Below, one piece after another: positions 1 to 64,000 of a DNA stretch of 64,000 nt; the stretch's first letter is position 1; each line of letters begins with the position of its first letter. A program made the position numbers and the translations under genes. The DNA comes from Campylobacteraceae bacterium (GTDB taxonomy: Bacteria; Campylobacterota; Campylobacteria; Campylobacterales; Arcobacteraceae), in contig JABXII010000018.1 in the NCBI GenBank assembly GCA_013373175.1, forward strand, positions 1 through 64,000, read 5' to 3'. A model generated the notes under the pieces. That model had not been told where the DNA came from. It saw only the letters and a list, made by a program, of their open reading frames with translations, and did not search any database.

Positions 1-174
1 CAATTTAACTTAATCAAAGAGTATGCTGAAAAAACTGGTAAATTAGAAATTATTAACTTAACTGACGAGCAAAAAAATGCTTGGAGAGATGCTGTTAGTA
101 AAATCTATCCTGAATTCTACGATAAAGATAGTATTGGTGAAGACCTTATCAAAGGTGCGTTAAATACTAAATAG
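1..174 (+). CDS. dctP: C-terminal fragment of a DctP-type TRAP substrate-binding protein (truncated by window start)
   Basis: Frame 1 open to TAG at 172-174; the first 126 nt are identical to 1206-1331 inside the complete dctP. Confidence 0.9.
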   Translation, partial: QFNLIKEYAEKTGKLEIINLTDEQKNAWRDAVSKIYPEFYDKDSIGEDLIKGALNTK

Positions 175-192
175 TTTTACTTAGTATAATTA

Positions 193-216
193 GACTATCG
201 GTTTTTACCGATAGTC
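193..216 (+). terminator. Rho-independent terminator after the first dctP copy
   Basis: GACTATCGGT-TTTT-ACCGATAGTC 10-bp perfect stem followed by a T-rich tract. Confidence 0.85.
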
Positions 217-326
217 ACACTTCTTTTTTAATAATTCCTCTTAAATTTACAAATTTAACACTTATTTACATAAAGCTTACATATATTTTCATTATAATCC
301 TTATATAGACTAAAAAAGGAGAAAAA

Positions 327-1379
327 ATGACTAAAACAATGAAAGGGATAGTATCAAGTGTTGCAGTAGCATCACTATTATTATTCACAGGTTGTGGGGA
401 TAACAAAGAGGAGACTAAAACTGCTGAGGCTAAGCCTGCTGCTGAAAAATTTGTTCTTAAATTCTCGCACGTTGTAAGTCCTAACACGCCTAAGGGAAAA
501 GCGGCAGATTACTTCGAAAAAAGACTTGAAGAATTATCTGATGGTAGAATTGATGTTCAAGTTTATCCATCATCTCAGTTATATAAAGACAATGCTGTTT
601 TAAAAGCATTAAAATTAGATTCTGTTCAAATGGCTGCACCATCTTTTTCTAAGTTTGGTAAAATTGTACCTCAATTAGCTTTATTTGATTTACCATTTTT
701 ATTTAAAGATGTTGATCACTTACACAGAGTTCAAGATGGTGAAGTTGGTCAAAAGCTAAAAGATATGGTTACTGAGAAAGGTTATGTTGCATTATCTTTC
801 TGGGATAATGGGTTCAAACAATTATCTTCTTCTACTAAACCTTTAATCTTACCAGAAGATGCAGAAGGTCAAAAATTTAGAATTATGTCTTCTAAAGTTT
901 TAGAAGCTCAATTCCATGCAGTTGGTGCTAATCCACAAATGATGCCTTTCTCTGAGGTTTATTCTGGATTACAACAAGGTGTTATTGATGGTCAAGAGAA
1001 CACTAACTCTAACATTTATACTAAAAAATTCCACGAAGTTCAAAAATACTTAACAGTTACTAACCATGGTTACTTAGGTTATTTAGTTGTTATGTCTAGT
1101 AAATTCTGGAACTCTTTACCTGCTGATTTACAAGAAGATGTAAAACAAGCTATGAAAGATGCTACTGATAAAGAAAGAGAATATGCTGCACAATTAAACA
1201 ATGAGCAATTTAACTTAATCAAAGAGTATGCTGAAAAAACTGGTAAATTAGAAATTATTAACTTAACTGACGAGCAAAAAAATGCTTGGAGAGATGCTGT
1301 TAGTAAAATCTATCCTGAATTCTACGATAAAAATAGTATCGGTGAAGACCTTATCAAGGGTGCGTTAGCAACGGAGTAA
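327..1379 (+). CDS. dctP: TRAP transporter substrate-binding protein DctP (lipoprotein-like signal peptide)
   Basis: LLLFTGCG lipobox; DctP-family sequence; followed by dctQ and dctM. Confidence 0.95.
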   Translation: MTKTMKGIVSSVAVASLLLFTGCGDNKEETKTAEAKPAAEKFVLKFSHVVSPNTPKGKAADYFEKRLEELSDGRIDVQVYPSSQLYKDNAVLKALKLDSVQMAAPSFSKFGKIVPQLALFDLPFLFKDVDHLHRVQDGEVGQKLKDMVTEKGYVALSFWDNGFKQLSSSTKPLILPEDAEGQKFRIMSSKVLEAQFHAVGANPQMMPFSEVYSGLQQGVIDGQENTNSNIYTKKFHEVQKYLTVTNHGYLGYLVVMSSKFWNSLPADLQEDVKQAMKDATDKEREYAAQLNNEQFNLIKEYAEKTGKLEIINLTDEQKNAWRDAVSKIYPEFYDKNSIGEDLIKGALATE

Positions 1380-1382
1380 CAT

Positions 1383-2009
1383 ATGGCAATATTTAATATT
1401 ATAAGTAAAATAATTGGTTGGATAAATCAATCAATCGCAGTGATAGGTATTACTGCTGGTGTATCTGTAGCATTCGTAAATGTTGTTGCAAGATATGTAT
1501 TTGATGCTTCATTAACTTGGGCATCGGAATTAAGTGTATTCTTATTCCTTTGGAGTGTATTTTTTGCAGCAGCTTATTGTTTCAAAAAAGATGCACATAT
1601 TGCAGTAACTATTGTTTTAGATGTAATGCCTACAAAGGTTGCTAAAATCATGTTATTGATTTCGCATGCTGTAACACTTGCATTTTTAATTACTGTTTCT
1701 TACTATGGGTATAAATATCTTTTATTAGTTATTGATTTAGATGAAAGATCAATCGACCTTGCTGGTTTACCAATGTGGATTGTATATTTAGTTATTCCTA
1801 TTTCTTTTGCTCTTGCAGCATATAGAGTTTTAGAAAGACTTTTCATTATTGCTACTACAAGTCATGAAAAGATTTTAAAAGAGAGTGAAGCTGAGCATGT
1901 ATTAGCTGAAATGGGAATTGGTGCACATAGAAATAAAGACAATGAAAATGTACAAGAGTTAAATAAAATGGTTAAAGAAGTAGAAAAGAAAACGGGAGGA
2001 ATGCTATAA
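1383..2009 (+). CDS. dctQ: TRAP transporter small permease DctQ
   Basis: Four hydrophobic segments; between dctP and dctM. Confidence 0.92.
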   Translation: MAIFNIISKIIGWINQSIAVIGITAGVSVAFVNVVARYVFDASLTWASELSVFLFLWSVFFAAAYCFKKDAHIAVTIVLDVMPTKVAKIMLLISHAVTLAFLITVSYYGYKYLLLVIDLDERSIDLAGLPMWIVYLVIPISFALAAYRVLERLFIIATTSHEKILKESEAEHVLAEMGIGAHRNKDNENVQELNKMVKEVEKKTGGML

Positions 2010-3292
2010 TGAGTGTTGCTGTATTATTTGGTATATTTTTCTTCCTAGTTATTATTGGTGCACCAATTGCAATTTGTTTAGGTGCGGCAACTTTTGTTAC
2101 ATTAGTATTATTTACGCCTATTTCTCCTATTGAAATTTCGGCAATGATGTTTGAAAAAGTTGAACACTATTCATTAATGGCTATTCCAATGTTTATTTTT
2201 GCAGGTAACTTGCTTTCAAAGGGAAGTGCGGCACAAAGAATTATTGAATTTGCTAAATCAATTGTTGGTCACTTACCTGGTGGTTTACCAATCTCTGCTA
2301 TTTTTGCATCTATTATTTTTGCTGCAGTTTCTGGTTCATCTCCTGCAACAGTTGTTGCTATTGGTTCTATTATGTTTGGTGCTATTATGCAAGCTGGATA
2401 TCCAAAGAGATATGCAGTTGGTACGATTGCAACAGCAGGTTCTTTAGGTATTCTTATTCCACCATCAATTGTACTTATCGTATATGGTGTAACAGCAGAA
2501 GTTTCTATTGGTAAACTTTTCATGGCAGGTGTTGTTCCTGGTATCATGCTTGGTATTATGATGATGGTTGTTACATATATTGGTGCTAGAAGATTAGGTT
2601 TCGAAAGAACTGAACCACAACCTTTTAAAGTAAGACTAACAAAAATGAAAGATGCTTCATGGGGTCTTATGACAATTGTTCTTGTAATCGGTGGTATTTA
2701 CGGTGGTATCTTTACTCCAACTGAAGCTGCAGCTGTAGCTTGTGTTTGGGCATTTATCGTTTCTGTATTTATATACAAAGATATTAAGATTTCAAAAATA
2801 TATATTACTGCTTTAGAGTCTGCAAAAACAACTGCAATGATTATGTTTATTATTGCAAATGCAATGTTATTTGCTCACTTCTTAACTATTGAGAATATTC
2901 CTCAAGCAATTACAGAAGCTTTAGTTCAAGCAAATGTAAATAAATATATGTTCTTAATCGCTGTTAACTTACTTCTAATTTTAGCTGGTTCATTCATGGA
3001 GCCATCAGCTATTATTATGATTATGGTACCTTTATTACTTCCTGTTGCAGTTGCACTTGGAATTGACCCAATTCACTTTGGTATCATTATCACAGTTAAT
3101 ATGGAGCTTGGAATGGTATCCCCACCTGTTGGGCTGAATCTGTTCGTAACATCTGGTCTTACAGGAATGAGTATCAAAGATGTTATTGTTGCAGCATTCC
3201 CTTGGACAATGACGATTTTAGTAGGATTAATATTAGTAACTTATATCCCACAAATCACGTTATTCTTACCAAATCTAATGTTTGGTGGATGA
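2009..3292 (+). CDS. dctM: TRAP transporter large permease DctM
   Basis: Multi-TM 427 aa, DctM-family sequence. Confidence 0.95.
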   Translation: MSVAVLFGIFFFLVIIGAPIAICLGAATFVTLVLFTPISPIEISAMMFEKVEHYSLMAIPMFIFAGNLLSKGSAAQRIIEFAKSIVGHLPGGLPISAIFASIIFAAVSGSSPATVVAIGSIMFGAIMQAGYPKRYAVGTIATAGSLGILIPPSIVLIVYGVTAEVSIGKLFMAGVVPGIMLGIMMMVVTYIGARRLGFERTEPQPFKVRLTKMKDASWGLMTIVLVIGGIYGGIFTPTEAAAVACVWAFIVSVFIYKDIKISKIYITALESAKTTAMIMFIIANAMLFAHFLTIENIPQAITEALVQANVNKYMFLIAVNLLLILAGSFMEPSAIIMIMVPLLLPVAVALGIDPIHFGIIITVNMELGMVSPPVGLNLFVTSGLTGMSIKDVIVAAFPWTMTILVGLILVTYIPQITLFLPNLMFGG

Positions 3293-3321
3293 TAGTTAAA
3301 TTATTTAAAATTAAATCACTT

Positions 3322-3352
3322 AAAAAGCTAGGAATTTTTCTTCTAGCTTTTT
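3322..3352. terminator. Hairpin terminator after dctM
   Basis: AAAAAGCTAG ... CTAGCTTTTT inverted repeat followed by T run; between convergent genes. Confidence 0.75.
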
Positions 3353-3357
3353 TTATT

Positions 3358-4806
3358 TTAATACTTTAAAGCAGTTAATTCTTTATACTCTTCTAGGGCA
3401 TAATCATCTGTCATACCAGTAAGAAAATCTACAATTAATCTAACTCTATAATACCACTCTAATATCTCATATTTTTCACTATTATCTTTGTCAATCATAT
3501 CGATATCTTTTCTGTAAGCTACAATTTGTTTTGAAGACAATCTTTTAACTAATCGCATTGAAATAAAACAGTTAATTTTTTTATCTTTAGTTAGTTTTAA
3601 AAAGTCTTCTGATGAAAGTTCTAATAGTGGTTTATAAATATCTAAAAGCGTATTTATAATTCTATATCCTTTTAATTCTAAAGACTGTACCTCTTTATTT
3701 TGATAAATAAACTTCATAGATATATCTTGTAATATCTCTACTGCTTTAAAATATTCACTATCTTTATCATACTCTAAAAGTGCGCTGTTGAAATTACCTT
3801 CAAAGATAGATTCATGATTATCTACAAAAACTTGAGATACATGAAATACAAGCTTTCTTACAAGCTCAGCTCTCATAAGTGTAAAGAACATATTAAACTG
3901 ATAAGGTTCATCGTCAGTTTGTGATTTTTCATAGTATTTAGTAATAATTCCTAATAAAAACTCTTCTTTTCTATTTTCACACTCTTCTTTCATAATGTTG
4001 TAAACTTTTTTAAATGAAAGGATTCCTTTTTCTACAGAGTCTTCTAAATCAGCAGTTAAATAAGATATATCATCAGCAGCTTCCATTATATAAGTTATAG
4101 GAAATCTATGTCCTTTTTTAACTTCTAAAGTATTTTGTATACTTTCTACAAAATCCTTTTCACTATAATAAAAACCTGGCTTCTTTTTTAAATAGTTTAA
4201 AGAGTCCTTTTCATCTTTTTTCTCATAAGCACCTCTGGTGTACTTTAGTACTGATAAAATTTGAGTATATGATAGATTAAGTCTTTGCAGTTTTGATATA
4301 ACTCTTATTGCTTGAGCATTACCATCATAATCACAAATATCTCTTTGTATCATCTCTTTTAGTTCAACTACATCTTCACTACTTGATTTAAAATCATTTA
4401 AAATAGTTACTAAGTTTTTCTTTATCCATTCATTAATTGTTTGTTCAGCAAAATGTCCAAAGGGAGGATTTCCAATATCATGTAAAAGACTCGTCATTTC
4501 TGATACAGAGACAAATACATTTTCCATATCATCTAAACCATATTTATCTAGACTATCTTTTTCTTTTAGTTTTTGAAGTATTATATTTGCTATAAATCTT
4601 GCATTTTGAGAAACTTCTAAAGAGTGAGTAAGTCTTGTTCTAATAGAAGCATTTAATTCTAAAGCAAAAACTTGTGTACGCTTTTGTAATCTTCTTAAAG
4701 CAGGAGAGGAGATAATTCTACCTCTATCACTTTCAAATGAAACATTTATATCATTTAGAGGATAAAATTCCCTGTGTAATGTAAGCTTTTTTTTGTAATT
4801 TATCAT
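3358..4806 (-). CDS. dgt: dGTPase-like deoxynucleotide triphosphohydrolase (HD domain)
   Basis: SLEVSQNAR, LLHDIGNPPFGHFAEQTI HD-type motifs. Confidence 0.9.
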   Translation of the reverse strand: MINYKKKLTLHREFYPLNDINVSFESDRGRIISSPALRRLQKRTQVFALELNASIRTRLTHSLEVSQNARFIANIILQKLKEKDSLDKYGLDDMENVFVSVSEMTSLLHDIGNPPFGHFAEQTINEWIKKNLVTILNDFKSSSEDVVELKEMIQRDICDYDGNAQAIRVISKLQRLNLSYTQILSVLKYTRGAYEKKDEKDSLNYLKKKPGFYYSEKDFVESIQNTLEVKKGHRFPITYIMEAADDISYLTADLEDSVEKGILSFKKVYNIMKEECENRKEEFLLGIITKYYEKSQTDDEPYQFNMFFTLMRAELVRKLVFHVSQVFVDNHESIFEGNFNSALLEYDKDSEYFKAVEILQDISMKFIYQNKEVQSLELKGYRIINTLLDIYKPLLELSSEDFLKLTKDKKINCFISMRLVKRLSSKQIVAYRKDIDMIDKDNSEKYEILEWYYRVRLIVDFLTGMTDDYALEEYKELTALKY

Positions 4807-4835
4807 TTATTCTTACCTTCTTAGTTTATAATAAT

Positions 4836-5606
4836 TTATTTCTTTATTGCTTTTATTGAGTATATTAAAGGAACTTGCTGACCTTTATATAAGACTTGAT
4901 AACCTTTATCTTCTACAAACTCCATATTTTCAAAACAATTATAAGGACTAAAAGGATATTCATTAAAAGAATAAATACTCAAACCAGCTTTAATTAGAGA
5001 GTTTATTACTTCACTTACACTATGAGACCAAGTGACAATTTCAGATTTAGAACCATCACAATTTTCTGTATAAGTACCCTCTTCTTCAATATCTGGATTA
5101 TCCTTAGAAAAATAAGAATAACCTGATAACAAATCATTGAAGGTATGAAACTCTACTAAGTGAAACTCACCACCTACTTTTAATGCTTTAGCAATTGTTT
5201 CTGCCCAATCTTTTAGATTTGGTAGCCAACACAGTACACCATAAGAAGTAAATACAATATCGTATTTTTTAGTATTTTCATGACCAAATTGAAATATATC
5301 ACTTTCAATAAAGTTTGCTTTTAAACCTAAAGATGAATTTAAAGATTTTGCATACTTAATGGAGTCTGAAGATAAATCTACTCCAGTTACATCAGCACCT
5401 AAGCGAGCCCAAGACAAACTATCTAAACCAAAATGACACTGCAAATGTAATAAGGATTTTCTTTCTACATTTCCTATTTGTTCTAACTCTATTTTATTTA
5501 AAGAGCATTTACCCTTTTTAAATGACTCAACATCATAAAACTGTGAATCAATATGAATTTTTGTTCTTTTATTCCAAGTTTGTTTATTTATACTCAAATA
5601 ATCCAT
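4836..5606 (-). CDS. Class I SAM-dependent methyltransferase
   Basis: LHLQCHFGLDSLSWARLGADVTGVDLS Rossmann SAM motif. Confidence 0.85.
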   Translation of the reverse strand: MDYLSINKQTWNKRTKIHIDSQFYDVESFKKGKCSLNKIELEQIGNVERKSLLHLQCHFGLDSLSWARLGADVTGVDLSSDSIKYAKSLNSSLGLKANFIESDIFQFGHENTKKYDIVFTSYGVLCWLPNLKDWAETIAKALKVGGEFHLVEFHTFNDLLSGYSYFSKDNPDIEEEGTYTENCDGSKSEIVTWSHSVSEVINSLIKAGLSIYSFNEYPFSPYNCFENMEFVEDKGYQVLYKGQQVPLIYSIKAIKK

Positions 5607-5631
5607 TTTTTATCCATACTGTTTATTTTAA

Positions 5632-6159
5632 TTATATAAAAGTTTTTTTCATGCATCTTAGTATTTCATAGGTTTTACTTACATCATAAGTAGCACTATG
5701 GTATGAAAGTGGGTCAAAATCTATTCCATAAAAAACACAAGTCTCATCTAACTTTGGATTTTTGATATTTCCATTCTTATTTAATGCCTTAACTATGTGC
5801 TTATTTTCTTTCATTGTACAAAAATGATTTTCAAACTTAACAAGTTTATCTAAATGTCTAAGTTCAAAATTTATATTATGAGCAATCAAAGTTTTTGCAT
5901 TATTGCAAAACTCAATAAACTCTTCATCTTCATTAAAAAAAGAACTATAACTAGCACCATTTCTATGGGCAATAATTTTTTCAGGTGTAAGTCTATGAAT
6001 TTCATAAGAGTAAGGATTTACGGGGTAACGTGAGAGATAGTACCTATGAAATTTATCAATAACTTTAAAATCCCCATTTACAAACTCTAATTTTACCGCT
6101 GCTGCTTCAATAACATCTTGGGAATTCATTGTATTTGTTTCAAAATCTAATATAATCAT
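5632..6159 (-). CDS. DEDD 3'-5' exonuclease (DnaQ-like)
   Basis: IILDFETNTMN, LIAHNINFELRHLD, YHSATYDVSKT exonuclease motifs. Confidence 0.8.
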   Translation of the reverse strand: MIILDFETNTMNSQDVIEAAAVKLEFVNGDFKVIDKFHRYYLSRYPVNPYSYEIHRLTPEKIIAHRNGASYSSFFNEDEEFIEFCNNAKTLIAHNINFELRHLDKLVKFENHFCTMKENKHIVKALNKNGNIKNPKLDETCVFYGIDFDPLSYHSATYDVSKTYEILRCMKKTFI

Positions 6160-6250
6160 GCAGGGATTATATCAATATTTAAATTTACTTTTTATATAAA
6201 AATCATACTAAATCACCTTAGTAACTTTTTTCATAATTGTAATAATCATG

Positions 6251-6284
6251 TTTAAGAATCGATTCATCTGCTTTTGTTATAGTT
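6251..6284 (+). promoter_or_regulatory. Putative promoter with shared TTTAAGAAT-N10-GCTTTTGTTATAGTT block
   Basis: Same bipartite block at 8361-8394; contains extended -10-like TGtTATAGT. Confidence 0.55.
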
Positions 6285-6362
6285 ATAGGTAATAAGCGAA
6301 TTTATTATGATTCATTTATTAATAAATTTACTTTTTTATTATAATAACTTAAGGAGAACATT

Positions 6363-6650
6363 ATGAGTATGAAAAAAGAATATGAAAGAAAACTACAAGC
6401 ACAACTAGATGAATGGAGTGCAGAGATAGATAAACTTAAAGCACAAGCTGAAGGTGAAAAAGCTGATAAAAAAATTGAATATTATGAGCAAATTGAATCA
6501 TTAAAATCAATGCAATCAGAGGCAAATGAAAAACTAACTGAACTTCAAAATGCAAGTGATGATGCGTGGGAAGACTTAAAAGCAGGTGTAGATAACGCTT
6601 GGGATTCTTTAGGTAATGCATTAACTTCTGCTAAATCAAGATTTAAATAA
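6363..6650 (+). CDS. Small coiled-coil protein with AW heptad C-terminus
   Basis: Good RBS (aaggagaac); DDAWEDLKAGVDNAWDSLGNALTSAKSRFK. Confidence 0.8.
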   Translation: MSMKKEYERKLQAQLDEWSAEIDKLKAQAEGEKADKKIEYYEQIESLKSMQSEANEKLTELQNASDDAWEDLKAGVDNAWDSLGNALTSAKSRFK

Positions 6651-6695
6651 ATATTTTATTAGTGTAAACAAAATTAATAATTAAGGAGATATCAA

Positions 6696-7148
6696 ATGAA
6701 ATTACATATTTATATATTAATGATAATCGGATTATTAGGTTTTACAACTTTATCATATGCCAAAACAGAAACTACAAATACATCTATTAAAGAAGTAAAA
6801 AAAGATACTAAAGAGTTATTTGAAACTATTGGTGATTATACTGTTGAAAAGAAAGATCAAACTCTAAAAAAAGTAAAAAGTAGTTTGGATAAACTTGATA
6901 AAAAAGTTGATACTTTAGAGTCAAAAGTTGATAAACAATGGGACAAAATGAGCAAAGCTGTTCGTAATGAGACTCGTGAGAACTTAAGAGCTCTTCGTAA
7001 ACAACGTAATGAAGTTGCCCAATGGTATGGTAGTATGAAAAGTAGTACTGCTGATGCATGGGAAACTACTAAAAAAGAATTTTCTAAAGCATATAAAAAC
7101 CTAGAAAAAGCTTGGGAAAAATCTGAAAAAGAATTTACCTCAAAATAA
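6696..7148 (+). CDS. Exported coiled-coil protein
   Basis: N-terminal signal peptide, Lys-rich heptads, C-terminal AW repeats; RBS aaggag. Confidence 0.8.
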   Translation: MKLHIYILMIIGLLGFTTLSYAKTETTNTSIKEVKKDTKELFETIGDYTVEKKDQTLKKVKSSLDKLDKKVDTLESKVDKQWDKMSKAVRNETRENLRALRKQRNEVAQWYGSMKSSTADAWETTKKEFSKAYKNLEKAWEKSEKEFTSK

Positions 7149-7152
7149 AAAA

Positions 7153-7191
7153 AGTTTTTAGAGTTGATATTTAAATACAACTCTAAAAACT
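7153..7191. terminator. Bidirectional hairpin terminator
   Basis: AGTTTTTAGAGTTG-N11-CAACTCTAAAAACT 14-bp stem between convergent genes. Confidence 0.8.
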
Positions 7192-7211
7192 CTACTTAGT
7201 CCTATTTTATA

Positions 7212-7382
7212 TTAAGGACGTTTACCTCTAAGTGCATTTGATACTCCAGATACTATTAACAGTACTAAGAATATAAAGAATAATATTTGTGCAATATTAG
7301 CTGCAGCACCTGCAATACCTGAAAATCCTAAAACCCCTGCAATTATTGCAAGAATTAAAAAAGTTAACGACCATGATAACAT
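7212..7382 (-). CDS. DUF1328-family small membrane protein (56 aa)
   Basis: [56 protein letters not shown] translated by hand; below ORF-track length cut-off. Confidence 0.85.
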
Positions 7383-7407
7383 TGTTTATCCTTTCTATTA
7401 ATTCAAT

Positions 7408-7662
7408 TTAAAATTTAGATAATAGTTTCATTAAAAAAGGTTTTACATAATTTTGAGATACAAAAGTGGCTATTAACTCTTCTTTTGCACCTGAATTAAA
7501 ACTTTTCAATGTATCGCCTATATCATAACCAGGGTCAATTGCTTTTAATTTTAATTTAGCAATTTGTACAGAACTAGGTTTTCTTCTAAATATAGAATCT
7601 TCACCTTCTAACTTAGAAACCAAGTTATTAAGTTTTTCTATCTTCTTTGCTCTATTTTCCAT
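7408..7662 (-). CDS. Hypothetical protein in YqjD/YqjE-like cluster
   Basis: Overlaps the following ORF; 84 aa, basic. Confidence 0.6.
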   Translation of the reverse strand: MENRAKKIEKLNNLVSKLEGEDSIFRRKPSSVQIAKLKLKAIDPGYDIGDTLKSFNSGAKEELIATFVSQNYVKPFLMKLLSKF

Positions 7663-7928
7663 GAAGCTACCTTCGAGACTATTAATGCTAATATCAAAAT
7701 TATTAAAGCAGTTATAAAATAGGCTAAAATCTCACCTAAATAACTTTCAATCCAAATTTTTATTCCTATAAAGAAAAAGATAGATGCTAAAACAAGTAAT
7801 GAAAGTGCAAAAAGTTTTATTAATAATCCCTTTGCACTATTTACTAAAGAAGATTCAACTTCTTTTATTTGAGCTTCTACTAGTTCTACAACAGAAATAA
7901 TAAATTCTGAAATTGTAACTTTTGACAT
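7638..7928 (-). CDS. YqjE/phage-holin-like (DUF1469-type) membrane protein
   Basis: Two TM segments; adjacent to DUF883-like gene. Confidence 0.65.
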   Translation of the reverse strand: MSKVTISEFIISVVELVEAQIKEVESSLVNSAKGLLIKLFALSLLVLASIFFFIGIKIWIESYLGEILAYFITALIILILALIVSKVASWKIEQRR

Positions 7929-7929
7929 T

Positions 7930-8229
7930 TTATTTCTTAGCTAACCAAGCTGCCAGAAATCCTAAACCAAATGTAATTGCAACACTTTTAAAAGGATCAT
8001 TTTTAATCTTAGTTTCAATCTCTCCAACTTCATCTAAGCCTTTTGTTTTTAACTCATATAGTTTTGCTTTTAATTCATCCATTGATAAATCTTCAAAAAC
8101 ATCAAGTTTGCTCGCACTTTTATTTACTTTTGCAGAAGTCACCTCTTTTAAAGTAGAAGACAATTCTTTTATGTCAGCCTTTAAAACTTCAATTTCTTCT
8201 TTTAGTTTTGTTACTTCTTGTGTTGCCAT
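7930..8229 (-). CDS. DUF883 (ElaB/YqjD-like) membrane-anchored protein
   Basis: Coiled coil then C-terminal TM FKSVAITFGLGFLAAWLAKK. Confidence 0.75.
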   Translation of the reverse strand: MATQEVTKLKEEIEVLKADIKELSSTLKEVTSAKVNKSASKLDVFEDLSMDELKAKLYELKTKGLDEVGEIETKIKNDPFKSVAITFGLGFLAAWLAKK

Positions 8230-8360
8230 TTTGATTCCTTTTTGTTTTTTTAATATTACCCTTTAAATCTAGCATAATGAGTATTAATCAAAAATAAAAA
8301 TTACAATTTATAAGTTCATTATAAAAAAATAATATATTTATTTAAAATGTAGCAATTTTT

Positions 8361-8394
8361 TTTAAGAATTACTTTATGGGCTTTTGTTATAGTT
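8361..8394 (+). promoter_or_regulatory. Putative promoter upstream of chaB, sharing TTTAAGAAT-N10-GCTTTTGTTATAGTT
   Basis: Match to 6251-6284 with identical internal spacing. Confidence 0.55.
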
Positions 8395-8441
8395 TAATGT
8401 AAATAAAAAACAACAAATAAAATTTCAACTGGGAGAAAATA

Positions 8442-8669
8442 ATGCCATATAAAAGTATTAATGAATTACCAAAACAAGTAAAAGACAATCTACCAAAACA
8501 TGCTCAAGAAATTTATAAAGAAGCATATAATAGTGCTTGGGATGAATACAAAGAATCTAAAGATAGAAAAGGTGATGTTTCAAGAGAAGAGATTTCTCAT
8601 AAAGTTGCTTGGTCTGCTGTGAAAAATGTTTATAAAAAAAATGACAAAGATAATTGGGTAAAAAAATAA
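8442..8669 (+). CDS. chaB: ChaB-family protein
   Basis: MPYKSINELPKQVKDNLPKHAQEIYKEAYNSAWDEY. Confidence 0.9.
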   Translation: MPYKSINELPKQVKDNLPKHAQEIYKEAYNSAWDEYKESKDRKGDVSREEISHKVAWSAVKNVYKKNDKDNWVKK

Positions 8670-8762
8670 AATTATTTTAATTATCTATAGATTACAAAAT
8701 TTAATTATAAAATAGGTATAGTTTTTATTTTTAAATACCTATCAATTATCTAAGGAGTCCTA

Positions 8763-9812
8763 GTGGACCAAAAAAAACACAATAAATTTCAACAAGCATT
8801 TATATTATTATTATTGTTTACAGTTCTTATGGGTTTTATAGGAATGATTCGGCAGTTCTTAATAGCTCTTGTGCTTGCAGCAATCTTTGCAGGATTATTA
8901 TATCCTTTTTATAAAAAGACTCTTCTATACCTAAAAGACAAATCTGTTTTAGCCGCTTCAACTGTATTAGTAGTAACAATTTTAGCTGTAGGTTTACCAC
9001 TAACTGCACTTACAGGAATGGTTACAAGTGAAGCTATACAATTTAGTGAAAAGACAACGCCAATAGTAAAAGAGATTTTAGATGAGAAATTCTCACTTAA
9101 AGAACAATTACCAAGTTGGATACCTCTGCAAGATAAATTTGGTTCTATAAATGAAACTCTTCTAAAAAAAGCTTCAGATGCAACTAGTGCAGTAGGTAGT
9201 TGGCTAGTATCTAGTTTATCTAGTGCAACAAAAGGAACCGCAGGCTTTCTTATGAGTTTATTTATCATGCTTTATGCTATGTTTTACTTTTTGATAAATG
9301 GTCAAAAGTTATTAGATGCTTTCTCTTCTTTAGTACCTCTTTCAAAAGATGATTATGAAGAACTTATGGGTCGTGGACTTATGGTAACAAAAGCATCACT
9401 TAAAGGTATTGTTATAATTGGTCTTATTCAAGGTTTATTAGTTTCTTTAAGTTTTTGGGTTATAGGACTTAATGGTCCAGTATTTTGGGGAACTGTAGTT
9501 TTTCTTCTTTCAGCTATTCCTGGATTAGGAGCACCTATAGTTTGGGTACCTGCAGTTATTTACTTATTGATAACAGGTAGTATTGGTTGGGCAATTGCTC
9601 TTGCTATATGGGGAATAGTAGTAGTAGGATTAGTTGATAATCTTTTAAGACCATGGATTGTTGGAAATGATGCAAAACTACCTGACTTAGTGATACTTGT
9701 CTCAATACTTGGAGGAATAGTAACCTTTGGTCCAGTAGGTATTATTATAGGTCCAGTGATAGCTGCACTTTTAGATACTGTTTTAAATATCTATAAAAAA
9801 AGTTTCAAATAA
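8763..9812 (+). CDS. AI-2E family transporter (PerM-like)
   Basis: GTG start with RBS aaggag; multi-TM, FGPVGIIIGPVIAALL C-terminal motif. Confidence 0.88.
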   Translation: MDQKKHNKFQQAFILLLLFTVLMGFIGMIRQFLIALVLAAIFAGLLYPFYKKTLLYLKDKSVLAASTVLVVTILAVGLPLTALTGMVTSEAIQFSEKTTPIVKEILDEKFSLKEQLPSWIPLQDKFGSINETLLKKASDATSAVGSWLVSSLSSATKGTAGFLMSLFIMLYAMFYFLINGQKLLDAFSSLVPLSKDDYEELMGRGLMVTKASLKGIVIIGLIQGLLVSLSFWVIGLNGPVFWGTVVFLLSAIPGLGAPIVWVPAVIYLLITGSIGWAIALAIWGIVVVGLVDNLLRPWIVGNDAKLPDLVILVSILGGIVTFGPVGIIIGPVIAALLDTVLNIYKKSFK

Positions 9813-9831
9813 ACATTTAGTTCTTTTCATA

Positions 9832-9857
9832 GAGTGGGATTAAAAACTTTCCCACTC
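9832..9857. terminator. Hairpin between convergent genes, overlapping the MCP stop codon region
   Basis: GAGTGGGA ... TCCCACTC inverted repeat. Confidence 0.65.
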
Positions 9858-11933
9858 GTCTGAATCATCTTTTTTATCATTATTTGGTTTTACTACTTTG
9901 TTCTTTTCTTTATCTTTATTAACTTCTGTTTTAGGTTTCTGTTTGTTTTCTTCTTTAGATATTTTTTTGATATCTTTTGTATCTATATCATCTCTTTCTT
10001 TTACACTATTTTTTCCCTCAAACTCTTTTTCATTTGCATCTTTTACAATTTCATCTGCCAATGATTGTGTTTGATAAGCAATACTTTTAGTTTCATTTGC
10101 AACTGAAGCATTTTGTTGTGTTTGTTGGTCAAGAAGATTAATAGCATCATTAATTTGCACAATACCAGATTTTTGTTCTTTACTTGCAACTTCAACATCA
10201 GCAATTAACTCTAATGTAGTATTGATATTTGCGTTTAATCCTACATAACCTTTAATCATAGTATCAGCAATATTTTTACCATCGTTTGCTTTAACAGTAG
10301 CACTTTCAACTAAGTCTTTAATCTCTTTAGCAGCTTCTGCACTTCTTGAAGCTAGATTTCTAACTTCTTGGGCAACAACTGCAAAACCTTTTCCAGCTTC
10401 ACCAGCAGTTGCTGCTTCAACAGCTGCATTTAGTGACAGAATATTTGTTTGGAAGGCTATTTGGTCAATAACAGAGATAGCATCATTAATAGCAGTTACT
10501 TGCTCATTAATTGTATCCATAGCACTTGTAGTTTGATTAGCTAATTTTTCACCTTCAGTAGATGATTTTTTAAGTTCATTTGCATTTTGAGACATTTTTA
10601 CAACATTTTCAGTGTTATGAGAAATATTTGATGTAACCTCTTCTAATGCAGCTGCTGTTTCTTCTAAACTTGCTGCTGCTTCATTTGAAGAACTACTTAA
10701 TTTATCTACATTTGATAAAAGAGTATAAGCACTATTTTGTAAAGTTAATCCATTAGATTTATTAGTAACAAGCATTTCATTTATAATCTCAGCAAGTGTA
10801 TTTAAACCTTCTGCTGTGTCACCTTTTGTATTTTCTATTCTAAATCTGAAATTTAATTTCTGATACTCTTTTAATGCTTTTTTTATCTCATTTAAATCAT
10901 CAGCAACTGTTTTTGCTATAGCATCTAACATATCATTGAAAATAATTTTAAGTTCTTCAAGACTTTGATTATGAGTGTCTTTAACTATTTTTTCTTTTAT
11001 ATTACCTTCTTTGACTTGTTCAACAACTCTTTTTACATCATCTAATAATTTGGAGTCTTCATCTATTAAGGACTTAGTATTTTCTATATTTTCATTTACT
11101 ATTCCTGCAAGTTGGGCAATTTCATCCTTTGAACTTGTGTCTAATAGTTTTGCATCTGAACTTTCTTTATTTAAGTATGAGAAGAAGCCTAATAAACCAT
11201 CTTTGAATGTAGAAATTCCATTTTTGATTGTTCTACTTAGATAAATAGTAAATATAATTGCAATTATGATATTTATGATAGACATAATTACAAAGGCATA
11301 AAAAGATGTTTTAACAGCGCCATCTGTACTAACCTGATTTTTATTTATGACCTTGTATGTTTCTTCAGTAAAAAAATCCATTTTGTCTCTCATTTTATTA
11401 TAGTCTTCTAAATAATTTTCAAAATAGTATATTTTTGCTTCTTTGAATTTTCCATCTTTTATTTTAAAGAGTAGTTTATTTGTGTCATTTTCTACTTTTA
11501 AGAACAGTGTATCAAATTTGCTAAATTCATCACCTAATTGAGGTAACTCTTTTTTCAAAAGATTTCTAAACTTTCCAAATCTTTGTTTAACTTGGTCTAG
11601 ATTTTTCAAAGCATCATCAATAAGTTCTTTTGACTTATCTTGATCTTCGATACTTAAAACCTGTGATAATTCTATATTTGATTGATATGAATCTCTATCA
11701 GCTTCTAGTAAATAAATCAAACCCAAATTAATCATTTGAGATAATGCTACATTGGATTGATAAGAGTCTCTATCACCTTCTAATAAGTAATCTACACCTG
11801 CATAATCTTTGTGAGTCAGATTATTTACATTTATTTTTATCTTATTTATATTATAAGCGATATATACACTTGATAACATAGTGATAATAACAAGTACTGT
11901 AAATGCACCAATAATTTTACCTTTGATACTCAT
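9840..11933 (-). CDS. Methyl-accepting chemotaxis protein
   Basis: Two TMs, HAMP-like linker, signalling tip [51 protein letters not shown]-terminal EWESF. Confidence 0.95.
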
Positions 11934-12053
11934 AACATTATCCTTTTCAATAATTATATTATATATATCTTATTGAAATGACACTTAATGTTATTTTAAT
12001 ATAACAGTTTAGTTATTTATGAGTACAGGTAAATACTATTTAGGTTATTTCTT

Positions 12054-12419
12054 TTATTTGATAAATTTCTTTTCTAATTCTTCATCTGTTAATTCAATAT
12101 TGTCTTCATTTAAGAAACCAAACCAATAAGTATCTTCGTCATCTTGAACTTCAATAACTAAGATATTTTCTTCTTTATGATTTTCTACAAATTTTTCAAT
12201 TGCTTCAAGAGCAGAGTTTTTCCAATAACTTTCGATTTCTTCATTGTTTCCAGCATCAAAGAAAAGGCAATCTTCACATATTGAAAAAAGATAATTTCCA
12301 GCACCTTCATAAATTTCAAATGAACTATCATCGTTATATAGTTTTTCATTTGTAAATGGGCAATATAAGCTAAACTTTTTTTGCACTTTTAGTTTTAGAA
12401 CTACTTTATTCATAATCAT
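12054..12419 (-). CDS. Hypothetical acidic protein
   Basis: Intact 121-aa ORF. Confidence 0.6.
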   Translation of the reverse strand: MIMNKVVLKLKVQKKFSLYCPFTNEKLYNDDSSFEIYEGAGNYLFSICEDCLFFDAGNNEEIESYWKNSALEAIEKFVENHKEENILVIEVQDDEDTYWFGFLNEDNIELTDEELEKKFIK

Positions 12420-12490
12420 CCTATGTAATTAATTTTTAGGATTATATTAAAGTTTTTCTAAAATCCTAGTGATTAATATTTACCAAAACT

Positions 12491-13489
12491 TCAATTAGAT
12501 GAAAACCAAACTTTTGAGATGAGTTCGTAAGATTTTATTCTTTTGTCTGGGTCATGTATCATTGAATTTACCATGATTTCATTTGCACCAGTTCTTTCAA
12601 TAAGAGTTTCAATTCTTTCTTTTACATACTCTGGTGTTCCCCAAATAGATTCTCTTGTTTTGTGTCTTATACTATTTTCTTCCCACTGTTCCCATAAGCT
12701 ATTCATATCTTCTGTTGGTTTTGGCAATTGTTTATTATCTCCTCTTTGAAGATAAAGAAACTTTTGAAGTTCTGTTGTAGCTAAATACTGAGCTTCTTCA
12801 TTTGTATTGGCACATACAATATTGATACAAACCATTACATAAGGCTCTTTTAGTTGGTCAGATGGTTTAAAGTTTTGTTTATATATTCTTACAGCATCAT
12901 CCATCAAATCAGGTGCAAAGTGTGAAGCAAAAACAAAAGGTAAACCTTTTTGGGCAGCTAATTGTGCACTAAAAGTACTTGAACCAAGCAACCAAATAGG
13001 AATATCTAATCCATATCCCGGTATTGCTTTTATTCCACTTTTCCCTGCTTCATCAGATAAATAGTACTGTAAATATTGAAGCATAAGAGGAAAGTCGTCA
13101 TTGTTGATATCTCGTCTTAAAGCCATCATTGTTTGTCTATCAGTACCAGGAGCTCTACCTAATCCTAAATCTATTCTATTTGGATATAAAGACTCCAATG
13201 TTCCAAATTGTTCTGCTATAACTAAAGGAGAATGATTAGGCAACATAATCCCACCCGAACCTATCCTTATGTTTTTAGTTTGTGCTCCAATATAACTCAA
13301 TACAACAGAAGTAGCAGCACTAGCGATTCCTGGGAAATTGTGATGTTCAGCTACCCAATAACGAGTAAAGCCAAACTCTTCAACACTTTGGGCTAGTTTT
13401 GTACTGTTTTCAATAGCTTGTGGGATTGTAAAGCCCTCACCTACTGGAATTAAATCTAATACAGATAATGGTATTTTTTTATTATTCAT
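12491..13489 (-). CDS. LLM-class flavin-dependent oxidoreductase
   Basis: Luciferase-like sequence; start placed at MNNKK because ggagaaaat precedes it. Confidence 0.9.
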   Translation of the reverse strand: MNNKKIPLSVLDLIPVGEGFTIPQAIENSTKLAQSVEEFGFTRYWVAEHHNFPGIASAATSVVLSYIGAQTKNIRIGSGGIMLPNHSPLVIAEQFGTLESLYPNRIDLGLGRAPGTDRQTMMALRRDINNDDFPLMLQYLQYYLSDEAGKSGIKAIPGYGLDIPIWLLGSSTFSAQLAAQKGLPFVFASHFAPDLMDDAVRIYKQNFKPSDQLKEPYVMVCINIVCANTNEEAQYLATTELQKFLYLQRGDNKQLPKPTEDMNSLWEQWEENSIRHKTRESIWGTPEYVKERIETLIERTGANEIMVNSMIHDPDKRIKSYELISKVWFSSN

Positions 13490-13621
13490 ATTTTCTCCAT
13501 ATAAATCATAATGTAATATTTGCACTATAGTAAAAGAAGATTATAATAACATTATCTAAAAATCTAAGTTTAAAATTTCAAATGTATAATGCTAAAGTTA
13601 TTTTAATTTTAAAGGTTATTT

Positions 13622-13939
13622 ATGAGCAATATAGTATTTACAGTAAAAATAAAAGTTAAAGAAGAGTTTACACAAATAGTTTATCCATTTATGCAAGCAA
13701 TGCATAAACTTACCCATGAATTTGATGAAGGTTTTGTTCAGTATGACCTTTACAAAGATAAAGAGGATGAAAATAAATTTTATTTTATAGAAGAGTGGGA
13801 TAGTGAAGAGTCTCTTGAAAAACATAAACAAAAAGAGCACTATAAAAGTTTTATAGAGTTTATGGATGGTAAATTAGAATCTATAGATAAGGTTTTAGAA
13901 AAGATTGATACTAGCTCTTTAGAAAAAGTTGAAAGCTAG
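13622..13939 (+). CDS. Antibiotic biosynthesis monooxygenase-like (ABM, quinol monooxygenase family)
   Basis: ABM-type YKDKEDENKFYFIEEWDSEESLEKHKQKEHY. Confidence 0.85.
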   Translation: MSNIVFTVKIKVKEEFTQIVYPFMQAMHKLTHEFDEGFVQYDLYKDKEDENKFYFIEEWDSEESLEKHKQKEHYKSFIEFMDGKLESIDKVLEKIDTSSLEKVES

Positions 13940-13954
13940 AATATATAAACGTGA

Positions 13955-13987
13955 AGATATAGATTTTAGTCCTTTTAATCTATATCT
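13955..13987. terminator. Hairpin terminator
   Basis: AGATATAGATT ... AATCTATATCT followed by T run; between convergent genes. Confidence 0.7.
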
Positions 13988-14008
13988 TTTTTAACTTCTC
14001 CAATATCT

Positions 14009-17000
14009 TTATTTTCTATTTTTATATTTATCAATATGTTTTACCATCACTCCAGAAAAGGTTACACTATTTGATATTGTTTTTCTATTTCCAAATAATA
14101 CAAATATTTCTTTAGCTCTAGTTACTGCAACATTTATCATATCTGGCTCATCTCTATTAAAAAATAGATTTGGAGCTTTCCCTTCATTTTCTTTATTATA
14201 AACAGATGAAAAGATTATTATATCTCTTTCTGAACCTTGATATTTATGAACAGTACCTACTTTGATAATTGGTTCTTTAATATCGTCTTTATGGCTTCCA
14301 ATTTTATTAATAATTTCTTTTTTTAATAAATTTTCCTGATTTACAAATGGTGTAATAATTCCTATTGAATTATAATAATCCTCATCAGTAATATCTTCTT
14401 TATTTTTAATTCTCTTTAAAAACTCATTAATATAACGTTCTTTTCTATCTATAATAAAGTTTATAATTTCACCAACTTCACCTTGATTTGTATTATATGA
14501 ACTTTTTTGATGTTCATGTTCTATAAATAACAATGTACTCCAACTCTTATCTTGATATTTATCTTTTTTTAATGGTTTAATTTCATTAAAGTATGATATT
14601 TCATTAGAAATTTGTACAATAGGAGTTTGGCATCTAAAATGTTCCTTTAACCAAAGATCACCTTCCATTTTACTTTTATTATATGGAAGAAAATAATTAG
14701 TACTTGAATTAGCTATATCCATGGAGTTATTATTTTTTTTGATTATTGGTTCATTACTCATTTTAGAAGCACATGAGAAATATTTTGAAACAATACTAAT
14801 ATCTTTTTTTGAAGAATAAAAGTCTTCTAATATTCTGTTTTCAATTTTAGTATCATAAGAAAAGACAGGTTTTAATTGTTTAGTATCTCCAAATAGCATC
14901 ACTTTTTTGGCACAGTTTAATATTATCATTTTAGAAGGAGGTATCGTACCTGCTTCATCGATTAATAAAAAGTCAAAAATATTTTCTTTTATATAAGTAT
15001 CATTTCTATTTGAAACTATTGTACCAAAACTATTACAAGTGATATTTATAATAGGGAAAATAGGATATAAACTGCTAAAAAGTTCATCATTATTTGTATT
15101 TTTAGTAGAAATATTTATAAAATCTTCTGTTGCGTTAACATAGTATGAAATTTCATCAATAGTAGCTTTTGAATTTTTTAATATATATAAAATTTTTTCT
15201 TCATCTAATTCTTTAGGTAAATACTTATTATTAAAAGAAAACTTTCTATCACACTTTGAACATTTGATTACACTATCACGTTGAACCATAGAACCTTCAT
15301 GACATATAGGACACTTGATAACTTTATTATCAAAATTATTTAATTCTATTTTAGTATTCCACATATTTGTATTTGATATAAAATAAAGAGCCTCTAAAAG
15401 ATGTAAAGCAAAATAAAAATTATCAGTTCTTTGTGTAGTATCATATCTTTCATTTTTTTCATTTAATCTAGCAAGCTCTTTATATGTATCCTCAAATTCA
15501 ATTAGTCTTTCTATATCTTCAAACTCAAAAATATCATTTGATAAAATACCAAACTCTTTATCTAGTAAATTTTCTATTTGATATAATTTAATGTCTTTGT
15601 CATCTATTTCATTTTCTAGTTGATATATCTCTAATTTTATTTCACTATGTTTTACACTAGATTTAGTAATATTTGTATCAATTTTACTTAATTTTTTTTC
15701 TAGTTCTTTAATATATTTACTATGTTTATTTAATATATTTTCTTTTAAATCGTTTATAAAAAAATCTTGCTGATAAAAGTTAGTCTGAAGATTAGACAAT
15801 TGTTCTTGCGATGAATTATTTAATAACTCAATCTTATCTTTTATCTTACCTCTTTTTAAAAATCCATAAGAAAGTTTTTCTAATATGTTAGCACTTTCAA
15901 ATACTTTTTCAATATCTGTTTTTAGAAGTTCTTTTATATCGTTTTTTTCATTTGCAAATTTATCTCTATATTTATATTTAATCTCTTCAAAACAACTACT
16001 ATAAAGTGGCGATATTTTATAATCACTTAAATAAGATTGTTCTGTTTTTATTTGTTTATTTATAATCTCAATTTCATTTGCGCATAAAGATATAGAATTT
16101 TCAATTTCAAAAGCTTCAGCTTTATACTCTTTTATTGTATTTTTTAAATTTAGTATATTTTTTTCTATTTGTTTATACTCTTTTTGAAAAGACCTAAATC
16201 TACACAATGAAGAAGAAAGTTTTTCTGAGTGCTCTTTTATTTGGGAAAGTGTAGCTTTTATAAGATCTTCTTGAATACCTTTTTCTATATATTTTGTTAC
16301 TAAATTTAGTTCGATTTTACTTAACTTATCCACTTTATTTTGAATATGAGATGTTAATTTTTGTAATTCTTCTATGTTTTCATTTATTTTATTAAAGAAA
16401 AACCTTGCAGCTTTATTTAAAAGGTCTAAAGTTTTTTTATCAACTTCTCCACAAAACATATCTATTTCTCTATATTTAAAATATTCATTTATAAAAATTA
16501 GAGGATTTTTTGATATTATATTTCCTACTGTTTGCATATCATTTTTAGAAAGTTCATATGTTCTTTTTATTGTACTTCTAACAGAAGGAACAAACAAATT
16601 ATTATTAAAGTTTATAGTCTTTTTTTCTAATTCAATATCATCAGTCAACCATCGTTTATATAAATTACTATCGTTCTTTTTAGAAGTTTCAATAAATCCT
16701 GAGTCTATTCCCTCAGAAATATTTGTTAAGGCTTGATTGTTTGTAGAGGAGCAAACTATAGGAGTAGAAAATAAAACAACTTTCTCTTTTAAATAGCTTT
16801 CATAACTTTTTATAGCTGATTTTACTGTATAATCACCAAATATGCCTCTCAATAATGAAGTTTTACCTGTTCCTGGTGCACCATTTACAGGTAATACATC
16901 TTTATTTTCAAGATAACAACTCAATGCTTCTCTTTGTGTTTGTGCTAAGGGATATTCTTTATCAAAGGAACCAAAATGAGAAGAATAAGAATTTATAATT

Positions 17001-17908
17001 TTTTTTGTAGTGATAATCTCACTTGCTTCTATTTTAGGATAGATTATATCATTCATTTTTCTTCTATCTACACTAAAGTATGAGTATATCAAATTATTAA
17101 TGTTTTGATGTTCAAAGATAGTATCATAAATTTTTGTCAATCCCATATTCAGATTTTGTGAAACCCCAATAATAAAAGCTTTATCTTGAAACTCCTTTTC
17201 TATATTATATTTATCTGATTTAAAAACAGGCTCTAAAAATTCACTTATCTGTTTTTGTGTATGTTCAAATGATGATAAGTTAATATATGGTGTTTCTAAA
17301 GAATATGGTTCTAGTATTTTTGGATTAAATACCAAATAAGGCTTAATCTCACAAGAAAATTCTTCTTCATCTTCTGTTAAGCTATACCCCAAATATCTTT
17401 TTATCTCAATAAATATTTTATCTGGTGTTAAAAAATTAAACTCTTTATCATAGTTTGGGAAAAGTATCACAAAAGAAGGAACAAACTTAGAATAATTAGA
17501 AAAAGGATTTTCTTTTAAAAGATTAAATGCTATTCCATATTGAAAGAAGTTTGAATCTTTTGAAAAAATAAATTTATTATGTTCATAGATATTTGGGGGA
17601 TCATATCTTTTTTTAAGTTTTTGCCCTTCAAAATTTATAGTTCTTTCAAAATATGACACTTCATGAATAAATGATTCAATTGTATCTTCACTAAGATATT
17701 CAATAGGCAAAAAGTTATTCTTAAAATTACTATCTAATGAAAAATAATGATTCTTTTCTAGCTTTTTATCATATTCTTTATTAATTTTATCACTTACATG
17801 ATATGAAGATATCTGAGTTTTTTTATATTTTGTTCCAAGAACATTATCAATCCTAAGTGCTAAATCATAATATTTAAATAACCTGTTTAAAAACTCTTCT
17901 CTTCTCAT
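14009..17908 (-). CDS. Large SF1 (UPF1/DNA2-like) helicase with coiled-coil and zinc-ribbon insertions
   Basis: Walker A GAPGTGKTSLL, LLIDEAGTIPPSK, LFGDTKQLKPV, GTVHKYQGSERDIIIFSSV, NVAVTRAKEIFVLFG; CPIC..CSKC. Confidence 0.88.
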   Translation of the reverse strand: MRREEFLNRLFKYYDLALRIDNVLGTKYKKTQISSYHVSDKINKEYDKKLEKNHYFSLDSNFKNNFLPIEYLSEDTIESFIHEVSYFERTINFEGQKLKKRYDPPNIYEHNKFIFSKDSNFFQYGIAFNLLKENPFSNYSKFVPSFVILFPNYDKEFNFLTPDKIFIEIKRYLGYSLTEDEEEFSCEIKPYLVFNPKILEPYSLETPYINLSSFEHTQKQISEFLEPVFKSDKYNIEKEFQDKAFIIGVSQNLNMGLTKIYDTIFEHQNINNLIYSYFSVDRRKMNDIIYPKIEASEIITTKKIINSYSSHFGSFDKEYPLAQTQREALSCYLENKDVLPVNGAPGTGKTSLLRGIFGDYTVKSAIKSYESYLKEKVVLFSTPIVCSSTNNQALTNISEGIDSGFIETSKKNDSNLYKRWLTDDIELEKKTINFNNNLFVPSVRSTIKRTYELSKNDMQTVGNIISKNPLIFINEYFKYREIDMFCGEVDKKTLDLLNKAARFFFNKINENIEELQKLTSHIQNKVDKLSKIELNLVTKYIEKGIQEDLIKATLSQIKEHSEKLSSSLCRFRSFQKEYKQIEKNILNLKNTIKEYKAEAFEIENSISLCANEIEIINKQIKTEQSYLSDYKISPLYSSCFEEIKYKYRDKFANEKNDIKELLKTDIEKVFESANILEKLSYGFLKRGKIKDKIELLNNSSQEQLSNLQTNFYQQDFFINDLKENILNKHSKYIKELEKKLSKIDTNITKSSVKHSEIKLEIYQLENEIDDKDIKLYQIENLLDKEFGILSNDIFEFEDIERLIEFEDTYKELARLNEKNERYDTTQRTDNFYFALHLLEALYFISNTNMWNTKIELNNFDNKVIKCPICHEGSMVQRDSVIKCSKCDRKFSFNNKYLPKELDEEKILYILKNSKATIDEISYYVNATEDFINISTKNTNNDELFSSLYPIFPIINITCNSFGTIVSNRNDTYIKENIFDFLLIDEAGTIPPSKMIILNCAKKVMLFGDTKQLKPVFSYDTKIENRILEDFYSSKKDISIVSKYFSCASKMSNEPIIKKNNNSMDIANSSTNYFLPYNKSKMEGDLWLKEHFRCQTPIVQISNEISYFNEIKPLKKDKYQDKSWSTLLFIEHEHQKSSYNTNQGEVGEIINFIIDRKERYINEFLKRIKNKEDITDEDYYNSIGIITPFVNQENLLKKEIINKIGSHKDDIKEPIIKVGTVHKYQGSERDIIIFSSVYNKENEGKAPNLFFNRDEPDMINVAVTRAKEIFVLFGNRKTISNSVTFSGVMVKHIDKYKNRK

Positions 17909-17948
17909 ATTTTATTTACTTTCTTTTTAATCTATATCTTTTTAAAAA

Positions 17949-17997
17949 ATTCCAATATCTGCACCATACCAAAGTATCAAGGTTACAATATTCTAAA
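17949..17997 (-). pseudogene. 3'-terminal remnant of a DUF2779 gene
   Basis: About 90% identical to 27096-27144; encodes LEYCNLDTLV then frameshifts (compare LEYCKLDTLAMVKIL). Confidence 0.75.
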
Positions 17998-18088
17998 GTT
18001 TTCATTTACTCTTATATAAACACATTCATTTTTTACTAAATAATAATTATCTTCTTTTAATTAATTCTTATATTTAAAATTTTTACGA

Positions 18089-18286
18089 TTAATATTTAAC
18101 ATATATATTTTTTTCATTTTTATTTTTTTGATAAAATTCAGGCTTGTTTTTAAAGCTTTGTTCACCTTCGAATCCTTTTAAAATTTCATCTAGTTCACTT
18201 ATGCAAATATCGCCTTTCATTCCTTTTGTTTCAGCTTGAATATTTCCATCTTCATCTATTTCTATTATTACATTATACTCTTGCAT
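18089..18286 (-). CDS. DUF2997-like small protein
   Basis: MQEYNVIIEIDEDGNIQAETKGMKGDICISELDEILKGFEGEQSFKNKPEFYQ resembles DUF2997. Confidence 0.7.
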   Translation of the reverse strand: MQEYNVIIEIDEDGNIQAETKGMKGDICISELDEILKGFEGEQSFKNKPEFYQKNKNEKNIYVKY

Positions 18287-18836
18287 TATTTTCCTTTTCT
18301 ATCATTTTGATAAGCTTATTTGTTGGATATCCTGTAATTTTAATATTTGCATTTATATCTATATCTATTTGAACATCGCTATTATTGAATTGCCAAGGAT
18401 CAATATCTTTATTTAATAAATATAGACTTTGATTATTATTTATTTTATTTTTATCATATCTACCTGATACTAAAATATCAGTGTAATTTAGTAAAACTTT
18501 TTTAAAATCACTTTGAAGTTCCTCTATATCAAACCCACTAAATATCTGAATATCTAAATTAGTATTTTCTTTTACTAATTGAGCTAATTTTGATAGTTCA
18601 TCAGATTGTAGAAATGGTTCTCCCCCAGTAAATGTTATACCATTAATAGTATCTCTTAAATTTATAATTTCTTTAAAAACTTCATCAACCGTTTTTAATA
18701 TTCTTTTTTCAAAACTCCAAGTTTCAGTATTCCAACAGCCTGTACATGCTAAATCACAACCTTGAAGCCATAATACATATCTACATCCATTTCCATTAAC
18801 ATAGTTTGAAGTTGCAATATTATGAATGTTCAACAT
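18273..18836 (-). CDS. Radical SAM, NrdG-activase-like 4Fe-4S protein
   Basis: GCDLACTGCWN CxxxCxxC; GITFTGGEPFLQ. Confidence 0.88.
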   Translation of the reverse strand: MLNIHNIATSNYVNGNGCRYVLWLQGCDLACTGCWNTETWSFEKRILKTVDEVFKEIINLRDTINGITFTGGEPFLQSDELSKLAQLVKENTNLDIQIFSGFDIEELQSDFKKVLLNYTDILVSGRYDKNKINNNQSLYLLNKDIDPWQFNNSDVQIDIDINANIKITGYPTNKLIKMIEKENNARV

Positions 18837-19223
18837 TTAGTAAGTTCTTTTTTGAAGTACTAATCTAATAGTATTATCTTCTTGTATTTGTTTTTTTAGT
18901 TTATAGCCTTGTCTTTTAGCATTTTCAATTAGTAAATTAGCTTTTTCTTCTCTTAGTATTCTTTTTTCTTCTTTTATTCTTAATTTCTCTGCTTCTGCTA
19001 GTTCTTCAAGATATTTATTAAATCTTTGAGTATAAAGAGATTCTATTTTTTCAATTTCTTTTTTCTTTTGATTTTCATCAATTTGATCCCATGCATCATA
19101 TTCATTAAATATGAATCGTTTGTTTTCTATTTTTATATCTAATCTTAACTCATCTAGTATTTCTTTAGCTATTTGAATGTTTTGAATTAATAGTTGCCCT
19201 TTTATATTTATTGTTCTACTCAT
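18837..19223 (-). CDS. DUF1257 (Ycf35)-like protein with coiled coil
   Basis: C-terminal AKRQGYKLKKQIQEDNTIRLVLQKR resembles the Ycf35 C-terminus; adjacent to DUF2997-like. Confidence 0.55.
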   Translation of the reverse strand: MSRTINIKGQLLIQNIQIAKEILDELRLDIKIENKRFIFNEYDAWDQIDENQKKKEIEKIESLYTQRFNKYLEELAEAEKLRIKEEKRILREEKANLLIENAKRQGYKLKKQIQEDNTIRLVLQKRTY

Positions 19224-20943
19224 CTTTAGCTCCTACAACTACTTTATAATCCTTATCACAATATCTTTGTTTTAATTCATTTGCTTTATTAATGTCTTCT
19301 TCAAAGATAATTTCTAAAAAGTAAGAGTTATTTGTTTCATATAACACACCAACCTCGGGCAAAATATATCTTGGTATATTTAATTTTTTATATTCATTTG
19401 AATTCGTTTTATTTTTCTTGAAGTTTTTAATCTCATTTTGTTTCGGATTATATTTAAATTCTGAATATTTATCATTTATTTCGTGTTTTAAAGAATCAAT
19501 TTTATTCTCTATTGTTCTAATTTCTTTCTCTATTTTAGTAAATTCTTTAGTATTTTTTTCTTTTTTTTCAAATAGGAGTTTTTTTTCTTTTAATTCATGT
19601 TCTTGCTTCTCCAAAGTTTTAGTTTTTTGTTCTTTGTCTCTATTCCACTTATCCTCAGCCTCTTTTCTCTTTTTATTTTCTTTAAAATCTGTATTAGATT
19701 TTATTATACTCTCAAAAAACTCTTTGAATTCAACTTCTATAAACTTTTCTAAATCAACTATTGATAGTTTACTTAAATCTAAATCTTTATACTCTTCAAT
19801 TTTTTTTAGATTTTGTTTTGCTTTTCTATTTGCACCCATAAAAAAAGAGATAACCCCACTTTCTTTTTCTAAATCAGTAAGTACTCTATTTAATATTTCT
19901 AGATATTCTTTAAACTGCCTATCAAGTTCTTCAAAGTCATTATATAAATTAGCTTTTTTAGCATTATTAGGTTTTGATGGAGGGAGTACTTCCCATGAAA
20001 AGTTTATCTCTTTAATATATTTTTCCTGCAGAAATTCTACTTTTGTAGTATTCATTTCTTCAATTATATTTGATTCTATACTCCCTAAATTTACTTTTTT
20101 ACTAACTTCTATATTTATAATATTATCCCAGCTTTCATCTATTGGTATAATTTTGTCTTCTGAAGATATTTCTTTTAAAAAGTTTTGAGTATAAATCCAT
20201 TTGTCTGTAATGTCAAATTCTATTTCTTTAAGCAGTAAATTACCAATTTGAAGTTGGTCTGTATTTTGATAAATAATTGAATTAATAACAGTACTAACAT
20301 ATTTATTCGTAGATTCTTTATCTAAAAGTACAGATTTATATTTTTCATCTTTAGGTATATAAATCTTTTCAAGGTCCTCTAAATCATTATTTGTAATATT
20401 AATAAAATCTAGTTCTCTTTGGTTAATTGTTGGGAAAGGAGATTCAATAGGTTCAGCAATAGTATCTACTAATTTTTCAAGTGATGCACACTCCCAAAAA
20501 TAGTAGTTGAAAATATATTTTAAATCTGGAGTTTTGTTTTCATCAATTTTAATAAATATATTTTCTTTATTTTCTAGTGGGTTAATGAAAATATATGCAA
20601 TATTATCAATAATAATTAGATTGTTTTCTAATTGTTCAACCTCTCTTAAGACAGTAGGTTTTTTAGAATCAAATCTTTCTAATGTTTGTTTAGATTTATC
20701 AAATGATTTTAATAAAATATATATGTTTATTTCATCATTTTCATATAGTGCATCTATTATTTCATTTGATATATTTTCAGTAGATGATAATTGAATTGTC
20801 TTTTTTGCATTGTGAATTTTATGGACTATTTTTTCATAGCTTTGCAGATCACTACTAGTATCATCTTCTTTTATTAAATAGGAAATAGTTTCACCAGAGT
20901 AATCAATCGTTTTTTCTAAATTTATTTTTTCTATTTTACCCAT
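19216..20943 (-). CDS. Hypothetical protein, N-terminal degenerate PLD-like domain and long coiled coil
   Basis: HNAKKTIQLSSTENISNEIIDALYENDEINIYILLKS...ENNLIIIDNIAYIFIN layout; Glu/Lys heptads. Confidence 0.65.
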   Translation of the reverse strand: MGKIEKINLEKTIDYSGETISYLIKEDDTSSDLQSYEKIVHKIHNAKKTIQLSSTENISNEIIDALYENDEINIYILLKSFDKSKQTLERFDSKKPTVLREVEQLENNLIIIDNIAYIFINPLENKENIFIKIDENKTPDLKYIFNYYFWECASLEKLVDTIAEPIESPFPTINQRELDFINITNNDLEDLEKIYIPKDEKYKSVLLDKESTNKYVSTVINSIIYQNTDQLQIGNLLLKEIEFDITDKWIYTQNFLKEISSEDKIIPIDESWDNIINIEVSKKVNLGSIESNIIEEMNTTKVEFLQEKYIKEINFSWEVLPPSKPNNAKKANLYNDFEELDRQFKEYLEILNRVLTDLEKESGVISFFMGANRKAKQNLKKIEEYKDLDLSKLSIVDLEKFIEVEFKEFFESIIKSNTDFKENKKRKEAEDKWNRDKEQKTKTLEKQEHELKEKKLLFEKKEKNTKEFTKIEKEIRTIENKIDSLKHEINDKYSEFKYNPKQNEIKNFKKNKTNSNEYKKLNIPRYILPEVGVLYETNNSYFLEIIFEEDINKANELKQRYCDKDYKVVVGAKDE

Positions 20944-22346
20944 TATTTTATTTCCTCTAATAGTTTAATTACTCTAGGAGCAATTTTTTCAATATCCTCT
21001 CGTTCAAACAAATCAAAACTTGTATTATGAAGGCCATCGGTACTTTCTCCAGTTCTATATATTAGACTATTATTAACTATCCAATGTCTTGTATGTTCAA
21101 TTTCATTTTTTTCTTTTATTATTCTCTTTATTTTTTGTTTATCTATAAGTTTTTTTATTTCATTTAATTCCTTTTTATAATAATCTTTAGTTGTAAAAAT
21201 TGTGACACTTGGATTATCTAAGTTATTTAATATTTTTATAAGAGTAGATAAGTTTCTTTTTGAGTTTAGGTATCTATCCATAATTATTAATTCTTCAAAA
21301 GGTATTTTAAATTTACTTTTATAGTCTTCAATACTTTCTATTATAACTCTTTCTTTGGGTACTATATTTGCATCAAAAGGATATAAGTCAATACCTGCTT
21401 GTAAAAGCCAGTAATATTTAGAACTTCTACCAAATTCTTTTAAAATTCGTTCAAAATCAAACTCTAATTCAAACTTTTTAAATACAGGGTTTCTTTCTTT
21501 TATATCTTCCCATAGCTCTTGAAGTTCTGATTTTGATATGTATTTATTAAGTTGTTTAATTTCATCTTTTAAAAGATAGATAAACCATTCTTTTGCATCA
21601 TATTGTGTTTTTGGAATAATATTAATATCTTGAAATTTACCTTTTAAGTCACCATAATCTTGAAATTCTATATTATCATCATATGTTATTTTAAAAGATT
21701 TAATAGCTTTATCATTTTTTTTAATTAAAGAAAATTCTATTTTCAACGAACCAAATTCATTATCCCATTCACCATTAAACAAACTGTTAAAATCAATATC
21801 TTCCATTTCAAAGCTTTCATCATTAATAGTATATTTCCAATTTTGATCTAAATATTTAATTACTAATTGAGAATTATCAATACTCTCAAAATTAGCTTTA
21901 TCATTTTCAATAATATTTACTTTAAAATCTTTATTTGTTTTATCTTGTACAGTTTTTATAAAATCTTTATTTTGATTAGTGTTATTAGCAGTATTTCTAG
22001 TTACTGCTTTTTCTCTTTTTATTTGTTTGTTTTTATATTTGAAAGGTAGTTTTGTATCGTTCTGAAATATTTCTAAAGAATATTTTCCATACTCTTTTTC
22101 AGGAAACCCTTTTTCTATATTTTCTAAATAACCATTTTTTATAACTCTTAGACCTTCTAATTTATTTACAATATTTTTTATTGCAGATTCTGGCATATTT
22201 TTATATTTTAATTTTTCAATTAAATCATCTTTTGTTTCTATGCTTTTTAGTAGGTCAATATATGGTGATTTTTCATCAAAAAAATCTACTTCACCAACAA
22301 ATTCCATTTTATATAGTTTTATATTTTTACTTAACTCTATTTTCAT
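20943..22346 (-). CDS. Hypothetical protein with C-terminal MIT_C/PLD-like HxR motif
   Basis: EHTRHWIVNNSLIYRTGESTDG near C-terminus. Confidence 0.6.
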   Translation of the reverse strand: MKIELSKNIKLYKMEFVGEVDFFDEKSPYIDLLKSIETKDDLIEKLKYKNMPESAIKNIVNKLEGLRVIKNGYLENIEKGFPEKEYGKYSLEIFQNDTKLPFKYKNKQIKREKAVTRNTANNTNQNKDFIKTVQDKTNKDFKVNIIENDKANFESIDNSQLVIKYLDQNWKYTINDESFEMEDIDFNSLFNGEWDNEFGSLKIEFSLIKKNDKAIKSFKITYDDNIEFQDYGDLKGKFQDINIIPKTQYDAKEWFIYLLKDEIKQLNKYISKSELQELWEDIKERNPVFKKFELEFDFERILKEFGRSSKYYWLLQAGIDLYPFDANIVPKERVIIESIEDYKSKFKIPFEELIIMDRYLNSKRNLSTLIKILNNLDNPSVTIFTTKDYYKKELNEIKKLIDKQKIKRIIKEKNEIEHTRHWIVNNSLIYRTGESTDGLHNTSFDLFEREDIEKIAPRVIKLLEEIK

Positions 22347-25300
22347 TAGATACCTTCTCTTTCAGCTAATCTTTTTAGTTCTAAAGAACCATTTTGTTTA
22401 TTAAAAAAGTTTTTATCCCCTACAATTACTCTTTGATATTTTGCTCTAGTTAGTGCTACATTTAATCTATTTATATTATCCATGAAGCCTATTGATTTAC
22501 CTCTAACCATACTTAGAAAGACTAAATCAGCTTCCATTCCTTGAAACTTATCAACTGTATAAAGAAGTATATTTACTCCATTTTTATGAAATCTAGACAT
22601 TTTATTTGGTTGGTTACACAATTTCTTTAATCCCTCTCTCAAAATAGTTTCTTGAGGTTTATAGAAAGTTAGTACAGCAATACTCCATGACTCTTCATCT
22701 TTATTTTTAGGAAACTCTTTTGTAAACTCCAAAAACTTACCTATTTCTTCTATAATAGTATCTACTTCTTTATAGTGTCTTCTATCATTGTTTTTTTCTT
22801 TATCACTTTTAGGTGTATCTATCCAAACTGCTCTTGAATTGTATCTATTATATTCCCATTCTCGATTTATTGTACTAGCATTTTGTAATGCTTGACCATC
22901 TTCATTTGTATAAAACTCTTCCCTTGAAAATTTAGAAATATCAGGTGACATTCTATGTTGAGTTTTTAAAACTTCATGTCTTTGTTTTAAATCTCTTTTG
23001 TCAAATCCATCTGTAATAGTTGTAGAGTTTTTATGTTTTTCTCCATTTCCAATTTGAATAGATTCTAAGATTGATGGAAGTGTCATATTATAAATCCTTT
23101 CAACAGGATTATTTTCTTCAACTGGTTTAAGTAATTCATATGTTCTTTCATAATATGAATCTCTCTTTTTTAACATTCTTCTTTCGTAAACTCTTATCAT
23201 TCTCCATGATATTGCTTCTGCCCAATTTTGTTCTTTTATCATTGATTTAAAAGAAGATTTATATTCATAAGGATTATTATCTTTAGGAAAATTATTATTG
23301 ATTTCTGCAAATTTTGATAATCTTTTTTTATGATTTAAATAGTTTTGTTTAAACCAAAAATCATCATTATCTTTATCTTTTTTTAAAACTGCAATATGGG
23401 TTTTAGGTAAAGTCTTTTTTCTTTTCTCCCATTCACCTTCTTTTATTAAAATTAAATCACTACCTAATAATTTAAATAAATCTTCTTCATTGCTATAAGA
23501 AACTATCTTTTCTTTATATGGATTATCATCTTTTTCTGACCATTTTGTTAAGTATTTTTTGATTTCTTCTTCTTCTTTATTTGAAACTTCTACAATATAT
23601 GGGGTTTGAATTTTATTCTTTTTATCATAAGTGTTATGCAGCGTTTCAAATATTATTCTTATTGCCTTTTGCTTATCTTCATGTACAGAAACATTTAAGT
23701 TATGAACTATATGCGATTGTTCTATAAAAGGTGAAAGTTGTTTAATATCTCCTACAAGTATCCATTTTTTTGCTAACATTGCAGGTACTAAAAATTCTTG
23801 AAAAGTTGTTTTACTTGATTCATCAATAATCATATAGTCAAAAATAGTATCCATAGGTAAAAGAGATTCTTCTCTTCTACCATCTTTAAAATTTACTCTA
23901 TCTCTTATGGGTGGAAATTGATTTATTCCCATCGTAGTAGCACATACTAAGTTTGCACTATCAAGCACAATTTTTTTTGCCATATCTTCATTAAATCCAT
24001 TATTAATATATGTTTCTATTTTAGCATCGATTTGTAAATAATTAATGGCTTCTCCAACACTTTCATTCCTTCCAATCCTAAGTGCTTCTACATTATTATC
24101 AATATCATATTTATATATTCTCTCTAGTACATTGTCTATTGCTACATGTGTTGAAGCTGATAAAAGTATCTTTTTACCTAATTTAAGAAGTTGTAAAATT
24201 AGTTCTAAAATAGTTGTAGTTTTACCACTTCCAGGAGGACCTTCAAGTAATGCAAAATCATCTGTAGCTATAGCTTTTTTTACAAACTCTCTTTGATCGA
24301 TTGTACCATCAAAGTTTTCATTATTTAAAATATACCAAGAATCTATATTGACATCTTTACTATTCTTCCATAACCTTTCACTTTTTCTTTCAAGAAGCTT
24401 TATAAGATTTTGTTGTGCTTTAACTGGTGAATTATTTAATAGCCTTATACTATTTTGTTGTTTTTTTAAATTTCCAGTATCTATTTTTATTTTTATTGGT
24501 TCATTTTGTATTAGATGTTTAGGATTTCTAAAATCTTGTCTAAGAATAAGAATTTTATCTTCTATCTTTTTTACTTTTATATCAAAAGTAGTTTTTTTAT
24601 TACCATCTTGATAGATAGTTTGTACATCATCTGCAAGAAAATATTCTGATATAGTTTCATCATCATTGTTATCATCATCTATAAGTTGAATAACTATATC
24701 ACTTAATTTTGTATTATTTATCTTTTTCCATTCATATTCTATATTATTTTCATCTTTAAGTATTTTTGAGATTGGCTTACATTTACATTGATATTCATTT
24801 CCCATTTTTTCATAGAAAAACTCTATATTATTGTCAAATAACTGATTGAATGTATATATATACTTTGTACTTTTTAATACTTTACCATTAAATTTTAGTT
24901 CTTTTATATTTTTGTTAGTCCTAATTTCAATATTCCATCCATCTTCTAGTGTTTCAATATTTTCAATTTTAAATTTTTCATTTTGACTTTCAAGAATATC
25001 ATTTTGATTTAATGATAAGTTTTCTATCTCATATTTAACTTCAATATTATTAACCTCTACTATCTCATTTTCAAGAGCTAATACATCAATATTTAAGTAA
25101 ATACAGTTTTTATCTATATCAATACTATCTTTATCAAATCTTATTGTTTTATCTTGTGTATCAAAAAATAATTTATTTCTAGTTTCTTCTAATATATTTA
25201 TATCTTTAAGTATAACTTTAAATATACTTTTTGGTTTTTCAATTTTAAATTTACTATATACAGGTGTGATAGATAAATTAAAATTCGATTCTATTTTTTT

Positions 25301-25507
25301 CCAATCTATTTCATAAGAGCTTTTTTCTTCTTCTGTTTTAATAGCTTTATTCAAAAACTCATAATATGGTATTAAAGCTTCTTTTGTAGTATGTCTTAGA
25401 GCATCTACAACTTTTTCATTATTGTTAAAACAAGTAAAATATGATCTATCACCGAGGTGTAGTTTATTATTCCAGTTAGAATTTCTTTTTTTATTCTTTG
25501 CCATCAA
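22346..25507 (-). CDS. SF1 DNA2/NAM7-like helicase
   Basis: GPPGSGKTTTILELILQLL, YMIIDESSKTTFQ, LVGDIKQLSPF, TVDKFQGMEADLVFLSMVR, NRLNVALTRAKYQRVIVGD. Confidence 0.9.
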   Translation of the reverse strand: MMAKNKKRNSNWNNKLHLGDRSYFTCFNNNEKVVDALRHTTKEALIPYYEFLNKAIKTEEEKSSYEIDWKKIESNFNLSITPVYSKFKIEKPKSIFKVILKDINILEETRNKLFFDTQDKTIRFDKDSIDIDKNCIYLNIDVLALENEIVEVNNIEVKYEIENLSLNQNDILESQNEKFKIENIETLEDGWNIEIRTNKNIKELKFNGKVLKSTKYIYTFNQLFDNNIEFFYEKMGNEYQCKCKPISKILKDENNIEYEWKKINNTKLSDIVIQLIDDDNNDDETISEYFLADDVQTIYQDGNKKTTFDIKVKKIEDKILILRQDFRNPKHLIQNEPIKIKIDTGNLKKQQNSIRLLNNSPVKAQQNLIKLLERKSERLWKNSKDVNIDSWYILNNENFDGTIDQREFVKKAIATDDFALLEGPPGSGKTTTILELILQLLKLGKKILLSASTHVAIDNVLERIYKYDIDNNVEALRIGRNESVGEAINYLQIDAKIETYINNGFNEDMAKKIVLDSANLVCATTMGINQFPPIRDRVNFKDGRREESLLPMDTIFDYMIIDESSKTTFQEFLVPAMLAKKWILVGDIKQLSPFIEQSHIVHNLNVSVHEDKQKAIRIIFETLHNTYDKKNKIQTPYIVEVSNKEEEEIKKYLTKWSEKDDNPYKEKIVSYSNEEDLFKLLGSDLILIKEGEWEKRKKTLPKTHIAVLKKDKDNDDFWFKQNYLNHKKRLSKFAEINNNFPKDNNPYEYKSSFKSMIKEQNWAEAISWRMIRVYERRMLKKRDSYYERTYELLKPVEENNPVERIYNMTLPSILESIQIGNGEKHKNSTTITDGFDKRDLKQRHEVLKTQHRMSPDISKFSREEFYTNEDGQALQNASTINREWEYNRYNSRAVWIDTPKSDKEKNNDRRHYKEVDTIIEEIGKFLEFTKEFPKNKDEESWSIAVLTFYKPQETILREGLKKLCNQPNKMSRFHKNGVNILLYTVDKFQGMEADLVFLSMVRGKSIGFMDNINRLNVALTRAKYQRVIVGDKNFFNKQNGSLELKRLAEREGI

Positions 25508-25509
25508 TA

Positions 25510-27078
25510 TTACTTTATAAAAGGGTTATGTTTTTCTTGTGCAAGAGTTGGTATTTTTTCATTTGATTTTGGTAATTCTTCACTATCTCCTGTTGAAGCA
25601 AACCTAGCTCTAACTTTTGCCCAAGTTCTTAAATCTTTTATATTGTCTGCCATGGTTTTAGATAAAGGGAAAGTCTCTTTTAGTGCTGCTTCAATATCTT
25701 TAGTTTCAATTTCTCTACTATTATTATATGCGATAAATAATGCTTCATTTACCGCTTCTTCTATCTCTGCACCACTAAATCCAATTGATAAAGTTGATAG
25801 TCTGTCTAAATCAAATTTTGATATTTCTCTTTCTTTTTTTTCAATATGTATTTTAAATATCTCTTTTCTTTCATTTGATGAAGGTAAATCTACAAAGAAT
25901 ATTTCATCAAATCTACCTTTTCTTAATAATTCTGGTGGTAATGCCTCTATTTTATTAGCTGTTGATATTACAAAAACTTCATTTTTCTTCTCTTGCATCC
26001 ATGTAAGAAGAGTACCAAATACTTTAGCACTAGTTCCACTATCTCCACCATCAGAGATACCACTTAATCCTTTTTCAATTTCATCTATCCATAAAATAGA
26101 TGGAGCAATAGCTTCACTAAGTTTTAAAGCTTCTCTCATACGAGCTTCACTTTCCCCAACTAATGAACCAAATACATTTCCTAAGTCTAATTTTAAAAGT
26201 GGTAATTTCCATTCATTTGCAATAGTCTTAGAAACTAAACTTTTACCACATCCTGGAATACCTAAAAGCATTACTCCTTTTGGTGAAATTAGCCCAAAAT
26301 CTCTGGCATCTTTTGTAAATGCTTTACCTCTTTTTTCAAGCCAATCTTTTAAGTTTTCCATACCTCCAACTTCTCTAAAGTCACCTTGAGGATGAAAATA
26401 TTCAAGTACTCCACTTTTTTTGATGATTTGTTCTTTTTCTTGTACTATCGAAGGTACTTCATATTTTGTAAGTCTGTTTTTATCAGCTATTATTTTTCTA
26501 TATGTCCATTCTGCTTCCATTATCGATAAACCTTTAGAGGCACTGACAATCTCTCTTTTATCTTCACTATTTGGTTTGTTGTCATATTCTAAGTTATCTG
26601 TAATAGATTCTACTATCGCTTCTAGTGTTTCTTCATTTGGTAATTCTATTTCTAATAAAGGGATTTCTTTTTCAAACTCTTTTACATTTAGGTTAAATGG
26701 TGTTTGGATAATCAATGTCTTTTTTAAACTAGAATCAATTCTACATATTTCTCTGATTTGTCTAATAACTTCAAAGTTATTGTTTGTTATAAAAGGATGA
26801 AAATCTTCAAGTATAAAGATACAATTTTTTTTATCTTCTTCTTTAAACCATTCTAATATATCTAAAGGATCTTTCTCATCATTTTCATTTGTAAAATTCC
26901 GCTTCTCTTTATCCCATTTTTTACATCCACTTGTAACACTCCAAGTAAATAAGTCTAACTCATTTTCTTGAGCTATTCCAACACAAAAACCATAAAGTCT
27001 TTGCCATTCATAAGTCACTATTTGAACAGCTGGTATATTTGCTTTTATTAAATTTTCTAATTCATTATTAAAATTCAT
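25510..27078 (-). CDS. Ycf46-like classical AAA ATPase
   Basis: N-terminal LIKANIPAVQIVTYEWQR and LFTWSVTSG typical of Ycf46; GIPGCGKS, SILWIDEIEKGL. Confidence 0.85.
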   Translation of the reverse strand: MNFNNELENLIKANIPAVQIVTYEWQRLYGFCVGIAQENELDLFTWSVTSGCKKWDKEKRNFTNENDEKDPLDILEWFKEEDKKNCIFILEDFHPFITNNNFEVIRQIREICRIDSSLKKTLIIQTPFNLNVKEFEKEIPLLEIELPNEETLEAIVESITDNLEYDNKPNSEDKREIVSASKGLSIMEAEWTYRKIIADKNRLTKYEVPSIVQEKEQIIKKSGVLEYFHPQGDFREVGGMENLKDWLEKRGKAFTKDARDFGLISPKGVMLLGIPGCGKSLVSKTIANEWKLPLLKLDLGNVFGSLVGESEARMREALKLSEAIAPSILWIDEIEKGLSGISDGGDSGTSAKVFGTLLTWMQEKKNEVFVISTANKIEALPPELLRKGRFDEIFFVDLPSSNERKEIFKIHIEKKEREISKFDLDRLSTLSIGFSGAEIEEAVNEALFIAYNNSREIETKDIEAALKETFPLSKTMADNIKDLRTWAKVRARFASTGDSEELPKSNEKIPTLAQEKHNPFIK

Positions 27079-28562
27079 ATAATCTCTCTTAATTTATTCA
27101 ATATCTTCACCATAGCCAAAGTATCAAGTTTACAATACTCTAAAAGTGAAGTTCTCATTTTCTGTTTACTTACCTCATCAAGTTTACTAAGATTTGCAAA
27201 GGCATTCATAGCTTGGCTTCCATTTTGTACACCATCTAACTCTTTATAGGCTTTTTCAAACTCTGGTACAAGTGCTGGAAGTACATACTTTATAGAGTAA
27301 CTTCCTTGCATACTTGGGGTTACGTACCATTTCTTTTGAAAAGGTAGCATTAGGTCTTGCATGTTTTCATTTATAGCTAATAAGTGAATACTTAGGTCAG
27401 GGAAAAGGTTTGCAAGTCTTGTTATCACACCTTTTTCAAAACTCATATTGTAAGCTAATACTGTAACATCACTTGGGATATCTTCACATAGCTTTAACGC
27501 TAACTCATATCTACTATCTACACAATGCTTGCTCAAATACTCTTTATGCTCCAAAGTACCATCTTCATGCTCTATATGAAGTGAGTATTGAAAAGGGATT
27601 TGCTCGAAGGGCTTTATACCTTTGTATTGTGGTATGGCTTGTTGGTAGGTTTCAAAGTCTAAGTGATAGATTGGGTATGTGAGGTTTTCTAAAAAGGCTT
27701 TGATATTTTCTTTGTCTATATAGCTTGCTTTTGATTTGTAGTTTTCTACTGCTTGGGCTTGATTTGCCGTCATATCAAAATCTACTGGGATATCTTCTAT
27801 ATCTATGATACCTTGATTGTAAAGTTCAACTTGCTTTTTACTTCCTAGATTGAAAATATTAAAAATAGAATAATCTGGAATTTGTCTTTGTACTTTCCAA
27901 CAATAGTTTTTAACATCACACTCATAAGGTTTGTTACAATGCTTTCCTATATCTATATCTGGCTCATTTACCTTATCTTCTAAATAAGTTTCAAACTCTT
28001 TTAATATGCTTGGGATATTTGACTGTAAACTTTGCACTTCACTAGTGACATCCACTATCTTAAAAAGCTTTTCTAACTCTAAAGACTCACCTCTTACATA
28101 CTCATTGTTTATATGTACTACACTTGCACTTTTTATACTAAAACCTAAGTTTTGTAAAACATAGTACTGAATAGATACATCATGAAGATATATATCTTTT
28201 ACCTCAGTTGAGCTTTTAACCTCATAGATAGATGCACCATCACTATCTAGTTTTAAAATATCTACCATAATAAGTATACCCTCATAGCTAAAAGTAGCTT
28301 CGTAGATATTTGATACACCCTCTTCCATCCACTGTTTTGTAGTAGATATCATCTCATCATAATTTGTAGTGTATGATACTTCTTTTCCATCAGGGAAAAG
28401 CTTGCAAGCTAAGTCTCCTACTATATTTCCAGTTTCAAATATAGCTTGAGCTTGCTCATCTGGTGGTGTCAAAACACTTGGCTTGTATTTTTTAAGCCAA
28501 AGTGCTTTGGGGCATTGGATGCCTCTTGTGTAGAGGGATTTAGATAGGTTCATATTACTCAT
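27075..28562 (-). CDS. DUF2779 protein (Cas4-like N-terminus plus RNase H-like C-terminus)
   Basis: Cysteine cluster CNKPYECDVKNYC; YHLDFETYQQAIPQYKGIKPFEQIPFQYSLH; LEYCKLDT. Confidence 0.85.
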   Translation of the reverse strand: MSNMNLSKSLYTRGIQCPKALWLKKYKPSVLTPPDEQAQAIFETGNIVGDLACKLFPDGKEVSYTTNYDEMISTTKQWMEEGVSNIYEATFSYEGILIMVDILKLDSDGASIYEVKSSTEVKDIYLHDVSIQYYVLQNLGFSIKSASVVHINNEYVRGESLELEKLFKIVDVTSEVQSLQSNIPSILKEFETYLEDKVNEPDIDIGKHCNKPYECDVKNYCWKVQRQIPDYSIFNIFNLGSKKQVELYNQGIIDIEDIPVDFDMTANQAQAVENYKSKASYIDKENIKAFLENLTYPIYHLDFETYQQAIPQYKGIKPFEQIPFQYSLHIEHEDGTLEHKEYLSKHCVDSRYELALKLCEDIPSDVTVLAYNMSFEKGVITRLANLFPDLSIHLLAINENMQDLMLPFQKKWYVTPSMQGSYSIKYVLPALVPEFEKAYKELDGVQNGSQAMNAFANLSKLDEVSKQKMRTSLLEYCKLDTLAMVKILNKLREII

Positions 28563-29148
28563 TTAATCCTAAATTTTCTTTATCTACTGCTATAATATAT
28601 TTTCCTCCATTCCAATCATGAAGTTTTCCATTAATGCTTTTTACTAAAAGGTATCTATCATTTGCCATATCAAATGTTATATTTTTTAGCAATATATTTT
28701 TATTTTCTAATCTTTTAATACTATCTTGTAAATACCAAGTATACCCAAAATAAGTAATTACTGTAAAAAATATAAAAGAAAATAGACTAGTAAAAAAAAC
28801 TTTATATATTATATAGCTACTCGCATTTTTATAGATTTCTGTAGCTTCATTTGCATACTCATTTGCTTCTTTAAAATTTGTATTTATATGATTTACCACA
28901 GCATCAGCTATTGCATGGCTTTTAGATTTAACCTCTTTTTGAATTTCTTCATTTATATTTATTACACTATTATTTAGTTCTTGAATTGATTTATTAAGAT
29001 TTCTATTATTGACCTGAAGATTACTATTCTGTAAATCATAATTCTCAATCAACTTATCAAGATTTTCTTTACTATCTTCTACTGAATCTAAAAGATTTGA
29101 TGCAGATTTGAACAAAAAAATCATTTTTTCTTTTTCTTCTTTATTCAT
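28555..29148 (-). CDS. Hypothetical coiled-coil protein with one TM segment
   Basis: VFFTSLFSFIFFTVITYFGYTWYL hydrophobic segment. Confidence 0.65.
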   Translation of the reverse strand: MNKEEKEKMIFLFKSASNLLDSVEDSKENLDKLIENYDLQNSNLQVNNRNLNKSIQELNNSVININEEIQKEVKSKSHAIADAVVNHINTNFKEANEYANEATEIYKNASSYIIYKVFFTSLFSFIFFTVITYFGYTWYLQDSIKRLENKNILLKNITFDMANDRYLLVKSINGKLHDWNGGKYIIAVDKENLGLNE

Positions 29149-29873
29149 TTCATACCCCTATATATGTTATTATTTCGGCTTTGTGAACGATTTTGCTCTA
29201 GCTTCTGTTCTAGTTCATATTCACTTTGCATAACACTCTCACATTTTTGTTGAATTTCTTTTTTAAAATCATTGTGCTGTAGTTGTAGCTGTTCAATTTG
29301 AGAAAATTCTACATAATTAATACCTTCTTTTGATACAGATACAATTAATCCACCAGTACCAATTGCTCCAGAACCTTGACATGTTGATATCAAAGATAAA
29401 TAATGTTTTTGCTCTTCGTGTGTGATACTAGATATAGGATTATTTACTTCAATTGAAATACTCTTAATAAAACTTTCTAAGGTATCCATTCCCATAGTTC
29501 CATTATATGCATCCAAATAAGGGACAATCTTATTTACACAAATTTCCTCAAAAGGTTCAGTTTCTATATACCAATGTATTTGTCTTGATACATATTGCAT
29601 TCTTTCGTTATCTTTTAATGCTTTTTCAAGCTTTTCTACTCTCTTTTTTTCTTTATTGGATGGATTTTTAGCATTTTTAAACTCTAAAACCCTCACTACA
29701 CCAGGAAACTCTAATAACATATCACCCAATTCTTTATCAGCTGGCGTTTGCTGTAATAAATTTATAATACTTGGTAAAGTTTCTGTTCCGTCATCCAAGC
29801 CAATTTTTATACCTATATCAAGACCTAATCCATATAAAAAATTTCCAATTATTACATTTTCATATAATTTCAA
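29145..29873 (-). CDS. Hypothetical protein
   Basis: Intact 242-aa ORF, ATGA overlap with next gene. Confidence 0.65.
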   Translation of the reverse strand: MKLYENVIIGNFLYGLGLDIGIKIGLDDGTETLPSIINLLQQTPADKELGDMLLEFPGVVRVLEFKNAKNPSNKEKKRVEKLEKALKDNERMQYVSRQIHWYIETEPFEEICVNKIVPYLDAYNGTMGMDTLESFIKSISIEVNNPISSITHEEQKHYLSLISTCQGSGAIGTGGLIVSVSKEGINYVEFSQIEQLQLQHNDFKKEIQQKCESVMQSEYELEQKLEQNRSQSRNNNIYRGMK

Positions 29874-29898
29874 CTTCTAATTCCTTTGAGTTTATTGT

Positions 29899-32265
29899 TT
29901 AATTAGTATACTTATCTTTAAAATTAATTTGCATCGTTTCAAGACCAAATTTTTGAAACTTATATCTCATATATGCTGACATCATCTGTTCATGGGTAGA
30001 CATAAATATTTGTCTGTCAGAAAACTCATTTCTTAATAAATTTATAAAGCCTGCTATATTTAATTCATCAAGAGTTTGAACAGGATCATCAATAAATAGT
30101 AATTTACTTTTTGAATATCTTTTATTTAGTGCTAATGTGAAAGATATTATTAATGAAGCCAACTGCCCTGAACTCATAGAAAAAATAGCATCATATTTAT
30201 CATAATTAGCAATACCCGAACTACCTACTTGTACACTTTCAATAAATCTTATTCCAATCTTGTCAGCTTTAATAAAAAGACCTAAACCATTTTGATAGTC
30301 TTGCATAATTCTTCCAGAATAAATATGAAATAAAATTTCAATATCTTGTATTAACTTTTCTTGATAAAGTTTTAATTCATCTTTATAAATTTTAATAATT
30401 TTAGATAATTTTTTATTTATTTGTAATGCCTTGTCAAACTTTTCTTTTTTTGTATTATATTCATTATTTAATCTTTCAATTTCACTATTCTGATATGAAC
30501 TATATTTCCAATTAATATATTTTTTCTTTTGAATTAATTGTTCTGTTTTTAGTAGTTCTAGTTTTTCTTTTTTCTCATCAAAATATCTAACATAATAATC
30601 TGAAAAATACTCTTTTATATTCTCTGGTTCAAAGTCTTTTTTTACTCCACTTATATTTTCTTTTAACTTACTAATTCTTTCATCTAAATTTACTACTGTT
30701 TTAGGATCTTGATTGAAAAATGTACTTAAATCTATTCCTAACTTTTCAAAACTAGAATTTAAATTTTTTAAATTCTCTTCTCTCTTCTTAACCTCTTGCA
30801 ATTGGTTAATAAAACCTTCATCAAGTTTATTATCTTTAAAAAACTTATTTACCTCAACAATCATTGGTTGAATAAACTTCTTATCAAAATCTTCTATAAG
30901 AGACTCTAATTCACCTCCATTATTAGTTATTAATTCAGATAACATTTCAGATTGTCTATCGAAGCTGTCTAATAAATCTTTTTTTTCTTTCCAATCGTAT
31001 CCACATACAGGACATACTGTGTCACTACTATCTTCAAGATATTCTTTATATTTGGATATGAGATTTTCTCGTGATTCTTTTATATTACTTAAAATTTTTT
31101 CTAGTTTATTTGATGTATCTATTTTACTTTTGATTACTGTTATTTTTGCTTTATATTCATCTATATCAATAAATAGTTTTATAATATCTTCAATATTTTT
31201 TGGCACATCTATTTTTTCTTCTTGGAATACAGTCAAAATTCCTTTTTCAAAATTTTTCACATATTTCTCAAGTTGATTATGAATGTTTAACTTAGTTTTT
31301 AAATCATCATTTTCATCAAGAAAATTAAAAAAACTCAATAAATTCTTAACATTAGTATCATTTTCTGTAAGTTTTTCTAGCTCATTATTAAAAGTTTTAT
31401 TTTCAAAATCTTCAAAATTATTGATAAAGAAAATTAATTTATTTAACTCTCCATTTTCTCCTAACCATAAAGAATAATTATTTGATGTAAAGTCTAAATC
31501 TTCTTTATCCCAGAATATTTCTTTCTCAGGAAACAATTGAGTATATTCAGATTCTTCTATATCTGTCAATAAATTAGATAGGTACTCATTTTTACGTCTT
31601 AAGATATCTTCATAATCTGCTTTTGCATTAGCATTTGATGCTTCATTTAACTTTTCTTTTACGGAAGTTAGTTGATTTATTTTAGTACTTATTTCATCTG
31701 TATTAAATAAATGAGAAATATAATCTTTTCTAACTTTATCTTTTTGTTTCAATAAATAAGTATTGTCTTCTTGTTCTATATAATTTAGAAAGCCAAAATT
31801 TTTATTAAAATCATTGCCTAATAAATAATTAAAAAATGTTTCACTGTCCTCAACTAAGTCTCCAGTATCAGCTTCATATTCACTCAACTGATACAAAGGT
31901 AAAGAAAATGTTTCAAAATCAATACTATTAGCAAGTGTTTCACACCCTTCTTTTCTCATTAAGTAATATGTAGTATCATTTATCTCTAATTCTACTTTTA
32001 TAACCATTTCATCATCTAACAAAGCTTTATTACAAAGAATTGGATTATCATTTATCTGTTGTCTGCCATCAATAATATTTGATAATGAGCTATATCTTCT
32101 TAATTTACCAGTGAAAAGTATTTCCAGTGAATCATAAAAAGATGTTTTCCCAAAACCATTGGGACCATCTAGAACTATTAAATTAGGATTGACAAAATCA
32201 ATTGTTTCTAAACTTGTGAATAATTTAAAATTTTTAACTGAAATTTTTTTAATTTTAATTCCCAT
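29899..32265 (-). CDS. Rad50/SMC-like ABC ATPase of an ABC-three-component system
   Basis: LDGPNGFGKTSFYDSLEILFTG Walker A, CPVCGYDW hook, SMSSGQLASLIISFTLAL signature, LLFIDDPVQTLD Walker B. Confidence 0.9.
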   Translation of the reverse strand: MGIKIKKISVKNFKLFTSLETIDFVNPNLIVLDGPNGFGKTSFYDSLEILFTGKLRRYSSLSNIIDGRQQINDNPILCNKALLDDEMVIKVELEINDTTYYLMRKEGCETLANSIDFETFSLPLYQLSEYEADTGDLVEDSETFFNYLLGNDFNKNFGFLNYIEQEDNTYLLKQKDKVRKDYISHLFNTDEISTKINQLTSVKEKLNEASNANAKADYEDILRRKNEYLSNLLTDIEESEYTQLFPEKEIFWDKEDLDFTSNNYSLWLGENGELNKLIFFINNFEDFENKTFNNELEKLTENDTNVKNLLSFFNFLDENDDLKTKLNIHNQLEKYVKNFEKGILTVFQEEKIDVPKNIEDIIKLFIDIDEYKAKITVIKSKIDTSNKLEKILSNIKESRENLISKYKEYLEDSSDTVCPVCGYDWKEKKDLLDSFDRQSEMLSELITNNGGELESLIEDFDKKFIQPMIVEVNKFFKDNKLDEGFINQLQEVKKREENLKNLNSSFEKLGIDLSTFFNQDPKTVVNLDERISKLKENISGVKKDFEPENIKEYFSDYYVRYFDEKKEKLELLKTEQLIQKKKYINWKYSSYQNSEIERLNNEYNTKKEKFDKALQINKKLSKIIKIYKDELKLYQEKLIQDIEILFHIYSGRIMQDYQNGLGLFIKADKIGIRFIESVQVGSSGIANYDKYDAIFSMSSGQLASLIISFTLALNKRYSKSKLLFIDDPVQTLDELNIAGFINLLRNEFSDRQIFMSTHEQMMSAYMRYKFQKFGLETMQINFKDKYTN

Positions 32266-32971
32266 CTATAGTTCCTTCTGTAACATCAAATAAACTATCT
32301 ATTATTTCAGAGGTTTCTTTACTTTTAATCTGTTCTAGTGTTAGATCCCCATATACTTCGAAAACTTGATTATTCAAATGTATTAGTCGATTATCATTAT
32401 TACTTTCTAACTTATTATTAATTATATGCTGCAAGGATTCTATATTGGAAGAAGTATTAATATTTATATTTATAAAAGGTAATTTAATCACTACCCTATA
32501 AAATAATTCCCTCCAACTACCTTGTAAAGGATTTTCTTTATAATCTCTAAAAGTTTTTTCATTTGCAATATTAGAAGAAAAGAAATCATTAATATTATTA
32601 CCATCAAGTTTATCTTTAAATTCTTCTAATTCTGTAGGTGAATAATAAAGAATATGTTTTTTAAAATAATATGGATTTTCCTCAATTGGCATAATCTGTT
32701 TTTTCATTTCTAACAACTCTAACTCACCAGTTGTATTCCAAATAATTAATAATGAAGCATTTTTTTCTAAATCATTAGATTCATGTTTTATTTTACAATC
32801 ATTAAGTATATCACTTTGTCTTGAAACTACTGAACTCAACTCATCTTCTTCAATGACAACCCAAAAGTCTTTTTTTTCTGAATCATTCGGATATGTAAAT
32901 AGAAAACCTTGTTCTAAATCTATTTTTTCATAACCATTAGCTTCAAATAAACCACTTACAATGTCAATCAT
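32255..32971 (-). CDS. ABC-3C middle component
   Basis: Position between ABC ATPase and large third component; IMPIEENPYYFKKHILYYS. Confidence 0.7.
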   Translation of the reverse strand: MIDIVSGLFEANGYEKIDLEQGFLFTYPNDSEKKDFWVVIEEDELSSVVSRQSDILNDCKIKHESNDLEKNASLLIIWNTTGELELLEMKKQIMPIEENPYYFKKHILYYSPTELEEFKDKLDGNNINDFFSSNIANEKTFRDYKENPLQGSWRELFYRVVIKLPFINININTSSNIESLQHIINNKLESNNDNRLIHLNNQVFEVYGDLTLEQIKSKETSEIIDSLFDVTEGTIDGN

Positions 32972-34265
32972 TCAATTCTCCTTTTGCATCATCTATACAT
33001 ACTAACGATATTTCGTTCCATTTCATAATATGTTTATATTCTTTATCATCATCTTGATAGTTGTTTCTAACTATATGGGATGCAGTCATCGATTCTACAG
33101 TAATAGAATCAGTAATTAAATTCTGGTTCTCAAAAAGTAAATCTAAGTCTGTACTTAGAGCATTATTTATTATTTGATCGCATATCTTTTCTGTATTACG
33201 AGGATTTCCAATTATACATGTTGGAGAAAATGATTTACTATCATTTTTCCATTGTAATAAACATCTATTAAGATAAAGTGGTTTTTTTTCAATTTGGTGC
33301 AATATATATATAAACACATCTTTAATCTCAGTTTGTTGTGGAGAATTATCTTTATAATCACTAAGTGATTCAAATTTAAAAGTTCTATGAGGCATTATAT
33401 TTTTAATAAACTTGATTAAATCTTTTTTTTGTAAAGATTCAAAAAACAACATAAAGTCATTCATACGAGTGAGTTCATCATTCATAGGTTCATTTTCAAT
33501 ACAATATTCTTGATAGTATCTACATATATCATTTTTTATTTGATATAAATAATATTCATTACTTATCGTTCTCAGATTTAAATCTTCATTTAAGATATCA
33601 AGAAAATCTTGAAATGGTATTCGCTGTATAAATGCTGCATCTTCATCAGATAAAAGATTTAGATGGATAATTCTATGTATCTCAAATAGTTTTTCAGTTA
33701 TTAGATTATCTAAATATTTTCTTACTAAACTTGCATAATCTCTATTATCACGACCTCTAGGCTGTGTAGAAATTATTAATTCTTCTATTTTTGTATCTAT
33801 TAGATTAACTTCACAATAAGGAATAGAATCATATTTATAAACTTCTATTGGATTAAAGTCAGCTTCTATATCCTCAATATTTTTATCAGAAATAGCCTTT
33901 GCAAGGTGAAAAAAAAGATTATTACAACTAATTGTATTTCCACCACTTTGTAGTTTTTCAAAGTCCTCTTTATAACTAGAGAAGTGTGTGTCTTTTTTTG
34001 CTTTAACCTGATGCAATGATACTATATGATTATTAGCATCAATTATTGCAAAATCATCTAAACTATCTAATTGTAAAGTATAATTACTTTTATCAAGTTC
34101 TAGTAGAACGTGATAGATAGCAACTTTTCCTTGATAAACAAATCCACTCCAACTACTAATTGCAGTATTTAAAAGTTTTATATATTTTCTTAACCAATCA
34201 TCATGACTTTCTGTTAAAATATTACTTTTATTAAAGCCATTTGGTTTTCTACTCTTCCACTTCAT
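32964..34265 (-). CDS. ABC-3C C-component with N-terminal DUF4297/restriction-endonuclease-like region
   Basis: SWSGFVYQGKVAIYHVLLELDKSNYTLQLDSLDDFAIIDANNHIVSLHQVKAKK. Confidence 0.7.
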   Translation of the reverse strand: MKWKSRKPNGFNKSNILTESHDDWLRKYIKLLNTAISSWSGFVYQGKVAIYHVLLELDKSNYTLQLDSLDDFAIIDANNHIVSLHQVKAKKDTHFSSYKEDFEKLQSGGNTISCNNLFFHLAKAISDKNIEDIEADFNPIEVYKYDSIPYCEVNLIDTKIEELIISTQPRGRDNRDYASLVRKYLDNLITEKLFEIHRIIHLNLLSDEDAAFIQRIPFQDFLDILNEDLNLRTISNEYYLYQIKNDICRYYQEYCIENEPMNDELTRMNDFMLFFESLQKKDLIKFIKNIMPHRTFKFESLSDYKDNSPQQTEIKDVFIYILHQIEKKPLYLNRCLLQWKNDSKSFSPTCIIGNPRNTEKICDQIINNALSTDLDLLFENQNLITDSITVESMTASHIVRNNYQDDDKEYKHIMKWNEISLVCIDDAKGELND

Positions 34266-34274
34266 TCTTTTATC

Positions 34275-37200
34275 CTAATTCAAGTCCAACCCACTCGTCC
34301 CATCACCCTTAGGCTCTACCTTTATCTGCAATGGAATTCGCTCTTTTAGTGCTTCCACATGGGAAATCACACCTACCATTTTTCCTGAACTTTGTAATTG
34401 ATTTAGTGCATTTAGTGCTAGTTCTAGGCTATCACTATCTAGTGTTCCAAACCCTTCATCAAGAAAAAGTGAGTCTATACTTATCTTTTGGCTTGCTAGG
34501 CTTGATAGTCCTAAGGCTAAAGATAGACTTACTATGAAGCTTTCTCCCCCCGAGAGTGTGTTTACACCTCTTACCGCGTCACCTTGGAAGCCGTCAATTA
34601 TCTCTATATCTAAGAGTTTGTTTGATTCTGTGTTTCTTTGAAGTTCATATCTTGGGCTTAATATTTCTAGGTGTTTATTTGCTAGGTAGATTAGTTGGTC
34701 TAGGGTAATACCTTGGGCAAATTTGGCGAACTTGTCCCCTTGGCTTGAACCTATCATATCATTTAGTTTTACCCATACTTGGAAGGCTTGTTTTTTCTTT
34801 TCAAGTTGTTTGATTTTATCTTCTGATTTTTTTATATTTTGGGTATTTATCTCTAACTCTTTTGAGATACTTCCTATGGTTTCTTGAAGTTGGTCTATTG
34901 TGCTTTGTAGGTTTTGTAACTCTTTGTTTATATCATCTTTGTTTTGATTTGTTGGATTTATCTCTTTTTCTAAGAGTTTATGTTCCTTTAGTTTTTTGTT
35001 TGTGTCTGTTTTTAGAGTTTGTATTTGTGTGTATTTTTCTTCTATGGTTTTGCATAGCTTTGTTAGGGTTTCAAACTCTTCTTTTGGTAAGTTTGCTTTT
35101 TCAAACTCCTCTTGTGAGTTGAAGCCATACTCTACTAAAGCTTTTTCAAACTTTTCTTTTATGATTACTAGATTTTGTTTGTCATTTTCTTGTTTTTTGT
35201 TTAGTTGTATTATCTGTTTTGAGAGGGATTCATCTTTTGATTTTAGGCTTGCAAGATGGTTTTGCAAATTGTTATAATGTTTTGAAAAAGTGTCTAAACT
35301 CTCTTGAATATTTTTTTCAAAAAGGTCTAAATCTTCTATATCCAAGATATTTTTGCTTTGGGTTCGAAGCTTTGTTATCTCTTCTTTTAGTTTTGATTGT
35401 TCCTCTTTTAACTCTTTTATAGTGTTAATGCTTGTGTTTATCTGCTGTTGTTTTTGCAGCTCTTTATTTAAAGCTGTTTGTAGAGACTCTTTTTTTATTT
35501 GTAAAGACTCTTTTTCCTCTCGTAAAGTTACATACTCTTTTAGCTCGTTTTCACAAAATTGCATTTGCTCTTGTAGTGTGGCTTTTGAGTCTTCTTGCAG
35601 TTTGAAATCGTTTGTTTTAAAGAACTCTTCTATTTGCTCTTTTGTAGTTTGTTCTTTTTGTATTTCTAGATTTGAGCTTTCAAGTTTTGAGTTAAGTTTT
35701 GCTAGATTTATTTGAGCGTTGTTTAGTTCACTGTTTTGCTCTTGTAGATAGATTTCTTGCTCTTTTATTTTAGCTAGTGTTTGACTTATCTCTGTATCTA
35801 TATTTAAAGAGTGGTTTATATATGGATGCTCTTTTGAACCACATAAGAAGCACTCTTGCCCATCTTTTAGTTTGGCTCTATCTTGCTCGTAGTTTTTGAT
35901 AAGAAGCTCTTTTTCTCTTGTTTGTTTTAGTGAGTTTAGAGTTTCGTTTATTTGCTTAATTAGTTTTGTTTTTTCTTCGTTTAGTTTTGTTTGTGATTCT
36001 ATTTGAGTGTTGTACTCTTTTATCTTGTTTTGCTCTTGTGTGATTTGCTCTTGTAGTGTCTCATAATCACTTAGGGCTTTTAGAAGTGCTTCTATCTCTT
36101 TTAGTTTAGCTCTTGTGTTTTGCTCTTTTTGGTTTATATCTTTTGTTTTAGTTTCTAGTGCTTTGTATTGCTCTAATAGAGTTTCTAACTGCTCTTTTTT
36201 TGTGTCTAGATTTGATGAGAAGTTTTTGTATAGATTGTCTATTTGTGATTCGTCATTTAAAAGTGTTTCAAAATCTATCTCAAAATGCTTTGCCAACTCT
36301 TGTAGGTGTTGTGAGATTTTTTTACTTTTCTCTACATATAATGAGTTTTTACCATCACTTTGTGTTTTTATTGTTCTTAGTTCTTTTAGTTTTTTGTAGT
36401 TTTCATTGTATGTTGTTTGCTCTTTTTCAAGGCTTTGTTTTGAGAGTTTAAACTCTTGCTCTTTTGTTTGGATTTGTTCTTTTAACTCTTTGTCTTCTTT
36501 TTGTAAAGATTCTAAGCTTTGTTTATCATTTGTGATTGTGTTTATTAGTTGGTTTTTCTCTTGATTTAGGGCTTGTATTCTTATAGCTTTGTTTGCTAAT
36601 TCTAGCTTTGTAAACTGCTCTTTGTTGTCTTCTTTTTCTTTGCTTATTTGCTCGAATTCTTGATTATATTTTTGGCTATCTGTTTCTAGTTTATCAAGAG
36701 TTTCTAGGTAGTTTGATAGTTTTTTTAGTTCGGTTTCTTTTTTATCTAATTCTTGTTTTTCTTTCTTGTTTGTTTCTAGTTGTTTTGTTTTTCCTTCTAC
36801 TATGTTTGGCTCTAGAAGTTCTATACTTCCTAGTGCTATTTCATCTGCTTCTATCTCTTTTTTCTTGTGTGAGTATGTTTCATAGATACTTTGTGAGATT
36901 TGTTTGTAAATATATGTTCCAGTGATCTTTTCTAGTAAGTTTGAACGCTCGTTTTCTTTTGCTTTTAAAAAGGCATCAAAACTTCCTTGGGCTAACATCA
37001 TAGATTGAACAAATCTATCAAAATCAAGCCCTGATATTTCCTCTACTACTTTTGGTACTTTTGAAAGGTATGATTCTAGTATTTTGTTAGAGTCTAGTTC
37101 TACTATCTCCATCTTTGCAGATTGGAAATTTCCATTTGGGTTTTTTCTTGCTCTTTTTTGCGACCAAGAACTTCTATAGACTTTGCCTTTTATTTCAAAC

Positions 37201-37436
37201 TCTACTTCACATAAACACTCACCTGTATGTCTGCTCATCAAGTCATTTGGGTTTGTTAGCCTTGCTGTTCTTCCATATAAGGCACAAGTGATTACATCAA
37301 GAATTGTACTTTTTCCTGCTCCTGTTGGTCCTGTTATGGCAAAAAGGGATTCATCTTTTAGAAACTCTTGAAAGTCTATTTCAAACTCACCTTTTAGGGA
37401 GTTTATATTTTGTAGTCTTACTTTTAGTATCTTCAT
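34275..37436 (-). CDS. sbcC: Exonuclease subunit SbcC
   Basis: Walker A GPTGAGKSTILD, CFLCGSKEH hook, LSGGESFIVSLSLALGLS, adjacent sbcD. Confidence 0.93.
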   Translation of the reverse strand: MKILKVRLQNINSLKGEFEIDFQEFLKDESLFAITGPTGAGKSTILDVITCALYGRTARLTNPNDLMSRHTGECLCEVEFEIKGKVYRSSWSQKRARKNPNGNFQSAKMEIVELDSNKILESYLSKVPKVVEEISGLDFDRFVQSMMLAQGSFDAFLKAKENERSNLLEKITGTYIYKQISQSIYETYSHKKKEIEADEIALGSIELLEPNIVEGKTKQLETNKKEKQELDKKETELKKLSNYLETLDKLETDSQKYNQEFEQISKEKEDNKEQFTKLELANKAIRIQALNQEKNQLINTITNDKQSLESLQKEDKELKEQIQTKEQEFKLSKQSLEKEQTTYNENYKKLKELRTIKTQSDGKNSLYVEKSKKISQHLQELAKHFEIDFETLLNDESQIDNLYKNFSSNLDTKKEQLETLLEQYKALETKTKDINQKEQNTRAKLKEIEALLKALSDYETLQEQITQEQNKIKEYNTQIESQTKLNEEKTKLIKQINETLNSLKQTREKELLIKNYEQDRAKLKDGQECFLCGSKEHPYINHSLNIDTEISQTLAKIKEQEIYLQEQNSELNNAQINLAKLNSKLESSNLEIQKEQTTKEQIEEFFKTNDFKLQEDSKATLQEQMQFCENELKEYVTLREEKESLQIKKESLQTALNKELQKQQQINTSINTIKELKEEQSKLKEEITKLRTQSKNILDIEDLDLFEKNIQESLDTFSKHYNNLQNHLASLKSKDESLSKQIIQLNKKQENDKQNLVIIKEKFEKALVEYGFNSQEEFEKANLPKEEFETLTKLCKTIEEKYTQIQTLKTDTNKKLKEHKLLEKEINPTNQNKDDINKELQNLQSTIDQLQETIGSISKELEINTQNIKKSEDKIKQLEKKKQAFQVWVKLNDMIGSSQGDKFAKFAQGITLDQLIYLANKHLEILSPRYELQRNTESNKLLDIEIIDGFQGDAVRGVNTLSGGESFIVSLSLALGLSSLASQKISIDSLFLDEGFGTLDSDSLELALNALNQLQSSGKMVGVISHVEALKERIPLQIKVEPKGDGTSGLDLN

Positions 37437-38662
37437 TAGATTTGCTCACTTTCATGAAGATTTGAAACTACTTCATTAAAAGTTTGAGATAACTGTTCTT
37501 TAAACTCTTTATTTTCTATCTCTTCTAAGTCTAATCTTTTTTCAAAAACCTCTTGAACACTTAGTTCATCTAGGCTTATGGCTTTTAACTCTTTTGCTCT
37601 TAATTGCTTTTCACTTTTTTCTATTTTTACTGCTAGGATTCTTAGCTCTAATTTTATAGCTAGTTCTCTTATCTCTGTGTTTGCAAACATTGGGTTGTCA
37701 TCTTTTATATGAACTTCTATCCATGTTCTTTTATCTTCAATAGCTTTCAGCTCTTTTTTTATAGTTTCCAAATCACCTTTGATAACTTGAAGCTTTCTTT
37801 TTAAAGGAATTTCTAACTCTTCTATTTTTACATCTTCTTCTATAGTTACTACATTTACTTTTTGCGTATTTTTTGACTCACTAAAACTAAGAGGTATTGG
37901 AGAACCTGAGTATCTTACATGTTCGTTTCCTACAGTTTGATTGATATGCAAGTGTCCTAAAGCTACATAGTCAAACATACTAGCTAAATAATCCCCACCA
38001 ATATCAAGTGTTCCACCTATGTAGATATCTCTTTCACTTTCACTGCTTCTACTACCAACTGTAGTCAAGTGTCCCATAGCTATGATTGGAGTATTTTGCT
38101 CTAAATCTTTTGCTTTTTTGAAAGCTTTTTCATAATAAGCTTTGATACCATTGTTTGCTAGTTTTTCTTTGTCGCTTACAGTTTCACCACCAAGAGATTG
38201 TCTTATGATACTATCTCTTAAAAATGGCACTGCACAAACTATTGCTTTAATATTGTCATCTTCTTTTATAGGGATGATTATATTTTCATCTTCATCGCCA
38301 TTTACTACTACATGAACATTGAGTGCTTCAAGTAGTTGCTTTGGTGCTTTAAGTGTAGAAACACTATCGTGGTTTCCAGCTGTTATGATTGTAGTATTTA
38401 AACTATTTATAGTTGATAATTGTTTTAAAAAGTTGTAGTAAAGTTCAAGTGCATAGTTTGGTGGTGTTCCTGTATCAAAAATATCTCCTGATACAAGTAA
38501 TACGTCTATATTATTTTCTTTTATTGTTTCTAAAAGCCAAGATAGAAAAGCTTCATGCTCTTCAATTCTGCTTTTTCCCATAAAGTTTTGACCTAAGTGC
38601 CAGTCAGAAGTGTGTAAAAATTTAATCCTATTCATTTTATTATTATAATATTTTTTTGTCAC
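37436..38662 (-). CDS. sbcD: Exonuclease subunit SbcD
   Basis: HTSDWHLGQNFMG, VSGDIFDTGTPP, TAGNHDS phosphoesterase motifs. Confidence 0.93.
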   Translation of the reverse strand: MTKKYYNNKMNRIKFLHTSDWHLGQNFMGKSRIEEHEAFLSWLLETIKENNIDVLLVSGDIFDTGTPPNYALELYYNFLKQLSTINSLNTTIITAGNHDSVSTLKAPKQLLEALNVHVVVNGDEDENIIIPIKEDDNIKAIVCAVPFLRDSIIRQSLGGETVSDKEKLANNGIKAYYEKAFKKAKDLEQNTPIIAMGHLTTVGSRSSESERDIYIGGTLDIGGDYLASMFDYVALGHLHINQTVGNEHVRYSGSPIPLSFSESKNTQKVNVVTIEEDVKIEELEIPLKRKLQVIKGDLETIKKELKAIEDKRTWIEVHIKDDNPMFANTEIRELAIKLELRILAVKIEKSEKQLRAKELKAISLDELSVQEVFEKRLDLEEIENKEFKEQLSQTFNEVVSNLHESEQI

Positions 38663-38811
38663 ATATCCGTCACATATGTAATATTTTATATTAAATTTTG
38701 TTTAAATTTAGAAATTTAATTATAAATGTAACATTTATTAGTATATTATATTACCCTATATATATTTTATGTCCTTACTTTACTTTATTACTGTAATAGT
38801 TTTTTAAGTTA

Positions 38812-38856
38812 TAAATTGTTAAAGTTCTGCCCATAGAGATTTGTGCTAACAATTTA
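38812..38856. other. Intergenic inverted repeat (25-nt loop)
   Basis: TAAATTGTTA-N25-TAACAATTTA. Confidence 0.55.
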
Positions 38857-38880
38857 ATTCATTTTTTCCCTCTCTCTATA

Positions 38881-38939
38881 AAAAAAGTGTACTCTCTTTG
38901 CATATATTCTAAAAATCTATTTATTGAGTACACTTTTTT
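38881..38939. other. Intergenic inverted repeat (31-nt loop)
   Basis: AAAAAAGTGTACTC-N31-GAGTACACTTTTTT, 14-bp perfect arms. Confidence 0.7.
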
Positions 38940-38982
38940 ATTTTCCACTTCCAAACTTTACATAACTCTTACAAGGATTTTT

Positions 38983-40218
38983 ATGAAACATATTCATACA
39001 ATTTTAAAACACAAAAGTAGTGAATCTATATTTATGACTCTTTTTTTAGCTTTACCATTATTTACCCTACTTCCAATGGGTATTGACCTTTTTTTGCCTG
39101 CATTAAATGATATTCAAACTTTTTTTCTAGGTGACAATAGTGTTGCTAAATTTGCTATTTCTATTTACCTTCTTTTTTGGGGAATTGGTCAGATGTTTTG
39201 GGGAAGAATAAGTGATATCATAGGACGAAGAAATGTTGCACTTATAGGACTTGTTGTTTTCTCACTTGCTTCATATTTAATATCAAAAATAACACAAGAC
39301 AATGCAACACAGTTTTTAGTATTTAGAGCTTTACAAAGTTTTGGAGGAAGTGCTTGTTTTGCTGCAATTTTTGCAATTATTAGAGATACTTTTGATGGAG
39401 TTAAATTAGGACGGGCTTACAGTTATCTAAATGGTTCCTTAGCTATTATTCCTGTATCTGCTCCACTGATTGGTGCATTTATTTTACAAACAAACTCTTG
39501 GCAATATGTATTTACTCTATTTTCTATTATTGGTTTATGTAGTATTGTTTGGACATACCTTTTTACAGCAGAAACTTTAGTAAAAAGTAAAGAAGACGAT
39601 ATCTTAGAAAAACAGTCTACTTTAGAAGCTTATAAAAGTGTAGTTACAAATAAAAGCTTTGTTTTATACCTAAGTCTTACCCTTGTTGGTTTTCTTGGTT
39701 TTATGTTCTTTTTAACTGTTGCACCATTGTATTTAATAGGACATTTAGGACTATCTAAAGTATCATTTGGTTGGATGTTTATGCTTATTGCCTTTGTTTT
39801 TATGATTGGTAGTTTTACTGTGCCTTTAATTGTAGAAAAAATAGGAATAAAAAACACAGTAAGTATTGGTATTGTGTTTTATACTCTTGGAGGAGTATTG
39901 ATTTTTGCTCTTTCATCTTTTGGAATTTGGCAAACATATGTTTTACCTATGGCTATTATTGCAGCTGGATGTACAATCTTTGTAAGTGCTTGTCCTGCTT
40001 TTGCACTAGAAGATTTTAAAGAAAATGCAGGAACAGCATCAGGTCTATTTTCAGCACTAAACTTTGGTCTTTCATCTATGGGAGCAACTTATTTAGCTTC
40101 AATTATTAGCCTTGATTCTTCTAGAGATATCTCTTATATTTATATCGTAATTGGTACTTTAGTTATACTTACTTATTTTTTGTATAGCTTTTACAAAAAT
40201 AAAAATATTGCAAAATGA
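38983..40218 (+). CDS. Bcr/CflA-type MFS drug-resistance transporter
   Basis: MGIDLFLPALNDI, GQMFWGRISDIIGRRNVALIG; start chosen at MKHIH with RBS aagga. Confidence 0.88.
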   Translation: MKHIHTILKHKSSESIFMTLFLALPLFTLLPMGIDLFLPALNDIQTFFLGDNSVAKFAISIYLLFWGIGQMFWGRISDIIGRRNVALIGLVVFSLASYLISKITQDNATQFLVFRALQSFGGSACFAAIFAIIRDTFDGVKLGRAYSYLNGSLAIIPVSAPLIGAFILQTNSWQYVFTLFSIIGLCSIVWTYLFTAETLVKSKEDDILEKQSTLEAYKSVVTNKSFVLYLSLTLVGFLGFMFFLTVAPLYLIGHLGLSKVSFGWMFMLIAFVFMIGSFTVPLIVEKIGIKNTVSIGIVFYTLGGVLIFALSSFGIWQTYVLPMAIIAAGCTIFVSACPAFALEDFKENAGTASGLFSALNFGLSSMGATYLASIISLDSSRDISYIYIVIGTLVILTYFLYSFYKNKNIAK

Positions 40219-40281
40219 AATACTTTTAACTAAGTAGAGTTTTTATTGATATACTTTCAAAATATAAAAAGAAAGGATATC

Positions 40282-40401
40282 ATGGAGACTTATACTTATT
40301 ATGTGCTAAGTTTATTAATAGGAATAAGTATTTTCACATCTTTTAAAAGAAGAAATAAAAAAAGATGGAAAGACGAAAGAAAAATAGACTTCTTAAAATA
40401 A
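40282..40401 (+). CDS. 39-aa single-TM cationic miniprotein
   Basis: METYTYYVLSLLIGISIFTSFKRRNKKRWKDERKIDFLK preceded by gaaagga RBS. Confidence 0.5.
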   Translation: METYTYYVLSLLIGISIFTSFKRRNKKRWKDERKIDFLK

Positions 40402-40456
40402 CTTTTCCTTAAAATTATCTAGCTACAATTTAAATAAAAACAAAAAGGTTTATCAA

Positions 40457-41404
40457 ATGTCAAGTCTTACAAAAATAGGTGTAATTGGAGCAGGAAATGT
40501 TGGTGCAGCTATTGTAAATGCTTTAGTACTTAGAAATGTTGGAAAAGAGATAATATTATTTAATAGAGATAAAGACAAAGCTGTGGCTGAAACTATGGAT
40601 ATAGATGACACGATTCCTTTACTTTCAGAGATGATAGTAAAAGCTACAAATGATTATAAAGACCTATCAAAATGTAGTATTATTGCCGTTACAGTTGGAG
40701 CAAGACAAAAAGAGGGAGAGACAAGATTAGAACTTCTTGATAGAAATGCAAAAATTATGAAAGATATAATTAAAAATCTTGATAAATATGCGCCTAATGC
40801 TATTTTACTAATAGTTTCTAACCCTGTTGATATACTTACAAGAGTAGCCCAAGAAGCTACAAAAAGAGATAAAAATAAAATCTTTGGTTCAGGTACAGTT
40901 TTAGATACTTCAAGATTAAGATTTCAAGTAGGGAAAGAGCTAAATGTAAATAGAAAAAATGTTCATGTTCATGTTATAGGAGAACATGGAGATAGTGAGT
41001 TTGCAGTTTGGTCAAATGCAATAATTGGTTCAATCAAATTAAAAAACTTCCCTCTACCCAAAGGAACAAAACTAGAAGAATTAAAAAAGAGTACTATGCA
41101 AATAGTGAAAAACAGAGCCTATGAAATTATCCAAAGAAAAGGATATACAAACTATGGTGTTGCTGTTGCTGTTGTAAAACTTATTCAAAGTGTGATTAGA
41201 GATGAAAAAAAGATATTCTCAGTATCAGTAAAAGCAAGTAAAGAATATAACTTAGAGAAAGGTACTGTTCTTAGTCTACCTTGTACAATAGGAAGCCAAG
41301 GGGTTGAGTTTAAATTAAATGTCTCATTAAATAAAGAAGAAAAAATCCTACTTCTAAAAGCTTCAAAAAACTTAAGTGAAGCATATAAGAAAATCAAAGC
41401 ATAA
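40457..41404 (+). CDS. Lactate/malate dehydrogenase family
   Basis: GVIGAGNVGAAIVNAL Rossmann; NPVDILT; GEHGDSEF. Confidence 0.88.
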   Translation: MSSLTKIGVIGAGNVGAAIVNALVLRNVGKEIILFNRDKDKAVAETMDIDDTIPLLSEMIVKATNDYKDLSKCSIIAVTVGARQKEGETRLELLDRNAKIMKDIIKNLDKYAPNAILLIVSNPVDILTRVAQEATKRDKNKIFGSGTVLDTSRLRFQVGKELNVNRKNVHVHVIGEHGDSEFAVWSNAIIGSIKLKNFPLPKGTKLEELKKSTMQIVKNRAYEIIQRKGYTNYGVAVAVVKLIQSVIRDEKKIFSVSVKASKEYNLEKGTVLSLPCTIGSQGVEFKLNVSLNKEEKILLLKASKNLSEAYKKIKA

Positions 41405-41420
41405 GCCTAAAAGGCTTATG
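41400..41420. terminator. Bidirectional hairpin
   Basis: CATAAGCC-TAAAA-GGCTTATG between convergent genes. Confidence 0.7.
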
Positions 41421-41733
41421 TCATATAGTTCCTAAAAAGTGCTACAAATAAAATTGAAGCACACATAGAAATAAGAACATTGTTTGTTTTATACATAATC
41501 AAAACTATAAGTAAACTTGCAATTATTCCAGCTACACCTTCTTTTAGAATACTTGGAAACACCAAAGCTAAAAGTAAAGTAGAAGGAAGATAGTCTAAAA
41601 ATAGTTCTATATTTTTATTTTTTGATAACTTACTTGAAAGTAGTATTCCAGAAACCCTTAAACTATAAGTTCCTAAAGCAACTAAAAATATTATAGCCAA
41701 AGCACTAAGTGTAAAACTATCCATATCTTTCAT
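41416..41733 (-). CDS. azlD: AzlD branched-chain amino-acid exporter small subunit
   Basis: AzlD-like membrane protein adjacent to azlC. Confidence 0.85.
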   Translation of the reverse strand: MKDMDSFTLSALAIIFLVALGTYSLRVSGILLSSKLSKNKNIELFLDYLPSTLLLALVFPSILKEGVAGIIASLLIVLIMYKTNNVLISMCASILFVALFRNYMT

Positions 41734-42415
41734 CCTTTGAAAAAACTACAGCTGAAAAAGCTCCTAAAATAGCTGCTAAAACGATATATATCTTTCCATC
41801 AATTAACTGTTCAAAAGCAAAGGCACTAACAATAGTTATAAGCCAAGGAATAATATTTTCTTTGCCTTTATACATACTAATTGCAAGGGCTAAAAAAATT
41901 GCAATAAATGCAAAGTCTAAACCATATTTTTCTGGACTTTGAATAAAATCCCCTAAAAAGTATCCAAGTGATGTGCCAGCAAACCAAATAGAAAAAATAC
42001 AAACTCCACCACCTAATAAAAACATAGGTGTTATTTTCTCTTGTTTTAATCTCTGCATTGTAATAGCCCAACACTCATCAGTAACAAAATGCATATATTT
42101 AAATTTTTGAGTTTTACTTGTGCCTACAAAAAGAGTATTTAATGAAGCAGTAACTAAAAAATATCTAAGGTTTACAAGTAAAGCTGCAATTGTCACACCT
42201 ATAATATCTAATGTTGTATTCCACATATCTACAATTACAAATTGAGAAGAACCAGCAAAAATAAAAATATTCATCAAAGCTAATTGATAAAACTCAATAT
42301 TTTTTTGAACACAAAGTACACCTAAAACTGCACCATAAGCAAAAACGCTAACTCCAATTGGAAGATTAGCTATAAATCCATTTCTAAAATTTTTATCCAT
42401 AAGAAATAGTATCAA
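41717..42415 (-). CDS. azlC: AzlC family permease
   Basis: AzlC-like; FAGSSQFVIVDM. Confidence 0.9.
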   Translation of the reverse strand: MILFLMDKNFRNGFIANLPIGVSVFAYGAVLGVLCVQKNIEFYQLALMNIFIFAGSSQFVIVDMWNTTLDIIGVTIAALLVNLRYFLVTASLNTLFVGTSKTQKFKYMHFVTDECWAITMQRLKQEKITPMFLLGGGVCIFSIWFAGTSLGYFLGDFIQSPEKYGLDFAFIAIFLALAISMYKGKENIIPWLITIVSAFAFEQLIDGKIYIVLAAILGAFSAVVFSKDERYG

Positions 42416-42445
42416 AGAAAAAAAATATTGTCTTGTACAATATTG

Positions 42446-43276
42446 CTAATTGAAAAACTTTTTATATTCTCCTGGAGTTAAACCCATAATAGCTTTAAAT
42501 CTTCTAGTTAAATGGCTTTGGTCATTAAAGCCACAAATATATGCAGTGTTGGTAAGGGTTTCACCTTTTTGAAGTAACTCTTTCGCTTTTTCTATTCTTT
42601 TTAACATTAGATAGTTGTGAGGAGAAAGAAATGTTTTGTCTTTGAAAGTTCTTAGAAAATGATATTTAGATATATCTAAAGCATTTGAGATATCATCTAA
42701 GTTTAAATCTAAATGATAATTATCACTCATAAACTCTTTTGCTCTTTTTATCATTGATTGATGATTTGAGATATTTTTATCAATTGTATATTTTACATTT
42801 TTTGAAACTAAACTTTTCACAGAATCTAAAAGTTCACATTCAAAATCTAAATTAGAAAGATATTGATTTTCACTAAAATTTAATATTTTTAAAAACCTAC
42901 TTGAAAGTTCTTTATCAAAATAAGCTGCATCTTTAAAATACAATTCGCTTGTGTGAAAGTTTTCATTTACAAGCTCTTTAAATAGAGTTGGTTTTAAATA
43001 GATTGAATAAAGAGTATAATCTTTATGGTAAAAAGTTTGGCAAGCATGAGTTTCATCAGGATTTACACTAACAATTGTAGAACAATCCAAACTCTTTTTT
43101 TCACCATCTACAAAGGCATCCATATGTCCATTTTGTATTAATCCAATAGTATAGTCTTCATGAACATGCTTATCAAAACCATAGTTTAAAAAATAAGCTT
43201 TATGAAAAGTAATGTCATCACTAAATTTTGGTTTCCAAATTTTAGTTTGAAAAGCAGTATCTTGATTTTTTTCCAT
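42446..43276 (-). CDS. AraC-family regulator with cupin N-terminus
   Basis: Two HTHs; AYICGFNDQSHLTRRFKAIMGLTPGEYKK. Confidence 0.92.
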   Translation of the reverse strand: MEKNQDTAFQTKIWKPKFSDDITFHKAYFLNYGFDKHVHEDYTIGLIQNGHMDAFVDGEKKSLDCSTIVSVNPDETHACQTFYHKDYTLYSIYLKPTLFKELVNENFHTSELYFKDAAYFDKELSSRFLKILNFSENQYLSNLDFECELLDSVKSLVSKNVKYTIDKNISNHQSMIKRAKEFMSDNYHLDLNLDDISNALDISKYHFLRTFKDKTFLSPHNYLMLKRIEKAKELLQKGETLTNTAYICGFNDQSHLTRRFKAIMGLTPGEYKKFFN

Positions 43277-43360
43277 ATGAAAGTATATAATATTTTTGAA
43301 AAATTTTATTGTACTAAATTGCTATTAGGGAAATTATTCCCTAATATTTATAAAAAGACT

Positions 43361-43711
43361 CTATTTTGGTAGTAAGTCTTTACTTAAGTTTGGTCGTCTA
43401 GAAGATTCACTTGGAGCATAGTTTTTCTCTAGATAATCTAAGATAATTTTTTCAGTTTTTGGATCAAATTCCCATAAACCTTGTGTTTCTTGCATCCATC
43501 TAATCATATCAAGCCAAGTTTGTCTATTACCCCTTTGCAAAGTAATAAACTTAGCACTATGACATACTGTACAGTTCGTTTTTACTACTTCCATCCCAGA
43601 ATCAACAATAAGTCCTGTTTCTTTGTCATATTGCTTTTCATCTGCAAAAGAAAAAGATGAAAGAAGTGCAAGTAGCCCAAAGGCTACAAAAGTTTTTTTC
43701 ATTAGTTTCAT
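43361..43711 (-). CDS. Monohaem cytochrome c subunit (SorB-like)
   Basis: Signal peptide; CTVCH; adjacent to molybdopterin oxidoreductase. Confidence 0.8.
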   Translation of the reverse strand: MKLMKKTFVAFGLLALLSSFSFADEKQYDKETGLIVDSGMEVVKTNCTVCHSAKFITLQRGNRQTWLDMIRWMQETQGLWEFDPKTEKIILDYLEKNYAPSESSRRPNLSKDLLPK

Positions 43712-43722
43712 AGTAAAACTCC

Positions 43723-45039
43723 TTACACTACTAATACAGCTATTCTATGGCAAGCATTATTTAAATAACCTCTTGGATTCCATCCAGGTAAAATCATTGG
43801 TTGTTTAACACCATTTGAGTCCATAGCTCTTGCCCATACTTCATAGTATCCTTTTTTAGGGAATTTCACAGATGATTCCCATGTTTGCCAAGCAAGTCTA
43901 TTTACAGGCTTATCTAATTTTTTAACTTTTTTCCATGTAGCACCAAAGTCAATTGATACTTCCATTTGTGTTACTTCTAAATCACCTGCCCAAGCTTTTC
44001 CATTGAATTTAAATTTCTTATCTATTTCATGTCTTACACCTGATTTAGGGAAAGTAATTAAAGACTTAACTGGCATAGATTCAATGATTTCCATATTTTC
44101 ATCAGGTACTTCAGTTCCTGGTGCAACTGGATTTTTAGGTACTCTGTAAGATTGACCTTGCATTTTCTTACCATCATGAACTCTATCTCTAATAACTACT
44201 TTTTTTACCCATTTTCCAGACGTTGAAGCAGGCCAACCACCAAAGACTAATCTTAATGGATATCCATTATATAAAGGAATATCTCCTCCTTCATAAGCCC
44301 ATGCGATTAAAGATTGGTCTTCTAAGGCTTTGCTCATTGGAACACCTCTAGAAATAGAATCTTTACTTGGGTCACCACTTAAATGAGTATCTCGTCCATA
44401 GTATCCAATATAAACAGCATCTTTTTTGATACCACAATACTCAAGAACATCTCTTAATCTAACTCCTGTCCATCTTCCACACCCAACAGCACCAGTAGTC
44501 CATTGGTTCCCTTTTGCAGGAGGATTGTACTCTTTTCTACCATTTCCACCACACTCTAATTGTAAAGCATAAGTATAGTGTTTAAACTTTTCTTTTAACT
44601 CTTTTAAAGTGAAAGTCATAGGTTTTTCACAACTTTCCCCAGCAATTTCTAAAGTCCATTCATCTGGATTTTCTGTTTTCTTTGGAGGAACTCCATTGTT
44701 TCTAATAAAGAAATGTTTTCCAGGAGTGAACTCATCATTTAATAAATGAGGAGGTGTCTCTGCATTTACAGGTCTATCATTTAAATATACTAGACCATCT
44801 TTCCCTTCTATTTTAAAAGGTTCAGTAGAATCAGCTAATGCAGCAGGAATAAGTCCTGATGGCATTTTTGATGCAAATGGAATATTTGAACCAACCATTG
44901 CAGCCATTGCTATCATAGAAGATTTTTTTAAGAACCCTCTTCTATTTTCATCACTTTCTCTACCAAATATATCTAAATCACTTTTTACTGGATCATTATA
45001 ATAAGCTTCATGAAGCCCTATTTCTTTTTTTTCTTTCAT
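43723..45039 (-). CDS. Sulfite oxidase/SorA-like molybdopterin oxidoreductase (Tat-type signal)
   Basis: RRGFLKKS; LQLECGGNGRKEY; moco-binding and dimerisation domains. Confidence 0.88.
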   Translation of the reverse strand: MKEKKEIGLHEAYYNDPVKSDLDIFGRESDENRRGFLKKSSMIAMAAMVGSNIPFASKMPSGLIPAALADSTEPFKIEGKDGLVYLNDRPVNAETPPHLLNDEFTPGKHFFIRNNGVPPKKTENPDEWTLEIAGESCEKPMTFTLKELKEKFKHYTYALQLECGGNGRKEYNPPAKGNQWTTGAVGCGRWTGVRLRDVLEYCGIKKDAVYIGYYGRDTHLSGDPSKDSISRGVPMSKALEDQSLIAWAYEGGDIPLYNGYPLRLVFGGWPASTSGKWVKKVVIRDRVHDGKKMQGQSYRVPKNPVAPGTEVPDENMEIIESMPVKSLITFPKSGVRHEIDKKFKFNGKAWAGDLEVTQMEVSIDFGATWKKVKKLDKPVNRLAWQTWESSVKFPKKGYYEVWARAMDSNGVKQPMILPGWNPRGYLNNACHRIAVLVV

Positions 45040-45107
45040 GGTGTATCCTTTTTAGTGCATTTATATATAAGAATCTTATTTTAAGATTGTTGAGATTCTA
45101 TTAAGAT

Positions 45108-45129
45108 ATTGTCAAGAAATTGTCAAGAA
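45108..45129. repeat. Tandem 11-bp direct repeat, putative response-regulator site
   Basis: ATTGTCAAGAA x2, flanked by TTAAGAT/ATCTTAA. Confidence 0.6.
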
Positions 45130-45203
45130 AATCTTAATATTTAGTTAATGTTACAATTGTATAATCATGTAAACTACCACAGTTAAATAAAATTGAGAAC
45201 TAA

Positions 45204-45890
45204 ATGAAAAAAAATATATTAATAATAGAAGATGAAGAGCCAATTGTAAACTTAATAAAAAATAGGCTTGATTCAGAAATTTATGATGTTGATATTGCAT
45301 TAGATGGACAAAGTGCTTTACAACAAGTAGAAAAAAAAGAGTATGACCTTGTAACCTTAGATATTATGTTACCCCAAATAGATGGCTTTACCCTTTGTGA
45401 TTCAATAAGAAAGCACTCTAAAAAAACACTAATAATTATGATAAGTGCTTTAGATACTGAAGAGTTTAAAACAAAAGGTTATGACTATGGAATTGATGAT
45501 TATATTGCAAAACCTTTTTCTGCAAAAGAGTTATCTCTTAAAATAAAATCTCTTTTGAAAAGAAGAGATGAATTAACAATGACAAAAGAAGAAGAGAAAA
45601 CAAGTATTTTATTTATAAATGATGAAGCTAAAGAAGTTTTTATCAATAAGCATATAGTTGACTTTACGCCTAGTGAATACTTTATATTATCTGTTTTTAC
45701 AAGCAATAAAAATAGAGTATATTCAAGACAAGAATTAGCACAATTAATTTATGATAACTATTTAGGTGAAATTGATGAGAGAGGAATAGATAGTCATATT
45801 TGTAATATAAGAAAAAAAATCTCATTTCACCATGACAAAAATATCATAAAAACAATAAGAGGTGTAGGATATAAAATAGATGAAAATTAA
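45204..45890 (+). CDS. OmpR/PhoB-family response regulator
   Basis: Receiver LDIMLPQIDG; winged helix IRKKISFHHDKNIIKTIRGVGYKI. Confidence 0.93.
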   Translation: MKKNILIIEDEEPIVNLIKNRLDSEIYDVDIALDGQSALQQVEKKEYDLVTLDIMLPQIDGFTLCDSIRKHSKKTLIIMISALDTEEFKTKGYDYGIDDYIAKPFSAKELSLKIKSLLKRRDELTMTKEEEKTSILFINDEAKEVFINKHIVDFTPSEYFILSVFTSNKNRVYSRQELAQLIYDNYLGEIDERGIDSHICNIRKKISFHHDKNIIKTIRGVGYKIDEN

Positions 45891-46911
45891 AACATTTATT
45901 GTAACACTAGCTACTGTTGCAGGTTTAATTGTTTCAACTTTTACTGCTGTTATGACCTTTGTAATTATTGGTGAGCCTATTCATAGTGAGATGTTTATAA
46001 AGATTTCTCTTACGATATTATCTGTTTTACCAATAATTGCTTTTCTTAGTTTGTTTTCTGGAACTTATCTTTCTAGAAACTCTATATTTATTCAAAAACG
46101 ATTAGCAAAAATCAAAAATCAAAAATTTACTCAAAGTAGTGATAAGTTTTTAATAGAAGAAGTAAATGAAATAAATAAAGATATAAACTATTTATCAAAT
46201 CAACTTGAAACATTAATTGGAGACTTAAAGCAAAAGAATCATAACCTTTCAAATCTTCTTATTTCTATGTCCCATGATATAAAAACTCCAATGACGATAA
46301 TAAATGGTTATATAGAAGAGATAGAAGATGGTTTAGTTTCAAAGAAACAACTGCCTGAAACACTTGATTATATGAAAAAAGAGATTAACTTTTTAAATGA
46401 ACTGACTATAGATATGTTGGAGTTTATTTCATCAATGGAAAGACATAAAGCAAAAGAGCAAATCATCTTATACTATTTCATTGAGAATGAAGTTTTTCCA
46501 CATTTACCAAAAAATGAAAATATACAATTAATAAATAAAATAGACAAAGATTTAGTAATAAAATTTAATAAAATTGATTTAAAAAAGATTTGTATAAATA
46601 TCATTTGCAATGCAATAAAACACATTGAAAAAGGATATGTAAAAGTATCTAGCAAAGATGAAAATATCTACTTTGAAAATAATGGTAGTAAAATTGAAAA
46701 AGAGTATAGTAAAAAGATATTCGAGCCATTTTTTACAACTTCTAAAAGCAAAAATAGAAAGAACAGAAAATATAGGAAAAATGGTTTTGGCTTAGGCTTA
46801 TCAGTTGTAAGTAATTTATCTGCAAATAACTCTTATAAATGTATTTTAAAATCAAGTGATGAAGAAAAAACTATTTTTAGTCTTGAAAAAGATGAAGTAG
46901 CAATCAAATAG
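45880..46911 (+). CDS. Sensor histidine kinase
   Basis: SMSHDIKTPMTIINGYIEEIEDG H-box; GFGLGLSVV G-box. Confidence 0.92.
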   Translation: MKIKTFIVTLATVAGLIVSTFTAVMTFVIIGEPIHSEMFIKISLTILSVLPIIAFLSLFSGTYLSRNSIFIQKRLAKIKNQKFTQSSDKFLIEEVNEINKDINYLSNQLETLIGDLKQKNHNLSNLLISMSHDIKTPMTIINGYIEEIEDGLVSKKQLPETLDYMKKEINFLNELTIDMLEFISSMERHKAKEQIILYYFIENEVFPHLPKNENIQLINKIDKDLVIKFNKIDLKKICINIICNAIKHIEKGYVKVSSKDENIYFENNGSKIEKEYSKKIFEPFFTTSKSKNRKNRKYRKNGFGLGLSVVSNLSANNSYKCILKSSDEEKTIFSLEKDEVAIK

Positions 46912-46932
46912 AAAGTAAACTACTTTCTATTT
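46906..46932. terminator. Bidirectional hairpin spanning the convergent stop region
   Basis: AAATAGAAAGTA-AAC-TACTTTCTATTT. Confidence 0.75.
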
Positions 46933-48483
46933 TGGTAAATAAATTTCAAACCTTGCACCATGTTTTGTATCTCTAACTCTAAGTTTTCCATTCATATTTT
47001 TTTCAACAATAATCTTTGACATATAAAGTCCAATACCTGTTCCGTCACTATCTTTTTTTGTAGTAAAATATGGTTCAAAGACTTTACTTTTTGGTTCTAC
47101 TTTAATTCCCCCACCATTATCTTCTATAAGTAAGATAACATTGTTTTCACTCTCTTTTGCGTAGATTTTTATCCAAGGTTCTTCTATCTTATTTTGAATA
47201 AGAACATCTTTTGCATTTGTAATGATATTTAAAATTACTTGCTGAAACTCATTTGCATATGTATTTAACTTAATTTTATCAGGAATATCCATATCTACTA
47301 AGATACTATTATTTGATAAAGCACTTGAGATAATAGTCATAATAGAATCCATTGAAGTTCTTAAATAAAACTCTTCTTTAGACTTTTTAGGCATAAAGAA
47401 GTTTCTAAAATCATCAATCGTATGAGACATAAACTCTAAAACAGCTTCTGCTTCTCTTACTTTTTTATCCATTACTTTTTCATCAAGTCTTTCCATATAA
47501 TACTTAAACTTGATATTCATAAAGATAGAAGATAGTTCTGATAAAGGTTGTCTCCATTGATGTGCAATATTAGAAATCATCTCTCCTAAGGCTATAAACT
47601 TTGACTTTTGAACAAGAAGTTGTTCATGTTCCCTATTTTTCTCAATCTCGTCTTCAACTCTTTTTTCAAGATTTTCATTTAGTTCATTTAGTTCGTCTGT
47701 TTTTGCTTTTACTCTTCTTTGGTAAGACTTTAGTACATCATCGATTTTTTGAGAAACTAAGATTGAAATTACAATAGCTATTGATAAAAATAGTGTAAAT
47801 AATAAGATATTTTGGAATATCTGATTTTGAATACTTTTTTGAAGTTGCTCTCTATTTCTTGAAATCTCTTCTTCAATATCATCAGTATAAATTCCAACTG
47901 CAATAACCCACTTCCATCTAGGGAAATATTTAAAATATGAAAGCTTTTGATTTGAGGTATCACTATTTACTTTTTTATAGGCATACTCTGTATAAGATTC
48001 ACCTTTTAATCTTATGTCTTCCATAAACTCTTGCCGAAACTTCTTACCGTTTGCATCTTTATAGTTTGTGGAAATTACATGACTTAATAAATCAGGTCTA
48101 TTTGGATTTACAAGTAGTTTTGCAAAATCATCTCCACCATTTATATTTAAAATCTCATATACAAAAATATAGTTACTCTTATCTTCATCAAAAGAGATAT
48201 TATTTAAAAGCCTTACTGTATCTTTTTTTAACTCTTCTTCATTCTCTTCATCACTTTTTGTTGCATTATATTTTATAACATCAATAATAGTATCAATCTC
48301 TTTTTTTAACATGATTTTTTGATTTTTATAGTAGTCATGAATATATTTATCCATTTGTCTATCAAAATCTTCATATGTCTTTTTTACATAAAAGTATGAA
48401 ATCATAAGAATCATTGTTGTCATGATGATTATGAATACATAAATTATGATTTTTGAAATATTTTTTTCTGTTATTAACTGCAA
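46927..48483 (-). CDS. Cache-domain sensor histidine kinase
   Basis: FRQEFMEDIRLKGESYTEYAYKK...WKWVIAVGIYTDDI; IAHQWRQPLSELSSI; GTGIGLYMSK. Confidence 0.92.
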   Translation of the reverse strand: MQLITEKNISKIIIYVFIIIMTTMILMISYFYVKKTYEDFDRQMDKYIHDYYKNQKIMLKKEIDTIIDVIKYNATKSDEENEEELKKDTVRLLNNISFDEDKSNYIFVYEILNINGGDDFAKLLVNPNRPDLLSHVISTNYKDANGKKFRQEFMEDIRLKGESYTEYAYKKVNSDTSNQKLSYFKYFPRWKWVIAVGIYTDDIEEEISRNREQLQKSIQNQIFQNILLFTLFLSIAIVISILVSQKIDDVLKSYQRRVKAKTDELNELNENLEKRVEDEIEKNREHEQLLVQKSKFIALGEMISNIAHQWRQPLSELSSIFMNIKFKYYMERLDEKVMDKKVREAEAVLEFMSHTIDDFRNFFMPKKSKEEFYLRTSMDSIMTIISSALSNNSILVDMDIPDKIKLNTYANEFQQVILNIITNAKDVLIQNKIEEPWIKIYAKESENNVILLIEDNGGGIKVEPKSKVFEPYFTTKKDSDGTGIGLYMSKIIVEKNMNGKLRVRDTKHGARFEIYLPK

Positions 48484-48545
48484 ATTCTAAACCCTAATGC
48501 TATTTTGGATATGATACCATACTTTTAATAATAGGGGTTTTTTGT

Positions 48546-49226
48546 ATGGACAAATCATTAATTTCAAACTTGAAAAACTTCACTATTTTATATATTGAAG
48601 ATGAAGAAGGTATTAGAAAGAACATTACTGAGGTATTAAAGGACTTATTTAAAGAAACCTACGTAGCTAAAAATGCAAAAGAAGGCTACAAATTATATGA
48701 ACAAAATAAACCTGACCTAATCATTACTGATATTAAAATGCCAAATGAAACAGGAATTGAATTAATAAAAAGAATCAGAAAAATTGACAGTAAAGTAAGA
48801 GTTATTATAACTTCAGCACATACAGATTTAGAGTATATGCTTGAAGCTACTGAACTGCATCTTGTAAAATATATTATCAAACCACTGACAGAGGTAAAAC
48901 TTATTGAAGCTTTGGAAGCTTTTGTAAAAAGTTTTGATAGTGCTAGAGTTTATAACCTTTTAGAAGGTTGGTTATTTGATGAAAGTAAATCAATTATTCA
49001 ATCACCAGAGGAAGAGTTTAAACTAACAAAAAAAGAGAATCAGTTCCTAAAACTTTTAATTCAAAAAAATAGAATTATTACCTATGAAGAGATGGAAAAT
49101 ATTATTTGGAATGAAGATATTATGACTCCAAATGCTATGAGACTATTTATCAAAAACTTCAGAAAAAAACTTCCAATAGATGCACTTAAAAATGTGCAAG
49201 GAACAGGATACAGACTAGTATTATAA
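48546..49226 (+). CDS. Response regulator (receiver plus winged helix)
   Basis: LIITDIKMPNETGIELIKRIR; C-terminal VQGTGYRLVL. Confidence 0.92.
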   Translation: MDKSLISNLKNFTILYIEDEEGIRKNITEVLKDLFKETYVAKNAKEGYKLYEQNKPDLIITDIKMPNETGIELIKRIRKIDSKVRVIITSAHTDLEYMLEATELHLVKYIIKPLTEVKLIEALEAFVKSFDSARVYNLLEGWLFDESKSIIQSPEEEFKLTKKENQFLKLLIQKNRIITYEEMENIIWNEDIMTPNAMRLFIKNFRKKLPIDALKNVQGTGYRLVL

Positions 49227-49234
49227 ACTAGTCT
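49212..49234. terminator. Bidirectional hairpin
   Basis: AGACTAGT-N7-ACTAGTCT at convergent gene ends. Confidence 0.65.
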
Positions 49235-50046
49235 TGTATCTGCTTTGTTTCTAAATTATTTAAAATACTATCTTCATTATTCCTAATCTTTTTTAACTCT
49301 TGAAAATATCCATGACCTAAATAGATAATATAAAATACTGCTGTAAATAGCGTGATAAAAGGCACCATTGATAAGATATATAAAAAAACAGTTCTAGCCC
49401 TAAATGAGTTTGCTTTTTTTGCATGAATTACTGCATACTCTTCTTTTGTAAGAATAGTTGATGCAATATCATAGTTTAAAAGCTTATGGAAAAAATAGTA
49501 TAAAGGTAAATTAAAAGCAATTATATTTATAAAAGGAATAAAATATAAAGGCATTAATACAAAAAACATTATTACCATGATAAGTCCGCTTCTAAATAAA
49601 ACCCATAGAGGACTTAAAATATTTCCAAAGCCATTTGTTTTTATCTCTTTATAGTGTTTCTTTTGAAGGTTTTCTAAAATAAAAGGTGTTAAAAAACCTA
49701 TAATAATAAGTGTAGTAAACACTGAAAACATCATTACAAATAGTGTTCCAATAGTATAAAATAAAAATCCAACTAACCAAGAAGTTACTGAGTATTGAAA
49801 TAAAAATGCAATAACTGCAGTTGCCCAAATATAATAAAATGGAGCATTTGGGTCAACTGCTATATCTTGACCATTTTGTGTTGTTTCTATATAAATTTGT
49901 AATGAATCAAAACCATAATCAGCAGCACTATAAAAAGCTATTAGTAAAACTATCATTGTAATGATAAGTGGTAAAAAAGCTATTTTAAGCATTGGTTTTG
50001 TAAAAAAATCCCTAACACTTAAAGCTATCATTTGTCCTTCTAACAT
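49228..50046 (-). CDS. EI24/CysZ-like membrane protein
   Basis: Multi-TM, EI24-domain-like. Confidence 0.75.
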   Translation of the reverse strand: MLEGQMIALSVRDFFTKPMLKIAFLPLIITMIVLLIAFYSAADYGFDSLQIYIETTQNGQDIAVDPNAPFYYIWATAVIAFLFQYSVTSWLVGFLFYTIGTLFVMMFSVFTTLIIIGFLTPFILENLQKKHYKEIKTNGFGNILSPLWVLFRSGLIMVIMFFVLMPLYFIPFINIIAFNLPLYYFFHKLLNYDIASTILTKEEYAVIHAKKANSFRARTVFLYILSMVPFITLFTAVFYIIYLGHGYFQELKKIRNNEDSILNNLETKQIQD

Positions 50047-50055
50047 TTAAAACCT

Positions 50056-50940
50056 TTATTTATTAAATCTTGTTCTATATTCACATTTTTGACAAAGCTC
50101 TTCTATTACTTTGCCACTTTTAAAACCTTGTCTTATATCTTGAACTCTTTTAGAAGCTAAAATCTCTTTAATAGAAGAGTTATTAATATCTCCTAAGTTT
50201 ATAACTGCATCTTTATCTAAGCAACATGGAGCTACTTTCCCTGAACTTAAAATTGCAAAGTGAGAGTCTAAGCCATAGCAAGTTCCTTCTTTAGAAACAA
50301 ACTCATTATCCAAACTTGGCCAATTGAAGTATTCATCAAAGTTTATAAAAACCATTCTATCTAGTTTTATATTTTTTGGTTTCTCTTTATAAATTGCATC
50401 TAAATTCAAGTTTACATCAAAATGCTTTTCTAGATAATTAAAAACTTTGCTATTAAAATCTTTAGCACTTTTACTATCATCTAAATTCCAAATTCTAAAG
50501 TTGATAAAAAAGTGTTGCTTTTTTTCAATTGCATACTTTGTAAACTCAACTATTGGATTAAGATACTCTTCTAAAGACTTTTTGTGAGAGTTTGCATTAT
50601 ATGAGTTTATAGAGAAGTTTATTTGTCTTATTGCCTTGTGCATTAATGTTTCATGGAAACTTTGATTTATATTGTTTGCAGTAGTTACTATATTTACTTT
50701 TAGTTCATGTTTTAAACTTATAGCTAAATATTCATTTAGATTTTTCAAAACTAAAGGATCACCAACTACATGATAAGCTAGCTCATTAGTTACTTCTTTT
50801 AATTGCTTGTTTAACTCATCAAACTTTGAAAGCTTCATGGTCTCATTTGGCTGAAGCTTAGGAGGGCAGAAACTACATTTTAGGTTACATACATTAGTTA
50901 CTTCTACATGTACTTTTTTGAACTTTGCTATAACTATTAC
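50056..50940 (-). CDS. Radical SAM/SPASM protein; start codon unclear
   Basis: SPASM cysteines GTCYGL..CCLDKD..LCQKCEYR; CNLKCSFC motif lies upstream of the only ATG (50838) in the same open frame. Confidence 0.75.
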   Translation of the reverse strand, partial: VIVIAKFKKVHVEVTNVCNLKCSFCPPKLQPNETMKLSKFDELNKQLKEVTNELAYHVVGDPLVLKNLNEYLAISLKHELKVNIVTTANNINQSFHETLMHKAIRQINFSINSYNANSHKKSLEEYLNPIVEFTKYAIEKKQHFFINFRIWNLDDSKSAKDFNSKVFNYLEKHFDVNLNLDAIYKEKPKNIKLDRMVFINFDEYFNWPSLDNEFVSKEGTCYGLDSHFAILSSGKVAPCCLDKDAVINLGDINNSSIKEILASKRVQDIRQGFKSGKVIEELCQKCEYRTRFNK

Positions 50941-51504
50941 CTACTTTAAAAGATATGGCAAGTCTTCTTTTAAAGACTGTAATAAGTCTTCATTTAAAAA
51001 GAACCTTGCAAATTCAAAATCTCTATTTTTATAAGCATACGCACAAATATATCTATTTCTTTTTAGTAATTCTATTGTTTGTTCTAAGCTAGATTGTAAC
51101 TGTTTGTTTTCTTGATAATAAGTATAAATAGCTTTTAAGGGTTCTTCCATATTTGAATCTTTTAAAAACACAACATTGTCTTCTAAAAAGTCAATTACAT
51201 TTTCATCATTTGATTTAATATTTAAAAAGGCTAATTTAATATCTTCCATTCTTAAATCAAATTTATATCCTAAAAGAAGTATCTCTTTTACATTATTTAG
51301 ATTATTTTGTTGGAAATAGTATTGTAGTAAAAGTTTTAAATAATGATCTTTTACATCATCTTCAAAACCATCTATATATTCTAATACATACTCTACATCA
51401 TCAATCTTATTATTTTCTAAAAGTGCCTTATGAATAATTCCTATTTCACCTAATATTTCATGTAATCTATCGTTCATTTTTATTACCTTATCTGTTTTGT
51501 ACAA
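50941..51504 (-). CDS. Hypothetical helical protein
   Basis: 187 aa, overlaps upstream kinase gene. Confidence 0.7.
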   Translation of the reverse strand: MYKTDKVIKMNDRLHEILGEIGIIHKALLENNKIDDVEYVLEYIDGFEDDVKDHYLKLLLQYYFQQNNLNNVKEILLLGYKFDLRMEDIKLAFLNIKSNDENVIDFLEDNVVFLKDSNMEEPLKAIYTYYQENKQLQSSLEQTIELLKRNRYICAYAYKNRDFEFARFFLNEDLLQSLKEDLPYLLK

Positions 51505-53068
51505 AAGGAAGTTTTATCTCAAAACATGCACCTAAATATACAGAGCTATTATACTCAACATTTTCATTTGTAACACTTATTTTTCCATTCATATGTTTAA
51601 CAATATTTTCTGACATATAAAGACCAATTCCCGTACCTTGAGAATTATGTTTTGTAGTAAAATATGGTTCAAATATTCTGTCTAAGATAAACTTATCTAT
51701 TCCACCAGCATTATCTTTTACTCTAATATACAAATAATCTTCATCAGAAGAAGTCTCTATAATAATAAACTTCTTACCCTCTTTCTTGATTAATTCATCT
51801 TTTGCATTTGTAATAATATTTAATAAAACTTGTAATAACTCATTTTCATAAGTAAAAAGTTCCATATCATCGATACTAGTAATAAATTCAATGTGTTCTT
51901 TTGTATATCTAGCTTTTGATAGTTTAATTGAAGTTTTAATTACACTTTTTAGATGGAATCTATTTTTTTGTTTATTTGGTTTAAAGAAGTTTCTAAAATC
52001 ATCTATAGTTTTTGATAGATATTGAACTTGCTCATTTATATCATTTAAACCTGCATCTAAAAGGTCTTTATTTAATAAGTCTTGGTCATTTTGTAAAATC
52101 ATTCCTGTTGATAGAACAGATACAGCAGAAAGTGGTTGTCTCCATTGGTGAGCTATATTTTCAAGCATTTCACCCATGGCTGCCATTTTTGACTGTCTTT
52201 TCATAATTGTTTCATAGTCTAGTAAGTCTTTTTTAACTTTACTAATCTCTTTTTCCAGTGTTTTATTATAGTTTTTAAGTTTTAAATTTAAGTCTTCTCT
52301 TTTTCCATCTATTTCAAGTCTTTCTGAAATATCTCTTGAAATAGCAGTTACAAAAAATTTACCTTGATACTCTTTTAAATGAAGTGAGGTCTCTATAGGA
52401 ATATCTTTACCAGACTTAGAAGTATATACACCAAAAGAAGTTAGAGCATGCTCATGTTTTATTTTTTCTAAGATTTCTACAGTAGGCATACTATCAGGAC
52501 TTTCCATTGGCTTTCTAATCTTAGATATTTCCATTTTCTTTAGTTCTGCTAAAGTATATCCCAATTGGTCACAGGCAGTTTCATTTGCAAACTCAATTAT
52601 CTGTGTTTCATGGTCAACAACAAAAATCATATCTTTTGAAGAGTTAATTAGATCAAAGTATAAATTTATCTCTTCTGTTCTTCTAATTCTACTTGTAATA
52701 TCTCTTGCATATGAAAAGAGACATTCTTTCCCATCTATTTCTGTAAACGTTGAAAGAACTTCTACTGGGAAATGTCTTCCATCTTTTCTTTTATGATATG
52801 TTTCTAAGGTATTAGCTTGTCCAGTAGATTTTTTTTTAGCAAATATTTCTAAAGCATCTAAATATTTTTCTTTAGTATTTACATTTGCATCAATATCCCA
52901 TACATGAAGTTTTGTAATCTCTTCTTTAGTATAGCCTAAAGTTTCAAGGGCATTATTATTGGCAAATAATACCTCACCTTCTTTGTTTAAAAGGTATATT
53001 GCTTGATTAGATAAAGAGAATGAAGCTTCAAGTATAGAATTTAAGTTATTATTTACAAATTCATTCAT
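51488..53068 (-). CDS. Double-PAS sensor histidine kinase
   Basis: Two PAS regions, IAHQWRQPLSAVSVL, GTGIGLYMSENIV. Confidence 0.93.
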   Translation of the reverse strand: MNEFVNNNLNSILEASFSLSNQAIYLLNKEGEVLFANNNALETLGYTKEEITKLHVWDIDANVNTKEKYLDALEIFAKKKSTGQANTLETYHKRKDGRHFPVEVLSTFTEIDGKECLFSYARDITSRIRRTEEINLYFDLINSSKDMIFVVDHETQIIEFANETACDQLGYTLAELKKMEISKIRKPMESPDSMPTVEILEKIKHEHALTSFGVYTSKSGKDIPIETSLHLKEYQGKFFVTAISRDISERLEIDGKREDLNLKLKNYNKTLEKEISKVKKDLLDYETIMKRQSKMAAMGEMLENIAHQWRQPLSAVSVLSTGMILQNDQDLLNKDLLDAGLNDINEQVQYLSKTIDDFRNFFKPNKQKNRFHLKSVIKTSIKLSKARYTKEHIEFITSIDDMELFTYENELLQVLLNIITNAKDELIKKEGKKFIIIETSSDEDYLYIRVKDNAGGIDKFILDRIFEPYFTTKHNSQGTGIGLYMSENIVKHMNGKISVTNENVEYNSSVYLGACFEIKLPFVQNR

Positions 53069-53134
53069 TTATTAAGTCTTTATAGTTTTTCGTAATTCTA
53101 TTGAAGTTTTGATTAATATGTAGTTAAAATTAAG

Positions 53135-53211
53135 TGGAGCGGGAGACGAGACTCGAACTCGCGACAATCTGCTTGGAAGGCAGAGGCTCTAGCCAACTGA
53201 GCTACTCCCGC
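53135..53211 (-). tRNA. tRNA-Gly (TCC)
   Basis: Reverse complement GCGGGAGTAGCTCAGTTGGC...CTTCCAA...GTTCGAGTCTCGTCTCCCGCTCCA. Confidence 0.95.
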
Positions 53212-53256
53212 AATGGGTGAAATTTTACCAAAAATTTCTTAAAAATAAATAAAAAG

Positions 53257-53333
53257 TGGAGCGGGAGACGAGACTCGAACTCGCGACAATCTGCTTGGAA
53301 GGCAGAGGCTCTAGCCAACTGAGCTACTCCCGC
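53257..53333 (-). tRNA. tRNA-Gly (TCC), identical second copy
   Basis: 77 nt identical to 53135-53211. Confidence 0.95.
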
Positions 53334-53347
53334 ATATTATTATAAAG

Positions 53348-53424
53348 TGGTGGGTTCTCGGAGATTCGAACTCCGGACCACTCGGTTATGAGCCGAGTGC
53401 TCTGACCAACTGAGCTAAGAACCC
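53348..53424 (-). tRNA. tRNA with CAT anticodon (elongator Met, or Ile2)
   Basis: GGGTTCTTAGCTCAGTTGGTCAGAGCACTCGGCTCATAACCGAG...ACCCACCA. Confidence 0.93.
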
Positions 53425-53450
53425 AACCACACTAATAACACCATAATTAG

Positions 53451-53540
53451 TGGCGGACAAGGAGAGATTCGAACTCTCGGTCCCCGTAAAGAGACGCACC
53501 CTTAGCAGGGGTGTGGTTTCAGCCACTCACCCACTTGTCC
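53451..53540 (-). tRNA. tRNA-Ser (GCT)
   Basis: GGACAAGTGGGTGAGTGGCTGAAACCACACCCCTGCTAAGG... with long variable arm and GCCA end. Confidence 0.94.
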
Positions 53541-53597
53541 AACGAATTAGGAATGAGATTTTAATGAATATGTACTTAAAAACATCTTAATTTTAGG

Positions 53598-54293
53598 CTA
53601 AATGTTCTTTAAAATATTATTAACTACTTCTTTTGGGTTTTCAGATTTATAAATTGGTCTTCCAACTACAATAAAATCAACTAAGTTTTCTTTTGAAAAA
53701 GCAATATCAGCAACTCTTTTTTGATCCCCAGATTCTTCACCAAAAGGTCTAATTCCAGGACATAAAGTAATAAACTCATCTGAAGTATTCTTTTTAATAT
53801 CTAAACTCTCAAAAGCAGAACAAACAACACCATCAACACCAGATTCATAAGTATCTACTGCTAGTTTAGTGGCTTTGCTTGAAATGTCTTCATTATACAC
53901 TGCTTTAAACTCATCATTATCAAAAGAAGTAAGAGCAGTTACAGCTATAACTAGAGGTTTATTTGGAACATCTTTAATTCTTTCCATAACTTCACTCATA
54001 GCTCTTTTCCCTGCACTTGCATGTACATTAAACATATCTACAAGTCCAAAAGAAGCAATCTCTTCAGCCGCATCAGCCATAGTGTTAGGAATATCATAAA
54101 GTTTTAAATCTAAAAAAATTTTAAAGTTAGGATTGATTGCTTTTAACTCTTCTAAAAATGTTTTTCCATCTCTAATAAAGCTTCTTAAACCAACCTTTAA
54201 CCAAACATCATCGTCTTTGATTTGTTCAACAAGTGCAAGGTTTTCTTTTGCACTTGGTAAATCAAGAGAAATACATAATTTCATATCTCTCAT
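53598..54293 (-). CDS. pyrF: Orotidine 5'-phosphate decarboxylase
   Basis: [21 protein letters not shown]. Confidence 0.95.
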
Positions 54294-54692
54294 TTATGAT
54301 GCCTTATTTACTTTATCTAATACTCCATTTATAAACTTTGGAGCACCATCAGAAGCTAACTTTTTAGATAATTCAATTGCTTCATTAATAACAATTGCTT
54401 TATCTAAACCTTTAAATTTAATTTCATAAATAGCAAGTCTTAAAATAGATTTTTCAACACTTCCAATATCTTTGATTCCACCTTGTTTTAAGTGTGAAAC
54501 AATCTCTTCACTAATATCTTCAATATTATCTATTACACCATTAAATAAATCTAGTGCAAAATCTTTTTGTTTGTTTCTAATTTTTTTATCTTCTAAAATT
54601 TCATCAATAAAAGTTACAATACCTTCATTTCCAAGGTCATAAGCATAAAGTAAACCTATTACTGACTCTCTCGCTTGTGTTCTAGTTGCCAA
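54294..54692 (-). CDS. nusB: Transcription antitermination factor NusB
   Basis: ATRTQARESVIGLLYAYDLG; NusB family, next to ribH. Confidence 0.93.
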   Translation of the reverse strand: MATRTQARESVIGLLYAYDLGNEGIVTFIDEILEDKKIRNKQKDFALDLFNGVIDNIEDISEEIVSHLKQGGIKDIGSVEKSILRLAIYEIKFKGLDKAIVINEAIELSKKLASDGAPKFINGVLDKVNKAS

Positions 54693-54693
54693 A

Positions 54694-55164
54694 TTATTTC
54701 CCCATCTCTGAATAAAGGTCTAACATCTCAATAATTGTAATCATTGCCTCTGCACCTTTGTTTCCAACTTTTGAACCAGCTCTTTCAATAGCTTGCTCAA
54801 TTGTGTCAGTTGTTAAAACACCATTTGATACAGCTTTACCATATTTTAAAGCAACTGTTGCAATACCTTTAGTTGCTTCTGCTGAGATATAATCAAAGTG
54901 TGGAGTTGCTCCTCTAATTACAGCACCAACACAACAAACTGCATCATATTTTCCTGTTGCTAAAGCTTTTTCTAGTGCAAATGGAATTTCAAAAGCACCA
55001 GGAACTAGAATTAAATCTAAGTTCTCTTCATTTCCACCGTGTCTTATGAATGCATCTTTTGCACCTTCAACTAATCTATCTGTAATAATATGATTAAATC
55101 TTCCATTGATAATAGCAACTTTTTCGTCACCATTTAATCTCATTTTTCCTTCAATAATCTTCAT
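54694..55164 (-). CDS. ribH: 6,7-dimethyl-8-ribityllumazine synthase
   Basis: [25 protein letters not shown]. Confidence 0.96.
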
Positions 55165-55215
55165 AAAATTTCTCCAAATTTTTTCTAATATTTAGCCATT
55201 ATATCTAAAAAAATA

Positions 55216-56016
55216 TTAAAGGCTTTGAAGCGCTTCTTTAATGGCAAATATCTCATCAATTGTTTTATATAACTTATCTACTTGTAGCATATTTGGACCA
55301 TCACTTTTAGCTTGCTTTGGATCAGTATGTGTTTCAAAGAAGAAACCATCAACCCCAACACTTGCTGCTGCTCTTGCCATATAAGGAACATATTCAGAGT
55401 TACCACCTGTTGTTCCACCAGTACTTGGTATTTGAACAGAGTGAGTTGCATCAAAGATAACAGGAGCATACTCTCTCATAAGAATTAAGTTTCTCATATC
55501 CACAACTAAAGCACCATATCCAAAAGTATTTCCTCTTTCACAAAGCCAAATACCATTTTCAGAAGAATTAATATAAGAAACCTCATCAACACCTCTTGTT
55601 TGAAGTACTTTTTCAACTGGATGTTTCATAGCATCTGCTGCTAAAAACTGTCCTTTTTTGATATTTATTTTACAGTTAGTTTTTGCAGCTTCTACAAGTA
55701 AATCTGTTTGTCTACATAAAAATGCAGGAATTTGTAAAATATCTAAAACCTCACTTGCAGGTTTAGCTTGATATGACTCATGAATATCACTCACAAGTTT
55801 ATAACCAAACTGTTCTTTTATCTCTTGAAATAGTTTTAATCCCTCTTCTAAACCTGGTCCTCTATATGAGTTAAGACTTGTTCTATTTGCCTTGTCAAAA
55901 GAAGCTTTAAAGTAAAAATCTACTCTTTTATCTTCACTTAATGGCTTTAGTTTTTCAGCAATTCTAAATACTGTATCTCTGTCTTCTAAAACACATGGTC
56001 CTGTTAGTATTGTCAT
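55216..56016 (-). CDS. kdsA: 3-deoxy-8-phosphooctulonate synthase
   Basis: FKASFDKANRTS; THSVQIPS. Confidence 0.95.
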   Translation of the reverse strand: MTILTGPCVLEDRDTVFRIAEKLKPLSEDKRVDFYFKASFDKANRTSLNSYRGPGLEEGLKLFQEIKEQFGYKLVSDIHESYQAKPASEVLDILQIPAFLCRQTDLLVEAAKTNCKINIKKGQFLAADAMKHPVEKVLQTRGVDEVSYINSSENGIWLCERGNTFGYGALVVDMRNLILMREYAPVIFDATHSVQIPSTGGTTGGNSEYVPYMARAAASVGVDGFFFETHTDPKQAKSDGPNMLQVDKLYKTIDEIFAIKEALQSL

Positions 56017-56017
56017 A

Positions 56018-57703
56018 TTAATCCTTTTTAAAAATCGTACTTTTTTCTTTTCCTGTTAAGGCATAATGAAATTCATATATATTTTGGCAAATATACTCTA
56101 TATCACTTTGGGCATTTTCATCACAAGCAAATAATATAGAATCATTCTTTTCTACTTTTTCATCAAGTGATGGTAATAATATATACTCATCATTTCTATG
56201 AAGTAACAGTGGTATTATATTATTTTCTTTATCTCTATTGTATAAAGACCTTGTAAATAGTCTTAAAGTTATCTCTTCTTTTTTTTCTATTGCATCATAA
56301 ATCATAGGTGTATTTTTCTTATTTATTGATATCTCTTTTAATAAAGGAAATTCATTGATTTTTGAACTTAAATTCTTTACTAATGTTGATGCCCACCTAT
56401 CATCCTTTTTGCACATAAGTCTAATAAACTTATCTGAAAGAGGATTTATTAATGCATTTGTTGTTTTATTAATTAAAATTCTTGAGGGCATAAAGATATG
56501 GTCAATTTTTGCACTTTTAAAAATAGAAAAATCATCCATCTCGTTTTCTCTTGCAATTGTCATAATTTTTGGATTTAGTTTTTTTGCAGTTGCAAGAACT
56601 GAAAGGTTTGTAGTATCATTATTTGTTGCTGAAATAATTGCAACTGCTTCTTCTATTCCTACTTCTTGTAACAAGTCCTTATCGTCTGCATTTCCATAAG
56701 TAATATGCATGAACTTATCATTTGCAAAATTAGTACCTTTTCCTTTGTCTATCTCCACAAATTCTGCTTCTATATCATAATATTTCAGTTTGTCATAGAT
56801 ATGTTGCCCCATTCTTCCATATCCACAAATAATATATTTACCCTTAGGAAAAAGAGGAAGACTAGCATTTAAATCTTCCATTCTATATATCCATTTTTCA
56901 AGCTTTAAAAGATTTGGTGCAGCTAAAGCCATTGATATTTCACTTGAAATTATTGAAAAAGGATTTGCAACAATTTCTACATCTAAATCTTTTAGATTGT
57001 CAGAGTGGTTATTTGTAGTAGACTTTACAACTAGTTTGACATGGGGATTTAATAATTTAGAAGTAAGGGCTATTCTTAAATTTAAGGAGTCATCTTCAAA
57101 TAAAGATACTAAACCTCTACAATATTTGCTTTTTATTCCTGCATGTTCTATTGCCCAAGCAGAGTGTGCATCTGCAACCATTACAGGAACAGTAGGAGTA
57201 AAGTTTTCTAAAATAGCTTCATTTGCTTTTACTTCATCTTTTTCAATAATAACAGCTCTTAAACCTTGTTCTATTGCTCTATTTACAATTTCACAGGTAA
57301 TTTGATTATATCCTAGGATAATAATAAATTTATCTTTTATTCCCTTTACTTGCCTTTTAAACCTTGTTCTTTTTATTTCTCTAATAAATAGTTTATCTTG
57401 AAATAAAGATACTAAAGTACCAATTGCATAGAACCAACCTAAAACAGTGATATAAATAGACATACTTGCCCAAATTCTTTGGGCATATGTAAAGTCAAAG
57501 GGAGTTTCACCAAAACCAATAGTAGTAGCTGTATAAGTTACAAAATAAAAAGCGTCAAAAATAGTCAGTTGATAAGGGTTTCCATTATTATCAACCCCAT
57601 CAATTATAAGGAAACCTACAATAGCTATTGTGTAAGTAATAATTAAAACGAGAAATGGTTTTCTCATCCTTTGTAAGACTATAAATAGTGAACTATTTTT
57701 CAA
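56018..57703 (-). CDS. Potassium channel protein with tandem TrkA-N/TrkA-C (RCK) domains
   Basis: TATTIGFGE filter-like sequence; IILGYNQITCEIVNRA and YIICGYGRMGQHIYDKL. Confidence 0.88.
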   Translation of the reverse strand: MKNSSLFIVLQRMRKPFLVLIITYTIAIVGFLIIDGVDNNGNPYQLTIFDAFYFVTYTATTIGFGETPFDFTYAQRIWASMSIYITVLGWFYAIGTLVSLFQDKLFIREIKRTRFKRQVKGIKDKFIIILGYNQITCEIVNRAIEQGLRAVIIEKDEVKANEAILENFTPTVPVMVADAHSAWAIEHAGIKSKYCRGLVSLFEDDSLNLRIALTSKLLNPHVKLVVKSTTNNHSDNLKDLDVEIVANPFSIISSEISMALAAPNLLKLEKWIYRMEDLNASLPLFPKGKYIICGYGRMGQHIYDKLKYYDIEAEFVEIDKGKGTNFANDKFMHITYGNADDKDLLQEVGIEEAVAIISATNNDTTNLSVLATAKKLNPKIMTIARENEMDDFSIFKSAKIDHIFMPSRILINKTTNALINPLSDKFIRLMCKKDDRWASTLVKNLSSKINEFPLLKEISINKKNTPMIYDAIEKKEEITLRLFTRSLYNRDKENNIIPLLLHRNDEYILLPSLDEKVEKNDSILFACDENAQSDIEYICQNIYEFHYALTGKEKSTIFKKD

Positions 57704-57746
57704 AACTACTCTTTACTTTTATTTATATTTTCTACAAAAATAGAAA

Positions 57747-58124
57747 CTATCTTTTTGACTTTAATGTATCGCCAATATAAAGTGCTACAGAAACAAAGTT
57801 TGCTAATAATGCTCCACCTGAAAGTGAAATAATTACACTTGTAACTTCTTGATTAATAGTATAAGCATAAGCTGCTACTGCCCAAACTGTTGCTGCTACT
57901 ATAAGTTGTATATCTGCAACTAATGATGTTGCTAAAAGAACAGAACCCATTTGAGTTTTGTCCCCAAGCTTTAGTGTAGTAGCAATTAAATTTACAATAA
58001 TTGCTGCCATAAGCTCATATTTACTGTGAGATACTAAAGAATCCATATCTCCATAAAAGAAACCAAAGTTTAAAGTCATTGCTAAAATAATAAAAAAGCC
58101 AGAAACAACTTTATCTAGATTCAT
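57747..58124 (-). CDS. Small four-TM membrane protein, DUF6394-like
   Basis: Start assigned at MNLDK with ggagg upstream. Confidence 0.65.
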   Translation of the reverse strand: MNLDKVVSGFFIILAMTLNFGFFYGDMDSLVSHSKYELMAAIIVNLIATTLKLGDKTQMGSVLLATSLVADIQLIVAATVWAVAAYAYTINQEVTSVIISLSGGALLANFVSVALYIGDTLKSKR

Positions 58125-59862
58125 GATATTCATCCTCCGTATCTTTTCCAATATCTAATATTCTACCAAATACATCGTCAATATTATCATGTACTTTAGA
58201 GTTTCTATCTAAGAACATAATTTTATGTTTATTTAGTTGATTAATATTTTTTAATCCCATAACAGCAAGTAAGCCTCTAACACTTTTTAATAAGTTTTTG
58301 TGATAATCTCTTACTTTTTTGGCTTGTTTATGCACAAAGTATTTTTTTCTTTTTTCTTTATTTTGAGTAGCAAGTCCTACAGGACAATCATGACCTGTTG
58401 TTCCAGAACAGTATCTTGCTCTAATACATCCTGCACTCATCATAAATCCTCTTGCAATCTGAACAAAATCAGCACCAATTGCCATAATTACAATAATATC
58501 ATCAGGAGTTAAAAGTTTTCCACTAGCTACTAGTTTTACATGCTTTCTTACTCCATAATCTTCTAATACTTTATTTACTAAATAAATAGAATCTCTAATA
58601 TTAAGCCCTATTCTTTCCATCATTTCAATAGGAGCAGTAGCACTTCCTCCACTTCCTCCATCAATTGAAATAAAGTCAGGATAAGCAGTATTTCCTTCTT
58701 CTATTCTTTTTTTCATTTCTTTTGCATAAGGAACAATATTTTCATAATCAGAGATAACTATCTTAATTCCAACTGGCTTATCTGATAATTCTTGCATTTG
58801 ACCTATAAAATCAAAAAGTTCTTCAACACTATTTGCAAAAGGGAATCTGTTTGGAGAGAATAAATCTTTGTGTGCTTCAACATTTCTATAATAAGCAATT
58901 GCAGGACTAACCTTTTCGCCTATTAGTTTTCCACCAGTTTGTTTTGCACCTTGAGCTATTTTAATTTCAGTCATTCTACAGAATCTCATAACTTTTTGAT
59001 ATCTCTCTGGGTCAAACTTACCATCTTTTGTTCTAACAGAATAAAGACCAGAACTTACTTGTAAAATAATATCAGGCATATCTTCTGGAACATCTTCAGG
59101 GAAAACATCTAAAGGAGCTTCCCAATTTGGTCTATGAAAAACTTGAGTTCTTGCATCAAAAACATAAGTTTCTGCTTCTTTGTTATCTTTAAAAACTAAC
59201 TTTCTATAAGCATCTGCTGCTAAAGCTCCATTGAAAAGTTTTAAAACTACATCTTTCATTTTCTTTTGGAAAACAGTACCATTTACAATTTCCATATATT
59301 TTTCATCATAATTTTGATGAGTTACAAAAAAGTTAGAAGTAAGTCCACCCTCACCTGAGTTAATTGGGAAATCTCCCATAAAAGCACCTCTTACAAAAGC
59401 TCTTGTTCCTTCAGGAGAAATAGAACCATCACTCATAGCTGATCTTGCGATAATAGATTTTGCTGTAAAAGGTTTTTTTCTCTTACTACCAAAGGTTACA
59501 GAAAATTCTGTATCAACTTCATCTTCATTTAAAACAATTGTTGCATGTCTTAGCATGAACTTTGGTTTTGGTAAAGGTTGTGCAGGAGAAAAAGAACCAT
59601 AATTAGGTAAATCCCTTGAAGCTTTGTAAACCCAGTCTAATTTATCTTTTGACTCATAAAACTTTTCATCACCAAAATATTGTCTAAAAGGCTCTCTCGC
59701 CTCTTCTAAAACATATCTTAATCTACCAATGATTGGGTAGTTAACTAACAGTTGATGATCTCTTTGTACATATTTGTCATGTACATACCAAGCTAAAATA
59801 ATAACCAAGATAACTAGAATTATGATTTCTATATATAGAAAAAATTCAGTTAGTAAATCCAT
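58111..59862 (-). CDS. FMN-binding glutamate-synthase-like (GltB domain) membrane-anchored protein
   Basis: GGLTSNFFV, SIDGGSGGSATAPIEMMERIGLN, CIRARYCSGTTGHDCPVGLATQ. Confidence 0.9.
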   Translation of the reverse strand: MDLLTEFFLYIEIIILVILVIILAWYVHDKYVQRDHQLLVNYPIIGRLRYVLEEAREPFRQYFGDEKFYESKDKLDWVYKASRDLPNYGSFSPAQPLPKPKFMLRHATIVLNEDEVDTEFSVTFGSKRKKPFTAKSIIARSAMSDGSISPEGTRAFVRGAFMGDFPINSGEGGLTSNFFVTHQNYDEKYMEIVNGTVFQKKMKDVVLKLFNGALAADAYRKLVFKDNKEAETYVFDARTQVFHRPNWEAPLDVFPEDVPEDMPDIILQVSSGLYSVRTKDGKFDPERYQKVMRFCRMTEIKIAQGAKQTGGKLIGEKVSPAIAYYRNVEAHKDLFSPNRFPFANSVEELFDFIGQMQELSDKPVGIKIVISDYENIVPYAKEMKKRIEEGNTAYPDFISIDGGSGGSATAPIEMMERIGLNIRDSIYLVNKVLEDYGVRKHVKLVASGKLLTPDDIIVIMAIGADFVQIARGFMMSAGCIRARYCSGTTGHDCPVGLATQNKEKRKKYFVHKQAKKVRDYHKNLLKSVRGLLAVMGLKNINQLNKHKIMFLDRNSKVHDNIDDVFGRILDIGKDTEDEYHESR

Positions 59863-59863
59863 A

Positions 59864-60748
59864 TCAATCCTTTTTTGAAGAGACTAAAACTCCACTGAAT
59901 ACAATTAAAATTATACCTAATATTATCCAAATACTAGGGAAAGCATCACCTAAAAATAGTCCTATTAAAATACTAAAGGCAATATTTGCATAAGATATTG
60001 TACCAATTATTCCAGCTTTTGCAACTGAATAAGCTTTAGTCATATAAATTTGTGCCAATGTTGATACAATTCCTAAAGAAATAATGTAAATCCAATCACC
60101 TGTTTGTGGCATTACAAACTTTCCAAAAATATAATCATATTTTTCATTTACATAAAATTCCGAAATTAGCATCAAAAGTACTGGTCCAATAGTTCCAATT
60201 AACATAAATGATAACACAATTGTTCTTCCATCATAGTATTTTCTTAATTCTCTAATTGAAGTATATGCTAAAGCAGCACCAACTCCTGATAAAATTCCTA
60301 ACCAATCTGTTTTATCTAAAACACTACCGTCAAAACCTGTGATAAATAAAATTCCAATAAAACCTACAAATACTCCAAGCCATCCTTTAAAGCCAAGTCT
60401 TTCTTTTACAAAAATAAAAGCAAAAACAGCTGTAAATATTGTAGAAGTTTTAGAGAAAGTCATAGCTTCCCCAAGTGGAATATTTGCAATATTATAAAAG
60501 AAAAATAGTAAAGCAGAAAAACCTATGGCACCTCTAAAAATCAAAAGCCAAGGTTTTCCACCTTCTTGAACTAATGGTTTTTTATAAATAGAAATAAGTA
60601 TTAAAATTACACCAAATACATTTCTAAAAAATACAACTTCAATTGAAGTCATTGAATCACTTAACTCTTTTGCAAATGCGCCCATACAAGCGAACATAAA
60701 AGAAGCGAAAAGCATATACTTAATTCCCAAAGAGACATCATTTGTCAT
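59864..60748 (-). CDS. EamA/DMT-family permease
   Basis: Ten-TM, duplicated EamA halves. Confidence 0.9.
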   Translation of the reverse strand: MTNDVSLGIKYMLFASFMFACMGAFAKELSDSMTSIEVVFFRNVFGVILILISIYKKPLVQEGGKPWLLIFRGAIGFSALLFFFYNIANIPLGEAMTFSKTSTIFTAVFAFIFVKERLGFKGWLGVFVGFIGILFITGFDGSVLDKTDWLGILSGVGAALAYTSIRELRKYYDGRTIVLSFMLIGTIGPVLLMLISEFYVNEKYDYIFGKFVMPQTGDWIYIISLGIVSTLAQIYMTKAYSVAKAGIIGTISYANIAFSILIGLFLGDAFPSIWIILGIILIVFSGVLVSSKKD

Positions 60749-60838
60749 TTATTATCCTATATTAAAAAGCGAATTTTATTAACTTTTAGATAAAATATCA
60801 ACATTTACATAAAAATCGAAGACTTTATTAGGAAACAA

Positions 60839-62104
60839 ATGGAATATTTAAAAATTATCGGTCAAAATCCTCTTCAAGGTGAAGTAACAATTTCAGGTGC
60901 AAAAAATGCAGCTTTACCTTTAATCGCATCAACAATCTTAGCTAAAAATGAAGTAAATATTTGTAACATGCCAAACGTTGTTGATATTAATACACTTTTA
61001 AAACTTATTGATAAACTTGGTGGAAGTTTTTCAAAAACAGATGAATGTATAAAAATAGATACTTCAAAACTACATAACACAACTGCAACTTATGATATTG
61101 TTAAAACAATGAGAGCTTCAATCTTAGTTTTAGGACCAATTTTAGCTAGATTTGGTCATTGTGAAGTTTCACTTCCAGGTGGTTGTGCTATAGGACAAAG
61201 ACCAGTTGATTTACACTTAAAAGCTTTAGAAGCGATGGGTGCAAATATTGAAATCAAACATGGATATATTGAAGCTACTGCTCCTAATGGATTAAAAGGA
61301 GCTAAAATTGTATTTGATAAAGTAACTGTTGGAGGAACTGAAAATACAGTTATGGCAGCAGCTTTAGCAGAGGGTATTACAACTATTATTAATGCAGCAA
61401 AAGAACCAGAAGTAGTTCAACTTTGTGAAGTTATTGCAAATGCTGGTGTTAAAATTGAAGGGATTGGAACTTCTAAACTTATAATTCATGGAACAAATAA
61501 AGAACTTCTAGAGTTTAAAGATTTTGACGTAATTCCAGATAGAATTGAAGCAGGAACATATATGTGTGCAGCTGCTATTTCTAATACTAAACTAAAAATA
61601 AATAAAGTAATTCCTTTACACTTAGAAGCTATTATCTCAAAACTTGAAGAGATGAATTTTGAAATTATTCAAGATGAAACATCAGTAACTATTATGCCAA
61701 CAGATGAAATCAAGCCTGTAAATATCGTAACAACTGAATATCCAGGTTTCCCTACTGATATGCAAGCACAATTTATGGCACTTGCAACTCAAGCAAATGG
61801 AACAAGTACTATTGATGAAAGACTATTTGAAAATAGATTTATGCATGTTAGTGAGTTACTAAGACTTGGAGCAGATATTCATCTAAATGGTAATATTGCA
61901 ACAATCAATGGACAAACTGGACAACTAAATGGTACAGATGTTATGGCAACAGACTTAAGAGCTTCTTCGGCACTAGTATTATGTGCATTAGTAGCTAAAG
62001 GAGAAACTGCAATTCATAGAATTTATCATCTTGATAGAGGATATGAAGATTTAGAAGGGAAACTTAGTAAGATAGGTGCTACAGTTAGTAGACATAAAGA
62101 GTAA
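60839..62104 (+). CDS. murA: UDP-N-acetylglucosamine 1-carboxyvinyltransferase
   Basis: [44 protein letters not shown]. Confidence 0.97.
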
Positions 62105-62119
62105 TTACAAGGTTTTAAC

Positions 62120-63217
62120 ATGATACTAGAATTATCAATATTCAGATTTGATGCAAAATCTGATTATTTACCCTATTACAAAAAACATTTTATAAAAATA
62201 AAGGAACAAAAAACTTTATTAGATATCTTTAATGAGATAAATGAAGATGAGCCTTTTGATTATGAAGCTTATGAAGACTTTGGTGTTGTAGTAAATAAGA
62301 AATATACAACATTAAAAGTTAGTATAAAAAAGCTAGTAGAGATATTTGGAAAAGATTTAACTATTGAGCCTTTATCAATTAGACGAGCTAACAAAGATTT
62401 TATAATTGATGAAAGTGATTTTGAAGAAAAACTTGAAATACTTAATGATTTTACTACAGTAGAAGATAAAAGTGAATACCTAGAAAATAAACTACTTTTC
62501 TATGCTTCAAATACTTTAAACTTCCAGTATAACTATATTGGTGACCCAATTATTTTACTTGCACACAAACTTATTGAAAGAACACCAAAAGACAAAGAAA
62601 AAATTCTTAAGTTATTGCAAGAGCAAGAGTATTCTTTAGAGTATCATACAAGTTTAGAAAATAGACTTCTTGATTTTGATAAAACAATTGAAGAGAAAAT
62701 AAATCAAATAAGAAATGAATTAGGACTTATTAAAAGTATTGAGGAGCAAAACTTTTGTTTAGACAAATCTTCAAGTGTAAAGTTTCATGATTATGATTTA
62801 AACTCTGTGATAAAACATGATTTCCATGATTTTAATCTTGCATACTATTATGGTAAAAATAAAGACAAAGAAGTAGAAGAGTTTTTAAATAAATTAAACG
62901 CAAAAAAAATAAAACTAGAAAATGAAAATATAGATTTAAATCTTGAATTGTTTCATATAAATCAAAATCTTACTATTAAACTTGCGGCAACTATTATGCT
63001 TGAAGCTTTTGATGCAGGAGCAGATTTACTTATAGTTGATAGTATTGAAGTATTTAAATTATTTGATACAAATAGATTAAGTCTTAGTAAAGCAGTAGGA
63101 AGAGAAGTAATTATTCCAATTTTGCACAAAAGTGAACTTTTTAATTTAAGCTTTAATGAACACCAAAAGTTAAAAAAAGAGTTCTCTAAACATGAAATTG
63201 ATCCTGAAATAATATAA
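62120..63217 (+). CDS. DUF5644-like hypothetical protein
   Basis: Campylobacterota-type sequence; downstream of murA. Confidence 0.55.
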   Translation: MILELSIFRFDAKSDYLPYYKKHFIKIKEQKTLLDIFNEINEDEPFDYEAYEDFGVVVNKKYTTLKVSIKKLVEIFGKDLTIEPLSIRRANKDFIIDESDFEEKLEILNDFTTVEDKSEYLENKLLFYASNTLNFQYNYIGDPIILLAHKLIERTPKDKEKILKLLQEQEYSLEYHTSLENRLLDFDKTIEEKINQIRNELGLIKSIEEQNFCLDKSSSVKFHDYDLNSVIKHDFHDFNLAYYYGKNKDKEVEEFLNKLNAKKIKLENENIDLNLELFHINQNLTIKLAATIMLEAFDAGADLLIVDSIEVFKLFDTNRLSLSKAVGREVIIPILHKSELFNLSFNEHQKLKKEFSKHEIDPEII

Positions 63218-63227
63218 AGGGAAAAAA

Positions 63228-63848
63228 ATGGTTTTAGACTTAAAATATGTTCTTATAGGTTTTATAATTATTGGATCTTTAATTCCTTTATATATTTATA
63301 GAAAAGAGATATATAAAAGATTTTATAAAAAAGGTAGTACTAAAGGATTTATGAAAGATTGTGAAATATATTTAGTTTCCAATCATCCTAAAATTAAATT
63401 TAATTTTAATATTGAAAAAAAATACGAAGATGAAAAAGATATTAGAATAAAAGAGACTTTAATAGTTGAAGATTTAATAAGCCAATACATAGAGTATGAT
63501 TATGAACTTATTACACAAAAATCAGTTCCTAAAGAGGTTCTTTGGGGAGGATATGAAGCTAATTCAAGACTTATAAAAGACAATAAAAGACCAAGTGATT
63601 GGGCAAAAAGAAGAGAAGTTGCTTGGAATAGAGATAAAGGTAAATGCAATAGATGTGGAATAAAAACCAAACTTGTTGATGCTCAAGTTCTTTTAGCAAA
63701 ACAGATGAAAGATGGTGGAGGTTTCAATCTAGAAAATATTGTTGTTCTTTGTTCTGATTGTGCAAAAGTTATTAAATCAGAAAATAAACAAAAAACAGCA
63801 AAAGATTTAAATATTACATACAATCTTATGAAAAAAGTAGAAGGATAA
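63228..63848 (+). CDS. Membrane-anchored degenerate HNH-like zinc-finger protein
   Basis: N-terminal TM; RREVAWNRDKGKCNRCG...NLENIVVLCSDC without the catalytic His positions. Confidence 0.7.
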   Translation: MVLDLKYVLIGFIIIGSLIPLYIYRKEIYKRFYKKGSTKGFMKDCEIYLVSNHPKIKFNFNIEKKYEDEKDIRIKETLIVEDLISQYIEYDYELITQKSVPKEVLWGGYEANSRLIKDNKRPSDWAKRREVAWNRDKGKCNRCGIKTKLVDAQVLLAKQMKDGGGFNLENIVVLCSDCAKVIKSENKQKTAKDLNITYNLMKKVEG

Positions 63849-63856
63849 CCTTCTAC
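63837..63856. terminator. Bidirectional hairpin
   Basis: GTAGAAGG-ATAA-CCTTCTAC at convergent stops. Confidence 0.7.
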
Positions 63857-64000
63857 CTATATTCAGGTTTTTCTAACTTCTTAGCTTCAGGATTTAATTC
63901 ATCAATTAATACTCCCTCTTCCCCTACTTCGTCATCTAAAATCCAAGGTTCTCTAACTGTAATTTCTTCATTACCTGATCTTGCAGGAGTATCTTCTAAA
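63853..64000 (-). CDS. C-terminal end of an unidentified gene (truncated by window end)
   Basis: Open frame ...EDTPARSGNEEITVREPWILDDEVGEEGVLIDELNPEAKKLEKPEYR*. Confidence 0.6.
   Translation of the reverse strand, partial: LEDTPARSGNEEITVREPWILDDEVGEEGVLIDELNPEAKKLEKPEYR

What the first reader, a model, noticed from the sequence alone, without database searches (positions are those of the whole stretch)
18089..27078. Compact seven-gene module: Ycf46-like AAA ATPase, DNA2-like helicase, two degenerate PLD-like proteins, DUF1257-like, radical-SAM activase and DUF2997
Seen: seven minus-strand genes abut or overlap (shared base at 22346 and 20943; overlaps at 19216-19223 and 18273-18286), so they form one transcription unit. 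By eye: the 522-aa ATPase has the Ycf46 N-terminus (IPAVQIVTYEWQR, LFTWSVTSG), the 128-aa protein ends like Ycf35/DUF1257, and the 65-aa protein resembles DUF2997. As I recall, Ycf46, DUF1257 and DUF2997 are mainly noted from cyanobacteria and plastids, with ferredoxin-like neighbours. Here an NrdG-like radical-SAM protein supplies the Fe-S partner, and an SF1 helicase plus PLD-like proteins point to nucleic-acid targeting. Inference: an ATP-driven conflict/defence system with a radical chemistry or protein-activation step. I do not recognise this exact gene set as a named defence system.
Basis: partly seen in the sequence, partly recalled or inferred. Interest (0 to 1): 0.87.

Follow-up and report, generated by a model that had tools for sequence, protein, structure and literature searches.

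The report
Mobile helicase–radical-SAM defence-like gene cluster
Seven neighbouring genes form a compact, horizontally moving system, probably against phages or plasmids, that recurs in about 13 bacterial and archaeal phyla; it joined a nucleic-acid helicase complex to an ATP-driven, radical-chemistry cassette apparently once in evolution, and the complex's original nuclease site is dead in every copy examined.

Summary
The seven genes are real and form one unit. The same set recurs in at least 20 loci over about 13 phyla, including an archaeon. Single clades for the helicase and the AAA protein and correlated divergence of all seven proteins point to one assembly followed by horizontal spread.

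The system is a hybrid. One half is a UPF1/DNA2-type helicase core (helicase, P5, P4) whose sister systems carry a PLD nuclease with HKD motifs, often with an RtcR-type CARF regulator. The other half is a portable AAA–DUF1257–DUF2997–Fe-S cassette also found alone on plasmids and phages. At the union the nuclease lost its active site: 0 of 24 joined copies keep HKD, against 42 of 42 sisters. P5 usually has an extra C-terminal domain with an invariant H-x-R, replaced by a Zc3h12a-type RNase in one lineage. DUF2997 has one invariant cysteine (31/31).

In the window the module lies between direct repeats of the neighbouring DUF2779 gene's 3' end, inside a variable defence island. No PADLOC system matches it. 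Defence function, radical chemistry and effector remain inferred. I rate it a new variant of helicase/PLD defence systems.

The parts
25510..27078 (-). Ycf46-like AAA+ ATPase, 522 aa; Walker A GIPGCGKS at about 26239-26262, Walker B ILWIDEIE, RKGRF
   Evidence: Pfam AAA 4.3e-30; CDC48/VCP relatives 1e-56; one clade with all module AAAs
22346..25507 (-). UPF1/DNA2-like SF1 helicase, 1053 aa from TTG (ATG one codon later); Walker A GPPGSGKTT at about 24215-24241
   Evidence: Pfam AAA_12 2.4e-36, AAA_11 4.5e-28; SMUBP-2, SEN1, DNA2, UPF1; MkoA profile 4.8e-80; tree
20943..22346 (-). P5, 467 aa: N-terminal region homologous to the 'hypothetical' protein of sister systems, plus C-terminal PLD/MITD1-like domain (about residues 327-467) with HTRH at about 21084-21095
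   Evidence: hhalign 99.9%, E 1.7e-36; AlphaFold2 pLDDT 85 and Foldseek MITD1 5.6e-5; H-x-R in 20/20
19216..20943 (-). P4, 575 aa: two-domain PLD fold without HKD (pseudo-nuclease), coiled-coil stalk, small C-terminal domain
   Evidence: hhalign to active PLDs 99.9%, E 2.8e-35; AlphaFold2 pLDDT 89 and Foldseek PLD fold 8e-8; no HKD
18837..19223 (-). DUF1257/Ycf35-like protein, 128 aa
   Evidence: 4 of 18 orthologues match PF06868, best 3.8e-8; hhalign 95.7%
18273..18836 (-). NrdG-like radical-SAM protein, 187 aa; CxxxCxxC (C27, C31, C34) at about 18735-18758
   Evidence: Fer4_12 6.6e-32, Radical_SAM 3.3e-11; NrdG 2.4e-33; motif kept in all aligned copies
18089..18286 (-). DUF2997, 65 aa; invariant GxxC (G25, C28) at about 18203-18214
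   Evidence: PF11211 over cut-off; Gly and Cys 31/31
27081..27131 (-). direct repeat, resident copy: 3' end of the DUF2779 gene, upstream boundary of the module
   Evidence: homology to congener G063 ends here
17936..18039 (-). direct repeat, decayed second copy of the DUF2779 3' end, downstream boundary of the module
   Evidence: blastn 74% over 112 columns, E 1.6e-12; alignment

Best explanation
It is a horizontally moving operon that most likely defends the cell against mobile genetic elements. Shown by sequence: it is a union, apparently made once, of (a) a UPF1/DNA2-type helicase core (helicase, P5, P4) and (b) a portable AAA+/DUF1257/DUF2997/Fe-S cassette; in the joined form P4 has lost its PLD active site and P5 usually carries an extra C-terminal PLD-like domain with an invariant H-x-R. 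Inferred mechanism: the helicase engages foreign RNA or single-stranded DNA; P4, a dead PLD with a coiled-coil stalk, acts as scaffold or nucleic-acid clamp; the C-terminal domain of P5 is the effector, probably a nuclease acting on RNA, because one lineage has a Zc3h12a-type RNase there; the AAA+ motor with DUF1257, DUF2997 and the radical-SAM protein acts as an ATP- and SAM-dependent switch that matures or licenses the complex, the invariant cysteine of DUF2997 being the most likely site of radical or redox chemistry. My probabilities: defence or anti-element role 0.75; P5 C-terminus as effector 0.45; radical-SAM protein acting through the DUF2997 cysteine 0.3.
For: Conserved ordered operon in about 13 phyla. 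Module-type helicases form one clade, SH-aLRT 97, and HKD loss needs one change. Module-type AAAs form one clade, SH-aLRT 100. All 21 pairwise divergence correlations among the seven proteins 0.63-0.95, 0 of 2000 permutations as high. P4 and P5 homology to sister-system proteins, with a negative control. PLD folds. Zc3h12a RNase in place of the P5 C-terminus in L041 (PF11977 4.7e-17). DUF2997 cysteine 31/31. Defence setting: Lamassu-like genes and an MkoC-like helicase in the window; McrBC beside L020, L023 and L036, a DruE-like gene beside L025, HEC-01A/DUF4276 beside L015. Insertion bounded by long direct repeats at a locus that carries other cargo in a congener, a pattern reported for restriction-modification genes in Helicobacter pylori (PMC1643837).
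Against: No activity data. The H-x-R of P5 lacks the lysine and often the aspartate of HKD, so the domain may only bind. The P5 C-terminus is missing in three loci (L018, L055, L084). The stand-alone cassette occurs in phages and in cyanobacteria, where the neighbouring Fe-S protein Fed7 is tied to redox stress (PMC4284462), so its role is not specific to defence. Halobacillus L021 has the helicase core with dead P4 but no cassette AAA was found in its genome. Only selected flanks were scanned for defence genes, without a matched control set.
Confidence: 0.55

Rival explanations
1. Not defence: a mobile RNA or protein quality-control / stress-response operon. The AAA+ cassette responds to redox or iron stress, as its cyanobacterial relatives may, and the helicase complex remodels or surveys damaged RNA; it sits in islands only because it moves horizontally.
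For: Fed7, encoded in a conserved cluster with DUF1257 and DUF2997 in cyanobacteria, is tied to oxidative, metal and iron-starvation tolerance (PMC4284462). Sister systems carry an RtcR-type regulator, and RtcR responds to damaged tRNA (PMC7790460, title and abstract). The helicase is UPF1-like.
Against: Patchy, widely horizontal distribution, absent from the other genomes of the host family; defence genes beside the window module and several relatives; restriction-gene-like insertion.
Confidence: 0.2
2. Radical chemistry is itself the effector: the radical-SAM protein, driven by the AAA+ cassette, modifies a nucleic acid, nucleotide or phage protein directly, replacing the lost PLD nuclease; helicase, P4 and P5 only deliver the target.
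For: The radical-SAM motif is kept in all aligned copies while PLD catalysis is lost exactly in the systems with the cassette.
Against: The protein is a minimal NrdG-like activase (187 aa) with only a weak viperin-profile score (25.1 bits against a cut-off of 180); the cassette also occurs with a ferredoxin in place of a radical-SAM protein in cyanobacteria (PMC4284462).
Confidence: 0.12
3. It is an accessory module of type IV restriction (McrBC), working like the helicase-plus-effector branch of CoCoNuTs, and can do little alone.
For: McrB-like and McrC genes lie just upstream on the same strand in L020, L023 and L036, three hosts of different phyla; CoCoNuTs join McrBC to a UPF1-like helicase and, in type III-C, PLD domains (PMC11090510).
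Against: No McrBC gene was found among the window module or the neighbouring proteins scanned, and the other relatives whose flanks I scanned showed other defence genes instead.
Confidence: 0.13

Closest known systems
Unnamed helicase - hypothetical - PLD operon with an RtcR/PspF-type CARF sigma-54 regulator (e.g. plasmids of Vibrio aerogenes, V. rumoiensis, Pontibrevibacter; 29 loci found here)
   Same: homologous helicase, P5 N-terminal region and P4, in the same gene order
   Different: PLD protein keeps HKD motifs; RtcR-type regulator instead of the AAA/DUF1257/DUF2997/radical-SAM cassette; no C-terminal PLD-like domain on the P5 homologue
Stand-alone AAA - DUF1257 - DUF2997 - (4Fe-4S/radical-SAM) cassette (e.g. 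Paenibacillus polymyxa pPPM1a, Paenarthrobacter, Rhodococcus, cyanobacterial plasmids, Aeromonas phage HJ05)
   Same: homologous AAA and DUF2997, DUF1257-type protein and, in several, a homologous radical-SAM protein
   Different: no helicase, P5 or P4; their AAA proteins fall outside the module clade
Mokosh (PADLOC MkoA, MkoB, MkoC)
   Same: UPF1-like helicase (MkoA profile 4.8e-80) together with a PLD-fold protein
   Different: no kinase domain; PLD active site dead; MkoB profile hits the sister-system PLD weakly (4e-10) and P4/P5 not at all; extra AAA/radical-SAM cassette
CoCoNuT type III-C
   Same: UPF1-like helicase with a PLD-fold partner and coiled coils; RtcR links in the wider CoCoNuT family
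   Different: no McrB GTPase or McrC found with the window module; PLD dead; AAA/radical-SAM cassette
IetAS
   Same: AAA ATPase related by profile (2e-25)
   Different: no protease partner among the module proteins; different operon

Membership tests
Mokosh | SF1 helicase of the MkoA/MkoC type | tested here: met
   MkoA profile 4.8e-80 over the helicase
Mokosh | type I: kinase domain on the helicase protein (feature as I recall it from the description of Mokosh) | tested here: not met
   no kinase in the Pfam or NCBIfam scan of the helicase
Mokosh | active PLD nuclease (MkoB, or fused in type II) | tested here: not met
   P4 and P5 have no MkoB hit and no HKD
CoCoNuT | McrB-like GTPase and McrC-type partner | tested here: not met
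   none among the module or neighbouring proteins scanned
CoCoNuT | UPF1-like helicase CnuH with OB-fold and stalk | tested here: inconclusive
   UPF1-like helicase confirmed; OB-fold and stalk not modelled
IetAS | protease partner IetS | tested here: not met
   no protease domain among the module proteins
prokaryotic viperin (pVip) | viperin model score over the NCBIfam cut-off | tested here: not met
   25.1 bits against a cut-off of 180
AAA-DUF1257-DUF2997 cassette | Ycf46-like AAA next to DUF2997 and DUF1257 | tested here: met
   the name Ycf46 itself rests on similarity, no model available
AAA-DUF1257-DUF2997 cassette | Fe-S or radical-SAM protein in the operon | tested here: met
NrdG (anaerobic ribonucleotide reductase activase) | score over the NrdG equivalog cut-off | tested here: not met
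   115.2 bits against 126.1
PLD nuclease (HKD) | H-x-K-x4-D motifs | tested here: not met
   0 of 24 module-clade P4 proteins; 42 of 42 in sister systems
any defence system | measured protection against phage or plasmid | not testable with these tools
   needs an experiment

The most novel reading that the evidence does not exclude
A radical-SAM-gated defence machine: the helicase complex abandoned its own nuclease and came under the control of a CDC48-like motor whose small partner DUF2997 carries a cysteine that the radical-SAM enzyme (or, in cyanobacteria, a ferredoxin) modifies or reduces, so that radical or redox chemistry rather than the old PLD site switches immunity. The cassette would be a general ATP-plus-Fe-S control module reused by phages, plasmids and photosynthetic cells.
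Probability: 0.2. Interest if true: 0.9.

Novelty: new variant of a known kind. Interest (0 to 1): 0.74.

Why it matters
It gives a defined seven-gene unit, with natural boundaries and relatives in cultured genera (Bacillus, Shewanella, Amphritea, Pseudomonas), that ties together three open questions: what Ycf46, DUF1257 and DUF2997 do (genes kept in cyanobacteria and plastids without, to my knowledge, an established function); why a defence-type helicase complex keeps a PLD protein yet has lost its active site wherever this cassette is present; and whether radical-SAM or redox chemistry can gate immunity. The invariant DUF2997 cysteine, the P5 H-x-R site and the dead P4 site make direct mutational tests possible.

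Tried and rejected
DUF2779 (27075-28562) as an eighth module gene: rejected; it is 93% identical in a congener that lacks the module, and homology to the congener ends at 27081, the module boundary.

MkoC-like helicase (14009-17908) as part of the module: rejected; a decayed repeat of the DUF2779 end separates it from the module, and I saw no such gene inside the operon of any relative.

DUF1257 as a glycyl-radical substrate for the NrdG-like protein (its C-terminal [R/K]xxGY resembles a glycyl-radical loop): rejected, because the Gly is Asn in L026 and Phe in L034 while both keep an intact radical-SAM motif; it looks like an ordinary helix-strand turn.

Membership of Mokosh, CoCoNuT, IetAS or viperin: rejected, see the membership table.

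Searches that gave nothing: helicase in IMG/VR contigs with a single-sequence query; P5 in plasmids; literature joining antiphage, radical SAM, AAA ATPase, helicase and NrdG. DUF1257 and DUF2997 turn up in only a few papers, none on conflict systems by title and abstract.

Hand correction: in L095 the pattern matched HEKEKSSD at residue 652 of P4, in the C-terminal tail outside the PLD fold; I scored it as no HKD. A weak hit of the iterated P5 profile to an ORF6N-type protein suggests some contamination of that profile; the P5 claims rest on separately built alignments.
Full report
OBSERVATION. The seven minus-strand genes are present exactly as described. Domain searches support AAA, UPF1/DNA2-like helicase, NrdG-like radical SAM and DUF2997 directly. 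DUF1257 is supported only through orthologues (4 of 18 hit PF06868) and profile-profile comparison (95.7%). The Ycf46 name rests on full-length similarity to AAA proteins encoded beside DUF1257 and DUF2997 in cyanobacteria; no Ycf46 model was available. P4 (19216-20943) and P5 (20943-22346) have no Pfam hits in the window, but predicted structures match PLD folds.

IT RECURS. The helicase is absent from the other 103 genomes searched in the host's family, and 3 of 397 genomes of the phylum, the host included, have it. Many are metagenome bins, so single host assignments may be wrong. The window's nearest relatives (Campylobacterales 69%, Spirochaetales 53%, Fibrobacter 38% identity in the helicase) share the order DUF1257-radical SAM-DUF2997; most others have DUF2997-DUF1257-radical SAM, and L041 has the AAA gene last.

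TWO HALVES, ONE UNION. The helicase core has sister systems: helicase-hypothetical-PLD with an RtcR/PspF-type CARF sigma-54 regulator (29 loci), or the three genes alone, mostly in archaea and Bacteroidota. The 'hypothetical' protein is homologous to P5 (hhalign E 1.7e-36) and the PLD to P4 (2.8e-35); an unrelated pair scored 0.15%. None of those sister loci had a cassette gene in the flanks read. The cassette half occurs alone on plasmids and phages. In the helicase tree the module type, with its three cassette-less or truncated members, is one clade (SH-aLRT 97); in the AAA tree it is one clade (100). Both are quick trees with some long branches. Pairwise divergences of all seven proteins correlate (r 0.63-0.95, 0 of 2000 permutations). 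The simplest reading is one union, then spread as a unit. Exception: Halobacillus L021 has the core with dead P4 but no cassette AAA was found in its genome. L022 and L029 lie on short contigs; an AAA was found on another contig for L022 and none in L029's assembly.

THE NUCLEASE DIED AT THE UNION. No P4 of the module clade (0 of 24, the window included) has H-x-K-x4-D; all 42 sister PLDs of adequate length do. On the tree this is one change, so the 24 and 42 are not independent events. P5 of the module clade usually carries an extra C-terminal domain with H-x-R, kept in 20 of 20 copies that have it, predicted to be PLD/MITD1-like. In L041 a Zc3h12a-type RNase replaces it (PF11977, 4.7e-17). 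L018, L055 and L084 lack it. I read the P5 C-terminus as the likely effector position; this is inference.

THE CASSETTE. CxxxCxxC and GGEP are kept in every radical-SAM protein aligned, and AAA Walker motifs are kept in the module copies (for L015 the pattern search picked a wrong first match). DUF2997 has a G-x-x-C motif with Gly and Cys invariant in 31 of 31 sequences, while DUF1257, P4 and P5 have no cysteine column conserved at 60%. In cyanobacteria the neighbouring Fe-S protein is the ferredoxin Fed7, tied to redox and metal stress tolerance (PMC4284462). A thiol-based or radical-based switch on DUF2997 is therefore my preferred, unproven idea.

MOBILITY AND SETTING. In congener G063 the same locus reads sbcD-sbcC-other genes-DUF2779-ORF6N-type gene-luciferase-like gene. 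Homology to the window stops at 27081 and resumes at 14009. The last part of the DUF2779 gene is repeated at 17936-18039 and partly at 13984-14009 in the window, and around the congener's cargo. So the module sits between direct repeats of a gene end, and the MkoC-like helicase is a separate cargo. This resembles 'insertion with long target duplication' described for restriction-modification genes in Helicobacter pylori (PMC1643837). No integrase is in the module. The interval also holds Lamassu-like genes. The module and the other cargo are 23-25% G+C against 28.7-33% for resident genes and flanks. Relatives lie beside McrBC (L020, L023, L036), a DruE-like gene (L025) and HEC-01A/DUF4276 (L015); I chose these flanks by eye and ran no matched control for enrichment.

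KNOWN SYSTEMS. PADLOC gives Mokosh helicase profiles for the helicase and nothing for P4 or P5 of the window. Mokosh, CoCoNuT (PMC11090510), IetAS and viperin each fail a tested defining feature. It may still work like the helicase-PLD systems. My searches of the held library turned up no paper that joins these genes; subscription papers and preprints are mostly not held, so an existing name cannot be excluded.

VERDICT. A real, conserved, mobile seven-gene system, most likely defensive, and a new variant of helicase/PLD defence systems with an AAA/radical-SAM cassette that has no precedent I know of and a dead nuclease. The mechanism is inferred throughout.

Noticed in passing
window 27081-27131, 17936-18039, 13984-14009; L117 12203-12253 and 13244-13308: The 3' end of the DUF2779 gene is repeatedly duplicated around different cargoes in two species: an integrase-less hotspot resembling insertion with long target duplication.
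   Followed up: yes
window 14009-17908: 1299-aa MkoC-like SF1 helicase (PADLOC 2.7e-102) that ends with the helicase domain, so apparently without the Mokosh PLD domain; a second cargo at the same site.
   Followed up: partly
window 29899-34265: Lamassu/ABC-3C-like set (LmuA with Cap4-type nuclease and CTD1, MComp1, LmuB-type SMC ATPase) between sbcC and DUF2779.
   Followed up: partly
window 28555-29873: Two small genes (197 and 242 aa) without convincing family matches that overlap each other and the DUF2779 start; no match in congener locus L117.
   Followed up: no
L002 546-7371, L003, L004, L032 and others: Unnamed four-gene system helicase-hypothetical-PLD(HKD)-RtcR/PspF CARF regulator in 29 loci; in V. 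aerogenes beside cas1/cas2 and a RAMP-type CRISPR gene, in Pontibrevibacter on a plasmid with dnd genes.
   Followed up: partly
L041 3352-4995: P5 homologue whose C-terminal domain is a Zc3h12a-type NYN ribonuclease instead of the PLD-like domain.
   Followed up: yes
L015 17619-18740; L023 4651-5598: ADP-ribosylglycohydrolase gene beside the module in two unrelated hosts (PF03747 3e-67 in L015; by eye in L023).
   Followed up: no
L118, L119, L120 (phages Javan368, HJ05, Smooch): Cassette-type AAA in phages and a Streptococcus satellite phage; Aeromonas phage HJ05 also has DUF1257- and DUF2997-like genes close to it.
   Followed up: partly
L005: In Treponema succinifaciens plasmid pTRESU01 the AAA and radical-SAM genes sit among contractile-injection-type (VgrG, baseplate) genes.
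   Followed up: no
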